Program-made: the position numbers and the translations under genes
The notes under the pieces: generated by a model
Told to the model about the DNA's origin: nothing
Seen by the model: only the letters and a program-made list of their open reading frames with translations
The model's database searches: none
DNA from: Aphrocallistes beatrix
Taxonomy: Eukaryota > Porifera > Hexactinellida > Sceptrulophora > Aphrocallistidae
DNA: 64,000 nucleotides
Direction: 5' to 3'
Assembly (NCBI GenBank): GCA_963281255.1
Contig: OY725488.1
Span: 2,734,285-2,798,284, forward strand
Part shown: positions 1-64,000 of the stretch, piece by piece
Layout: every line of letters starts with the position of its first letter
Position numbering within the stretch: position 1 is the stretch's first letter

Positions 1-335
1 GCTATTATATCTTCAAGCAATTTTATCTTCTTGAATGACATGGCAATTTCTGCCCCTTTCCCTCTCTTCTTCCCTCCTCTTCGTCCTCTCCTTTTCACGT
101 GGCCGTGGCTCGTAAAATGGAAATTTCTGTCCCTTTCCCTCTCTTCTTCCCTCCTCTCCATCCTCTTCTTTTCACGTGGCCGTGGCTCGTAGAATGTCTC
201 CTCAGACGTTAAACTCATTGTTTCCTCCGGTGGTTCTGTTATCTCCTCCGATGGATCTGCTGTTATTTCCTCCGGTGTTTCTGCTGTTATCTCCTCCGGG
301 TTATCAGTCATTATTTCTTCAGATGTTCCAGTCAT
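1..335 (-). CDS. Partial charged, repeat-rich ORF running off the window start
   Basis: Reading the minus strand from an ATG at 335, 111 codons stay open to the window edge. The first part repeats a P-E-E-I-T-A type motif about four times. The second part is very rich in Arg, Lys and Glu, followed by a Gly/Arg/Lys stretch. No domain is recognised. A 77-bp tandem duplication lies inside it. Because 77 is not a multiple of three, the two copies are read in different frames, giving an acidic/basic stretch and then a basic one. The plus strand has a GTAAGT at 338 and is also partly open (a V-I-S-S repeat) but has a stop at 190. This may be a low-complexity host exon or a chance ORF over purine-rich DNA. 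Confidence 0.3.
   Translation of the reverse strand, partial: MTGTSEEIMTDNPEEITAETPEEITADPSEEITEPPEETMSLTSEETFYEPRPREKKRMERREEERERDRNFHFTSHGHVKRRGRRGGKKRGKGAEIAMSFKKIKLLEDII
45..198. repeat. 77-bp tandem duplication (two copies)
   Basis: The block starting AATTTCTG at 45 recurs at 122 with few changes, both ending at ACGTGGCCGTGGCTCGTA. It is polypyrimidine on the plus strand. Confidence 0.85.
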
Positions 336-810
336 TGTAAGTATAGGAATTTTATTAAAATTATTACGCGTTTATCAGTGTATTTATACAATCTCAATAA
401 TGCATGCTTAGATATAAATAAATCCTAACAACCTACCTGAAATACTGAAACGCTTTACGTCAATGCATTATTTCAACATAATTATCTCTTACAAAAATAG
501 CATTATATGCTAATAATAGTTCAGCATATATTAGTGAAATGACCGACTTTGCAGTTGAAAATAGCATCACCATATATATTTGACAATACGTATATTCATT
601 ATTGTAAAATATGAGGATTAAAAGGATCAACATAACCATTTTCAATGTCCTACTCCCACAATAATATCCCATTGATCTGAAAAGAAATGAGTTGTAAGCT
701 TATTCTGGAATAATTCACATTCATATGGTTGTTGCATTTTAACAGTTCATCATTTAATATAAACATTAAGGATATGTGCATAAAGAGTTCTATAACATTG
801 TGTCTTAATC

Positions 811-1083
811 GTCTCGTGGTGTATCTGCATGTAAGATTACACATTCGTCTCGTGGTGTATCTGCATGTAAGGTTACACATTCGTCTCGTGGTGTATCTGC
901 ATGTAAGAGAGCGAACATCGTCTCGTGGTGTATCTGCATGTAAGGTTACACATTCGTCTCGTGGTGTATCTGCATGTAAGAGAGCGAACATTCGTCTCGT
1001 GGTGTATCTGCATGTAAGAGAGTGCACATTCGTCTCGTGGTGTATCTGCATGTGTGTATCTGGTGTATCTGCAAGAGAGCGCA
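811..1083. repeat. Minisatellite, 36-38 bp period, seven copies plus a degenerate tail
   Basis: Units begin GTCTCGTGGTGTATCTGCAT at 811, 847, 883, 920, 956, 994 and 1032. They are followed by either a GGTTACACATTC or a GAGAGCGAACATTC type linker. A shortened, rearranged copy follows to 1083. Most periods are multiples of three, so both strands show long artificial ORFs. Confidence 0.9.
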
Positions 1084-1105
1084 CATTAGTACACATTCGT
1101 TCCAT

Positions 1106-2104
1106 ACAGTTGGTATATTATAACTTACCTACCTGGACTGGGCGTTCATGATTCAACACGCTACATTGAAGAACTGTAAGTTATATTAGTATAGTATGAT
1201 TCTTAATTAATCACTGTTTCAAAAATAATTTCAATTTTAATAGAATTCCCATTGAATTTCAATCAAAGCTGAAAATAGATTTTGAAAAGACTTAGTATCA
1301 ATGGAATTTCGATTTGACGTAATTTCAATCGGGCTTGAAATAGATTTCTAAAAGTAAACTCAATAGGCAACTAATCGGAACTAATGAGAAAATCTAAATG
1401 AGAGTTCGAACTAAATTAAGTTCAAACTACGAATCACATACTCGTTGATCAATTCGGATCCCAGGTAATACTACTAACTCGATTTTAAAACAAAACTCAG
1501 GTATCTTTAGTCAATTTAAATGTCCACTGATCGCATTTATGCTTATGAATATTTCCATAATGAAAATTATTAACTAAATAGTGCATGATAATATATATCA
1601 CACTGATATATCGCCTTCAAAATATATATGGATACATCTATTAATTAAAAAACATACCTATAAGCAGTTGAAATGTTCTCACAGCAAATGCAATGAATTG
1701 TAATTACCATCAATTGAATCAGTAATAGAATAATTGTATTTGGTGTCATCTAATCGTGTTGAATGAGATATTATAGGATGTGTCTTTACACTATTTTAGA
1801 GAGAATAATATATTCCATGAGTCGATACTACTTTAACTAATAATAATATACTTACAAAATAGGAGATTTGTTGAGATGATTATATAGATGGTGGTTATTT
1901 CGCCATTTAAAGTAGCTCAAAATAGAATCAGGGGCGCTCAAAGCAGCCACACATGACATAACGTCAAGAAAGGCGCCACTTACAGGATATCCAGCTAGCC
2001 AGCTTTCAAATCCTGAATTCGTCTGCACAAAAATTCCTATGAGCTACTGTAATAAAATGGATCGAAATGGTATAGCATGTCGCTGTTGTGTAGTCGATGT
2101 AGTA
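1106..2104. other. No gene seen
   Basis: AT-rich DNA without convincing coding sequence. The 3' end of the Helitron gene that stops at 2105 should lie here or a little further left, but I cannot identify the expected terminal hairpin. Confidence 0.5.
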
Positions 2105-3019
2105 CTACACCAACCTCTGACCATTAAAGGTAGGGTCACACAGGGATATAATGGGCACAATATTGTGTGCATAAATGGTGTCCACTCTCCAAAACTGGTG
2201 ATCATTATTAGTTGCATTGATCACTAAAATATCTAGATGCGCTAGAGCACCTAAAATAGCTAATTCTACATTTGTACCCCATTCGTTTGGAATGTTGATT
2301 AGCTCAAAATGATCGTCCAACTCCTCTTCACTTGTAATGCCTGACATGTGCATGACATTTAAGGTGTGTTCTGGACTAATGCGGAATTTTGTAATCAAAT
2401 TTGATTTCAAATCGTCGTAATGTTTCTCAGTACCAAATATGATATGAGATAAAGAACGGTAAAGACAATTACCGTCCCCAATGACAGGACACAGATTTAA
2501 AGTGTCCCCAAACATTTGTGATAGCCGTATTCGTAGGGATCTATAATACAGTCCTAAACAGCTATCAATAATAGTCACAAAAGTGTTCTCATAGTCTGCA
2601 ATCAACTCAGGATCCATGCCAATACTTATGGCTAACTGAGCCCTCATGTTCATGGAGAAGCGATTGACAGTACCTGTTAGACATACTGCTGCTCTAATAG
2701 GAATTGAGGGTTGACTGGGAGCTGGATCCCTGTCATCCCTGTCATCCTCAGAGCGACTCCTAAAGTCTGCAGTAGAAAATGAAATTTCACTCAATGATAT
2801 ATCTATTTGAGAAAGATTCATGGTATCATTAAGGGATGGATTGATATTATGGTTTTGGAATACCTCACGGTAGACCACATTCCTAATCCAAACGCCACCC
2901 GAAGTGGAATAGTTTGCTCCGCAAACCATGACTTTCAAGCCCTTAGGGTTCTTAACTCGACTCAGGGCAACGTACAATTGTCCATGACTGAATATCAGGA
3001 GATGGTAGAAATATACCAA
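2105..3019 (-). pseudogene. Helitron helicase motif VI and C-terminal OTU-like cysteine protease
   Basis: Begins with helicase motif VI (HGQLYVALSRVKNPKGLKV) after a frameshift near 2990. A low-complexity linker and an OTU-like domain follow. The OTU nucleophile region is PVIGDGNCLYRSLSHIIFG, with catalytic-type Asp and Cys present, at about residues 175-195. The matching C-terminal histidine is not clear in the remaining 60 residues, so the domain may be truncated. OTU domains are deubiquitinase-type proteases and occur at the C-terminus of some animal Helitron proteins; their role in transposition is unproven. The first 12 residues are a shadow frame. Confidence 0.85.
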
Positions 3020-3662
3020 CAGATTCTAGACTCTGCCCCTGCCCTTTGTTAATTGTTATACAATAGGCAGGGCGAATGGGAAACTGCTTCCGTCTGAGAA
3101 CAAACGGAAAATCTGTTTCAGAAGGAGTCATTATAATGCGAGGAATGAACACTCGTTTGCCACAATGGACACCTGTGGCAATTTCGGCATCTATAACATT
3201 GTTTAAAAATGCTCTAATTAGTAATCGGGTGCCATTACACATCCCATTCGTGGGATCGAGACTGCGCAATAGTATAATTGACGCATACTCCTTAAGGTAG
3301 AGGTGGTGTGGAGGCAAGCTTGTAGGCGTAATAGAATTAAGGTATTCAGTAGGATACATAGCTGCCTGACTGGTATCTACTGAGTCTGCACTCAGTAATA
3401 CCTTTGCTTCACCAGGAAGTTGGTCAATCACGTATTTATTTATCTTTTCAGTTGTCTCATTTTTAGGAGACATCATAATACGTGGCGTGACGTAATCACG
3501 ATCATTAAAGTGTTCTTTAATGTTACCATATATAGCAGTGGCTAAGTCTGCAATAGACTCACCACGTACTACATATTTGTGATCTAAATGAATCATGTTA
3601 TTCTCATCATGAGGCTCAGTACCTTCTCCTACCCTCAATAAAAGGTCAGAGAAGTTACTCAC
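2952..3662 (-). pseudogene. Helitron Pif1-type helicase, C-terminal half
   Basis: Same reading frame as the previous block after the TAA at 3681. It contains the family sequence YLNSITPTSLPPHHL followed by LKEYASIILLRSLDPTNGMCNGTRL and, at the end, CITINKGQGQSLESVGIFL, which corresponds to late SF1 helicase motifs. A frameshift near 2990 then moves the motif VI segment (GQLYVALSRV) into another frame, so the tail read in this frame (after about residue 225) is not original sequence. Confidence 0.88.
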
Positions 3663-3680
3663 CTCTTCATGATCCTGGCA

Positions 3681-5399
3681 TTAATCCATTCGAAGACGCA
3701 TATTTATGGTCAATTTCATCACTTTGACATGGTGCCAAAGTGAAGATCTGTTAAGGCAGGCTGATACGACCTCGGCCCTCGATCCACGCCTAATGATGGG
3801 TAGGATTTGTCGGAAGTCACCTCCAAATGCAATAACTTTGCCGCCAAATGGTAGATCATTGGAGCAGAGATCTCTCAATGTCCGATCTATACATTCAGCA
3901 GCATGTTTATGCATCATAGGAGCTTCATCCCAAACTAAAAGCTTAGCACCCTGTATAAGTTTGGCTAAAGCACTCTGTTTAGTGATATTACACACAGATA
4001 GTTCATTCAACGTGATAGGAACTTTCAGCCTAGAATGAACAGTTCTCCCGCCTTCTAGGAGGAGAGCTGCTATTCCAGATTTAGCCATTGCTAGTGCGAT
4101 TTCACCACGGGAGCGAATCTTAGCTAACAATGTATTGTACAAAAATGTTTTGCCAGTCCCACCGGGACCGTCAACAAAAAATGCTTTGTTTTCAGCAATA
4201 GGATTGTCTATAGACTCCATAATAGAGTTATATGCACTCAACTGATCAGGGTTCAGTAAAGGCACGTTGGTATCTGCAATTATGGCTAGTTCAGGTGCAT
4301 CATAAGCAAGTTCATCTTGAATGATGCGCGGTAGATCAAATGGACTCCTATCTTGAGTGGGGATATGCATTCCGGGATAATCGGACAAATATTTTCCATG
4401 CTTTTCTAAGCGATTCTCAATATCTAGTAACGCACTATTCAAAACAGACGCATTCAATTTGACATTGGGAAAAAGAATTCTCGCACGAAGTAGAAAATCC
4501 TCTGCAAGAGACGCCTTATGCTTATTCCACAGTGCTAGTGGGTCACATGGCTCATTGAATAGAAGGATAGTAACAAATAACTGTCGCAGTTGTGCTGGCA
4601 TAGCACAGTTAGCGGCCTCAGTGAGACAGTCATCGGACTCCTGGTCATCTTCCAACAGGCCTCGTCTACGGTATGCCTCCTTAAAGGTAGTGCAGACGGT
4701 GCCATCAGGGAGAGTGCGGATATCCTGGTAACAGGTACAGCCTGTTACATGGTTGAGAAGCATTCTGAGGAAGTAACGCTCTCCTTCACCGGGATGGGCG
4801 GAATAGACACGACCTATCATGTTACCATGTCCTTTCAACCTTTCGGTCCACTCACGTTTGGATTTATTCCACACAAACTCATCAGGGAAGTTGGTGTATG
4901 TGAGCTTGCGAGCACTAAGGTATTTTTGGTTTGCCAAAAACCATCCTGTAAGGGTGGTATCTCTCTGTCTACGAAGAACCTCCTGCAAGTCAGAATCTCC
5001 GGTAAACACGACAGGCTGGTGATGCTCCAGATGGAGAGCTAACCTCATGACATGTGGTAGGTTAGCATGAAGCTCATACGCAAAGAGTCGGTAGCAGGAT
5101 TCAGCAGCAGAAACATAACGCGCTTCAAGATAATTGACAATCTCATCGACGTCCATGGTTGCTTTGTTAGTGCTATTTCCAGCACTATCACCAATGCGAA
5201 ATTCGACAATAGCTCTATCATGGCCCTTATACACATACTTGTAGAGGTATTTAACAGCACTAATGGTAGAGCAAATCTCAATATTTATATGAGCATTGTA
5301 TCTCAAAAGTAAATATGGATTGTATGGAACAACCCACCTATTGTCCAGCTGAATTCCATTCACAATAACTGTACGGCCGTTATTTCGACGTTTGTACAT
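3681..5399 (-). pseudogene. Helitron Rep tyrosine region and Pif1-type helicase, N-terminal half
   Basis: In frame with the Rep block upstream, separated only by the stop at 5454. The paired catalytic tyrosines lie in AVKYLYKYVYKGHD near residues 48-62. The Pif1-like SF1B helicase follows: Walker A in DGPGGTGKTFLYN (about residues 405-417), Walker B in KLLVWDEAPMMH (about 480) and FGGDFRQILPI (about 525). The helicase would unwind the donor strand. A TAA at 3681-3683 interrupts the frame just before the C-terminal half, which resumes in the same frame. Confidence 0.93.
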
Positions 5400-5453
5400 A
5401 GGATAGCTGTCATTACCGGTTGTGGTAAACTGAGAAAATACTTTGGGGTATTT

Positions 5454-7055
5454 CTAGCTGCATTTTCCATCGCGCATACAGGCAGCATGTTTCCTTACTA
5501 CGCCGCATGGGCTGTGGATCATGCAGTACTTCACAATATGATAAAGTCTGGGGTTGAGATCCTTGTCAGGAATCTCAGCACAGACTATCTTATCGTACAT
5601 AGTAGGATCTCTAGGTTTATCCTGATCAGATAGGATGATCAGGATATGTGCATGAGGGAGACCGCGCTTTTGAAACTCGATGGTGTATACGTGCGCGAGT
5701 GGTCTCCCTAGAACATGCTTAACGCAGATGTCATTAAGCAGTTCACGCAATTTCATTCTGAATACTCTTATAGTTAAGTCTGGACGGTCAGTCGCTTTCT
5801 GATTCAATAAAAGAGCAGAAGAAATCTCTTCCCATTTCGGGTTACATGTAAATGTAATAAGCAAATCAGGTTTACCGTATTTCCGTACGATAGACATACT
5901 GCCCTGATAGAGCTCGAACATCTGTCGAGGACTGCCAGTGAAGGAAGAAGGTAGTATGATCCTCTTTCCATACGCCATAGGATTGACGTCACCTGCAGAT
6001 ACTGCATCAGCCAGACCTTTGTATAGATCCACTCTGATCTTTTCCTGGTTTAACTTTATGTAGTTCAACCTTTGCTGCTCAACTTTAGCGTACATGTCCA
6101 CGATATACTGGTGGAACAGTCTGCCAAAGAGATGCAGATAGCTCAGAGAGCTCCTCACCATCAGGCGGTAAGAGTAGAACTCCATTGCAGTGACACAGCC
6201 TTTCCCGCTACTGTGGGGAATGCCCAGATGCCAGCCGTTATCTCCTGAAGGAAACAATAAAACATAATGGAGGCTATCGTATGCACAATTGGTTTCAGTG
6301 ATACGTTTTAAACCTCCTGTACGTGCATGCAGCACTATATCCCTGGTTGCCACACCTTCAGTGTAGCCATCTCCAGGCATTATGACTGCTATTTCAGGAG
6401 CAGTTGGAACGTTATAGCGTCTCGGATCTGGTGCACCATCAGCTCTGATGGTCATCCTAACGTCTACTCCCCCCTTGTCTCTCATCATATCGACACCTTG
6501 TCTGAAGTGAGAGACGTAGGGGTTTACTTCATGCAGCAAGTTCTGCAGTAGTCGCAGCTCGGGGAGACTCGCATCTCCAAGGTGTCGCTGGCGATTCTCC
6601 AGCTCTCCCTCAGGAGTACCATCATGGATGTAAATTTGTGCAAATGAAGGAGCTTCTCCTACTCGAGGAGTCAGCTGCCCAATGTAATGATGCACAACAC
6701 CATGGATACGGAATGTGTACACTCCGCGCCTAGCGCTAGCTAGCTCTTTATCGAGATTAACGCCGAGTGAAGCGAACGCTAGAGCCGAGTTATAAGCTCG
6801 AATGTGTTCTCTGAATGCTCTGCCTCGACTGTCAGTAGCCGTCAGCAGATGCATCAGCAGCTCAGGAGGAGAAGGTAAGGCGGGAATAACCACCTTCCCT
6901 TGTCCGCAGCAGATGGAAAACTTGAAGTCATCCTTAGTGCTAGTGGAGAGTTTTTCATTCTCCCAAAATTTAGCATTACAATGTGAACAGTGATATTCCA
7001 TCCGTCCAACTGAAAATTCGTCAATTATGTCATCAGAAGTTTCAGTTACTTGCAT
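5454..7055 (-). pseudogene. Helitron Rep (Helitron-like N-terminal, HUH nuclease) domain
   Basis: Rep makes the single-strand nick and joins DNA ends during rolling-circle transposition. The 533-residue block has a cysteine-rich start (YHCSHCNAKFWENE), the family motif FTCNPKWEEI at about residues 405-415, and the two-histidine metal site in KRGLPHAHILIIL near residues 465-480. The C-terminal cysteine/histidine cluster (HSPCG, CMRDGKCS) follows. It ends at a TAG at 5454-5456, but the next block continues in the same frame through KYPKVF, so this is a nonsense mutation rather than a natural end. Codon use and family similarity look normal otherwise. Confidence 0.92.
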
Positions 7056-7093
7056 ATAACGTGCAATAAAAGGAATGTAAAGTTAGTTTTACC

Positions 7094-7860
7094 TTTACTC
7101 TTGGCTAACTGATACGTTCTCTGATATCTCAGGCGAACAGACCTCTGTAAAGAGCTCTGCTTTGTATTCCTAGCAGTCTGGTACCTCCGCTGCGCTTCAA
7201 GCCGCATAACTTTCTCCTGGGAGCTCTGCTTCCCGAAATGAGCAGTCTGGTATTTCAGCTGCGCTTCAAGTCGTTTAGCTTTCTCCTGGGAGCTCTGCTT
7301 ATCAAAATGAGCAGTCTGGTATTTCAGCTGCGCTTCAAGCCGCATAACTTTCTCCTGGGAGCTCTGCTTCCCGAAATGAGCAGTCTGGTATTTCAGCTGC
7401 GCTTCAAGTCGTTTAGCTTTCTCCTGGGAGCTCTGCTTATCAAAATGAGCAGTCTGGTATTTCAGCTGCGCTTCAAGCCGTTTAGCTTTCTCCTGGGAGC
7501 TCTGCTTATCAAAATGAGCAGTCTGGTATTTCAGCTGCGCTTCAAGCCGTTTAGCTTTCTCCTGGGAGCTCTGCTTTTCAAAATGAGCAGTCTGGTATTT
7601 CAGCTGCGCTTAAGTCGCTCAGCTTTCTGCTGAGAGCTCTGCTTCGCGTAATGAGTAGCCTGGTACTCCATTTGGCGATTAAGGCGGGCTTCCCTTGCCT
7701 CCGAGGTATCACTCAACCGCGCAAATTTCTTACGTTGAGCATCACCATGAAAACGTTTCTCGCAAGAACGTCCACGCTTATTCTTTAGAAGGGGCATTTC
7801 TAAACAAATTGAACAGAGAACAAAACAAAATTTTATGATCCATGAGTTAAAGAAAGTCAT
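7094..7860 (-). pseudogene. Helitron protein N-terminus: basic region and 23-residue repeats
   Basis: This is the first coding block of the Helitron protein. It opens with a basic, nuclear-localisation-like stretch (KKRGRSCEKR region). It then carries at least seven near-identical 23-residue units built on RLEAQLKYQTAH and KQSSQEK, a heptad-like, charged, probably helical array typical of Helitron N-termini. A single missing base near 7611 shifts the frame between the first block (starting 7860) and the repeats. The block may join the Rep block by a 44-bp intron (about 7092-7049, GT...AG, with CTAAC inside), which would keep frame (K|V-T-E-T). Alternatively the Rep ORF starts at its own ATG at 7055. 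Confidence 0.7.
7172..7654. repeat. 69-bp coding tandem repeat, seven copies
   Basis: Units start at 7172, 7241, 7310, 7379, 7448, 7517 and 7586, exactly 69 bp apart. The next, divergent unit starts at 7654, 68 bp on, which locates a 1-bp deletion in the last full unit. Confidence 0.92.
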
Positions 7861-8261
7861 TATATTAATTATTTAGGACTATAGTTCAAGAATTTGGATA
7901 ATGAATGGCATTATAAAAGGCTGATAATTGATTGGTTCACATAAACCAATGAATTTCAATCACAATTAGTTCTTTTGATTGTATGCATAAGTCACTACCA
8001 TTTTATTCCAATGTATTTGCATTATAAAATAATCGAATTTGATTGGTCAGGACATTTTGTCACCTATCTCGGCGAGGTGTGAACATTTCGCTTAGATCTT
8101 CGAACTTAATCCTAGATTCACCATTTGACACCTACATGCCAATTTTCATATTTCTACGACTTGCCAATTCTTCAATCAATTCGGACAAACAAAAAAAAAA
8201 AAAAAAAAAATCCTGGAGTTTTAATATATAAGATACAATAATCGAGTTTTAATAGTAAGGA

Positions 8262-8716
8262 TGTATATATCTGCAACGAATTGATTGAAGAAACTGTCAG
8301 GCCCAGAAAGCAGATTTTTGGCATGTGGGAGTCTTTTGGCTATTGCTCCACTAAGTTCTGAGCTCAGACGAAAATGTCGACTCATCATGGAATTATGTCG
8401 TCATTGTCACCTTTTTTATAATTAGAAATCTGAGGCGATAGAAAGTTGAGATTTTAATAGAATGTGTATACTAATATATCTCACATATGATACAACTCTC
8501 ATCCAAACATAATGACTCATCACTATGTTATGACGTCATCATTACGCATCAAATTTAGTTATTATTCGAGTGTTATCGATTATAACAGTAAGACAGACGT
8601 ATTTTGAGATGTTGTCCCCTATAATTAATCAATATGACCCCAAGCGACCGAAGGTAGCATCCGGCGGACACAAAGTGTCTGCCAGCCGCGCAGCGCAAGC
8701 AAGCGAAGCGCACTTG
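8262..8716 (+). mobile_element. Short Helitron, family A (copy 2), 5' truncated
   Basis: Runs from TGTATATATCTGCAACGAAT to a 3' end with the stem CAAGCG...CGCTTG-type hairpin (here degenerate, GCGCACTTG), followed by T. It shares body sequence with the copies near 22.2, 31.3 and 55.8 kb. It lacks the TCCTTACTATT start and abuts the Helitron 5' end at 8261 head to head. Confidence 0.75.
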
Positions 8717-9785
8717 TAATTAGTACAACTTCATCATTCGATGCCTGACACCATGAATTATATCACACATCTCACTATCCTGCACATACTATAGCGATTC
8801 TTCCCAAAGACCATGAACCACATCATAATGATCAAGCCTGTACGTCCAGTCAATCGAGTTGGGCATAAGATACGAATTCCTTTGCTTCCAGTGGCTATAG
8901 CTCAATTTTGAGAAGCTGGAGAATAGAATCTCGTCTTGGTGACTGTTTCACTAGTTTAGTCATCTCGTGAGTGATAACTAGCGATACTTTCATTATCTTC
9001 TTTTTAATAGCATCGCTACAAGTTAAGAGAATGTCCATCGCATTGAGTAATATTGCTTCAACATCTGCACATAACTAATTGAACTTGCACTATTGAAACA
9101 ATCGCCTCGAAATGTAATGTTTTGAGGAAGGGTGCGAAAATATAAATAATCTATACTCCAGGCGCAAGTCTACTAGTTTGATAAATATCAGTTTAATATA
9201 TTTATTGAGAACATCTGGACAGGCATTGGGATGTACGTACGTCGTCCATTCTCTATACTAATAGATTTGTATATTATGAGCTGTAGTATAACATTTTCAA
9301 GTCCCTTAAATATCCGATTCGGAGCTCTGTCATTTGATAGCGTTCGGATGTTTACCACTGCTCCTGGAATCAAATTCTACCAACAATTGCTAGCCTATGG
9401 AAACCCATAATGATGTCATCCTTTGGTTTCTGATTGTTCATATTTCCACCCTTCCTGGATAAATGTATTCATACATCCCGAAAATTCACATCTAAATTGT
9501 TATGATACTATTCTATTTATCGAATCAAGGGCATTTAATTTCTAATAGATACACATGCTAAAAATATTTAATCTTGAAAGAGCGTAATTAGTTTGAAAGC
9601 TAATAAACCGAGTAACTTGAATGTGAAGAGAGCGAATTTGAAGTCAGATTTAGTGTGTCCCTTAATGATTGAATCATTTTCATTTGAAAATGGATTAGTA
9701 CTACTATCATATCAATTTAAACAAAAGATTAGTGTGTACGAAGGCTTTTATCCACATAGTGTAAATATTTACTTCGACACTTTAA
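8717..9785. other. No gene seen
   Basis: AT-rich, no coding similarity recognised. A 78-codon plus-strand ORF at 9593-9829 is open but has no clear features of its own and overlaps the start of the exon candidate below. Confidence 0.4.
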
Positions 9786-10030
9786 CTAATATTTACTTAT
9801 ACTTTACACATTTTTGTTTTAGATCTTGAAAACCTGGATTCTCTAAATTGCTCACAATCAGCTTTCCCGTTTTCTCGCATATTTGTTTTAGAGACGATTC
9901 ATGAATTTTATTTATGTGATTCTTTAGAAAATAAGGTTAGCTATTTTATTATTCCTAACACTGCAAACCGGAATTTGCAGTCGTTGTTTAGTGCAGAATT
10001 GAAATTATTTAAATCAAATCCTAACCCTCA
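9786..10030 (+). CDS. Candidate exon of an unknown gene
   Basis: An acceptor-like TTTTGTTTTAG at 9812-9822 is followed by an open frame (starting with DLENLDSLNC) continuing to CAAG|GTAAAT at about 10030, which reads as a donor. The roughly 68 residues inside (including FPFSRIFVLETIHEFYLC and IIPNTANRNLQSLF) look like globular protein rather than simple repeat, but I do not recognise the family. Upstream ORF sequence at 9593-9765 might be a preceding exon, but its phase does not join cleanly. Confidence 0.3.
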
Positions 10031-10032
10031 AG

Positions 10033-11074
10033 GTAAATAATTATCTTATATCTATTCTTGTTATCAGTGTTTATCTTTTTATAATATTTCATTCGCTTGT
10101 GCTATCTCAAGTAGCACTTGCTAAAAAGGCATGAACTTTTATGTATAAGGCGTAAACCGAAGATATATCAATTGAAAACACATCTTTGAGACCTGATTTT
10201 GTATAAATACGTAGTATATTATACTATATAATAATATTATTCTTATATGGTATATGATACTATGTAAGAATATATTTTCACGGTCCCGACAGTTTTCTTA
10301 TATAGTGTAACTACTGTATGTACTTTATTCCACTGTATATGATGTTTTGGTCGAGGTTTGTAGCACAGGTCAGCAAATGTTGAAGTTTAACCTTAGGGTA
10401 TAAGTACGTTTGGAAGAATACAAAGTAAGTTGAACATGTAAAAATGTATTTGAGGCCGAATTTTGTGTACGTATCTGTTACTGATTAAAACAGTGCTTCT
10501 CAATCTTTTTCTAATTGCAGCACCCTTAAATATACTTACTTTTATAAGTCGCACCTGCATATATTATATTCTACAAGGATTTTATCGTAAGATCCATTGG
10601 GTGATATAGGTATATGCATGAGCAGTTGTAGAAAAATGTCGGTCTTCAGGCCGACAGTCCCAGTCCCAGGAAGTTACATTGCCCACGATATCTATATATC
10701 GTAATAGATCAGGACTACTCAATTTATGAAAACTCTTAAGAATTCTCACATTTCTAGGTTCGAAGTCTCGGAATCTAAATTTTAAAATACCATGTACATA
10801 TATAGAACTCACTTTTAGTTTAAAATAATAACTATCTTAAAAGGTGTGAAATATGTATACTATATCAATATGTTAATAACTCATAAAATATTCGAGATGT
10901 ACAAAGTTAACCGCGCATGCTTAAGTTTCACAGCGCATTCCTTAAGATGCACAATGCATGCTTAAAGTTTATAGCTGGTGCGATGTCCTAGAAATCTGAT
11001 AATGATGGCATTAACGCTTTGTGCATTCCTAATGTTTATTTCTGGTATATAGATCCATAATTTAAAAGAGAAAC
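10033..11074. other. No gene seen
   Basis: AT-rich, no recognised coding sequence or repeat structure. Confidence 0.4.
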
Positions 11075-11831
11075 CATAGCCTACTTAATACACGGCCGTG
11101 TATGTCTCCGTGATGGCCAGTTTTGACACAGTTAAGAGTTTAATTAGGCTGATAAATCGAAAACTGTATACGATAGACCTTTGAAACGTATTTTTGCCAT
11201 ATATAAACATCATATCAGGCTATACATTTCAGCTGTCAAAAGGTAGAGATGTCATCATGTGATTGTGCAATAGGCACTTTTTAGTGCGAAAGATGATGCT
11301 GTTATAGCTAAATTTAGACATGGTTATCTTCGTTTCTAATGCATGATTTTTTGATAGGGAAACATTAAGAAGGCCTTAATCCAAAGAATCTGAAAATCCT
11401 AGTTGGAATGTCGATGCATTCCACAGTTGCTTTGGAAACAAAAAAATTATTTTTTGGCCTTAACTCAAAAGGCACAGATCGTAAACACTAAGAAATTATG
11501 CTATACAACCCGCAAAGTATTACTTCTTATATGATAATTATACTGTTCACGTGTTTATTTTCGATATTTTCTGAGTTACCTAGGATTTAGTCAAATCTCA
11601 TTACTTCTCTATATATCGTTAGCTCTAAAAATAACCTATTGCGCAATCACATGATGACATATAACTTATTGACATCTGAATTGGAGACCCTGATATAATG
11701 TTTTTATATGGTAATAATACATTTCCAAGGTCTATAGTATATGGTTTTGAATTGTCGGCCTAATTAAATTTTAACTATGTTAAAGCTGGCCTTCTCGGCG
11801 ACATACATGGCCGTGCATTAAGTGCACCATT
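11075..11831. mobile_element. Foldback/TIR element, family C, 7-bp target duplication
   Basis: Left end CATAGCCTACTTAATACACG and right end (reverse complement) share ACTTAATRCACGGCCRTG and further inverted sequence. The 7-mer GAGAAAC occurs at 11068-11074 and again at 11832-11838, which fits a 7-bp target site duplication. No coding sequence. A solitary related arm lies near 23955-24012. Confidence 0.7.
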
Positions 11832-12109
11832 GAGAAACATAATTTATTTTGTATCCAAGAGGATTTCTTGAATACCTGACTGAAAATCTTTCATTATCAC
11901 ACTTTGAATTGAAACATTTTAAGAAACTAGAATTGAACCAAAAAGGTCCACCGAGCTCATACCCTCCAGTCAAATGCTGGTTTGACCACCATATGCGGTT
12001 CAAAAGCAGCTGACCAGCAAAGTTGATATATATCCAGCATTTCGTTCATACTTGTGTTTTACTCATCACAATCAGTAGGCTCTTTTGTTAAGCTTGTTAT
12101 CATTGATTT

Positions 12110-12444
12110 TCAGATACAGTTTAAGGGCACTTCTAAGTGTTTTTTAGTATAAGATTTTTCGCAGTGAAGTGACCGTGAATTGGTAGATGCGAAAGAATTT
12201 TCCATGGAATGTTGCTTCATTCCACTGTTGCTATGCGAACATATTTTGGTCAGTTGAGGTCATTTCTTATAGGAAACGGAAAAAGCTAGATAATCAAATT
12301 AATTTGTATTTGATTTCCAAATATACTACTTTTTATTAAGCGATAATTTAATTTATATTTCTAAATTCAATAGTTTACGAGATATTCGACAAATTGACAA
12401 ATCCTATGATAAATTGTCTAATAAATCTTAAACCGTTGAATTTA
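12110..12444. mobile_element. Left arm of a family B foldback element
   Basis: Contains the family B arm (GGGCACTTCTAAGTG, TGGAATGTTGCTTCATTCCA, TTTTGGTCAGTTGAGGTCA). It is continued by the inverted right arm at 14364-14560; a TIR element sits between them. Confidence 0.65.
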
Positions 12445-14363
12445 CCGCCCTCGAAAAATCTTGCCTGGAGTAAAAAAAAACAGCAAAATGTTTTATTGCT
12501 AATTTCATTGTAATACTGATCGGTCTACCATCTGATAGCACTATTTGGACGGCATTTTCTTTTATTTTTTGCGAAATAACCCCCTAAAGTTTAGCGTTAA
12601 TAAAAATGAAAAATTATTAGAGGATTTTAACTCATAAAGCAATTAGTTTTTAACTTATTTGATATTTTTTTAATGATATGAACCTTAACATTGTTTTAGC
12701 ACCTTTGGAGATCATAAAACACAAGGATTTAAAAGAATGGGCAAATAAAATCCAAGCAAAATAGCTCTATAAGGGAGTTCATTTATATAATCCTCGGGAA
12801 ATCGCAAGTTTGATCTCAGATATTTAGCGATCCCTGGGTCAGAAATAAAATTCTGATCGTTTCAAAAAAAAATTTGTTCAGATCCGACCATTTGTTCTTG
12901 AGATATCTCATATTATAGGTAAAGTTCGGCCATAATATCCCTCTAAGGTCCCGAAAGAGGCTGATGTCATATCTTAAATACTATTGTAGATATATTATAT
13001 ATTATATCCTTAAATAAAAGGATATATGCGAAAATATATAGGTTCTTCGACCATTCCTTTGTCAAAAAATAAATAATTCTCGACTTATCATTGATTTAAT
13101 TGTAATACAAATTCTATGGAGAACTTTGAATCTATTAGAAAATGGCGAATCTAATCATTAAATATGTGTCCAAATTTAGCTATTATGCTAAATAGTGAAT
13201 ACAATTGCCGTTAATAACATGTACAGAAAAATTGGAGAACTTTTGATAATTATTTTGAAAGTTCTGGCCTTGGACCTCGCAGATTCGGTCAAAAACCCCC
13301 ATTTAGGGTCCAAAAAGAGATATCTCTCTATCTTTATAAATACAAGTCCAAATTCTTAGTTCTCACTTCCTAATATACTTTTTATGAGTGTACATATATG
13401 ATTCTTCGATAATAATTGCACTACACCCTATGGAATGTTAAGTTTTAAATTTTTGTCATATGATGACGTAACATTTTTCGAAAATCCTAACTTCGAAACT
13501 AAAAGTCGTAGACTTTCGCTCTAACTTCCTAATATACTTTTTGGAAGCTTTTTATTCATTCTAAACTGATAGATTATACTTCGCAGTGCCAGGAATATGA
13601 AATATTATCTACAATTATCTCAAAATATTCGGAGTTAGGGGCCTCAAGGAAATTTGTGGATTTTCAGGGTACTTTTGCTATTTTTGGTAAATATTTGGCT
13701 TTAATATACCTAAATCAGCAGTATGGATGCGAATAAATGTCTGTGGATGCTTATGTGCATTATTAATAACTCATTTACATTCTTCTTAACACCTAAACTT
13801 AAAATCTCTATATCTTGGGACTTTAAAATTTCAAAATTGACCGTCTTTACAGAATTATTTCTCAAATTTGGTTTGAGATAGAAGTTTGAAAATTTCAAGA
13901 GTTGTTTCATATCATTAGGCGATGAACGTAGGACCACCATTTTTTGGATATATTCTAACTCGGTGATTTTATTCATGATTTCCCAAAAAAAACAGCCCTT
14001 TTTTGGCCCTTTTTTTTCGGACACCGATAAAATTTAAAATATTTGTCATTTTAACTTTCTTCTGGTCCTATGAAGTTGCAAATATGGTAGACTATCTATG
14101 ATTCGATTTTGGAAGCGTTTGATTCCTTGGTATGTCCTAAACAATTCATTGAGTGCCTAAATTTCTACCATTAAGATGTGCTAGCGGAAAATTAAAAAAA
14201 CAGACTTTGAGACACTGTATCTTAAAATCTAGAAATGAGAATCAAAAACGGTTTGGAATGTGCCAGTATTTCTTGATGGAGATACCTCCCCACGCTTAAC
14301 ATCTCTTATAGCTCTACTTTCATCGTATGCTGTAATGCAAATCATATGTTTTTTCGAGGGCGG
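12445..14363. mobile_element. AT-rich TIR element, family G (1.9 kb), TA flanks
   Basis: Ends are CCGCCCTCGAAAAA and its exact inverse TTTTTCGAGGGCGG, each flanked by TA, lying between the two arms of a family B foldback. The interior has no recognisable coding sequence. Two partial copies lie at 26.2-29.7 kb and 33.95-34.5 kb. Confidence 0.75.
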
Positions 14364-14560
14364 TATCCTTAATAGGAAGTAGTCTATTGGCTATCAAATG
14401 GAACTAATTTTATCTTGCTCTTGCGTTTTCCAAGATATGACTCCAACTGACCAAAACACGTTTCAAAGCAAAAATGGCATGTACTTGTAGCAACATTCCA
14501 TGAAATCATTCCAAATATTTCTCATCAGCCCTTTCACGGCACACTTTTATTCAAAATCCC
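14364..14560. mobile_element. Right arm of the interrupted family B foldback
   Basis: Inverse of the 12110-12444 arm (AGGAAGTAGTCTATTGGCTA, ACTGACCAAAACACGTTTC). Together they form one foldback element split by the family G insertion. Confidence 0.65.
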
Positions 14561-14564
14561 TACT

Positions 14565-14755
14565 ATTAATACTAGATCATGTTTGTGTATATATCTACCG
14601 CGCTTGCACTGCTCGGCTGGCAGACACAAGTGTCCGCCAGAGGCGTCCTTTGGACGCCTAGGCTCACATTGATTATTTTTATGGTACATAACGTCTCTAA
14701 ATACTTCTGACTTAATGAAATAATCAATATCACTCGAAAAATCACCAAATTTTCG
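14565..14755. mobile_element. Rearranged short Helitron, family A: 5' end joined to inverted 3' body
   Basis: A 5'-type terminus (TCCCTACTATTAATACTAG) and a TATATATC tract are followed directly by the family's 3' region in inverted orientation (CGCGCTTGCACTGCTCGGCT, then CACTCGAAAAATCACCAAAT). Confidence 0.6.
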
Positions 14756-14765
14756 AAAGATAATC

Positions 14766-15020
14766 AGCGATCCCAGAGATTTTGACGATCATGTTCGAGG
14801 AGGATGGCATTCGAAGATCTTACAATACCGCTGGCACTTTTATTTTGAAGCTTGGTGATGTAGTAGTATAGAGAAGTAAGAGAATGGACAGCTTTATAAA
14901 TGATGAGGAAGAATTTTGAAGGGGTACTAAGAAGAGTGATTGTGGAGTGGTTCTAGATACATTGTAAATAAGCCTGGCCGCACTGTTTAGAACTTGCTGG
15001 AGTCGAGACATGAGTAACGT
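14766..15020 (-). pseudogene. LINE (CR1/L2-type) reverse transcriptase ORF, C-terminal fragment
   Basis: Reading from about 15011, the minus strand encodes SRLQQVLNSAARLIYNVSR, the signature of the C-terminal thumb region of CR1/L2 non-LTR retrotransposon polymerases. The following segment (IYKAVHSLTSLYYYITKL) continues the family pattern in a shifted frame. It is a 5'-truncated, frameshifted fragment, as is usual for LINE copies; no other part of the element is adjacent. Confidence 0.7.
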
Positions 15021-15339
15021 AGTTCGTTCAATCTATTATCAAGAGATTTGTTCAATTTGAAACAAATTGCAATTTAATATATTCTAATTGATTTATCCCA
15101 AGGTATAGCTATAGAATAACGTATTAAATCTGCTACAATCTAATTAATGGAACCATCCAAAAATATGCTTAACATGCCATTGGCCCGGACAACTGCAGCC
15201 CATTATATTACATCCTGTTTTACAATGGCACCTGATTATTTCCAGGAGTGCTGTGGTGCGGATGTGAGATTCGTATGAATTGGTACTAATTTCCCCTCAT
15301 TGATCGTTCACCCCCAGGCTTTCGAAAGCTTATTTGTTG

Positions 15340-15700
15340 ATTTCCATTTCTAAACTTGGAGATAGACTCGTTAGTTCTGATATTAAGCAGCTGCAGATAT
15401 GGAAGGAATGGTTTCCGAGTGTATACTAGTGGTTTTACTTGCTGTTACTACTGGATATTACCTTCTGCTCCAGGAAGATTGGTAGCCAATAGTGACCACA
15501 ATGAATCTGCCAAAGTACTTTTGCTGGTTTGCCCTAATATATTTGTGCACTCAAAAAGTGCACGTTGGTATTTACAGAGCTCAAAACGAAAGACTTCAGG
15601 CAAGTTATTGTTTCTCGTTCCCACTGCTGCAAGAGTCTTAATTAAAATAGAAGTTGCGAGTCAACCTGTACTACCTCATCTCGGATTTTGACTCCTAACT
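15340..15700 (-). pseudogene. Degraded minus-strand coding remnant, possibly transposon-associated
   Basis: Read on the minus strand, fragments such as FELCKYQRALFEC and STLADSLWSLLATN resemble a repeated invertebrate protein family often found next to transposons, but stops and shifts are frequent. I cannot name the family. The plus-strand ORF over it is probably a shadow. Confidence 0.25.
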
Positions 15701-16339
15701 GTTGTCCAGTCTTACAATTTGATCCATCTTTTTGAAAGAATGTTCTGTAACCTTTTTCTCCTTCCATTGTTTTCAGGATTTTCTTACCTACATTTGTTGT
15801 AGATTAGAGATTCTGATTCCAGTTCAGTATCATTTGTGTCAGTTCCAAATGTCCTTGCTGACAACAGAATATTAAGAACCCTGTCTACAGGAAGTGACTT
15901 CGTACATCCCGTGCAACAGCTTTGTCACTTAGGATATGTGTCACCATAATATCTGCTTATATTATATAAAGTGAATCTTGTAAACCTAATCCTGCCATAA
16001 AGTCTCCACTAATGCCAAGAAAACTCATTTATGTTGAATTCCTCCTAGCCGTAACACAATTGAATGCATGTCATTAGATAACTATTAAAATTAAAAAGTT
16101 AAAGTTGATAGATTTATTACCCCCCAAATAAATGTTGATATGTTCTCAGGGTGTTTACAATCTGGATGATGTACTAAACCTACTGATAGTTGCTGACTGT
16201 GGTGTATGCCACATGTGTGTATGCATATGCTAGAGTGTTACAGAGAAAAACTCGGCTAACAGTAGGCAAAAAAGATAGCACCTAACTTAACTTTACCTTT
16301 ATACGAAATTACATCCTTAGTGCTTTCAGCTCACTAAGG

Positions 16340-16490
16340 TTCTGCAAGAGTGTAGGCTCAAATTACATTACCGAAGCAATGTAATTGAGAGTAAAATGCA
16401 AATGACTAGAGCGAAGTTAGAACCCGTGACCTAAGTCTTGGTATTCAAACGCACTAACCACTGTCAATGTGTGCAGTTGGATCCTTCTCA
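16340..16490 (-). repeat. tRNA-derived SINE-like fragment
   Basis: On the minus strand, CAGTGGTTAGTGCGTTTGAA resembles an internal A box and ACGGGTTCTAACTTCG a B box, with about the spacing seen in tRNA-derived SINE heads. It does not fold as an intact tRNA, so a SINE remnant is more likely than a tRNA gene. Confidence 0.4.
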
Positions 16491-16550
16491 TTCGGATTAA
16501 ACAGTATCTCATGAGACATTGGTCGAAATTCACTGCAATCTGAAGTGATA

Positions 16551-19029
16551 TTATGAATATTGACACGTCCAACTGTAACAATATCCTCTGATGTGAAGTT
16601 CCCTCTTTGTAATCAAAAGTCTCTCCTTAAGTTTGGCTACCAATGGAAGGGTTTGTGTAACATACGAGACCCAATAATGTACAGAACCAGTATCGATAAG
16701 TTCGTTGCTGCTAAATCTCATTTTCCAAGCATCGGCTTGAAGACTAACGAGTCTAGCATCAGTTGGACACATTGAGTAACATCACCTGCAGATACTTTCA
16801 TGCCTTCTCTTTGCCTCCTTGCAAGCAACATCTTTAGTCCATCTTCCGCAACCTTTTGACATTCAAGAACAGAGGAAAGTATCATTCCTCGATATTGATA
16901 TATGATGGCAAAAATATCATGTTGCATGTAGACAATATCTGATTCTTTCTGAATTCGGATCCTCATTCATCAAAGAATCGAGGCGTTTCACATTTACTTA
17001 TGACACGAAATTTATCCATTTCTATAAGATAAGAATGGCGTATGAAATAGCTATGATAATCCCGATATTTTCTCAAAACTTAATTGAATCGCTCTGTATG
17101 ATATTAAGAGCAATGTAAACTGGTCGAATCACCTCCATCAACTTTTTAATCCCGTACCAAAACTCAGTATTTTTTATAATGTCATTTATTGAAGGAGTCA
17201 ATTTCTTTTGCCTAGAATGCTCTTAGATATAACGATGATTAGCAGCCACACTGAGAAGAAGGTCATATGCGGAATCCCATCTGACATCAGTCATTGTAGC
17301 CATCTTCCTAGGCAGACCACCCAGCCCTTCTAAAGAAGTCACTTAAATTACCAGGTTGTTTGATGATCTCTTTTGCACCCAGGACGGTAATACTCTCATG
17401 GCATAATAAATTTAAGATGTGCAGAACAGCGCACAATAAATGGAGGATTCTGCTTAAGTTTGGAATCGCATAAACTCAGGGTTGGCTAATTTAACCCACC
17501 CTCCGGGTTAAACCCGGATTTAACCCGGGTTAAACCCGGGCTGGGCAAAACCCCCTTTTGTGGGTTAAACTGGGTTAAAGTGGGTTTTATTATAATGTAC
17601 TTGTAAATCAAGTTAATTTTAGCGATATTAATTGTTTGGATTGAAAATTCTTATTCTGCAAGTATTATATTGAGATTCCGTGATGATGTTTTAATTAGAC
17701 CTGATGTACGAACATTGAATTTCTTAAATGTTACAACAATCTGAAGTGCTTTAAGTAAACAATCAAAGGATACTGCTACTATTATATATGTAGAGCAGTT
17801 TGTTCATCTTACCTACTCTAATCATAGCAGGTACTACATGTTTAATGGCTAGTTTTGTTGGTGGCCCAGTGATCTTGTTCAAAGCTTTTTTCTAAAAGTA
17901 GAAGGTCCAAGGTGAGGCGCATAAATGCTTCTATCGAGCGGATATTTTCTAACTTTAGTTTAGTCCAGAACAAACTTCGAAATAGATTTGACTTAGAGAA
18001 CCAGCAAAATTGGTAACCTGTTATCAGGAATTGAGAGGTTCAATGGAGTTTGAATGGTGATTTGCTTTTCATTTGTTTTAGATTTTCATTAGTGTATTAG
18101 ATTTTGATATGCACCTCTCACAAAAAATACGCTAATATAATTAATTATATTGTTGAATTTGAAAACAAAGACAATAACTGGGAAAATCCGTTTCTGGAGA
18201 ATAAAACCCGTTTTAACCCGGATTAAACTAATTAAACCCGGATTTTACCCGGGTTTAACCCACTGGGCTGGGCAAAACCTATTTAACCCGGGTTAAATTC
18301 CAACCCTGCATAAACTACGAGCATATCTGGCCCCTTTCAACAAAGCTGCATATCCATCACAAATGAAACTAACAACTGATGTTTGAAGTTTTTCTGATAT
18401 TGCTTTTGCCAGTTGAATGCCATAATATTCATGGTCTCGTGGTTCACCTGTTGCGAAAATTTAATCATAGAGAGTATTGCGGATTTTGTGTTCTTCATTA
18501 TCGTTGAACAATGCTGGATCAGAGAATGGACGTAAAAGTTATGCATAAGTAACACTTCTCCGAGATGGGTCAACCCATGTATAAACTGTAATTTGTGCAG
18601 ACTTCTAAGTTTTTACAGAATCTTCAATTTCTAATTTGGCTCTCTGATATAACCGGAGAATAATCACATTTCGAAGCCTATGAGCGGATGGCAACGGACA
18701 GTGTAGAGAAATTGTAGTTAAAAATTATTTAACTATATTTAACTCGAATCTATTTTCTAGTAGTGACAGCTACACGGCGAATTTTCCGGCTAAATCTTCA
18801 ATAACTATCACTTGCGGATCAGTTGGGGAGCTAGAAGGGAACCCGCCCATCGTATTATGCAGTTAAAGGGGTGGAACAGTATTACATATTGTAGTGCATC
18901 CGTCAAATTGAGTTGTGGAGATTTCTTGACTATAAGACTTACTTGATAAAGCATTTCTATTTTGTCTGGGTGGGGGCTATTAATCACCGACTGTTCCAGA
19001 CGTTCTTTTAAGTTTTCTCTGAAGGACAT
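16551..19029 (-). pseudogene. Degraded hAT-type transposase gene, split by a hAT element
   Basis: The minus strand shows scattered pieces of a hAT-superfamily transposase. These are a segment before the insertion (FICDGYAALLKGARYARSL, about 18370-18310), its continuation on the other side (CDSKLKQNPPFIVRCSAHLK, about 17475-17410), the hAT insertion-domain pattern TDVRWDSAYDLLLSV (about 17290-17240), and downstream ORFs at 16966-16718 and 16772-16551. An upstream ORF at 19029-18808 may be its N-terminal part. Stops and frameshifts separate the pieces. The 832-bp element at 17477-18308 interrupts the reading frame between ARSL and CDSK. Confidence 0.55.
17477..18308 (+). mobile_element. Non-autonomous hAT element with 8-bp target duplication
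   Basis: Termini CAGGGTTGG and CCAACCCTG are inverted, and the ends are rich in GGGTTAAA/TTTAACCC palindromes. The 8-mer CATAAACT occurs at 17469-17476 and at 18309-18316, a perfect hAT-type 8-bp duplication. Near 17925-18020 the plus strand keeps a piece of the hAT C-terminal dimerisation domain (SIERIFSNF...LRNRFDLEN), so it derives from an autonomous hAT by internal deletion. Confidence 0.9.
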
Positions 19030-19635
19030 TGGTTTAGCAGATGGCCAATTATCTTTCTTACATACAGTGAGAAAGTGGAAATTTGATTTCAGCTAAAATA
19101 GAGACTAGACAGTCATGAGCCTCAAGGAATGTTACTATTTAAATATGTACGCGGAAGTGACGATGTAATCATGAAGTAGTAGAAACTACGACTGTCTGCA
19201 TACTTTCAATAATTAGATATGAATAATTCATGGTATAATTGTGGTATATTAAGGTATGAATGGTGGGTGTATATTGAAGTATAACCGTGGTATATTGAGA
19301 TATACCGGAGAATATGCTAATTTAGTATAATTAATATGCGAAAATTTACCATCGGCATACTTGTTAACTTGTTTGTAGTGGAATATTGAGAAACACGGTC
19401 ACTCTAGCTTATAACAAAAGTTGGACCAACCTATTCGTCCCGGAGTCTGAATCTTGGGAAAATTGTATACCAGAGTGATGAGAGAGGCATTTTATGTCTG
19501 ATAACATTTTTATAATCGTCGCTCAATAACACACTGCGATGTTATAACGTTGGAAAACAAGGTTTATCCAATGAGCAAATTTTAAAAATTTATACTAGCT
19601 AAATCGATGTAATGACTTTCGCAGATTTCAACCTA

Positions 19636-19808
19636 CAGTGGAATTCGCTTATTAGCAACTCGGGTTTTGCTCATAAAATGGTTTCTAATACTCGAAGTTG
19701 CTGATAAGGGACCATAATTAACATAAAATCTTCACTTGGGACCTGAGGATTGGTTGCTAATAGAGCAATATTGCTAATAAGGGAGATGTTAATAAGCAAA
19801 TTACAATG
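19636..19808. mobile_element. Pogo/Tc1-type MITE, TA flanks
   Basis: Left end CAGTGGAATTCGCTTATTAG and an imperfect inverse at the right (CTTATTAGC/GCTAATAAG blocks), flanked by TA. 173 bp, no coding sequence. Confidence 0.6.
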
Positions 19809-20339
19809 TACTTGTTTTTATTAACTACTGAATTGCTAAAGAAGCCAAATTTCGCGGTAATTATTAGAGCTAGAAGGTATCAAGTTTGAAAACATTTTTT
19901 ATGACCCATCAGGTTTCAAAAATTTGGTAACCTTTTTTGAGCCGTAAATTTGCAGAAATCGAACTTTTAATCGGTAGGAACTAACAATTCATTGAACAGA
20001 AAAGGTACAGCTTACACCTTAATCAGATACTCCATTTGTTGAGGGCAGTTTCCCTAGTACGATAATTTTGGCGAGTACTAGGAAAGCCTACTGGATTTTA
20101 CACCTCAAGAAGTATTCTACTTAGAGCTTTTTGGACTAAAATTAATTCAGCTATACCCTAGGGAGAATATGCAGCGTGTGCAGATGTCATTGATTGTGTG
20201 AAAAAGTAGATTATAGTGGTAAGACATTGATAACACAAGTTTTCCAAACAATTCATGAAGTACACGCAAATATGAAAAGAACTATGTACGATCGGAGGAG
20301 TGAAGAAAGTGGTAAGAAGAAAGAGGATCAAATTGTTTT

Positions 20340-20720
20340 TTTATTCGTCATCATATAATTGCGCCATAGGCTATATTTATGACGAATTTAGTGATATTTA
20401 GACCAAATTTGTGCCGCTTCTAGGCGTTTTTATTAATTAATCTTTTACAGAATCGGGGTCGGAGAAGTTAGCAATTATTGATTAATTGGAAAAATTCAAA
20501 TGTGACTGATTCGAATGTGTATTATTCGAATTTTAAAACTATCAGTTGTATCCCATACCGTTCAGAAGTAATCCTCTACATGAATGGAAAAACTTTAGTA
20601 CAATTCGTGTATGAAATAAAGTTTTCAAATACCTTTTCCCACTTGGGGTATGCGAAAAACCTATCTAAAAACGCTTAGAAGTGCCCTTAAACGGCCTCTG
20701 AAAATCACTTTATTTATCAC
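20340..20720. repeat. MITE family I fragment inside foldback family B arms
   Basis: 20470-20665 resembles 37720-37880 (ACAATTCGTRTATGAAATAA region). Flanking blocks (GCGCCATAGGCTATATTTAT; AACGGCCTCTGAAAATCACT) are family B arm sequence. Confidence 0.45.
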
Positions 20721-21055
20721 AAATATTTTAAATAATTACATACCAATTACTCCAAAATTTGGAGCTCAAAAGTGCTAAGTTTGAAGATCACTATTTTCCT
20801 AATGAAAGATTACATCAATCACTTCTATATTCTGTAATTGATTCATAATACTAAAATACTTAATACTATTATTACTTTTGATTTATGTAGCAGTAATCTT
20901 CGATAAGAACGATTATTTTTAAAGTATAGCAGTAAAATGTACCTGGGATTTTTTATTGAGTTAAAAAATATTCTTTACGAGAGAATGAAATATGTGATCT
21001 ATGAGTTGTCAATATATGTCGAGTCTTTTATCACTTCCTCATGTAGTACTTATGC

Positions 21056-21334
21056 ATGATCAGTAATTTTTTTAATTTTCGTTTCTTGTACTTCTTATTA
21101 TCGAAATATGAAGTAGTTTATTTGCCTTGTTGCCTGGTCATCTATCAGAAAGCAGAATATTGTCAAGACTCGACTGTTCACTCTACCATTGGTGAAACTA
21201 ATGATGAAAATTACCTACCGTTGCTCCTGAATTTATCAGGTGATGTTGCAGAAAATCCTGGTCCAACACGAAAGGCAGAATTTCTGCACATTCTTCCTGA
21301 GAAGTGGGGGATTCCTGACACTCATTTATTCTGA
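21056..21334 (+). CDS. ORF with a 2A-like motif, probably a retrotransposon N-terminus
   Basis: A 92-codon plus-strand ORF. After a hydrophobic start it contains YLPLLLNLSGDVAENPGPT, with the GDVAENPGP core encoded at 21239-21265. 2A-like peptides make the ribosome skip the final Gly-Pro bond and end in D-V/I-E-x-N-P-G-P. Here the conserved Glu is Ala, so activity is uncertain. Such motifs are known at the N-termini of non-LTR retrotransposon proteins of marine invertebrates. The ORF ends 24 residues after the motif, so the remainder is lost. No RT sequence follows. Confidence 0.5.
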   Translation: MISNFFNFRFLYFLLSKYEVVYLPCCLVIYQKAEYCQDSTVHSTIGETNDENYLPLLLNLSGDVAENPGPTRKAEFLHILPEKWGIPDTHLF

Positions 21335-22150
21335 AGAGAAGTTATTTTGTTTAAATTTCCACACTAAAAACTAAAAAGCATTAGATAAAAAGTTAAAGCA
21401 AAAATGCCAACGTGTTAAAAATAAATTTAAGATAATTCATTACCAAAACATTTTACCTTAGCGAGAAGAATGAACAGAGTGCCAAAAGAGTTCTAGTAAT
21501 TGACCAAATTTTCTATATTCTACAAGAATTGCATGATTTCACCCGAGAACATTCTATCCGAACAATATTGAATGATAGACAAGAAGGTTCTCCCCAGCCT
21601 TTATGCCATATTGCCGATACGCTTTTAAAGTTCGATCCTAGGGGCTAATGCGAAATCTATATTAATTAGTAGGATCCAATATCAAATAAGTTCTTAAAAT
21701 ATACCTGAATCAATATTAAAATTTCTAACTCTTCCAAATACTATTAGCAATCGATCAAATAAAAGAAAATGATTATGACATGCAGCAAAGGGTCTGTGAC
21801 ACCATCCCTAGGGATGCCCCTGGTAGGCCACTGGATATTTTACTACTGCATACAGGTAACAATACGTAGTAGCAAACAGGGGGCACGTGCTCCCCAATGT
21901 ATTTATTCATTGTATGAAATTTTTTGAGATGTTTTGCAAAATATTGTCTTCAGTATGCCCAGTCGAGTAGCACTCATCATAGATAGACAAGGGGAATCTA
22001 TTAGGAAATATTATTAATATTAATTGTCGTATCTTAGCATACGTCAGATTCGTTATTAAAACGACAATACTTTTGTTATACACTGTATTTAGTAGGACAT
22101 GGCTGAGTAATGCTCTTAAATTAGGTTAAATATTACATAAATGAAAGTTA

Positions 22151-22707
22151 TCCTTATTATTAAAACTCGATTAATGTTTGTATACATGTACGTATGTGTG
22201 TACGTATATATATATATATATCTCACTGTAAAGAATTAATTGGAGAAATTGCCAGGCAATAAAGTAGATTTTTGGCATGTGGAAGTCTTTTGGCTATGGC
22301 TCCGCTAGGTTCTGACTTCAGACCAAAATGTCGACTCATCATGGTATTATGACGTATGTCACCTTTTTCATGGTTAGAAATATCAATTTTTTTATTATGA
22401 CTCAGTCATAAATTGAAGGCTGAAATTTTAATAAAATGTGTGTATTAATATACCTCACAAATGATGCAACTATCATCAAAAAATGATAACTCATCACTCA
22501 GTTATGACGTCATCATTACTCATCAAAATTTTAAAAATTGACAATTTTGGTGAATTTTTGTACGACATTATTATAACAGTAGGACAAACGTATTTAGAGA
22601 TGTTATCTCCTCTATAATTAATCAATATGACCCCATGCGCCCAAAGGGCGCCTCTGGCGCCCACTTAGTGACCACCAGCCACGCAGCACAAGCAAGCAAA
22701 GCGCTTG
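22151..22707 (+). mobile_element. Short Helitron, family A (557 bp)
   Basis: Starts TCCTTATTATTAAAACTCGA after an A and ends GCAAGCAAAGCGCTTG before a T. It contains (TA)n and the family body (GAATTAATTGGAGAAATTGC, GACCCCATGCGCCCAAAGGG). It sits directly upstream of an integrase-like fragment. Confidence 0.85.
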
Positions 22708-22708
22708 T

Positions 22709-23560
22709 CATTCATATATTTGAATGTCACTATACGCAGCAGTTTATGGCAGACCCCCATCTTTTGGATTATCCAACCTCGAAGTCCCTAAAGAACTTTG
22801 GGACGCAATTAATGAAGAAGATTTGGAAAACATTCACCTGATCTTAGCGGGAATACCTGGCGGGTCATTTCAATCTTCCGACACCTCTTCCGATGAATCG
22901 GAGCCAGAGATTCCGTTCTTCATTGCGGCATAGAGCCACCATTTCCTCTTTTATCCAAGATCCTACTAATCTCAGACGGCTATAAGGCCGAAATCTTACA
23001 AGCAATCCCGCCTGAAACAATTCTAAATGGATCTGTATTCCAATGCTCTCCAAGATCCCGTCTTTCTTGATGTACTTTTCCAGCTGTATTGTTCCCTGAA
23101 TTTGCATCTGTATGAAACTCGCCATTAAAAATCGTAAACTGCCTCTTAACTTCAAATTTAAAACTTACCGAATTTCCAAATTATGAGTTTGCAGAAAGTA
23201 TGGGTGATACAATTAGAACGCACCACTGTCTCTGTTGTCAACGCTTCATTCACGTAATATGCAGAAATCAAGAATGTGTATGAGGGTTTGGGAGTTCAGT
23301 CTGGTGCAAAGGTTGTTTCCTTAGAGAGAAAATGTAACACTCAATTTTTGAGAAAATAAATAAAAGAACCAAAGAAAAAATGCATCAACGCATGCTAAAT
23401 CAAGCAATAAAAAATTCGTTTCATGTAGAAATCGGTAATATGGTACTTATTCCTATATCCCAACCTGAGAAAAATGAGTTCGATTAGACCACGTAATATC
23501 ATTGGCCGATTAACAAATATACAGGAACCTGTATATACTGTTGCTACAACCCATGCAACA
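22709..23560 (+). pseudogene. Integrase-type protein C-terminal remnant (KRBA2/SCAND3-like)
   Basis: The plus strand keeps three consecutive features of the tail of the KRBA2/SCAND3-type, transposon-derived integrases. First is SLYAAVYGRPPSFGLSNLEV with an acidic tail (22724-22933). A Cys/His cluster follows (HHCLCCQRFIHVICRNQEC, then WCKGC, about 23219-23320). Last is the FHVEIGNMVLIPISQPEKN segment (about 23400-23490). Stops and shifts separate them, and the catalytic core is absent, perhaps lost when the Helitron at 22151-22707 inserted. Confidence 0.6.
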
Positions 23561-24619
23561 GTTTCCGCTGGATATAGTAGAAAGCAGTTTTACTAGCGTT
23601 CTATATGCTTTGATCGACTAGGATCATTTCCTCCTATCTCTACTACTTAGACAGAGGCAATGGAGAGAACATCACTTCTATGTTGCCTCATCTGCATGTC
23701 GCTGCTAGAACTGTAAACCATTTGATTCCCCTGCAAGAAACCAATTAGAAACTTTAACCAAGTGTCAAAAGCGGCTAACTTGCTCTAAAAAACAATATTA
23801 ACCAATCTACTTCCCGAATCGTCCTGATTCTTCCCATATCCGCCTAGTTCCTAGCTTCTCGATATCTATCTACAATATAATGAATCCCAAATAACAAGAT
23901 TCAAAATCGTATTTTGAATTAGTATCATTGATTAGGTTTCATGAGAACATCGAATCATGGCCTATTTAATTAATACACAGCGATGTATGTCATCGAGAAG
24001 GCCTGAAAATAGAAGACATCACAACAAACCATTTTACTGATCGAAATCTTATCCTTTATGGATTATAATTGTTAAGTTTAAAATACCCAGTTTCCAATAC
24101 ATTTTGATATACAGATATGGGATCAGTCATGGTATTCTAATATACTAAGGCACTTGCAGTGCCAGGACCATGGATGGGTTAGTGCCCTAAAGTGAAGAAT
24201 TGTACTAAATTTATTTTACTTGATTATCGAAAATTGGTTACAAATTTAAAGCTATTTAACATTATACAGTTGCGATATATTTATAAATCCCATTCTAACC
24301 ACCAAAGTTCCTATATATTATATATTTAGATGGAGTGCATCTATAATTTAATGAATAATTATTACAGAGATAATTTAACACAAATCAAGATTTGAATACA
24401 AAAAAAACCCAAATCACGCTGAGTTTGAAACATAACAAAATACATGGAACATCAGCAATAACTAAATACAACCTCTTGGAGGCTAATGAGAACAAGTACG
24501 CGCGAGTTGTACGATCATCAGCCATCTCACTACGAGCTATAAAAACAAAATAGGACAGGAAAATACGAAATACGAATTTTAGGCTTATAAATCTTCGTGG
24601 CAAAAGAAGATTCTAGTGG
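23561..24619. other. No gene seen; one solitary family C arm
   Basis: AT-rich. 23955-24012 resembles the family C terminus (CATGGCCTATTTAATTAATA, GATGTATGTCATCGAGAAGG). Nothing else recognised. Confidence 0.4.
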
Positions 24620-24882
24620 ATTTATTAGCATTACAATTTTTGAGTTTTTTCATCAAACTTGAAACAAATATTTGCAAATATTGTAATTCGTGGGTCTCGT
24701 GTGTTTTCAATAGAACCTAAAACTCTATCACCTTTGTAACATAAGTCACTGCGAATATGTACTTCATCCATTTGAAGTATTATTTGACGATCTCTTTTTG
24801 TAAAATTAGAAGTTATTTCATTAAGGATCTTAAGAAATTCGCCCGCCATAGCCAAAAAAATATATTTTTTTAAAGCTTTCAA
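24620..24882 (-). pseudogene. P-element/THAP9-type transposase fragment
   Basis: An 83-codon minus-strand ORF containing QIILQMDEVHIRSDLCYKGD followed by RVLGSIEN. This matches the pattern around the first catalytic Asp (DE.xIxxxLxY) of P-element/THAP9 RNase H-like transposases. No other part is convincing; the ORFs at 25282-25503 and 25567-25779 on the same strand may be further remnants but show no clear motif. Confidence 0.5.
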
Positions 24883-26200
24883 TGCGGTAGATTTTTGCTA
24901 ACTAATTTCCGGTTAAGTCATTTCGGGCGAGAAAAACTTAGAAGTGTGGGATCTTTGCTATAAATAGAAATGACCCCAGGTAATTTAAAGGTTAATCGAG
25001 TTTTAATCGTATGGATTGTGTCAAATGTATCTAAATTGCTTCAAAGACAGAAGAGATGAGGAAAATGTTCTCAATGCGCCTAGCAAAATTGAGTTGTGAT
25101 GAGTAGAAGGAGTTGAGATTAGTTATTTTAAAATTGTTTATCTTACTGATGAAAATCTAAAATTCTTACAACTTCCGCAGGAATGTTGAATACGCGTAGA
25201 AGGATTTGAAATTTCAATTTTGCAGAAGAAGACACTTTCAGACCTTTGGCCCATGCTGTCGTTTTGGCCGAAAAAAAGCCCTCACGATGGATTTAGATGT
25301 TTTTGTAGTGAACTATAAACAATATTTCTGCTAATATTTGGTCCTTTTATAATTTTCAATTTACCTATTGGTTGTTTAAAATCTTGTGAAAATTGAATTT
25401 GTACGTAAATGTATCGAGTTATGAGGATCACTGAATATTTCCGATTAACCAAAATGTTTCCTTGCTTGACAACCTCTGAGTCTTCTAGAAAGGGACACCT
25501 CATTAATTCGAATTTTTTATAGTCGAGATACCGAATGAACAGTTGTTAATATATTAACTCCATTTCTCACGACTTTGCCAATAGATTGACCGAATTTCTA
25601 AGGAGGTTGTTAATACATCGACTCGTTCCTATGATGTTCTCGATAATTCGAGTCGTTTTCAACTTTGATTCTTTAAACTGACTCATATTTTTAGAATGAA
25701 AATTGAAACCCGATCCAATATGGCGGGAGTGTATATCTATCAGTTTCAAGAGAAATTGACTCCAGTTTACAAAACTCAATACGAACGGTATATGTTCTGT
25801 CTAATCGATTTTCTGTAATTTATGTACATACATTCATCCTAGTTTCATTGTGGGTATAGGTTTAATTTGCGTATATCCAGTGAAATCCTAAACTTATTTT
25901 GTCATGTATCGCCACTTCCTGGTAAGATTTCAAGAAAATTTTTAGTGTCCCGTTTAAAACTACAAATTGTATAATCACTTAATAGCAAGTAATATACGTA
26001 ATACCTATCAAATGGTGTGAGATTTGTAATACTTTCTATTTTAATAAATACTTGATTGATCGAAAGGTTTTGGGTAACAGTTAAGGGATGTTAGAAAATT
26101 ATACCTGAATGTACAATTACTTCGAATCAACACCAGAATTAATGATTTACGAAAAATCATTAATGATCCATAAACGTGTCCTTCCGAAAATACTTTGTAT
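24883..26200. other. No further gene recognised
   Basis: AT-rich with two unassigned minus-strand ORFs (25282-25503, 25567-25779) that show no known domain. Confidence 0.35.
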
Positions 26201-27742
26201 AACGTAAAAGTAAAATTTTTATCGTTGATTTAATTATATTACTGATTTTCCTGCCACCTAATCGTACTAGTTAGACGGTAACTATTTTGATTTTAATGAA
26301 TTTACCCCCTAAAGTCTAGCGATACTAAAAATTGAATACAATTAGAGCGATTTTGACGTATTTATCAAATGGTTTATTACTTATTTGATAGTTTTTAGAA
26401 GCTCTAGGCCTCAAACATTGTTTTTTTGACACTTTGGAGCTTATATGATGCAAAGGTTTAGAAGAAAAGTCAATAAAATCCATTCAAAATAGATCTTAAA
26501 GAGAGTTCTTTTCTATAATACTCTGGGAATGACTGTTTTAATATCATATATTTAGCGATAATTGCATCATATATTAAATTCTATCAATCTTCATCATTCT
26601 TAGAAAAATTTGTTTGGTTCTGACCATTGGTTCTTTCATGGCTTTATTATAGGTAAAGTTCGGGCGTAGCATCTCTAGGTCCCGAAAGATCCCGATCTCA
26701 TATCTTAAAACTATTGAAGGTATAAATCCAATCTTAAATGAGAAGACATATGCGATCATATATACGTAGGTTCCTAAACATCCCTTTGTCAAAAAACTAA
26801 TATTTCTCGAATAATCATTGACTTTGATGTACTACAAATTCAACTTTAAAACCCCATTTATGGTTCAAAAGTGATACCTCTCTATTTCTGTCAATATGTC
26901 CCAAAATTCTTAGTTCTCAATTGCAAATATACTTTTTATAATGATATATATATATGATTCATTAATAATAATTGTACTACGTACATACTTTGAAATCTTA
27001 AGTTTAAAATCAATAGTCATGTGATGATGTAGCATTGTTCGAAAATTATAACCTGGAATCATATGCGTCGGATCCACCCGGCCACCCGGCATGGGCCGGG
27101 CGGCCCTAAGTGGCTGCCCGGCTCTACCCTGTATCGTCGGTTATGGGCCGGATAGGCCCGGAGGGCCTACCTGGCTGGGTAAAAGCTTACCCGATACATT
27201 CCCAAAGTCCTAGAACCGTGTATCAGGCAGTATTATGTATTGTGCCGTGAATGTAGCGGCATCGGAATCGATTGGGCCGACCCCGGAGCCTACGGGCCGG
27301 GCGGCCCCAAGGGCCGGTGGGCCCATTTCCGACGCCTATGCCTGGAATCTATAGTCGTGGACTCTTGTTCAAACTTCCTAATATACTTTTTAGAAGCACT
27401 TTATTCATTGTAAATTGATGGATTTTACTCTGCAGTAGTATTAATAGAATTATTTTTCACTATTATTCGAAAATTTTGGGATTAGGTCCTCAATGAATTT
27501 TGTGCATTTTCATCATTCTTTTGATATTTTCCTCCAAATTTGGTGTGAATAGATTCAAATCATTAGAGTAAATGCGAATATATTATGCCTGTGAATGCTT
27601 TTATCTTCCTTAATGGTTCATTTTCATGGTTATTAATATTTGTAACATAAAATCTCTGTATTGACTTTAAAATTTCAAAATTCGGTTTTGATATTGAAGT
27701 TGAAGCTTTTTATTTTATATCATTATGCGATAACCGTAGGAC
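26200..27742. mobile_element. Family G element, copy 2, left part
   Basis: Diverged copy of 12480-13930 (ACCCCCTAAAGTYTAGCG, GTCCCGAAAGA, CTAATATACTTTTTRGAAGC blocks occur in the same order). It is broken by a GC-rich MITE at 27061 and by a RAG1-like element at 27743, and resumes at about 29575-29745. Confidence 0.75.
27061..27340. mobile_element. 280-bp GC-rich MITE with 9-bp target duplication
   Basis: Ends ATATGCGTCGGATCC and (inverse) CATAGGCGTCGGAAAT. CCTGGAATC occurs at 27052-27060 and 27341-27349, a perfect 9-bp duplication as made by Mutator-like transposases. The interior is packed with GGGCCGG/CCGGGC and is far more GC-rich than anything else nearby. Confidence 0.85.
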
Positions 27743-28347
27743 CACAGTGGCCGGAAATGGCCATTTACAGGCTTTAGGCATTTAGAGTGTAGTTAGACAA
27801 TTAAAATGTATTACATGCCTATAGGATATCGATATCAGTGATTCAAATAAAAGTATTAGTTTTTTTGTATGGCTTCAATTTTTTGAGTTATGACGCCATC
27901 ATTTTATAAAAAAATTCTTTTTTATTGGATAACTACCCTACGAGAAGAGAATTACTCACTAAATGTATTATCAGCCTGTACTAGTAAATTAAGTAGAGCA
28001 TTTACATACAGCAATCAATTTAAATCACTGAAATACTCAAGATATTTTACATTTCTGCTATAAATCAATACATATATGGATAATATTCAAAGTAATACTT
28101 GTCACACAATCAATTATAATATTGACTAGATGTCGCCAGCATGCACTAACGCTTAAATATTTAGTTATATGTTTTCATTAATTCATTTCAAGCAACCTTG
28201 GAGACTAGCACTCACACACAATATTAGGGAATCAACAATCAAATCCTTGATGTATTCTAATCTATTTTCCCCCGTTTTGATTCTATCTTAGAGGCCATCA
28301 TTATTTTGTATTTGAGTAATAAGGGTCGTTCTCAGTTGACAATCTTA

Positions 28348-28828
28348 CTAGTAGTCTTTGGTGTTGGTTTCAAAATTGAATTTTCTTGATAGATGAACGC
28401 TAAATGTTTGAACATACTTATTCAACCCTTCTAGACCCTCCTCTGAAAAGCTTTTTAGGCCAAAACTTTTGTTGCACGTTTCTATGAGTTCTGAAGAGTG
28501 CGCCAATAATTTGTGAAGTGAGGTTGTGATATTTCCCATTGAAATCTTACTACTATTAATTCGTTGGTTACCTTGTATAATTCATTAACCCCAAACCTAG
28601 AATTCGAATCTAGCTTGAGAAATTACTCAGGATCAACATTACTGAATATTGCGACCGCTGCTTGAATATGCCGATTAATTGGAAACCAGATCTTATTAAC
28701 TCTAGTTCTTTTAATTCAGAGTGAGTAACTGTGCATAATTGGCAAGTAGCACCGCCTGCACCACTGAGTAATTTTGACATTTTGCCGTCAAACATAGTGC
28801 GTAGAGTATATGGACATGACAGTGACAA
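28348..28828 (-). pseudogene. RAG1-like transposase remnant
   Basis: RAG1-type transposases cut at CAC-heptamer ends with a DDE catalytic triad. Two blocks remain on the minus strand. 28828-28640 holds RTMFDGKMSKLLSGAGG followed by ATCQLCTVTHSELKELELI, matching the second catalytic Asp and the Cys pair of the family. 28539-28348 holds SLHKLLAHSSELIETC and FSEEGLEGLNK, matching the final catalytic Glu region, with that Glu kept. The sequence between and upstream, including the first Asp, is deleted or unrecognisable. It is closely similar to the copy at 58004-60099. Confidence 0.85.
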
Positions 28829-28846
28829 TTACTTAGTGTTGTACAG

Positions 28847-29035
28847 TTGATTAATGAAAGGCTAAGTAGGGAGATTTTGATATTAAGATTAGTTGAAAAG
28901 ACGAATATCACTGTGGAAAATACTGCTAACAAATGTATTTGTACTCTAACAAATTGGTGTAATGAATACGACTTAAAAATTAATCATTCGAAACGGGGAC
29001 TTTTGTTAATTTGTCCGAACGTTAAGTATGGATAA
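28847..29035 (+). pseudogene. Non-LTR retrotransposon RT fragment
   Basis: A 62-codon ORF with TLTNWCNEYDLKINHSKRG, resembling the W-x-x-x-x-x-L-x-x-N-x-x-K region of LINE reverse transcriptases just after the catalytic FADD motif. It lies inside RAG1-like copy 2 in place of the transposase N-terminus. Confidence 0.55.
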
Positions 29036-29574
29036 TTTATTCATAAAAAAAAAATTAGTTCGCCACCCTTAGACCATCTAGGCAAATGCTAATATCAACC
29101 TTTGACATACAAAGTATGCATTCTATATAGCCACTAAGTGGGTTAGGAAGTGTTTTAGAAGATGCTAGTGTAATTAGCAACATACCTGAGTTATAAAATC
29201 AATATTCAGTGACCGCAGATATTACGTCCAAAAATAAGATGAAAAAGAGAAATATATTAATAGAAACCATTCACAAATTTAGAATATTGTTTGTAGTCAA
29301 AGTTATTGAGCGCTTGTATGATTAAATTGAGCTCATAATAGAAAGATCAAACGCGATGATATTTGGACTTGTTTAATGACTCAATAGGCAATTTCTAAGA
29401 ATAGAAATACTTTCACTTTTAGAATATCATATCTTGGATACAAATAAATATTTCCTGTTGAAACTTTGCAAGTGCTAGTTTTAGAGTGTATATATTCTAA
29501 AAATTACCAAGATAACAGGATTTATCACCATCGATAATTCGCCCTAAAGCCTGTATACCGGCCACTGTGAGGAC

Positions 29575-29745
29575 TACTCGATTTTCAATATCCTATAGCT
29601 TAGTGATTCATTGCTTATTTACCAAAATAAACTGACGTTTTTGGGGGTTTGGTGCTTTTTTCAAATTCCATTAAAATTTACAATTTTGTCATTCTAACTT
29701 TATTTAGGTCCTTTGAGTTGGCAAATATGTTAGGCCGTCCATGAT
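29575..29745. mobile_element. Family G copy 2, right part
   Basis: Continues the family G sequence after the RAG1-like insertion; similar to 13930-14100 (TCATTCTAACTTTATTTAGG, then GGTCC and GTTGGCAAATATG). Confidence 0.65.
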
Positions 29746-29789
29746 TAAAATTTATGATTGAACTTCAAAAATTGACAAATTGATAAATT

Positions 29790-29916
29790 TTCTGATTTTT
29801 CGAGTGATATCGATTATAACAGTAAGACAGACGTGTTTAGAGATATCAATTACCCTATAACTAATCACTGCGAGCCGTCCGCTAGCCGTGCAGCGAAAGC
29901 AAGCGAAGCGCGCTCG
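29790..29916 (+). mobile_element. Short Helitron, family A, 3' fragment
   Basis: TTTTCGAGTGATATCGATTA through AGCAAGCGAAGCGCGCTCG, then T: the family 3' end with its hairpin. Confidence 0.7.
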
Positions 29917-29942
29917 TGTGTTCATTGAATTATATACATATA

Positions 29943-30097
29943 CAGTCGACTCCGCTTAATAGGGCCACATCGGTCAGAGGACATTTTTCCCCGATTAAGC
30001 GGAGGACCCTATTAACCGAAAATATTTAGTATTAGCTTCTATGTGTGAGAGCTATTCCGGTCCTGCCAAAAGTGGCCCGATTAAGCGGAGTCGACTG
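29943..30097. mobile_element. 155-bp pogo-type MITE, TA flanks
   Basis: CAGTCGACTCCGCTTAAT at the left is exactly inverted at the right (ATTAAGCGGAGTCGACTG), both flanked by TA. It is inserted in the TATA tract of the adjoining family A Helitron. Confidence 0.85.
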
Positions 30098-30109
30098 TAT
30101 ATACCTATG

Positions 30110-30580
30110 TAATGAATTGATTGAAGAAACTTCCAGGCCCAGAAAGCTGATTTGCAAGTGCGAGTCGTTTGGATATGGAGCCACTAGGTTCTGAGCTCGA
30201 TAAATGTCCACTCATCATGGCATTATTGCTTCATTGTCACATTTTATATACGTAATTAGAAATATCAGTTATTTGACTATAACTCAGCGATTCTATGGGA
30301 TAGAAACCTGAAATTTTAATATTACTGTGTATATTAATATATCTCACATATGATGCATCTATCATAAAAAATGATGACTCATCGCACTGTTATGACGTCA
30401 TCATTACGTATCAAAAATTTTAATAACTGTAAAAATTGGTGCTTTTCGAGCGATATCGATTATAACTGCCAGTCAGACGTATTTAGTGATGTTATCTACC
30501 TTATATTTTGTGAGCCTAAGCGCCCATTGGGTGCTTTTGCTGGCGCCAAGCGCGCAGCACAAGCATGCGAAGCGCGCTTA
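30110..30580 (+). mobile_element. Short Helitron, family A
   Basis: Body from TAATGAATTGATTGAAGAAA to GCATGCGAAGCGCGCTTA, followed by T. Immediately after it (30596-30614) lies an inverted family 5' end, giving a snap-back arrangement like that at 14565. Confidence 0.75.
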
Positions 30581-30595
30581 TATATAATCATCAAT

Positions 30596-30794
30596 CGAAT
30601 TTCAATAGTGAGGATTCGAGTTATTTTTGTTAACATTAAATTCATAAAACAAACAATTTTGAAATGGATTAGTGAAAGTATTAATATTTATTACCCATTG
30701 GAGACCCTGTGTTCGATTACATTCTCAGGGTCCAGCAGGAAGACTTTTGCTTGTGTCTGCTAGCCGCGCTAAGTAAGACCGCGAAGCGCGCTTG
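30596..30794. mobile_element. Family A terminal fragments (inverted 5' end and a 3' end)
   Basis: TTTCAATAGTGAGGA (inverse of the family start) at 30600-30614 and GACCGCGAAGCGCGCTTG ending at 30794 followed by T. Confidence 0.6.
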
Positions 30795-31347
30795 TTAACT
30801 ATTACGCAATAATATTGTGATAATCGATTTTTGCAGGAGGTATGTATAATTTGATACATTCTTTAATTGTTCTTGATGTGCAAAGATTAATACTTGGAGC
30901 AAAAATTTGCAGAAGAAAGAATCTTTCTTTGCTAATTTTCCAACCCTAAACTTTGCAGCACCATAACTCAACGAGCTTTCTTAATTTCCAGGTTTTCTAC
31001 ACGGGATTAGCCCAGAATTTCCCACCCATGCTGCTTTCTTTGAATTGTTAACTAATTCACTTTATTTAGGTGAAAGCTGAAATTATTCTCTCATCGATTC
31101 CCATCAAGAAAATCAGGAAAGTATTAAAACTCGCCGAATTATGCTTCCGTAAAGGAATAGGGGTGAAAGTTTGATGAAATTCAAAAATTTTTAAATTTCT
31201 CCCGTTTAAATTTAGGAGACGCTGCATTAGGTCGCATTCTGATGTTGTCTATCGATCAAATTTATTTTAGCTTTGTTGTAGATAGATCGAAAATGATTTT
31301 AGCTATGTTGTCGGTTGATCGAATTTAGTTTATGAGTTTATTTGGTA
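30795..31347. other. No gene seen
   Basis: AT-rich, nothing recognised. Confidence 0.4.
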
Positions 31348-31891
31348 CAAGCGCGCTTCGCTTGCTTGCGCTGCGCGGCTGGCGGACACTTCGTGTCCGC
31401 CGGAGGCTCCCTTCTGTCGCCTGGAGGTGACATTGGTTAATTATAAGGGAGATATCATCTCTAAATATGTCCATCTTAGTTTTCAAATCGAAATCACTCG
31501 AAAAATCACCAAATTTGTCAATTTTTAAAATTTTGATGAGTAATCATGACGTCATAGCAAAGTGATGAGTCATCATTTTTTGATGATAGTTGCATCATAT
31601 GTGAGACGTGTTAGTATACATATTCTATTAAAATTTCAGCCTTCTATCTCCTATAATGACTGAGTTATGCCCGAATAACTGTGTTGCTTAACTTTTAAAA
31701 ATGTGACAATGACGTCATAATTCCATGATGAGTCAACATTTTCGTCTGAGCTCAGAACTTACTGGAGCCATAGCTAAAAGACTACCACATGCCAAAAATC
31801 AGCTTTTTGTGCCTGGCAGTTTTTTCAATCAATTCGTTGCAGATATCTATATATATATATATACACATTAATCGAGTTTTAATAGTGAGGA
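31348..31891 (-). mobile_element. Short Helitron, family A, near complete (544 bp), minus orientation
   Basis: On the minus strand it starts TCCTCACTATTAAAACTCGA at 31891 (A before it) and ends with hairpin GCAAGCGAAGCGCGCTTG (T after it). It contains a palindromic CTGGCGGACACTTCGTGTCC block close to the 3' end. Confidence 0.88.
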
Positions 31892-32329
31892 TACCATGTT
31901 GTCAACTACTACATATAAACACATGTCTTTGAATAGTGAATTATTTTATGCACACCTTTGTTTTGTTTCGTGTGGAAAGGTAAACAAATGTATTTAAATA
32001 CAATAAAAGCCAATACACTAATATTTTTTTATTTTCTTAATACTCAGTTATATATTTGTTTTGACATATGGAGTACAAACTAGTCATTATCGCCGATTTA
32101 TTGGAAGAGTTTTCACAACTAGAGATTGGTTTAAGTATCTTAGGTACAAGGTAATGGAGATCAAAAGTATATACGATGCGTACTTACTAAGAAAGGATGT
32201 AAAGGGACAAGTATATTGAACAACGAATAGAACCTATAAACCCCTAAATCACCCCATGATCATGTGGTCGAAGAATACATTTCAGAGGTGTATGAATTTA
32301 TTTGATTATATTCTAAGGATAGTTTATCT
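31892..32329. other. No gene seen
   Basis: AT-rich, nothing recognised. Confidence 0.4.
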
Positions 32330-32957
32330 GCATCTGGAATATCAATTTATGAAATTGAGTCTTCCATGTATAGCGCTAGGAGGAGGGTACACCTTAAGAT
32401 CCCAATGACAGCGGAAGAGTTCTCTCAAGTACGTATTACCAGGTTCTAGTTTCGATCATATAATAAATTCATTGTTTCACTAAATAATAACACAGCAGAA
32501 ATGAAGTAATCCATATCCAATTTGATGGGACTTTCCACACTTCCACTTCAATATTATTAAATATGGAGAATATTTGTCACAGTAGAAACAAAATCATTTC
32601 CCGCAATCCATTGTCTTATGACCTCAAAAGATCAGAGGCTTTAAAAATATATCTCGAATTGTATTTGTGCTAAAATTACTCACTTTCGACCTGAAATGGC
32701 AATATCCAATTGGGAATTCTCAACACGCTAAGTTTTTAAAGCAATTATCCAGAAATATAAATCAAAGGTTGTTCATTTTATTTCACTCAAATGATTTGAG
32801 TCAAAGTTCAAAAATAGGCTTAACACAAACATTTAAATATAATACTGGAATATCCTTATATTTACGATCATTAATGTCAATTCATTTTCTTCCTGCGGCA
32901 CTTAGCAATTCTACATTTAATCTTCTACTACAACCTGATGTTTCAGAACTTGAATAG
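32330..32957 (+). pseudogene. Mutator-like (MULE) transposase remnant
   Basis: The plus strand shows, in order, YEIESSMYSARRRVHLKIP (about 32348-32404), IHIQFDGTFHTSTSI with the Asp of the MULE DGTF motif (about 32510-32560), SFPAIHCLMTSKDQRL (about 32596-32640) and, in the ORF from 32667, YLRSLMSIHFLPAALSNSTF. These match the order of motifs in MULE/FLYWCH-associated transposases, a DDE superfamily making 9-bp duplications. Stops and frame changes separate the pieces. A MITE with a 9-bp duplication lies at 27061-27340, but no terminal match between the two is visible. Confidence 0.6.
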
Positions 32958-32985
32958 CCAAAACTTGAAATTTTATTTAAATATT

Positions 32986-33103
32986 TAAAAAGCCCCTCGC
33001 AGACGGGCTAGAAGTGTGCTTCCACATATATTAGATGATGATACAATGCATGTCATCCAAGGAATTTGGAAGCACACTTCTAGCCCGTCCATGAGGGCTT
33101 TTC
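32986..33103. repeat. Long hairpin, about 36-bp stem
   Basis: ACGGGCTAGAAGTGTGCTTC at 33003 is exactly inverted near 33068-33090, with outer AAGCCCYTC/GAGGGCTT matches. The loop is about 46 bases. Probably a small MITE; the fold also resembles a small-RNA precursor. Confidence 0.8.
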
Positions 33104-33159
33104 TTACATCAATTAAAGTTTGTAGGATTAAAATTGTGGATGTAAATTTTGGCTGTGTC

Positions 33160-33345
33160 ATCATGATGACGTCAGCATAATTAATTAGCATAGTTTTGTA
33201 CAGTCATCTACACTGAACACTTTCTACAACATTTGTTTATTTCTATTTCTTATCATGATGACGTAAGCATAATTAATTAAGATAATTTTGGTAAGAAATC
33301 TATATTGAACACTTTTTTGAACAATTGTTTATCTCAAACTAAAAT
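33160..33345. repeat. Diverged tandem duplication, about 94-bp period
   Basis: TCATGATGACGTMAGCATAA starts both copies (about 33160 and 33254); both continue through GAACACTTT and TTTGTTTAT-type sequence. Confidence 0.6.
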
Positions 33346-33954
33346 TTGACCTCTAAAAGGCATCTATAATTAATTTAGGCGATGATGACGCGACAAAATT
33401 TTAGCCGCAAATTGCTCAGAGGTCTTATGTCCGATGGATCTAGGAATTAAATATATTTTAGAGGGCCTCATATTTCACCAGTGTTACCAATCTCAAGTTT
33501 CTAGTTTTTGTACAATAAGCAAAAGAATGAAGTCACAAAATGCTACGTAATTATGATGATTTAGCATATATTGAAAATCGTATGAGGAGGTGTACATCTA
33601 CATATATGTTCGCAGCTTCACAAAATATTTCAGGGCGATATCTTTTAAATTCTGGTCTGTCGGCCAGCCGGCCAATACACCAGCACTCATTTTAGTACTG
33701 TGCTACTATTTTATTATATTGGATCATAGATCCAATATAATAATATAGGAAGCAGACTAAAAAATGGATGTCGCAGATAGATCCAGAAGAACTTGGTGTT
33801 TTAAAAGACTCGAGGGACGACAAAAAACTGCTGAAAGTTACATACCATGCAAAGTTGAAGTCAATTGTAAAGACCTCTCATTCAAGAATTTGGAACTTCC
33901 TTACCACATTGTATAAAGTAGATCGAAGACACAGATAATGATGTAGACCGAATA
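33346..33954. other. No gene; short perfect palindrome
   Basis: Near 33710-33750, TTATTATATTGGATC is followed by its inverse GATCCAATATAATAA. No coding sequence recognised. Confidence 0.5.
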
Positions 33955-34520
33955 AGGATACCGCCAGAAATAATATTCTGATCATTTTTTGAAATAATTT
34001 GTACAGATCCGACCATTTGTTCGTATGTTATTGCTTATTATAGTAGGTCTCTATGGTCCCGAAGGAGGTTGATATCACATCTTAAAAACTATCGAAGATA
34101 TATAATATGTTAAAATCTTAAATGAGAGTATATATACAATCATATAGTATAGATTCTTCTAACATCTCCTTATCAAAAAATAATTATTTCTCGACTTATA
34201 ATTTATTTCATTGTAATACTTTTATTCTATGGAGAATTTTGAAAATAGTAGAAAATGACAAATCTAATCATGAAATATATGTCTAAATGTTGCTATTATG
34301 CTAAACAATCAATACTATTGTCGTTAATAATGTTTGCAGAAAGATTGTAGCACTTTTCATAATTATTTTCGAAGATTTGGCCTTGGTCCTTCTAGATTCG
34401 GTCAACCCCCCCCCATTTAGGGTCCAAAAAGAGATATCTCTATCTCTCTAAATATAAGCCCAAATTCTATGTTCTCAATTCCAAATATTCTTTTTATAAC
34501 GATATACGTATAGTATATGA
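33955..34520. mobile_element. Family G element, copy 3 (truncated)
   Basis: Parallels 12840-13400 (CAGATCCGACCATTTGTTC, TGGTCCCGAAGGAGG, ATTTAGGGTCCAAAAAGAGA). Confidence 0.7.
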
Positions 34521-34524
34521 TTCA

Positions 34525-34577
34525 TCCTACTATTATAACTCGATTAATGATTGTATATATATATATAACCTCCATAC
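34525..34577 (+). mobile_element. Solitary family A Helitron 5' end
   Basis: TCCTACTATTATAACTCGAT preceded by A, then ATTAATG and a TA-rich tract; the body is missing. Confidence 0.6.
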
Positions 34578-34821
34578 ATATAGTATTAAAGTGGATCTGT
34601 TCATAAAGGAATATGTGCTCAAACTGAAAGAAATATTCTATTTTATATTTCAAATTCATAAACTACACATCCAACGAATGGTTTTTCGCACGCGATATCC
34701 TTAAGACTTGATAAAACTATATTCATGCCTATGAAGAGAAAATATATTCTAAAATCAATGCAGCGACGCGAAGAATACTTATAAAAAATTACAAGATGGC
34801 ATATTTACACTTCTACAATAT

Positions 34822-35000
34822 TTGGGAGCAATTTGTAGAACTACTGGAACTAGTAGCATAGTTTCACTTGAGATACGGCCATCGAATACATCAGATGATA
34901 ATGGTGGTGATAATGAAATTGCAGCCAATCAAGGAATTTGCGCAGTATGTCTGGGACCACGCATAGAAACCTGGATATTTATGCCATGCAGACACGCAAC
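34822..35000 (+). pseudogene. RING-finger exon, first half, interrupted by a hAT insertion
   Basis: The plus strand reads a Ser/Asp-rich stretch and then GICAVCLGPRIETWIFMPCR-HA, the first Cys pair and Cys-His of a C3HC4 RING domain, the fold of many E3 ubiquitin ligases. The RING resumes at 36329 after a 1,320-bp hAT element with a perfect 8-bp duplication. I cannot identify the full protein. Upstream sequence to about 34800 is open but the exon start is not certain. Confidence 0.6.
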
Positions 35001-35186
35001 CAGGGGTATAGTGGAGGGTGAACGCAGGGGGACGCTGCCCCCCACTAATTCTTTACCAGCCAAAATTTTTTGTAAAAAAGTTTTGTTCAAAGTTTACATA
35101 CAAATTGGTGAAAATAGTTGAAGTACAGTTTTTGAACAGTCTTATCAATAAAATGCCCTCAAGGTTATTGACAACACAATCATCAA

Positions 35187-35675
35187 ATGAAAAGAAGAGG
35201 AGGGGGTACAAGAAATGAGTACAATCAGGATTATAAGAAAATTATGCTGCAGTTCAGTGTACTTGATGTAGCATTGTGGCCCACTGAAATGCCTCCTGGA
35301 TTTGGTGAAGATGAAGTGAAAAAACTTCCATCTCGGCTGATTCTGAATGTATTCAGGGATGTTGTTGATGATTTTGGTCGTAAACTGCCTGATGACTTCC
35401 AGCCACTTGTTAAGTGTACAAAGGTTATTCCATGCGGCACAGCTGAATGTGAACAAGGTTTTTCTCATATTAACATTATTATTACTGACATATGTAACAA
35501 GCTGTTGCTTTCTTATGTATCATCATTGATGTTCATCAAGTTACATGTACCACCTTTGAGCTGTTGGAAACAAACTAACTATGTATGCTAAGAAATGGTT
35601 GCGGAAACATCGTTCTTCAACTGATACCAAAACACGAATTCTATCTGCAAAAATGGTAAATGATTCTTTTAACTA
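35187..35675 (+). pseudogene. hAT transposase C-terminal dimerisation region
   Basis: An ORF of 134 codons ending with VIPCGTAECEQGFSHINIII, then LLLSYVSSLMFIKLHVPPL. This is the hAT C-terminal dimerisation domain, in the version with AECE-GFS and an IK/NxI helix. Upstream, VLDVALWPTEMPPGFGEDEV is also family-typical. After a frameshift near 35580, YAKKWLRKHRSST continues the pattern. The RNase H core is absent, so this copy cannot encode a transposase. Confidence 0.75.
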
Positions 35676-35849
35676 AAGTTATCTGTGGTTTTTGTTCACC
35701 TGTACCTTGGTTGCATTGATTCACCTGTATCCAAGGTTGTGCCAAACTCAATTATTTGAAATATTTTTGTGTAATATTGCATCAGATCATTTACTATATA
35801 ATACACACCAGAGCAATCAATTAACTCATTTTCGCTAATTCAAATCGTT

Positions 35850-36010
35850 CAGCTCATTCGTTTTATTCATTTAAATCAATTTCAGATCATTCAATTCATT
35901 CAATTCAATCAATTAAGATCATTCAAATAATTCAATTCAATTCAATTCAATTCAATTCAGATCATTCAAATAATTCGATTCAGTTCAGTTCAATTCAATT
36001 CATTTCGATT
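35850..36010. repeat. (ATTCA)n-type microsatellite
   Basis: Imperfect ATTCA/AATTC repeats. The sequence leading into it (ATATTGCATCAGATCATTTA, ATACACACCAGAGCAATCAA) recurs before the similar tract at 57070, so both belong to one dispersed repeat. Confidence 0.85.
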
Positions 36011-36328
36011 GAAATTTCAGATCGTTATATTTCAATCGACGGCAACAATGCAGATCAATCAGCTCAATCATTTCTTATTAACCAAATCAATCAAATAGAA
36101 TAAAGAAATGAAGTTTTTTCAGATAAAACTGATTTGACTCAACCTTCCCTGTAACGATAACGTTGAGTTTTATATTGATTGTTAGCAATGGGAGTTGCGT
36201 TGTTGAACGATATTGCTACACTGGGACACCCTGTATGATACACGAATTGTATTTTTTAATTTCAATGGGTAGTTGGCTAAGTGACCATCCCCCCACTATT
36301 TTTTCTAGGACTCATCCCTGCACGCAAC

Positions 36329-36425
36329 CTTTACATAACCTGCAATAATACGATTGAAGAGTTGAACCAATGCTGTCCTGTGTGTCGATGTAGAATAGAA
36401 CGTATATTTCAATTTTATATTTGAG
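36329..36425 (+). pseudogene. RING-finger exon, second half
   Basis: Reads TCNNTIEELNQCCPVCRCRI-ERIF, supplying the last Cys pairs of the RING begun at 34822. Joining across the hAT duplication leaves the two halves one base out of frame, so the gene was also mutated apart from the insertion. A stop follows after QFYI. Confidence 0.6.
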
Positions 36426-36429
36426 AAAT

Positions 36430-36920
36430 ATTAGCTTTTTCATTCCCTTCATTCAATTATTCATTTGCTTGTTCTTTTTCATTTTTTTATTTATTTTCCA
36501 TTTATTTCTTCTTTTTTCATTTATTTCTTATTCAGTCATTAAATTAAATTCGACCTATCGACTGTACAACATAGCTAAAATAAATTCTATCTATCGACTA
36601 CTTAACTGAAATAAATTCGATCCATTGACAACATGCTATTTTTTATCTATTGACAACATCAGAATTCGACCATGCATGCGCCCGATATTTATTGTACCAT
36701 GTCACAATTCTCCCCAGAATACATCATAAAGAGTGCTTGTGAAGTTTTAAGCGGAAAAAAATAAATTAACATGTTCCTTACTCAAAGCGAAATTTTTTTG
36801 AAATTTTCATAATCAACCATTTACTATATGTAAACATTAAGGTATATTCTACATCATTGACGATTTATTATTTTTTTTTAGCATCCCGAGAGAAATGTAC
36901 GCGATTATTTAAAAAAAGAA
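36430..36920. other. No gene seen
   Basis: T-rich then AT-rich DNA, with a loose repeat of RAAATAAATTCGAYCYATYGAC around 36560-36650. Confidence 0.4.
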
Positions 36921-37053
36921 TGTACACCAACCAAATAAAGTATTTGGACACTTGATTCTTGCCCTTCAAAATAGTGCAAAATTAATCTTTTCATGGAGGG
37001 CAATATGTTCAAATTCTAAGAAATTCAAAAAGTGTGATTTTAAATTAGATATA

Positions 37054-37531
37054 CACTAACCAGACAAAAGTATTTGTACACTATATTCTTCCCCATACAA
37101 ATAGTACTAAATTGATCTTTTCATGAAGGGACAAGTATTCAAACTCTAAGAGTTATTAAGAGTATGATTTAAGATTCGAAATCTTCACATTCGAATTAGT
37201 AATAGTTGAAGATTTCTGACAAATTGCTCAACTCAGTGAGTGAAATTATCAACCTGTGGCACAAGGGGTAGTACATCACCATCATGTATAGTGATAAAAA
37301 GAGACATATGTAGCACAAGATGGCAGTGATTGATAATGTGAAATAATTGGGAATTAGTAATTGATTAGAAATATCCTACAATAACTAATTCGAATGCGAA
37401 GATTTCGAATTTGAAACCCGATTAGTTGTATCACTTACCGTTTCGAAGTTTTAATCTTCATGAATAGACCCATTTTAATATTAAATGCACGTAAGATAAT
37501 GAAGTGTGCAAATACTTTTGTCCGGGTAGTG
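37054..37531. mobile_element. Tc1-type MITE, family I, TA flanks
   Basis: Left CACTAACCAGACAAAAGTAT and right inverse (ATACTTTTGTCCGGGTAGTG) flanked by TA. Related ends at 36925 and 37830-37880 show a nest or tandem of at least two copies. Confidence 0.75.
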
Positions 37532-38040
37532 TATTTTCTTTCGAGTTAATCATGGTTGAACATATCTAACAAATGACTCAACTCATTGGATTATCTTATC
37601 AGCCTGAGTCACCAGAGGTAATTCATTGCCATCATGTATTGTGGTTCAAATGTGCCTATGTGGTATAAAGTTGCACTGATTAATAATTGCATAAAAGTTA
37701 GGAATGGATGATTATTTAGAAAAACTCAACTGTGGCAAATTCGAATGTGTATATTTGAATCTGGAACCCGATTAGAATTATCCCATGCAGTTTACAAGTA
37801 ATCCTTTTCATGAAAAAGCCTATTTAGTACAATTCGTATGTGAAATAATGAAGTTTTCAAATATTTTTGTCCTATGGTTGCAGTTTTGATATCATCACAT
37901 AATATTTATTAACTACGCTTCTAATAAGTCTTCTTTTCGAACGATTAATCATTTGGTTTCATAATAACCACTTTTTTACATTTTTAATCAATGTACTGAT
38001 TATTTGAAGTATTATATATTATTTAGTTTTTACAAATAGT

Positions 38041-38347
38041 TCGTTGATATTTTCTGTTCTCGAATGTCAAAATGGTGATCCATATCTAACTTTGGAAGAA
38101 GCAATGCTGGCAAACATAGCTTTAAGTAATCCTTTAATAAATTTTGCTAACGATGTATTAATTGATGTAACATCTTATGCCGACGGAGGAAGACTATTAT
38201 TTTGTGGGTTCAAAGTCGATATATATGTTAATTTCATTGAGAATTATACTTGTCCAACTTCTTTACCTTTGGAGAAGGTTCGATTATTTTCAATATATCG
38301 AAAGACTCAAAGTGGAAGAGATATTAGACAGTCTTTACAGAGTGCAG
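38041..38347 (+). CDS. Candidate exon of an unknown gene
   Basis: After an acceptor-like TTTTTACAAATAG (ending 38040) the plus strand is open for about 100 codons. It includes ECQNGDPYLTLEEAMLANIA and FSIYRKTQSGRDIRQSLQSA, with a GT at about 38348. The residue mix looks like globular protein. I do not recognise a family, and no partner exon could be joined confidently. Confidence 0.3.
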
Positions 38348-38399
38348 TTAGTTATACTAATTTTTTAATATTTTTCTTTAATTACTTGATAAAATGATT

Positions 38400-39217
38400 T
38401 AATTATTGCATTTTCATGCTATTATATTGCATATTTCTATGTATTTCTCATGGCTTGGAATTTCCTTGCCTTTCATTTTTTTGAGTTTTAACATTTTTAT
38501 TTAATCGTGGAAAAAGCTTTTAGAAAATTTAATGGTCATACTGTATATCAGGCTGCTGTCAGGATGTTTATAATGAGGATTAAATTTTGATAGTTCAGAA
38601 TACTGACTAACTTTTTGAACCTTTTCTTTTTTTTTTGGCAGTGGTAGTTTATCTAGATCATTGAGAGAATAACTGGTACCTGTAAGCAGAGCGAAGAGGT
38701 GATTTAAAACAAAGGTAATAAGTGATCAGCATCAATAATACTATAATGATGTTATTCAAAGACTAATTCAGCATTTTGAAACCTTGTGATGTTATTTAAA
38801 ATTATCCTCTTTGCTTTCTTTTGAATTTTAAATATTGAGTGGTGTCTTTCTCAATTAGGGACATATGACAGACAGACAGACGTAATCGATAATAGGTCTG
38901 ACTATCGTGGAACATATTTTTAATAAAAGTGCCTCTAAGAATACCAGGCCAGCGAGTTTGATATATGGTCTCCCAATGCTTTATCTGTTTAGAAAATTAG
39001 TATTGTAGTCCAAATTAACTAATCGTTTAAGTATTATTAGATCTTAAAGTTTACTCTAGCAATCAGCTTAGTTTTCTCATCCCTATGGTAATTGAAGAGA
39101 TAGTATCAAGGTGCTACATATGTGACAAATGTTTATCTTATTAACTCTAATCTTCTTGAGATATTTTGTTGGTAGCGGACCCTGAAGTAGTAGAATGCAT
39201 AATAGATATAGTCCAGG
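38400..39217. other. No gene seen
   Basis: AT-rich, nothing recognised. Confidence 0.4.
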
Positions 39218-40028
39218 CATGGCCTACTACATATAAGGCGAAACAATAACTTGGGGTTTTCTAACTAGTTGCTAAAATTTTGATCAGTCATTCGATTTCG
39301 CAATAGGTTATATTTATGACGAAATTAAGGTTTAAGATCACTTCTAAGTGCTTCTGATATAATTTTTTCGTATTGAACTGAGCTGTGAATGGGTTGCGAA
39401 AAATTTGATATTTTTTCATGGAATAGTATCGCTGCATCCCTCTCCCGTTGCTGTGGGAGCACATTTGGTCAGTAGGCTCTTATCTTGGAAACTCCAATAA
39501 ACAAGCTTTCAAATTTGATCCTATTCCTATTATGTGATAATATAATTTCTAGTATGTCTAAATTCAATGGTTTACAAGTTATTAGATAAATTACCAAATG
39601 TAATCGATATGATAGAATGTCTAATAACTTGTAAACCATTCAATTTAGATATATAAATTATATTTTCGTTTAGTAGGAAGTATCCTATTGACTATCAAAT
39701 AGGCTCAAATTCGAATTCCTAGTATTTGTGGTTTTCAAGATATGACCCCAACTGACCAAATGCGTTTCCAAACAACGCTTGAAAGTGGCAGCTTTTCATG
39801 AAAAAATTCCAAAATTTTCGCATCAATCAAATATTAGTTCAGTTCTATGCGAAAGACTTGATACTAAAAGCACTTCGTAGATCCTTGAAGCACTTATGAA
39901 AATCACTAAATTCGTTATGAATATAACCTATTACATAATCGTATGATGAATGATTAAAATTTACCGACAAATATTTGTACTTTGATATCATCCTTAATAT
40001 TGAAACTCTTTTAAATTGACATATATAT
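39218..40028. mobile_element. Foldback element, family B-like copy
   Basis: Begins CATGGCCTACTACATATAAG. The arms are inverted around about 39600 (TCTAAATTCAATGGTTTACA and its inverse). The right terminus is not found because another palindromic element abuts it. Confidence 0.65.
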
Positions 40029-40610
40029 GTTGCAGTGCAAACGCGAGATTGGTGTACACGCGTGTACACTGGTGTAAACCCGGGTTTCCATTAAGTTTGA
40101 TAATCTCGCGTTTACACCAGTGTAAACGCGAGTACCTATATAATTGAATATTGTGGTTGATTTATTACTCTAAAATATGATATGATGAGACGTATACTAA
40201 TTACATCTTCTAATATCATTTATTCTCGTGTGCAATTCGATTTCAATAAGTATTATAATCTCGGTTTCTAGTTTTATTACTTAGGGAATTTTAGACACAT
40301 GCATTGAGATATTTGTGTATAGAAAAGGGACATTTGCGTAGAATTATCTTCGGTACTATTGTGGGATTGTTGCAGTGTATACGCTACCCACTGTGAACGC
40401 GTTCACACCGGTGTATAATTAATATAGTATACTGTTTTAACAATAAACAATTCATCATATCGTATTCTAGAGTAATAAATCAACCACAATATTTAATTAT
40501 ATAGGTACTCGCGTTTACACTGGTGTAAACGCGAGATTATCAAACTTAAGGAAACCCGGGTTTACACCAGTGTACACGCGTGTACACCAATCTCGCGTTT
40601 GCACTGCAAC
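40029..40610. mobile_element. Palindromic MITE, family E, about 165-bp inverted arms
   Basis: GTTGCAGTGCAAACGCGAGA at 40029 is inverted at 40591-40610. The arms match nearly perfectly over about 165 bp, containing repeated short palindromes (GTACACGCGTGTAC, GTTTACACCAGTGTAAAC). Flanked by TA-rich DNA. Confidence 0.85.
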
Positions 40611-40621
40611 ATATATATATA

Positions 40622-40960
40622 TATATATGTAACGAATTGATTTGAAAAACTCCCTGACACAGAAAGCTGATTTTGGCATGTTGGAGTCTTTTGGCTATAG
40701 CTCCACTATGTTCTGACCTCAGATGAAAAGTCTACTCATCATGAAATAATGACATCTTTGTCACCTCCTTTCTATTAGAAATTTCAGTTTTTTAACTATA
40801 ACTCAGCCATTTGGGTGCTAATTAGAGGACTAAAATACTAATATAATGTATATATTAATATGTCTCAAGTGTGTTAAAACGTTTATCCAAAAATGTTGAC
40901 TCACAATCTGTTTTGACGTCATCATTATTCATCTAAAATTAAAAAATTGACAAATTGATA
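40622..40960 (+). mobile_element. Short Helitron, family A, partial
   Basis: GTAACGAATTGATTTGAAAA through the family body to CATCATTATTCATC; the 3' hairpin is missing. Confidence 0.7.
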
Positions 40961-40971
40961 ATAATATTATA

Positions 40972-41203
40972 ATAATTATATCTCTGTAACGATTTGATTG
41001 AAGAAACTGTCAGGCGGAGAAAGCTAATTTTTGGCTTGTGGAAGTCTTTTGGCTATGGCTCCAGTAATTTCTGAGCTCAGAGCAATAATCAACTCATCAT
41101 GGTATTATACCGTCATTGTCACCTTTTTTATAATTCGAAATTCCAGTTTTTCAGCCATAACTCATTTTAAGTGATAGAAGGCTGAAATTTTAATAGAATC
41201 TGC
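40972..41203 (+). mobile_element. Short Helitron, family A, partial
   Basis: CTGTAACGATTTGATTGAAG body start, cut off at 41203 by a family B foldback element. Confidence 0.7.
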
Positions 41204-42227
41204 CATAGCCTACTTATATAAGGCCTCACAGTAACTTGGACTAGGGATGCAGCAGAATATGGTTGAACTAATACATCGGCTGCCTTAAATCATTAATCAA
41301 GCACAATAGAGCTTAGGAATGTGTTACCAGCATTATATATATGGTGTCAAAGTACCCATATCCATTGTTAAAATTTAGATTAGTCACCATATGATTTCGG
41401 AATAGGTTATATTTGTTTCAAATTTAGTGATTTTCAGAGGCCGTTTAAGCGCACTTCTAAGTGTTTTTATTATAAATTATTTAGCATAGAACTGAGATGT
41501 GAATGAGGTAATAAGAAAAATTTGGAATTTTTTATACATTCCAATGTTGCTATGGAAACGTATTTTGGTCAATTGGAGTCATATCTTGCAAACCGCATGA
41601 GCTATACTTTCAAATGTAATTCCATTTGATAGGGAATAGACTATTTCCTATTAAGTGATAATATATTTTCGACGTCTAAATTCAATGGTTTACGAGACAT
41701 TCGAGAATTCACCAAATGCGACCAGGATGATAAATTGTCTAATAACTTACATACCATGAATTTAGACAAATTGATTATATTATCACTTAATAAGAAATAG
41801 TCTATTCGCTATCAAATGGGATTACATTTGAATGTCTAGCTCCTTCGGTTTGCAAGATATGACTCCAAATGACCAAAACACGTTTCCATGGCAACACTGG
41901 AATGTATGAACAATCCATGAAAAATTTCCAAATTTTTCGTATTTATCCATTCATATCTCAGTTCTATGCTAAACATTTTGTATTAAAACACTTAGAAGTG
42001 CGCTTAAACGCCCTCTGAAAATCACTAAATGTTTCGACAAATATAACCTATTTCGCAATCTTATGGTCACTAATCTAAATTTCAACAATGGATATGGGTA
42101 CTTTGACACCATATTTATATATGCTGATAACACATTTCTAAGCTCTATTGTGCTTGATTAATGATTTAAGGCAGTTCATGTATTAGTTCAACCATCTTCT
42201 ACCACATCCCTAGTGCGGATAATTACT
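41204..42227. mobile_element. Foldback element, family B (about 1 kb)
   Basis: Starts CATAGCCTACTTATATAAGG. The arms are inverted around about 41720 (TTCAATGGTTTACGAGACAT; ACTTACATACCATGAATTTA). The right terminus has decayed. It interrupts a hAT-type gene that continues at 42228. Confidence 0.75.
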
Positions 42228-43328
42228 GTAAGTTGGTCTATGCGAGCTATATCTGGCGTAGAATCAATACTGACACCAAAATATTTAGCTTCTTTTACCT
42301 CTGATATATTAAGGGATTGTATTGTAGATGCAAGTATGTCAATGAATTCATTTCATATTGTTGACGAGAGATAAGACACATTTCCCTTTCCTGGATTTCC
42401 ATGTCTGTGTAAGTGCTCAGCAAGGAATGGATTAAATTTGGAAAGAAATTCGATGCATCCAAGATAATTCCCATTTCTTGAGCAACCAATTATTTCTGTT
42501 TCACCTCGGAAAGCTAGCCCTCTCTATGCCAGAAATCTTGTTACAGCAACAATTTATTTTTAATACTCAAATCCAATAATCCTTTTCTTTTTCTGACCGT
42601 CTCTGGAATTCAATATCAATTCGCATGCACTTTTGACGTTCAAGCCTACCAGATATGACTGAGGGATGTTCTTTAGAATGTTTATGTGACTGAATTCTTG
42701 TATATCGCATTTTTCCAATAATCAAATCCACATCGAAATCTACTTTCTAATAAATAATTACCTCTTGCAAATATTTTTCATATTGTATATAGCATAATAC
42801 TTTCCAGTAGATGTAGAATATATCAGCCAGTCTCTGATGACTCTTTCGCCAATATCTTTGTAAAATATTCTTTCCATGCATACCTTTTCTTGTTGCCAAA
42901 CATTCTACATGAGAAAATGAAACCAGATTCTATATTCTGGGAGGGAGAATTTTCAGTAAAGTATCTGATCAGTTCAGCATTAATTTCCCACTTTGTCGGA
43001 TCACTGGAGAATAAAGAATCTTGTAGTGTAACTTTTGATTCTGAAGTTGATTGTTCTGCAATTGCAATATCATCAGTACTTGTATTTCCATCATTTGCGT
43101 CTATATATTTGTCATGTTCATTTACTTCACTAGTTTCAATATCAACAATTTCAGACTGATCAGCGTCGTAAAAAATGGGATCGATATTGTTTCTTCATTT
43201 TCATGATCAGGTAGATTAACATAATTTAACAATGAATTTTTCAATTGTTTGAGGTTATCTTCTCGCTTTTGTCTTTTCTTTCTATTTTCAGCACCAGATT
43301 CATGTTTCCGTTTATACCCATTTGACAT
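42228..43328 (-). pseudogene. DUF4371/TTF-type hAT transposase, N-terminal part
   Basis: Starts at an ATG at 43328 with the family-typical YKRKHESGAENRKKRQKR. Further in, DPTKWEINAELIRYFTENSP (TTF zinc-finger region) is followed near 42300-42235 by YFGVSIDSTPDIARIDQLT, which begins the DUF4371 RNase H-like domain with its catalytic-type Asp. Several frameshifts lie between. The gene is cut at 42228 by the foldback element and its remainder is not found further left. Confidence 0.7.
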
Positions 43329-43489
43329 TTACTAGTTTCCAAAAAAATGAGAGACTTAATATATTACGAGTTTGTAGTTGTTTAACGTTTACACATTCAT
43401 ATATGTGCAATGTGCTACAAATATATGGCATTGTTACCCTGACCATATTGTTATTGGTAGCACCATAGCCTACTGTATGTAAGGCCTGT

Positions 43490-43655
43490 TTCATCGTAAC
43501 TTGACCCGCACCATGGATGTGCTACATCTATCGTAACTTGACCCGCATTAGAATGCATTATATCTATCGTAACTTGACCACATCATAACAATAGTAGAGA
43601 TATGCCTATCGTAACTTGACCCGCATCGTAATGCTTCACATCTATCGTAACTTGT
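43490..43655. repeat. Left subterminal minisatellite of the Ginger-like element
   Basis: Five TCGTAACTTG units spaced about 35 bp apart, most followed by ACCCGCAT and TATATCTA-like sequence. Inverted counterpart at 48860-49115. Confidence 0.85.
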
Positions 43656-43664
43656 GGGCTAGAG

Positions 43665-44022
43665 TGATTACCTCGGACATTCGAGATTTACAATTATTAA
43701 TTAAAACAGAATATCAGGTTTGCGCCCCAACCTTTGATTTCTAAATAGACATGTATACAAAATTTCACACCAATTTTACATGTATTATTTCTGTTAATAA
43801 TAATATAGTATGCATATACGTATAAACATAATAATTTAGTGTTGAGAAACACTGGAAAGATAGAAGCTTGAATAGTGCTTGGACAGTTGTTCTAGGTTTC
43901 GACCCTCCATAGGTCATCATCAGTTACCCGGCCTAGGGTAAGACCCAGAACTGGTCTGAGCCCCTGTTGAAAAACAGGTGTGTTTTCCCCATGACACCCC
44001 AACAGTTCCCATGACAGTTCAT
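43665..44022. other. 3' flank of the Ginger-like gene, no gene seen
   Basis: AT-rich, then a more GC-rich stretch (43900-44010) rich in short inverted repeats such as CCCTGTTGAAAAACAGG. Confidence 0.4.
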
Positions 44023-47000
44023 TTAGTGATTCGTTGAGTTGTTGCTAACATCTGGTACCTTAAATGATTCGTATTCCGAATTCATTAGGCGAATAACTGG
44101 CTCGTAATGATTGTGATTAATGTTGGATGTGTAGATGGAGATAGCATTTGGATCTCTGGCATGATCAGAATACCGATGCCAGATTTTTCGCGTCCAGAGT
44201 TTGGTAGCATCATACAGTTCTGTAGATATACATACGTCCAAGTCCAACATGCAAGAAATGGCCATCACCTCGACATCACTAGCCCATACATTATTTTCTG
44301 TCATAGCTGACGTTTTTAAGTATGTCACAGGAGATCTATCCTTACTGAAAGTCTTAAGGTACCGGTTAACGATTGATTTCCCATCCGTTACCATGTATCT
44401 GCACAATTCTGCTCTGAGCTTGGCATGGTGGTTTTCGGTGCCAGATACCATCTTAGATATGCACCTAAAGAAACAATTCCCATCCATTCCAATCTTTTCA
44501 GTCTGCCACGGAATGAACTGAGACAGAAGAGAACCGGCTAGTGCTGGTTGTTGTTCGAGGCTCTCAACATAAGCAATCCCAAGTAGTTGACACTTCTCCT
44601 TTTGCCATTGCTCAGTAATAGGATGATAGCACGGTCCTAATTTGGGGCAAGCTGGCAATCTGAATGGCATATTTTCTGTCGCGGAGGCGAATCTCTTGTT
44701 AATCAACTCCGATTCCAGGTGTTCACAATTCTGAAAGAATAAAAGACGAAAATATACTTAGAATTACATACCAGACTACGATCGTGATATAGTTAGTATG
44801 TTTACTCACAGCTGGGAATAGAACCTTGTGTGCCTACTCGATACAATGTCGGCTCTGCATGGTGGGGTTATAGCATTTGTTAGCAAAAGTTTCTTCTGTC
44901 CACTGAAGAAGCATGTTCATAACTTCTTCTCTCTAAAACACAATTGAACTGATTATATTTGATTCAAAGAAACATTTTATACATTATTAGATAATAGCAA
45001 CAAACCATTTGGAATGGAGTAACATTTTTGAGAACAGAGAATAGGGCAGTAATCGTTGGACACATCTGTCTGTTCGGTGTGTTATGAAGTAATTCATGCA
45101 GTTGCGAAATAAACGCCTCGTTTATTAATTTCTTAATTACATCATCCTATAGTTAAAGAAAATAATTAGATCAAGTCCTGGGGTTCACTCACAAAATTAT
45201 TATATAAGTTGTACACCTTAAATTGACTTACTTTGAGCAGATTTAATTCTTCCACTATTGATTCTCGTGAAATACTGAATAAATACTGTTCGTCGTTCAC
45301 ATTCGTCACCTAACAAGATTGTTAGTTAAATCATACAAAGATCTAATTAATTGAATCGAATTTTGCATCAATCTATAGGACTATACATTGGGTCTCTTGG
45401 AAGCAGAATTAGATGAAACGTGTGTATTTTTTCTCTTCAAAGGTTTTCCTCGAGATGGAAAAAGTGTATTTGTTGGTGCATCTGCTATAGTAGACTGCTT
45501 ATTGAGTGGCTACAAATATAGGTTAATATTATACTTTATAAGGTAAGGTATGCTTAATTGATCAAGTGTCATTCACCTCGAATTCGATTTCGCGCTGACG
45601 ATACTTTTTAGACAAGTGAAGAGGATAGGTAACAATACGTTGTGTTTCATCTTTGATGGCGACTACATGACTTTTTGTTACCTTTGTTGCCTCGAAAGGA
45701 CCAGTATATTTAGGTTGTTTCGATGTATTTGGAAGCTTTTTATCTTTCCTGATGTTTCGCACCAAAAACAGCTCCCCCTCTTGGATATTAGAACTAAAAT
45801 TCCAAAATTGGTTTCATATTATTAAATATCAACAATGCTAGTTATAAGGAGATTATATATAATTATCGTATATACCTATTCTTCTTCACCTTCTTATCAT
45901 AAATACGTTTTTGCGTAGATTGCTCGATTTTGATGTTTACGCGAGCTTCAGATTCATTTTGCTGTCGATTGAATTCCATTTCACTACCTAGATCATCATT
46001 TGCTTCCATTTCAATATCGAATGGGTCAACTAGAGTCTCATTAATAATTGACTCATTTTCTGATGACTGTGGTTCTTCGCTAGGGTATGTAGACAACTTC
46101 CTGCTAAGATTAAGCAAAGGAATAGCATCACATTTTCGGCCAAACATAAGTTCAAAAGATGTAAATTTCGTGGCACGCTTGATCTTAGTGTTTGCAGCCA
46201 TCACTGCAAACGGTAGCTTTGTTGGCCAAGATCCATCAGAAGTTTTTCAATTTTTCTGTAAATAAATATGCATCAAATTCGTACAATACAATACAATACA
46301 ATTTATCACGTAATATACTTTAATGGCTAGTCTGCTGCTAGTAACTATTGAATACTTGACACAATAATTACGTGCATATATACATATTTCAAAATAACTA
46401 TTTAACATAGTACCTCTTCAATATCTTGTTGTGCGCCTCCACAAGGCCATTACTTTGAGAGTAATAAGCACTTGAACGCCGGTTATCTACTCCAAGATCA
46501 TGATGCATTGCATTGAACTCCTTGAAGAGGTTGAACAATTACTTGATCATAAGGCGAAAGATAGTTGGGTAATGTTATTAAGAAATTTAAGTAAAATTCA
46601 TATTCTTTTTGTAAATATCTTAAAACTATGTGCAGGTACAGGCAATCGAATGAAATTTTAGACTATACCGGGGGGAATTATTAATGATGTTTTGTGATAA
46701 ATAAAATAAAAATACGTATCAGTGTTTTCACTGTTTTATGACAGTGTTATGAAATCATACTGTAGGAATCATGATCTGTACTTGTTACGTAAAAATCTGA
46801 GAAAGTAATCATAACAGAATGCAAATGCTTTAAAACACAACGTAGTATAAGCAACAATTTACGGCTGTTTTGAAATATTTGGTTACAAATTATTCATGAG
46901 GCATACACAGCATTTCGTTGCATGGTTTTTCACTTAGAAGTCAAATCAACACTATTGGAAACTTCATGGCAAGTTTGTATGATTTATTCCCACTTTGTCA

Positions 47001-48444
47001 ATTATCATTAAGTCAACTTTGTCGATATGGGAATTGAATTTGACATTTATTGTAAGCTGTTGCCGAAGTGGGAATTGACAAAGTGGCATAATACCTACGT
47101 ACGTACTTGTACTACTCTGACCAAAATATAAATCATGTAATGGAAAGTTCAAAGTGAGGATAATCTAATCACAAAATACTACCTTGCTCGTGAATTCTTT
47201 ACCCTGGTCATGCTGGCATATTTTAGGAACACCGAACAGGAGATAAACACTCAACAGCTCGGCAACAACTTCAGCAGAATTTTTTGTTCTGAGAGGGCGT
47301 GCAACAACGAATTTGCTGAGGTAGCAAACAATCACAAGGACATGTTTGTATCCCAAATCATTATCTGGCATATCGGTAAACAGATCAATGCCTATATGCT
47401 GCCAAGGTCTTTCAGGTGGAACTATGGGCTGGAGTTCCCTGTGAGGATGAGAGATCTTAGCTGAATTGATCTGGCAAGAATGGCAAGATTTGACCTGGTT
47501 ACAGGGATAAACAATGAGAGAATATTACTAATAAGCTTCTGAAAACTATTTGAAACAAACTTACGTATTGTTTGATAGTCTGATACATTTTATCCCAAAA
47601 ATACCTTTGTCGAATCGAAGATGTCATAGCATTAATGCCTGGGTGATCGACGTGATATTTGTCCAGAATCTTAGGGATAGCAGATCTAGGTGGGTATTCA
47701 AATCGTTCAAAAACACCTCTTTTATTGCGAATGACCTATAATAAATACTCGTTAAAAATAGTACATTTTGTTACATACGTTACGAGACACTACAATTAAT
47801 TTTTGATAACGAAATTCTTGACCTCAGACTGTTATGTTCGAATACTATTGCTGAGAGCGGTTTAAACTTATAATCCGGTTGTCATGACCTATAATGTTTA
47901 TTAAAAACTTCGGTCTGGCACACTGATAGCGCAGCTCACAGCTTGGACGAGCTTCGCAACGATGTATAAACTAGATCAGTTAAAATATCCGAATTATACA
48001 CGAATCAAATTAGCATGAAGGTTATGAAATACATACAACTTTGTCACCAGATAAGTGGATTCATACACGATAAATGCATGCAGTCAAGAAATATCTGTAT
48101 CCTGAGGAACATGCAGGTTGTATAGATTAATCTTAAACTTCAGAGACATCTCGGCAATTAGAAAAGCTCAAACGGTATGATTTTATAGGGGCAAAGTGCC
48201 AAAGTAGGACAAATAAATTCTTCGGCAAAGAGGGTAGAAATGTAGAATGAACAATATGAGCACATGTTTTAACACTAAACAGGTTCCTCACCTTGTAGAG
48301 TGTATCTTCATCAAAACGGAAGTGAGAAGCCTTCCTTCGAAAATTTTTCTGCGCATATCTGGGTCCCTGTTTCTCCTGTATCTCGACGGGATAGATTCCG
48401 GTGGATAAGAATAAACGTAAATTATTATATTCAAGATCCTCCAT
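44023..48444 (-). pseudogene. Ginger1-like transposase: H2C2 zinc finger, DDE integrase, GPF module, OTU protease; eleven exons
   Basis: Minus-strand exons (mostly GT-AG, phases matching): 48444-48292, 47735-47565, 47494-47183, about 46533-46414, 46255-45876, 45793-45577, 45509-45387, 45309-45232, 45146-45006, 44933-44810, 44730-44023. Exon 1 carries STGIYPVEIQEKQG (YPYY-like region). Exons 2-3 give the integrase zinc finger (YHVDHPG...SCHSCQ). The DDE residues are in GIDLF, QHDQGKEF (exon 3) and NGLVEAHNK (exon 4). Exon 6 has the GPY/F-like YTGPFEATKV. Exon 11 is an OTU domain (GMDGNCFFRCI; His in NHNHYEPVI). This order matches Ginger1. Breaks: a one-base shift near 46235, a shift near 44880, TAG at 44834-44836, and an unclear exon 4 acceptor. 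Confidence 0.85.
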
Positions 48445-48859
48445 CTCTGAATACTCGTACGAAATAGCTAGTTACGTGAAAAAGCTTGGGTTGTATGTAT
48501 AATTATACGAAAACAAAATTTAATCATATGCAAGAATAAACAAAAAAGTAATTATTGAAACTACAAAAATCACTAAATTATGACGGATGTAGAACATATA
48601 TTGACCTAAGTTGACTAATTCATGAGTTATCAATGAATTAGTCAAAATTTGAGACTAAAATAATGAAAAAAATATTTGATATATCGCTTAATGACTGAGG
48701 AATGTTAGAGGTATATAACATGAACAACCTTTTAACCACTTTTGGGCATAGAATCTGCACTGATGTTTGAGATTTTGAATAATTCATTCATTGAATAATT
48801 CATAATTCTTCATCATATTTCAATGAATTAGTCAACTTAGATATTGACATAATAGTGAT

Positions 48860-49115
48860 GTGGGGTCAAGTTACAATAGATATTACGCATTACAATACGA
48901 TGGGTCAAGTTACAATAGGCATATCTCTACTATTGTTATGCTGTGGTCAAGTTACGATAGATATATTGCATTCTAATGCGGGTCAAGTTACGATAGGCAT
49001 ATCTCTACTATTGTTATGAAGTGGGTCAAATTACGATAGATATAATGCATTCTAATGCAGGTCAAGTTACGATAGATGTAGCACATCCATGGTGCGGGTC
49101 AAGTTACGATGAAAC
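48860..49115. repeat. Right subterminal minisatellite of the Ginger-like element
   Basis: About seven units with GGTCAAGTTACGATAG, alternating with CATATCTCTACTATTGTTAT and TATAATGCATTCTAATGC linkers; inverse of the left array. Confidence 0.85.
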
Positions 49116-49120
49116 AGGCT

Positions 49121-50022
49121 TCACAGTAACTTGCGGATTTGGGACTAGGGATGCGGTAGAAGATGGTTGAACTAATACTTGAGCTGCCTTAAATAATTAA
49201 CAAAGCACAATAGAGCTTAGGAATGTATTACCAGCATATATAAATATGTAGTGTCAAAGTACTCATATCCGTTGTTATAATTTAGATTAGTCACCATATG
49301 GTTGCGCAGTAGGTTATATTTGCGACAAATTTTGTGATTTTCAGAGGCCGTGCCCCTAAACGGCCTCTGAAAATCACAAAATTTGTCACAAATATAACCT
49401 ACTTCTTCTAAGTGTTTTTATTATGAATTTTTTCGCATGGAACTGAGATGTGAATGTGTAATACGAAAGATTTGGACTTTTTTAATGGAATGTTGCTACA
49501 TTCCAGTGTTGCTATGGAAACGTGTTTTGTTTAGTTGAGGTTATATCTTGAAAACTGCAATAACTACACATTCAAATGTAATCCCATTTAATAGTGAATA
49601 TAGTACTTCCTATTTAATTTTATAATTCCGACCTCTAAATTCAATGGTTTACGAGATATTCGACAGTTTATCATATTGGTCACTTTTGGTGATTTATCGA
49701 ATATCTCGTAAACCATTTAATTTAGAGGTCGAAATTATATTCTCGCTAAATAGGAAGTAGTCTATTGGCTATCAAGTGGAATTACATTTGAATGTGTAGC
49801 TATTGCAATTTAGATATAACCCCAACTAAGCAAAACACCTTTCCATATCAACACTGGAATGTAGCAACATTCCATGAAAAAATTCCGAATCTTTCGAATT
49901 AACTCATTCACATCTCAGTTCTATGTCCAAAACTTTATAATGAAAACACTTAGAAGTGCCCCTAAACGACCTCTGAAAATCACCAAATTTGTCGCAAATT
50001 TAACCTATTGCACAACAATATT
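49121..50022. mobile_element. Foldback element, family B, fused to the Ginger-like right end
   Basis: TCACAGTAACTTGCGGATTT begins the family B arm without its usual CATAGCCTAC terminus. The arms are inverted around about 49680. A short extra inversion at 49340-49400 (AACGGCCTCTGAAAATCAC and its inverse) is present. The right arm breaks at about 50022, where mariner sequence starts. Confidence 0.7.
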
Positions 50023-51125
50023 CTAAATGTTCAAAATACTCCCCATTAGCATCAGTACACCTTTGACAGCGGTGTAACCACATGTCAAATAGCTTAGAAT
50101 AGCTACTTGCTGGTATGCACTCGACTGCTTCTAAAAAAGTAGCGATTAGCTCGGTATCTGACTCAAAACGCCTGCCTTTTAGTATCTTTTTAGATTTGGG
50201 AACAGCCAAAAGTCACACGGAGCAAGATCTGGGCTGTAGGGAGGATGTTCAATCATTTCTAACCCTGATTGCCTAAGAAACTCCTTAGTCTTTCCTGTTG
50301 TGTGTGCTGGAGCATTATCATGATGAAATTTCATCCCATAGACCCCGGACTTTGGTCTCAACCTCTCCACTGCTTGAAACACTTTTGGAAGGCAAATCTC
50401 GGTGTACCAAGCTGATGTAACAGTATGCTTCGCAGGAAGCATCACAAATTCAAGAAGACCTCTTGTGGTGAAGAAAATTGCGAACATTCGCTTACCGACC
50501 GCCATGAATTGTTTGGGAATTGTGTCCGGTACCTCATCTTCAAAGATCCATTTCGATCTCTGCTGCTTCGTTTGCATTCAATAGATGTAAATCCATGTTT
50601 CATCACCCGTTATTACTTCTGAATGCCGCCGAGAATCTGTTTCCGAGTATTTCAGTAACATGGAGTGACAAAATTGGATCCGACGGTATTTTTGTTCCAA
50701 AGTTATCAAATGTGGGACTAACTTGGAACAAACCTTTAGACCAAGGTATTGGTGTAGGATTGTTTCTATTGTTCCCAATGATACTGATACATCGTGAACT
50801 TACTGACGGATAATAATTTGTCTGTCTTCTCTGATCAGTTCCTCCACCTTGACGATGTTTTCATCAGTGACCGCCGTAATCGGGCGTCTGGTTCGAACTT
50901 CATCGTCCAGGCACATATAACCCAAACGAAATCGGCTGTACCACTTGTAAACTGTTGTTTTGGTTGGTTCCATATCCCCAAAAGTAAAAACATCTCAGCA
51001 GTACACTTCGCAACGTTTAATCCACGTTTACAGTTGTCAAACATTATCGCTCGAAAATCCCTATTATTCAAATTTTCGATCGAAAAATAAAAACGCGAAA
51101 ATGACTTGACTAATTTGGCTAACAT
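50000..51125 (-). pseudogene. Mariner transposase (DD34D)
   Basis: Cut-and-paste transposase of the mariner family. Minus-strand pieces in order: the N-terminal helix-turn-helix region (FRAIMFDNCKRGLNVAKCTA, 51125-51040), first catalytic Asp in GDETWIYIY (about 50600), second in KFHHDNAPAHT (about 50320), and third in HPPYSPDLAPCDFW. Exactly 34 residues lie between the last two Asp, the mariner DD34D spacing. The C-terminus is CTDANGEYFEHLE. At least three frameshifts separate blocks starting 51125, 50778, 50577 and 50209. Its terminal repeats could not be fixed. Confidence 0.92.
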
Positions 51126-51423
51126 AAAAAGTATGCTAGTTAAAATGTTGAAATTGCATCTACAAGTTTTAATTTTATAGCTTTGCTAATGGTTAAATTG
51201 CATCAACCCTGCCATTGAACTTCATATAAATTCTGCGAACTTACTGAACACTCGGTATATATATACATTAGGCTATGGTAACACCAATTTGTTTTGTTCA
51301 ATTTGTGTTTTACCGAAACATTTAGAATTTATAAGATATTGGCTATTATGTCTGGTTATCTCCGAGCAGTAAATCGTCAACATTATTTCATCTAATATTC
51401 ATTGTCTTTTTAGTTTGTTAATC

Positions 51424-51621
51424 CAGTTAGTAGAACTCGGATAAGACGTACTCAGGTTAAGACGTACACTCGGTTAATACGTACTATTTCTTTCAAACCA
51501 AAAATTTAGTCTCCATACATTTTATTACTACGATTCTTATTCAGATAAGTAAGACGTACACTAGGATAGTACATTCGAATATTTGTTTCTCGAAGGAGGA
51601 CGTCTTATCCGAGTTTCACTG
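51424..51621. mobile_element. Pogo-type MITE
   Basis: AACTCGGATAAGACGT near the left is inverted at the right (ACGTCTTATCCGAGTT), with CAGT at both extremities. TA follows the right end; the left flank is less clear. Confidence 0.7.
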
Positions 51622-52098
51622 TATATATTTTAGGCCCCTAACTTTCATAGGCCTGTTGCGTAGTATTTTGAGATCGTAATATTTTGAGATCGTAATATTT
51701 TGAGATTCTAGTACTGATCAACCATGGATTGATCAGTAGCGTAGTATTTTGAGATACTGCGTAGGATTCTGAGATTTAGTGTTAATTCTCGAAGTTCACT
51801 TGTGGTTCGTTATTATAAGTCTTTAAAAGAGATTTGTAGTTAGCCATTAATATGTTCACTAAATATAGCATTGCCCATACCCTACTACATACAGGCCATT
51901 TCACTACTTTAGACCAGGGATAAGATAAATTCGAGTTTGTAATACAATGAAATTTAACACAATATCATTTTGATGTATTTAATATCGTGTAATTATACAT
52001 CCTCTACCCCACAATAATGATATTACTGACTGTTGGCATAATTTAGTTGACGGACAAGGAATACTACATAAATATATAGGTGTATATATATACATATA

Positions 52099-52863
52099 TT
52101 AATTAGAGGTAAGTTTAAGTATCTTCTTTTGAGTATCTTTGGGACAAGAGGTGGTAGAAGTAATATTCTTGGCCTTGTTGAGTAAACAGTTACTTGAAGT
52201 CATTAAAATACAACGTAGCATATCTTTTCCGTCAATACAGCAATCAGTACACTCAAAAGCCCAATCCTCACATTCTTCATCCTCAATTTTTAGAATAACC
52301 AACTGAGCCTCATCCAAATGCTCCAGGTGCGTATCGAAACTGGGCGAGTGGACACATGTGTCATCAACAAACGCCTGTACATTCGGACACCCTCGTAGAG
52401 CCTGGTCTACGGCTCGCTGATAGGTAGCCTGTGAGTTTGACAATCCAAAAGGCATGCGGTTGAATTCAAACTGGCCGCGATTTGAAACAGACGCAGTGAA
52501 CTCCCTATGCTTTTCCTTCACAGGCACGCTCCAGTATGCGGATGCCCCATCCAGTGTAGAGAATACAGTTGCTCCTCCCATACGATCGAAAACATCTCGA
52601 GTATCCGGCATCGGATAGGCATCTCGCTTCGTCACAGCGTTGAGATCCCGGTAATCTACAGCAAATCGATGGGTCCCGTCCTTTTTCTTCACTAAAATCA
52701 CTCGACTCGCCCAAGAGGAAGAAGAGGGACGTATGATCCCATTCTCGAGCATTTCATATATCTGCTTGGATACCTCTGCCTCAATTTCCGGAGAAAACAC
52801 GCAACGGCCGGCTTCTGATCGACCGCTTATCCAGAAGAGTGATAACGTGTTCCGCGGTTCCAA
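52099..52863 (-). pseudogene. Gypsy-type reverse transcriptase, N-terminal two thirds, with an unrelated C-terminal tail
   Basis: RT copies RNA into DNA in Ty3/Gypsy elements. Visible motifs: WASRVILVKKKDGTHRFAVD, DYRDLNAVTKRDAYPMP, FSTLDGASAYWSVPV, FEFNRMPFGLSNSQATYQR and the catalytic FVDD (QAFVDDTCVH). RNase H and integrase are absent. After HLEHLDEAQLV the ORF runs for about 65 further residues that are Cys-rich, do not resemble RT, and end at a TAA at 52099. This suggests fusion to other sequence. The first 20 residues are a shadow frame caused by the shift near 52795. Confidence 0.88.
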
Positions 52864-53686
52864 TTTCGCGCGGGCTCTTCGGGTTCTCCGCGAAAACGTC
52901 TTTCCATCTCGACAGCACCTTGCGTATGGCTGTCTCTTCTCGCGTTGATAGTTTCGGGTTTATATCGAACCTGGCCTCCAAGCTATCTCCCTCCTTTCCC
53001 ATCTGTCTGCATAATTTCTGCTCTAGTCGCCGCGTATCCCCGCGTGCCGCAGCTAAAGAGGTTTTCCAACAACCACCTAGCCTAACTCTCATGTTTTCCC
53101 AATCGAAAGTAGTATTCTTGAAGCGCGCGAGGAACCTTCGCCCCAATATAACCACCCTATTGTTAGTATCGAGTACTTCGATTTCGTGTTCTAGTGGTCG
53201 ACCATTCCCCACATCTATCGCCACGCAGGCCGTTCCACAGACCGCAAGCGCTGTCCGCCCTAGCCCATACACTTGACTGTACTTTGTGCTGTAAGGAATA
53301 TTCATCTTTTGTACGGTGCCTCTGTCCACCACCGAAGGATCCGCCCCCGTGTCCATCATTACATTGATGGGTTTGCCGTTCCATTTAACTGGTAGCACAA
53401 CCGCCGTCTCATGTAGAACACTATGCTGCGTCGTGGCCTGAAATACCCCTCTTCGACTTCGTGTATGTGGGCAATAGCGGACTTCGTATCCTCTTTCGCC
53501 ACATTTCGCACAGTGCCGTTCCGGGCATTGGGCCATAAAGTGCCTGTCCGAGTCGCAAATAAAGCACCGACCCTTCTTAGGGAATTGGCTTGACGGATAC
53601 TTCCTTGTAGGTCCATCCCGCCTCCCCATTGCCTCTTTGCTGCGTGGCGCATCCTTATATGTATAGAAACAGTTGAGAGCTAACAT
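52781..53686 (-). pseudogene. Gypsy-type CCHC zinc knuckles and aspartic protease
   Basis: The ORF opens with a basic stretch, then two zinc knuckles (CFICDSDRHFMAQC and CAKCGERGYEVRYC, about residues 40-80). These bind nucleic acid in Gag. A retropepsin-like protease follows with the active-site DTGA in VMMDTGADPSV at about residue 112. The linker to RT is present (VLSRWKDVFAENPKSPREIG). The frame is lost near 52795, one base out from the RT ORF. A possible acceptor (ATATAAG) lies just inside the start, so an upstream exon may be missing. Confidence 0.85.
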
Positions 53687-53943
53687 TCAAGAACAAATAC
53701 AACGTAAAAGTAAAAGGAACCATATAACAGAAAAGAAAATAGCCATAACATTGATATATAATTTATTGGAACGTAGACTAGTTTCATATACTTATGCATC
53801 AAACAAATGATGAATTAGTAGATTTGGAACAAAAATTATTTATTCATATTATGGGTGCGTAAGAAAATCCACTTTATCTTATCCCTAGTACCATGGAAAA
53901 TTGTTCAGTGAAAAGGCCTTATTGTAGTAGGCTATGCATTGCC

Positions 53944-54224
53944 TCATGTATCTTTAATTTTACACAGTAGCATGGCAATGTTCAAATATCCCTTTCACAT
54001 TCCATAATTATGATCAGTATTTGTCGACAAGTATTGTAGATCCCCATTTAATAAATGAGATTAGGAACAATAATGCATTTTCGATATGATAATTAAGAGA
54101 TACAAACAACAGAAAATAATACAAATATTAATACAATCAATTCAAATAAGCAATCTAATAAAAAGTAATAAGAAATGGAAGTCATGTAGTAAATAGCTAA
54201 TATAAGGTATTTACAATTGTTATA
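53944..54224. other. No gene seen
   Basis: AT-rich spacer between the family D element and the Tc1-like element. Confidence 0.4.
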
Positions 54225-54624
54225 CAGTGTATTTCATAATTATTGGCACTAGACTTTAACTTAATGTAGTATCAAACCTGTACTTGGAAAGATTATAATT
54301 TCAGTATAACCTCATGTATGTATTTTCTTACTATATATACATCGTTTTTAGTCACACTATCATACCATGTGATTACCCAGCATATTTCTAGAATGCAAAC
54401 TCATTATTTGTCTCAGTTATTGTCAAAATTCCAACCACAGTTTGCTATGGTATAACAAACTTTTCTTCTATATCGCTTAATTTAGTTATAGAAATATCTA
54501 AACATGTACAGAGTGACAAGATTAAATTGGGAAAATGTTTCAATGTATTTTTCTAACAAAGTAATAACTTACTTTTCTAAACCAAACTACATGTAAAACA
54601 TACATCACTACACTATAATATCCA

Positions 54625-55325
54625 CTAGTACTTAATCTTCTGACCTTTACTCTTCTTTACCAAAACTACCCTTTTTTTCATGGACTCCCAATATGGCCTC
54701 AGAAAGTCAATTGAAATTTTTTCCCAGACTTCACTAAGACTCTTCTCAAGCTCGCCAAGAGTCCTGGGAGATCTCAAATTGAGCTGCATTTTAATCCAGG
54801 CCCATAGGTTTTCGATTGGATTGAAATCCTGGCTACACGCAAGTCAATCCATTCTGACTATACCCTCCATCCGCATGAAATCCTTAGCAATCTTGGAGGT
54901 GTGTTTGGGATCTGTGACCTTGTTATCTTTTGCCCAAGACACGCGTTTGTCTTTTTGCCTCTGTGTGAGGTACGGAATTTCCTTCGCAAACTTTCGGGTA
55001 TGTCCAGCCTCTTGAGATGCTGCCTCACAGTCTCCCGGGAGTATGTATTCGACCGGGTGGTTTTGAATTTGCTTGTTAACCTCCTAATAGGCATCTGTCT
55101 ATTGTTTCGAGCAAGTTTGACAAGTGAAATAGTATCGTTCTTGTTGAAAACTCTGCCTTTTCCAGAACCTCTCTTTCTCTAAATTGAAACTTCGGTTTTC
55201 AGTTTAGAAATTGTTCAATAAACCGTGCTCTTTGGAATGCCTGTACGACGAGATACCTCCATCGCATTCGTAATACCAGACTGGTATAAGGTACTAATCT
55301 TGTTAAAGTGGATTTGTTTAGTCAT
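54625..55325 (-). pseudogene. Tc1/mariner-like transposase, internally deleted
   Basis: From the ATG at 55325 the N-terminal helix-turn-helix is clear (SGITNAMEVSRRTGIPKSTV), then RRLTSKFKTTRSNTYSRETV (second DNA-binding helix region). The sequence then jumps to SQDFNPIENLWAWIKMQL, which contains the third catalytic Asp, and ends LVKKSKGQKIKY. The segment carrying the first two catalytic Asp is missing. Two in-frame stops near the start and frameshifts confirm a pseudogene. Confidence 0.85.
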
Positions 55326-55793
55326 TACGAGCTAATTCAAAATGAAATTTAAATGTTATATGAATATTTATGACGGAAAACAATCTTAAATTTAAAATAT
55401 ATTATAGAAAATGGGAAGTCCGGGTTATACGATGATGCGAAAAAACACTCACAGAAATGTTACTAGTAAAATAGTTTTATAATGCTGCATTTATGGAAAC
55501 ATCTAATATGTACGAATAATTGAAGAGAGAAGGAGTTTAGAAGTGACGGTCGTGCTATAACATGCGAAAAATAAAATAGCAATATTCCCAATTTCATCGT
55601 GTCACACTGTATTTATCTTGTAGTTTTGCAATTCTTGCGTATTTAGTCAAGGGATTCGGAAATATGTAGGCTCTGAAAGTCAAAATCAGTGGTGTGCCAG
55701 TGATTAACCTACAAAAATCAAATTTCTCGAGAAAAATATCGAATTTGAGAAAAAATAATTTTATTTGTGGTTAATACCTACAAATAGCACTAA

Positions 55794-56368
55794 TCCTTAC
55801 TATTAAAACTCGATTAATGTATATTTATTTGTTTATTTATTTATTTATTTATTTATATATATGTATATATCTCTGTAACGAATTGATTGAAGAAACTGCC
55901 GGGCGTAGAAAGCTGATTTTTGGCATGCGGGAGTCTTTTGGCTATGGCTCCAGTAAGTTCTGAGCTCAGAGCAAAATGTTGACTCATCATGGAATTATGA
56001 CGTCATTGTCACATTTTTAGAAGTTAAGCAACAGAGTTATTCGAGCATAACTCAGCCATTATAGGAGATAGAAGGCTGAAATTTTAATAGAATATGTATA
56101 CTATCATACCTCACATATGATGTAACTATCATCAAAAAATGATGACTCAACACTTTGTTATGACGTCATCATTACGCATCAAAAATTTTAAAATTTGATA
56201 AATTTGGTGATTTTTCGAGTGATATCGATTTTAAAACTAAGATGGACATATTTAGAGATTATATCCCCCTTATAATTAACCAATGTCACCTCCAGGCGAC
56301 CGAAGGGAGCATCCGGCGGACACAAAGTGTCCGCCAGCCGCGCAACGCAAGCAAGCGAAGCGCGCTTG
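55794..56368 (+). mobile_element. Short Helitron, family A, complete (575 bp)
   Basis: Starts TCCTTACTATTAAAACTCGA after A and ends GCAAGCGAAGCGCGCTTG before T. The 3' stem CAAGCG/CGCTTG has a 5-base loop (AAGCG). A (TTTA)n/TA tract follows the first 25 bases. A palindromic GGCGGACACAAAGTGTCCGCC lies about 40 bases before the end. No coding capacity. Inserted in the Tc1-like element. Confidence 0.92.
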
Positions 56369-57069
56369 TTATTAGTTAAACCATTACTTTAAACAAGTTC
56401 AAAATTGTGAATTTTATGGGCTAAATTCCACTTTTTACTTTGTTATTCTCTGCGGGCCTCAATCACACACCTAATTCTGACTTTCAGAACCTATATCTTG
56501 CTGAATCCCTTGAACAAACACGCAATAATTACATAACTACAAGATATATACATCTATGCTTAGTTATTTCTATGACTAAATTAAGCGGTTTAGAGGAAAA
56601 CATTGCTATACCATAGCAAACTGTGGTTGGAATTTTGACAAAAACTGAGACAAAGAATGAATTCGCATTCTAGAAAATATGTTGGGTAATCATATGGTAT
56701 GATAGTGTGACTCAAAACAATGTATATACAGTAAGAAAATACATACATGAAGTTATCCTGAAATTATAATACTCTTTCCAAGTACAGGTTTGATACTACA
56801 TTAAGTTAAAGTCTAGTGCCATTAATTATGAAACGCACTGTAATTTAATCATTTAATTTAGAAACTTGTATAAATTTAACAGTGATGGCCGCCTCCTCCC
56901 ATTCACCTTCAAGCCAGTCCTCTCCTGAAATAATAAAGCCTTGGGTCGAGTGCAAGGTTGTGTCAACCTCAATGATTTGAATTATTTTTTTTGTAATATT
57001 GCATCTGATCATTTACATAATACACACCAGATCAATCAATTCAATTATTTGCGGTTATTCAAATCGTTC

Positions 57070-57300
57070 AGATCATTCATTTTAATCATTCAATTCAATT
57101 CAATTCAATTCAACTCAATTCAATTCAATTCAATTCAATTCAAATCAAATCAATTCAATTCAAATCAAAACAATCAATTCAATTCAATCTAATTCAATTA
57201 AATTCAACTCAACTCAACTCAACTCAACTCAATTCAATCCAAATCAATTCAAATCAATTCAATTCAATTCAGATCATTTAGATCATTTAATTCAATTCAG
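57070..57300. repeat. (ATTCA)n-type microsatellite
   Basis: Long imperfect AATTC/AATCA array, preceded by the same leader as the tract at 35850. Confidence 0.9.
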
Positions 57301-58003
57301 ATACCGTATGTAATTTTTAGCCCCATTTAGCATTTAGCCCCTGAAGAAAATAAATGTTTCACAATACATATGCAAGAGAGCTTTCGCTAAATATAACCGC
57401 ACGAGTGAACCAATAAATTTTGAACCCTCTTTTTGCACAGTGGGCTTTTTGCTGGAAATAGGGTGAAATTTTCACCCCTTCAGAATTGTATTTCTTTATT
57501 ATCATCGAATTCGCAATCGTTTCAAACCTGGATATGCGTAATTTCATTCTGATTGAACAAGTATATTGGTTGTTATGGTAATGCATAGTAGCATGCTTTG
57601 GATAATTGTAATTTCTGTTGTGTGGATTTTCAAAATTGATCACGTTTCATTGTTTATTTTTAGCACTTGTAACTTAGAAGGCTGAATTCCTTTAATGCAT
57701 ACTGAAACATGTATATTTGAAGTATAAAATTTAAATCTTGAATTCATTCGTTTTGTTTGTTTCTAATCTACAATAGATAAAAGCGATGTAACAGCTTAAA
57801 ATACGATTTTTTTCGGCGTCTATAGCATATTTTGTTCTGAAACTTATTGTGGCGTTTCGTTGCGTGAACTCTCACTGGTTTTTAAATGTAGGTTATAATA
57901 GTACTTTCAAAAAAAATAATAGTTTAGATCCGCCGGAGGGCGCCCAAAGTACCAAATATTCATTTGAACACATGCAACTTTAATGAAATGAAATATTAGC
58001 ATT

Positions 58004-60099
58004 ATGAATAACAAAGAAGCTTATGAGTTTCTATCCTCACGTAAGTCTGTCAGAGATGCAACAATCATATTAATGGATAGTCAGCAACTAGATGATGAAC
58101 ATTTTAGTAATATCCCGTACAAATTCGTTGAGTTAAAGAATGACAGAGAAAAATTTCGTAAAAGAAACGACCTAAATACATGGGATGAGATGATATTCTT
58201 TGACCATTCAACATCAGCAGAGAAGAGATGGTTATCATCTGAAGGTGATATTTGTACTGCTGATCATGTTATTTCAAAAGGGATCAGGAAACCACTCCTC
58301 GAATTAATGATTAAAGGACAAAGGTTATGCCTGGCATCTCTTTTAGCTCTGATTAAAAGCATAGCAGCTAGTGAAAACGTGGACAGCAAAACGATAGCAG
58401 CTATGGCTCTGCAATTTACCTCATCTTCTTCAGGAGATTATTCCACCAGTTCCTTCTGTCAGGAAATAGTCAGCAATGGCACATTTCAAGGCAATATAAA
58501 GAAACACATCTCAATCGATAAGTCTACGTTTCTCCTAGGGCAACTGGAAATAGGTAAGCGAAAGTACATTGAATTGAAGAGACTTTGTAAGTCAGACAAT
58601 ATAATCTTCCCTAAATACGAGGAAATTTCCCAGTATCGCGTAGATATTACTCTAGCGAAGGAATTCATTTTTATTCGCAATGTGTCTGAAGCGCCAATAG
58701 GAGTAGGGTTATCGTATATCTCTGTCATCAAACAGACAATTTCCAGACTACTTGAATCACTTCCCACAGATTCTGAATTTGAATTTCCGTTGACATTTTC
58801 TGGAACAGATGGTTTGGATGGATCTGGCTCTCATCAAGTTTATAATCAGGTTCAGGAATCACCAGATATTGTTTGATTTCATCCTCTTTGCTTTTAAACC
58901 TCTCGCTATCCACGACAGCGCACAAAAACTTATCTGCGATAACGAAAGTCCCAATTCACAATTTCAAATTCACCCAGTCACTTTCCTAGCTGCCAAAGAA
59001 AATAGCGAGAATATACGCCATCTTATGGATACTTACATCAATCCTATGTAGCAGATATGCAAGAAAATGGGATACTGCTCTCGCAAGGCCTTGTAAAGAT
59101 CAAATTGCTCAGGACCATGTTCGATGGAAAAATGGCAGGAATTCTGTCTGGAGCCGGTGGTGCTCACTGCCAACTTTGTACTGCGACCTTCGAACAATTG
59201 CATGATGTCGAACTTATACGAGATGGCTATCCTATTAACCGTTCAATAACAGCAGCTAAAGAACTGTTTCAAAGTGTCAACGAAGAAGAATTTCTATCTC
59301 TTGTTCCAATGACCGTTTTGGATTGACACATCAACCTATTTCTGACATCGATATAATTTGCTCTTCTCCACTACATTCATACACGTGCATCTTTAGATGG
59401 TTTATGACCCTCGTTTATCATCTGCAATCAGGAGCAAGGAAGTGGTCACCATCATCTCGAGGCATAAAAAACGCAATGAAGTTTGTTTCAGGCTTATTGA
59501 TGGAGAAGACCGGTATGAAGATTGATCAACCCAGCAGTGATGGTGGGACTACATCAACTGGTAATATTGCTCGAAATTGCTTCCTGGACAAAAACCAATT
59601 TCTTTACTGGGTTTGTTCTTTAATACCAACAGAATACCATGAGGTTTTAAAGGTCATCCACACTAACCTTTCAGTACTTTTGCGTATTTACAACAGCGAC
59701 AGAGAGATAAACACTGAAAGACTGGATATTCTTTGCAAGGACACATACGAATACATAGTAATCAGGTTCCCTTGGGTAAACATCACTCCAAGCTTGCATA
59801 AACTACTCGCCCATTCTTCAGAACTCATTAGAACTTGTAACAATAGCCATGGACTGAAAGACTTCTCTGAAGAAGCAGTAAAAGTTTCAAACAAACTTAT
59901 TATAAGGTATCGCGGACATCTTGCCAGAAAAATGTCATTTTCTCTCAATACACGAGATATCTTTTTACGACTGATGTGTAATAGCGATCCTGTCCTCAAT
60001 ACATATAGAACATCTACGAAACCTAACAAGGAAAACAAATCTTCCGAACCTCCCGACCAAGAGATTCTATTAACGCATTTAATCATAGGTACTAATTGA
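58004..60099 (+). pseudogene. RAG1-like (RAG1/Transib superfamily) transposase
   Basis: RAG1 and Transib proteins are DDE transposases cutting at CAC-heptamer ends. Four blocks follow in order: 58004-58876, 58870-59051, 59057-59326 and 59323-60099. They total nearly 690 residues, close to Transib length. The first catalytic Asp fits FSGTDGLDGSGSHQVYNQ (58808), the second RTMFDGKMAGILSGAGG plus HCQLC (59123). Further shared features are LRIYNSDREIN and PSLHKLLAHSSELIRTC, then FSEEAVKVSNKLIIRYRG. In that last motif the catalytic Glu position is Lys (AAA at 59881-59883). Frameshifts near 58865, 59050 and 59307 also break it. No RAG2-like (Kelch) sequence is seen. There is no RING or nonamer-binding domain resembling vertebrate RAG1's N-terminus. 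Confidence 0.9.
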
Positions 60100-60191
60100 A
60101 ATAAATGAGAAATTTACTATTAAATAAGAGAGGGGTCATTGTATTTCAATTAAGATACCATTCGAATGTGGGTATGTTAAATATGTGTCTA

Positions 60192-61575
60192 CATAGCCTA
60201 CTGTATATAAGGCCTCACAGTAACTTGCGGATTTGGGACTAGGGATGCGGAGGAAGAATGTTGAACTAATACATGAGCTGCCTTAAATCATTTACAAATT
60301 ACAATAGAGCTTAGGAATGTATTATCAGAATATATAAATATGGTGTCAAAGTACCCATATCCGTTGTTAAAAATTTGATTAGTCACCATATGGTTGCGCA
60401 ATAGGATATATTTGTGACAAATTTGGTGATTTTCAGAGGCCGTTTAGGGGCACTTCTAAGTGTTTTTATTGAAAGATTTTTCGCATAGAACTGAGATGTG
60501 AATAGGTTAATACGAAAAATTTGGAATTTTTTCATGGAATGTTGGTACATTCCATTTTTGCTATGGAAACGTGTTTTGGTCAGTTGGCGTTTTATCTTGA
60601 AAACTGCAATGGCTACACATTCAAATGTACAGTAGAACGTCAGTTATCCGAACTTCAGTTATCCGAACACTTCAGTTATCCGAACCCCTTGGTTGACCAA
60701 ACTAAAATATAATAAATGTATAAATGATGCATCCTGAGTTGATAATTGAAATTATTACACTTTCATCATTTTATATACTATTGATGATACCTACATAAGC
60801 TAATAAGTTTTTTATCCATATTCATCATTATGATTACTTAGTACTACTGACCAACTTTTCTATATAATCACATAACAACTTCAGTTATCCGAACCCCCGC
60901 GGTCCCAACCCGTTCGGATAACTGACGTCCTACTGTAATTCCATTTGATAGCGAATATACTACTTCCTATTAAGTGATGATATAATTTCGACCTCTAAAT
61001 TCAATAGTTTATGAGATATTCGATAAATTATCAAATGTGACCAATACATTATCGAATATCTCATAAACTATTGAATTTAGAGGTCGAAATTATATTATCA
61101 CTTAATAGGAAGTAGTATATTTGCTATCAAATGGAATTACATTTGAATGTGTAGCCATTGCAGTTTTCAAGATATAACGCCAACTGACCAAAACACGTTT
61201 CCATAGCAAAAATGGAATGTACCAACATTCCATGAAAAAATTCCAAATTTTTCGTATTAACCCATTCACATCTCAGTTCTATGCGAAAGATTGTGCAATA
61301 AAAACACTTATAAGTGCCCCTAAACGGCCTCTGAAAATCACCAAATTTGTCACAAATATAACCTATTGCGCAACCATATGGTGACTAATCACATTTTTAA
61401 CAACGGATATGGGTACTTTGACACCATATTTATATATGCTGATAATACATTCCTAAGCTCTATTGTGCTTTGTAAATGATTTAAGGCAGCTCATGTATTA
61501 GTTCAACGGTCTTCCTCCACATTCCTAGTCCCAAATCCGCAAGTTACTGTGAGACCTTATATACAGTAGGCTACG
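60192..61575. mobile_element. Foldback element, family B, complete, 7-bp target duplication
   Basis: Left CATAGCCTACTGTATATAAG and right inverse CGTAGCCTACTGTATATAAG, with inverted arms of about 530 bp meeting near 61040. GTGTCTA (60185-60191) and GTGTCTG (61576-61582) flank it. It lies in the 3' part of RAG1-like copy 1 and holds a pogo-type MITE. Confidence 0.85.
60630..60935. mobile_element. Pogo-type MITE (306 bp), TA flanks
   Basis: CAGTAGAACGTCAGTTATCC and (inverse) CAGTAGGACGTCAGTTATCC, flanked by TA. CAGTTATCCGAAC is repeated four times near the ends. Inserted in the left arm of the family B foldback only, so it post-dates the foldback. Confidence 0.9.
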
Positions 61576-61810
61576 GTGTCTGTTATTCATAATAAAATGC
61601 TTCTATTGCTTCTAGTGACTCAATTTTAAAGCTTAAAATATAATTTCTGATTATGACGTCATAACTTTTTAATGAGAAGACCTAGATAATTTTTTTCTGC
61701 AGAAATCGTTTTCTTGGTGTTGATATCCTATAGGCTAATAATACATTATGTATCTCTATTTTGCATAGTTTTCCTACTTCAATTTCACCCCCCAAAAAAT
61801 GCCCACTGTG

Positions 61811-62089
61811 TTTTTTGGGGGGGGGGTGGGTGGGGCGATTATTCGAGGGCCGGCAACTATTCGAGTATATACGGTCATTCAAATATAAATCAATTCAGAT
61901 AACTCGGATCAATTATAATCAATTCGAATCAATTCATATATACATGTATTCAATGAAATTATAATGGTTGATAAATAAATGTATGTATTATATTACGTGT
62001 AATACATGTATAAATACAGTAGTAACACAAAAAGTAGTGAATATAATTGTTACTTCTAAACTCTAAGATACAGTGGCCTGATAGAAACT
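61811..62089. other. No gene seen
   Basis: A G-rich run (61817-61836) then AT-rich sequence. Confidence 0.4.
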
Positions 62090-64000
62090 AAAGAGAAATA
62101 TGTTTCTTCTTCATCAATCGATGTTTAGGGTAACCAGTAATTCAATCGTTTCTCCACTCAACATAGCCTATAAGGTGTACAAATGCGTGTTGCAATGCCA
62201 AAAAGTCGCTCGTTTCTGCAATAGACGGAGTTGGGATTAAGTAGATCTGAGACAATTTGAATAAGATAGGAATCTGTTTGCCATTTGCACTCCACCAAAC
62301 TTGGAGATCAATATCGATATCATTACTAACTTACTTCTCTAAACTATTAAAAGAATATAGTTCCTCTTCGATTAAGTCCATTTGTGGAGAAGAATCTTTC
62401 ATCTTTGTGAACAAACTTTTACGACATCTAGATGGCGAGGAAATTTGAGGAAATTGGAGTGGTTGGAATCCTTCGATCCATTTCAACGATCACCTTCATA
62501 CACTTCTTCAGTTGTTCAAGATATTGAGGGTGTTCCAATGCTTTAACGGAAAATCTGGGATCAAGACAGTTTAGCAATAATTAGAAATTTATCATCGTGA
62601 ATGGCTGAAAATCGTTTTTTAAGTATAAATATAAGTGCTTTTGCTGATGAATTCTGATCTTGGTCAATATCTGCTAATTGCTTATACACCATTTCTAGAG
62701 CCGGGAGTACCATCCCACTAGTACCTAAATAGTGCTAAAATTCTTTAGTAATTAAACGGATAGGTTCTAATACTTCGTGCAAATCTTGTAATATTATGAT
62801 TTCTGATCGTTTTGGTGGTTTACATTTCATAGGAGGTAACAGTTTTAGAAGTCTTTTTCTGCCTCTAAAAACGACTCAATCATTACGTATATTGAGTCCC
62901 ATCGTGTCTGATTATTTAAAGAGAGTGAAAAGTTGTTTTCTTAAAATATTTCAGCACATCGTGAAGATTTTTTGCAACTACTAATATACTTCTTCGTCAC
63001 ATGTATCAGCTGTGTTATGTTATTATGAGATTCAGGAGGATTTGATAGGTAATCTTGGACTGCGAGTTGAATTAAGTGACAAACACACCTTCCCCCCCAT
63101 ATTGGTAGTAATTCTTTCACCCGTATTTTGTCGATTAATTCATTTTTCTCAATTCTTTGTCGGAAATTGTCGGAAATATCCGTTATTGCAGTTTCGATAA
63201 TGCTGTTTGGTATGTCATAAATTTCTGCATCAACATCGATAAAATTTTCAAAATCCTCATCAATTATTATCCCAGTTGACTGCTCATATTCATTCACAAT
63301 TTCATCAACAGAAAGATCGTCATGGTGATTAACATAATCTTTCAAAGAAATTCTCAAAGCTTTAGCCATATTTGCTGCATTATCAGATCCGATTCTGATG
63401 ATTTTGTTCAAAATATCCCATTCTTTGGCGATAGCTATAATAAACTCAGCAATATTCCGTTTTGTATGACTACCTTTAAATATCTTGATACCTAATAATT
63501 CTGCATTCAGTTTTGCATTAGTACTCAAAAAATTCACTATCACACCTAACATACTTAGCAATCTCCGGCTCGACCAGCCATCTATAGTTAGGGATACGAA
63601 CTCACATTGATCAAGTTTCTCATGCAGTTCCTTTTGGCTATCCTCCAACATAGGTTTAAGAATGGAGTTTTTCAGTTTACGCCTATAAGGAGCCCTATAT
63701 TTAGGATTTAACCCTTGCAAAAAGCTCGAAATTCATCACCCTCTACCAACCTCAGGGGGACCTCAGAAAAAACTATGAAGTTGCCCAACAATGTATCTAG
63801 GTGAGTTTGTGTTTCCTTATTAAGTTTATCAAATGAAATATCCCCCTTAACCACTGATGAGAGTTTAGGTTGTGATATTTTTTCTCTTGTTTCCATTCAT
63901 CATATTTTGCTTTTCACCCCTTTGATTTTTCAGCATTAAAATGGCGAATGAGGTTAGATAATGAACGCTGATCAGCGGCCATTCCAGTCCAACCACATTG
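62090..64000 (-). pseudogene. BED-finger hAT transposase, truncated by the window end
   Basis: Reading leftward from the window end: a BED-type zinc-finger tail (CGWTGMAADQRSLSNLIRHF), the ORF 63896-63708, then 63720-62941. The last contains SLTIDGWSSRRLLSMLGVI with the first catalytic Asp, IIRIGSDNAANMAKALRIS with the second, and GGRCVCHLIQLAVQDYL, all typical of ZBED/hAT transposases. Past a frameshift near 62940, NNQTRWDSIYVMIESFLEAE continues. DLQVWWSANGKQIPILFKLS near 62310-62250 is the dimerisation region. Many stops follow 62900. A CAGTGGCCTG near 62071 may be the left terminus. Confidence 0.85.

Follow-up and report, generated by a model that had tools for sequence, protein, structure and literature searches.

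A degenerate Transib transposon with CACAGTG ends in the glass sponge Aphrocallistes beatrix and an inner box found at two spacings in its relatives

The question that this locus raises is to which group of RAG1-related transposons an element of a sponge with CACAGTG ends belongs, and whether its two ends are built alike. The window, i.e. the whole stretch of 64,000 nucleotides that was analysed (contig OY725488.1, positions 2,734,285 to 2,798,284), contains one such element that had been described in a first-pass annotation, and a second one that had not. Our overall account, to which we assign a probability of about 0.8, is that of an old and inactive Transib copy from a lineage without RAG2, with presumed cut-and-paste movement, reading of an inner box by a region similar to the nonamer-binding domain (NBD) of RAG1, and pairing of a short-spacer end with a long-spacer end. 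All of the functional steps are inferences.

The main element is a DNA transposon with CACAGTG at each end and the remnants of a RAG1/Transib transposase, a relative of the enzyme that rearranges antibody genes in vertebrates (Table 1). CACAGTGGGC begins at 57436 and its inverted copy finishes at 61810. Alignment of the copies by their ends, within the same 100.5-Mb genome as the window, bears out the boundaries that had been claimed for it: 9 of the 11 other copies that reach the 5' end begin at 57434-57436 (the remaining two at 57422 and 57446), and 9 of the 11 that reach the 3' end finish at 61809-61811 (the remaining two at 61803 and 61814). The foldback insertion is missing from other copies of the element. 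The CAC-type ends are present both in the window copy and in its genomic relatives, and the 5-bp duplications that the annotation had associated with them are exact in 12 of the 18 tabulated two-ended copies; an exact duplication is missing in 6 of the 18, and none is exact at 3, 4 or 6-8 bp. This tabulation omits the copies with one or no clean end (L009-L011, L014-L019, L021-L024, L026 and L028) and six pairs among 10 relatives searched for two ends, both ends being found in 4 of the 10. The second element has a perfect duplication, AGGAC/AGGAC (27738-27742 and 29570-29574).

Table 1. Features of the two Transib elements in the window
Feature	Coordinates	Strand	Remarks
Degenerate Transib element, both ends present, 1.4-kb foreign insertion inside	57436..61810	+	Boundaries common to other genomic copies; protein match to HzTransib
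5' heptamer CACAGTG	57436..57442	+	
3' heptamer CACAGTG	61804..61810	-	
Left target duplication TTTTG	57431..57435	+	Right counterpart TTTTT, 61811-61815; 4/5 bases identical
5' inner box GGAAATAGGG	57454..57463	+	Positions 19-28 of end; best-scoring place of profile built from 3' ends
3' inner box TGAAGTAGGA	61772..61781	-	One base further in than in family copy L017
Distal 3' box GTATTATTAGCCTATAGGATATC	61722..61744	-	Starts 66 bp in from tip here; 65 in most ends
TGACGTCA	61654..61661	-	Near inner limit of conserved 3' module
Transposase pseudogene	58004..60099	+	First ATG 58004; stops and changing frames; tblastn with intact relatives, 41% and 60% identity to L030
Asp codon (TDGLDG)	58808..58810	+	D126 of HzTransib
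Asp codon (FDGKM)	59123..59125	+	D225 of HzTransib
Lys codon AAA	59881..59883	+	Catalytic E436 position of HzTransib
Foldback element inserted in Transib	60187..61576	.	Arms ~60173-61031 and ~61044-61594; itself interrupted ~60628-60937
Second Transib remnant, CACAGTGG at each end	27743..29569	-	1827 bp; absent from first-pass annotation
5' inner box GCTTTAGG, second element	29543..29550	-	Positions 20-27 of 5' end
3' inner box GCTTTAGG, second element	27771..27778	+	Positions 29-36 of 3' end
Distal 3' box, second element	27808..27830	+	One mismatch; exactly 65 bp from tip
Transposase fragments, second element	28354..28804	-	tblastn, up to 70% identity over 43 aa to L031 protein

The heptamer reads exactly CACAGTG at 28 of the 36 tips tabulated, many of which were found by searching for that string. 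In 60 loci fetched by means of the distal box, where the heptamer played no part in the selection, CACAGTGG lies outward of 45 of the 64 box occurrences, and 39 of the 48 CACNNTG ends found sit at exactly 65 bp from the box.

What is new here is an inner box that stands at two spacings in ten families of one genome. The best GGAATAGG-like match starts 11-12 bp past the heptamer in all ten families with a known 5' end and about 21 bp past it at the 3' ends, i.e. the offset is 9-10 bp or about one helical turn. Across families the boxes read GGAATAGG, GGAGTTGG, GCTTTAGG or similar (AGGGAGTTG in L030, AAAGAATAGG in L031 and TACAGGCTTTAGG in the second window element), and the boxes of the family ends do not resemble the RSS nonamer ACAAAAACC.

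A profile calculated from positions 29-38 of the 3' ends had its top score at 19 or 20 in all six 5' families, and again in the three families fetched later and in the second window element, at whose 3' end the top score lies at 11 and not at 29 (6.9 vs 5.6). L033 was left out of the 3' clusters of this profile, where L017 represents both the window and L025; L025, which belongs to the window family, was left out of the 5' ends. Five further 5' ends were found among 14 additional loci searched; L132 and L134 each add a second copy to a family, those of L131 and L133, respectively. When summed over 8 families, the similarity between 5' and 3' ends is highest at offset 9, and the best sum of adjacent offsets exceeds all 1000 shuffles. 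Taken alone, the inner-box match does not exceed shuffled sequence in two 5' families, as its score is reached by 1148 of 2000 shuffles for the window and by 1591 of 2000 for L032. For the window family a common GGGTGAAATT at 18 vs 13 bp had also been considered; the box at 19 and 29 was preferred to it since that box agrees with the other families.

Genome-wide, the pattern ACAGTGGN{8,22}AATAGG occurs at 107 places, versus 31 for the reversed pattern. Among the 100 matches listed, 35 have a gap of 13 (8 groups) and 21 a gap of 22 (9 groups), in agreement with the two spacings of the families; not all of these matches need be Transib ends, and the remaining gaps have 0-5 matches each, except for 11 at gap 9 that are nearly all one repeat. 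The same genome's 5' ends show ACCT at 89-91 in 5 of 9 families. On viral contigs the pattern search gave one match, L124, and the profile search found no relative.

Because of their common ancestry the ten families are not ten independent cases of the spacing. It is conceivable, though on balance improbable, that the spacing was simply inherited from one ancestral indel near one end and plays no role in the pairing of the ends. Every family is from a single genome and a single protein clade, the outer 8-14 bp, which are common to both ends in several families, could suffice for cleavage, and the part of PMC7204232 that deals with RAGL elements proposes a reliance on the terminal 15-17 bp. Against this, the letters of the box vary among families and agree between the two ends of one family, while the spacing stays constant; drift is not expected to keep a spacing while the letters change.

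The 3' ends also carry a conserved module that reaches to about 157 bp from the tip, with TGACGTCA near 150-157. Most of them have the conserved distal box 65 bp from the tip; exceptions include L033, whose 3' end has no distal box, and C2a, where the box is at 46 and not at 66. Both were omitted from the 3'-end comparison, as was C3, a near-duplicate of L032, and L017 again stands for the window and L025. In a possible but less favoured reading, the module serves the transposase gene as a signal for transcription or for 3'-end formation: it is situated on the downstream side of the gene, it did not turn up in the first 220-260 bp of those 5' ends that were examined, and TGACGTCA, which it includes, is the CRE/ATF palindrome. 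The distance of the module from the tip is nearly constant, however, and the module persists in copies missing most of the gene, e.g. L025, 695 bp long, in which roughly the terminal 88 bp of the 3' end survive and the target duplication is exact. We consider the distal 3' boxes most likely to be further sites for the transposase or for a host factor. Tandem copies of 158 bp were also seen for the module, and these together with its constancy point to a possible role of sequence beyond the outermost ~40 bp of an end.

As regards the gene, the annotation had described four blocks with two catalytic Asp contexts and a final LAHSSEL/SEEA...NK region. Both Asp contexts and the final region can be confirmed; within the latter, Lys takes the place of the catalytic Glu. 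The three catalytic positions (58808, 59123 and 59881) correspond to D600, D708 and E962 of RAG1. The cysteines at 59168 and 59177 and the histidines at 59797 and 59812 are kept, and relatives of the element have the catalytic and zinc residues of RAG1/Transib. Stops interrupt the frame of 58004 at 58874, 58895, 58940 and 59003; from 58875 to 59075 the best alignment with relatives is in a different frame, and a further frame change follows near 59303. With these frame changes, these stops and the loss of the third catalytic residue (E436 of the D126/D225/E436 triad of HzTransib, according to PMC6941560), the window copy is dead, and an active protein cannot be made from it. Other copies have GAG (L009, L012), GGG (L010, L011) or AGG (L022) at the Glu position; the AAA in internally deleted copies starts at the deletion junction (59881) and was taken as alignment spill-over. 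The four blocks are not exons, since the intact relatives are single open frames, which rules out introns between them. Block 1 alone and block 3 alone gave no significant match in the PDB comparison.

The best solved relative is HzTransib, which agrees with the placement in the RAG1/Transib superfamily that had been proposed. The C-terminal block of the window matched HzTransib (6pqn) with E=2.1e-12, versus 0.43 for BbRAG1L. For the intact L032 protein the values were 2.8e-25 (6pqn), 1.3e-9 (BbRAG1L, 6b40) and 2.9e-6 (mouse RAG1), and a three-sequence profile gave 9e-41, 4.3e-13 and 7e-13, i.e. 143, 51.5 and 50.8 bits, respectively. The identity of the family core to HzTransib is 27-28% over the aligned part. 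The families L030-L032 have exact target duplications and one intact open frame each (727-761 aa) with the D-D-E catalytic residues, and none of the three has a second ORF of at least 200 aa. Their catalytic-Glu motifs are SEEAVEACHK, SEEGSEACNK and SEEGLEASNK, respectively, next to SEEASEARNK in HzTransib; the matching motif has another length in RAG1L (SEGNEAGNK) and RAG1 (SEGNESGNK). In a tree that included one Transib, one RAG1L and one RAG1, the family received a support of 99 and RAG1 plus RAG1L 100, with HzTransib as a third branch. With the Pfam RAG1 model (cut-off 25), L032 scored 26.8 bits, a piece of L033 23.0 and L031 18.2, and L030 had no match. In line with the annotation, no RAG2-like partner was found in the window element or in the three intact relatives; the Pfam RAG2 search of the genome gave 0 matches, as did the positive controls.

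The alternative of a RAGL (ProtoRAG-type) element whose RAG2L gene was lost is highly improbable and was rejected because of the relatives, the length of the motif and the gene content: RAG1L and RAG1 are clearly related to the family, the RAGL section of PMC7204232 describes CAC-start ends and 5-bp duplications as well, and one intact protein, L032, reaches the Pfam cut-off, but HzTransib scores far above RAG1L, L030-L032 have a catalytic-Glu motif as long as that of Transib and a single ORF of at least 200 aa each, the RAG1 plus RAG1L cluster excludes the family, and the ends of protostome RAGL elements, given there as CACTWMCAAAC, are unlike those of the family. Because HzTransib is the closest of the solved proteins and the intact relatives have one large ORF, we assign the window family to Transib and not to the RAG1-RAG2 elements; the genome has a large lineage of Transibs, with one transposase gene and no RAG2, to which this family belongs.

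The N-terminal region of the family proteins resembles the RAG1 NBD: the match to mouse NBD has 20.7 bits, a score that 0 of 5000 shuffles reach, and the NBD-only chain 3gna gives E=0.033. The solved HzTransib chain (6pqn) shows no counterpart of this region, since the match sets in at residue 11 of the chain and the NBD-like region lies upstream of that match.

In the Transib reading, the transposase would nick at the outer edge of CACAGTG, hairpins would form on the flanks by analogy with HzTransib and RAG, and the excised element would insert with a 5-bp stagger. The NBD-like region may read the inner box; with spacings that differ, one short-spacer end could then be paired with one long-spacer end, in analogy to the 12/23 rule. 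A strict, RAG2-free "12/21 rule", by which the transposase reads CACAGTG and the inner box via the NBD-like region and pairs only short with long, is a tentative proposal that we think rather doubtful. According to the sections of PMC8355894 on this subject, HzTransib recombines 12/23 RSS together with mouse RAG2 and mouse RAG1 alone does not prefer asymmetric ends, results which count against RAG2-free asymmetric pairing in these two proteins. If the rule were true, the 12/23 logic would be an old, RAG1-borne property of Transib type, neither dependent on RAG2 nor born in vertebrates. The origin of the antibody-gene spacing rule could be tested in these elements, because the relatives carry CACAGTG and a second signal about one turn deeper at one end; the intact end pairs and proteins of at least three families (L030-L032) are material for asking if asymmetric synapsis needs RAG2.

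With the Transib superfamily, as represented by HzTransib, the family shares the single gene, D-D-E, the C-x2-C and H-x4-H motifs and the CAC ends and 5-bp duplications that are listed as Transib features in the relevant part of PMC7204232. Here one genome has many Transib families, and in it a one-turn offset between the ends is found together with CACAGTG and an NBD-like region and without RAG2. Fly and mosquito Transibs with 12/23-like ends, reportedly described by Kapitonov and Jurka in 2005, likewise have a heptamer and an inner element at unequal spacings and no RAG2; here the spacings are ~12 and ~21 instead, and the box is GGAATAGG-like and not nonamer-like. PMC8355894 names Transib5 of D. 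melanogaster and Transib2 and N1-N3 of A. gambiae, and gives only a few Transib families as other transposition known with 12/23 asymmetry. A RAG1-type core, CAC-start ends and 5-bp duplications are common to the family, to RAGL/ProtoRAG and to RAG1-RAG2 with the RSS. The RSS consensus heptamer, CACAGTG in the extract of PMC8289069, is identical to that of the family, whose offset is 9-10 bp versus 11 for 12/23. ProtoRAG has the heptamer CACTATG and conserved elements 27/31 bp apart (same extract), whereas our family has a different heptamer, no RAG2L, and is nearer to HzTransib.

The CACAGTG ends of the Transib element at 57436-61810 (inverted ends CACAGTGGGC) are true element boundaries, as the first-pass annotation had held, because the alignments of other copies stop there. 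Eleven other copies can be aligned up to the 5' end, and 9 of these alignments start at 57434-57436 (the remaining two at 57422 and 57446); among 11 alignments that extend to the 3' end, 9 stop at 61809-61811 (the remaining two at 61803 and 61814). The copies compared were 18 fetched regions, corresponding to 19 other places of a DNA search; in the genome (100.5 Mb, 28 contigs) at least 20 places were found with 59326-60099 as DNA query, the window's own included, and at least 145 with 59260-60096 as protein query. Internal deletions are common to many copies, i.e. 57436-57982 is joined to 59881-60187 and 61576-61810, and these copies are a family of non-autonomous derivatives. In one 695-bp copy (L025) the 3' end is reduced to roughly its final 88 bp, and these still include the distal box, a motif about 65 bp from the tip. 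A long foldback insertion, absent from the other copies, occupies 60187-61576.

The foldback element (60173-61594) sits inside the Transib, its arm pairs are 94% and 93% complementary, and a short pogo/Tigger-like element with the inverted ends TACAGTAGAACGTCAGTTATCCGAAC splits it at about 60628-60937. The Transib of an intact relative, L032, adjoins sequence that by eye resembles the end of the foldback element (TAGCCTACT...TATATAAGGCCT), with the target site duplication (TSD) TAGCC, and may have inserted into another copy of it.

TSDs were tabulated for the 18 copies with both ends recovered, those with one clean end or none being excluded. The 5-bp duplications expected of Transib/RAG-like elements were exact in 12 of the 18 (e.g. 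TTAAG, CAAAT, TAGCC, CCCCG, TACAC), and no copy had an exact duplication of 3, 4, 6, 7 or 8 bp. One of the five bases differs in the window copy, L012 and L132/L083, two in L134/L123, and four in C9; L033, which has no exact TSD, differs at three. CACAGTG is exact at 28 of the 36 tips, several of which were located by that very string. The intact relatives L030, L031 and L032 have CACAGTG ends and exact 5-bp TSDs, with the exception of the 5' end of L032, which reads CACAATG.

The catalytic residues of the solved transposase HzTransib are given in a part of PMC6941560 as D126, D225 and E436, which correspond to D109, D208 and E419 in the 6pqn chain (constant shift of 17). The window positions aligned to them are Asp at 58808, Asp at 59123 and Lys (AAA) at 59881; in other words, the two catalytic Asp contexts noted earlier hold, and the catalytic Glu is lost. 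The codon at the Glu position is GAG in L009 and L012, GGG in L010 and L011, and AGG in L022. Stops are found in the frame of 58004 at 58874, 58895, 58940 and 59003, the relatives align to a different frame over 58875-59075, and after a further frame shift near 59303 the copy is open as far as 60097. On its sequence, the window copy is dead.

The last transposase block of the window (279 aa) matched HzTransib with E=2.1e-12 and amphioxus RAG1-like protein (RAG1L) with E=0.43; its Pfam RAG1 score was 12.7 bits, under the cut-off, and blocks 1 and 3, each searched alone, gave no significant match. Four elements fetched from the genome (L030-L033) were used for protein work. In L030, L031 and L032 the transposase gene is one open frame, of 761, 734 and 727 aa respectively from stop to stop; that of L033 is split over two frames. 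The L032 protein matched HzTransib (2.8e-25), RAG1L (1.3e-9) and mouse RAG1 (2.9e-6). Against Pfam RAG1 (cut-off 25 bits) L032 scored 26.8, a piece of L033 23.0 and L031 18.2, and L030 had no match. The proposed RAG1/Transib membership is borne out by a profile of three family proteins, which scored 143 bits with HzTransib, 51.5 with RAG1L and 50.8 with mouse RAG1. In a small unrooted tree with one Transib reference, RAG1 and RAG1L grouped at 100, the family formed a clade at 99, and HzTransib was the third branch. A genome search with the Pfam RAG1 profile, in which the controls were silent, gave 10 matches, each short of the cut-off; all 10 fall within matches listed for the same Transib lineage. 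The lack of a RAG2-like partner, first noted for the window, agrees with the absence of a second ORF of at least 200 aa from L030, L031 and L032, and with a Pfam RAG2 search of the genome that found no place, its controls being likewise silent.

Past the catalytic core, the C-terminus of the L030 protein has a CCHC zinc-knuckle-like motif (Pfam zf-CCHC E=0.038, below cut-off); the L031 C-terminus has resembling letters but no zf-CCHC match. A section of PMC7204232 describes a CCGHC motif in the C-tails of invertebrate RAG1L.

In an RSS-style description, an 8-bp inner box (GGAATAGG) starts 12 bp past the heptamer at 5' ends and 21 bp past it at 3' ends, and the difference is 9-10 bp whichever box edge is chosen. 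When ten 3'-end clusters were compared, the 10-mer with the highest information content past position 12 was that at 29-38. It was made into a profile, which was scanned across 46 positions of the 5' ends and scored highest at 19 or 20 in six of six families, the individual matches being weak (score reached by 51 to 1591 of 2000 shuffles). Among 14 extra loci fetched, five had 5' ends, giving three new families, L131, L133 and L135 (top positions 20, 19 and 20); L132 and L134 are second copies of the L131 and L133 families. In the eight families with both ends, the summed 5'/3' similarity was highest (50, against 41 for the runner-up) when the offset was 9 bp, and the adjacent-offset sum of 55 was above all of 1000 shuffles (best 49). 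A profile-free genome search for ACAGTGGN{8,22}AATAGG found 107 places versus 31 for the control. Among the 100 matches listed, some of which may not be Transib ends, the gap was 13 in 35 (8 sequence groups) and 22, the edge of the search, in 21 (9 groups); other gaps had 0-5 each, except gap 9 (11, almost all one unrelated repeat). This repeat, ACAGTGGACTCCGCTTAATAGG, occurs at several genome places and apparently has no relation to Transibs.

A second Transib was recognized in the window by a distal box with one mismatch at 27808 and CACAGTGG exactly 65 bp outward of it; its other end was sought via the expected duplication and lies at 29569, AGGAC flanking both sides. The 13-bp word TACAGGCTTTAGG is common to its two ends, at position 15 of the 5' end and position 24 of the 3' end, again a shift of 9 bp. 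The inner-box profile peaks at 20 in the 5' end of this element, although in the 3' end it scores higher at 11 than at 29. With this element the profile is best at 19-20 in 10 of 10 5' families.

Coordinates of the second Transib and other features of the window
Feature	Position	Strand	Remarks
Second Transib remnant	27743-29569	-	CACAGTGG ends, exact TSD AGGAC
Transposase fragments of second element	28354-28804		within 27743-29569
Helitron-like element	2105-7082	-	neighbouring ORFs: Helitron_like_N, PIF1 helicase, OTU protease domain
OTU protease ORF	44023-44757	-	
Integrase core	47165-47524	-	
Transposase_1 (mariner-type) fragment	50179-50577	-	
Retroelement ORFs	52099-53686	-	reverse transcriptase and aspartyl protease

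The 3' ends carry a further conserved module. When those of seven families were aligned from the tip without gaps (near-duplicates, C2a with its box at 46, and L033 with no box being left out), agreement was seen at CACAGTGG, little over about 50 bp, and then at 63-90 around GTATTATNNRCMTATRGGNTNTC, a pattern matched by none of 2000 random shifts. With at most one mismatch allowed, a genome search gave 124 occurrences of the distal box versus one of the reversed control. The sample consisted of 60 loci with 64 occurrences, loci analysed before and most one-mismatch ones being omitted; many of the loci are of a single family, the L032 cluster accounting for 23. CACNNTG was present within the searched distance in 48 of the 64, as CACAGTGG in 45 of these, and exactly 65 bp away in 39. 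The 16 boxes without it include four inner tandem copies and four with one base changed in the heptamer plus G. Conservation extends to TTATGACGTCAT at 146-157, beyond which there is nearly none; L031 has lost this motif and C2b has part of it. The 3' subterminal unit is tandem in L080, L045 and L122, with two or three copies at 157-158-bp spacing whose longest pairs are 93-99% alike; the motif pair is present in L100 too.

The family profile can be aligned to mouse RAG1 from the nonamer-binding domain (NBD) on. It scored 15.5 bits (E=0.033) with the NBD-only chain 3gna, and a five-member profile of the corresponding region scored 20.7 bits with the mouse NBD, 5000 shuffles of that domain all being lower (best 11.4). 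With the solved HzTransib chain, the alignment begins downstream of this region.

HzTransib and RAG cut at the outer edge of the heptamer and leave flank hairpins (passages in PMC6941560 and PMC8355894), and 5-bp duplications are reported for Transib/RAG transposition (a section of PMC7204232). Given its membership, the present family likely does the same, with 5-bp duplications. We suggest that the NBD-like part would recognize the inner box and the unequal spacing enforce the pairing of one end of each kind. The letters of the box vary among families, yet within a family (L030, L031, the second window element) they are alike at both ends, which favours a site read by the family's own transposase. 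Against one-of-each pairing free of RAG2, mouse RAG1 alone is described as having no such preference, and HzTransib with mouse RAG2 as recombining 12/23 RSS (both from parts of PMC8355894).

A literature search that covered few subscription papers found no report of the 12/21 arrangement or the fixed 3' module. RSS-like heptamers and asymmetry as such are not new in kind, since earlier reports describe both in Transibs. In some Transib ends the heptamers and nonamers are the same as those of RAG, and the spacers vary in length (a passage in PMC6941560). PMC8355894 describes Transibs whose spacers are symmetric, of 20-22 bp, and a few, i.e. D. melanogaster Transib5 and A. gambiae Transib2 and N1-N3, whose spacers are 12/23-like.
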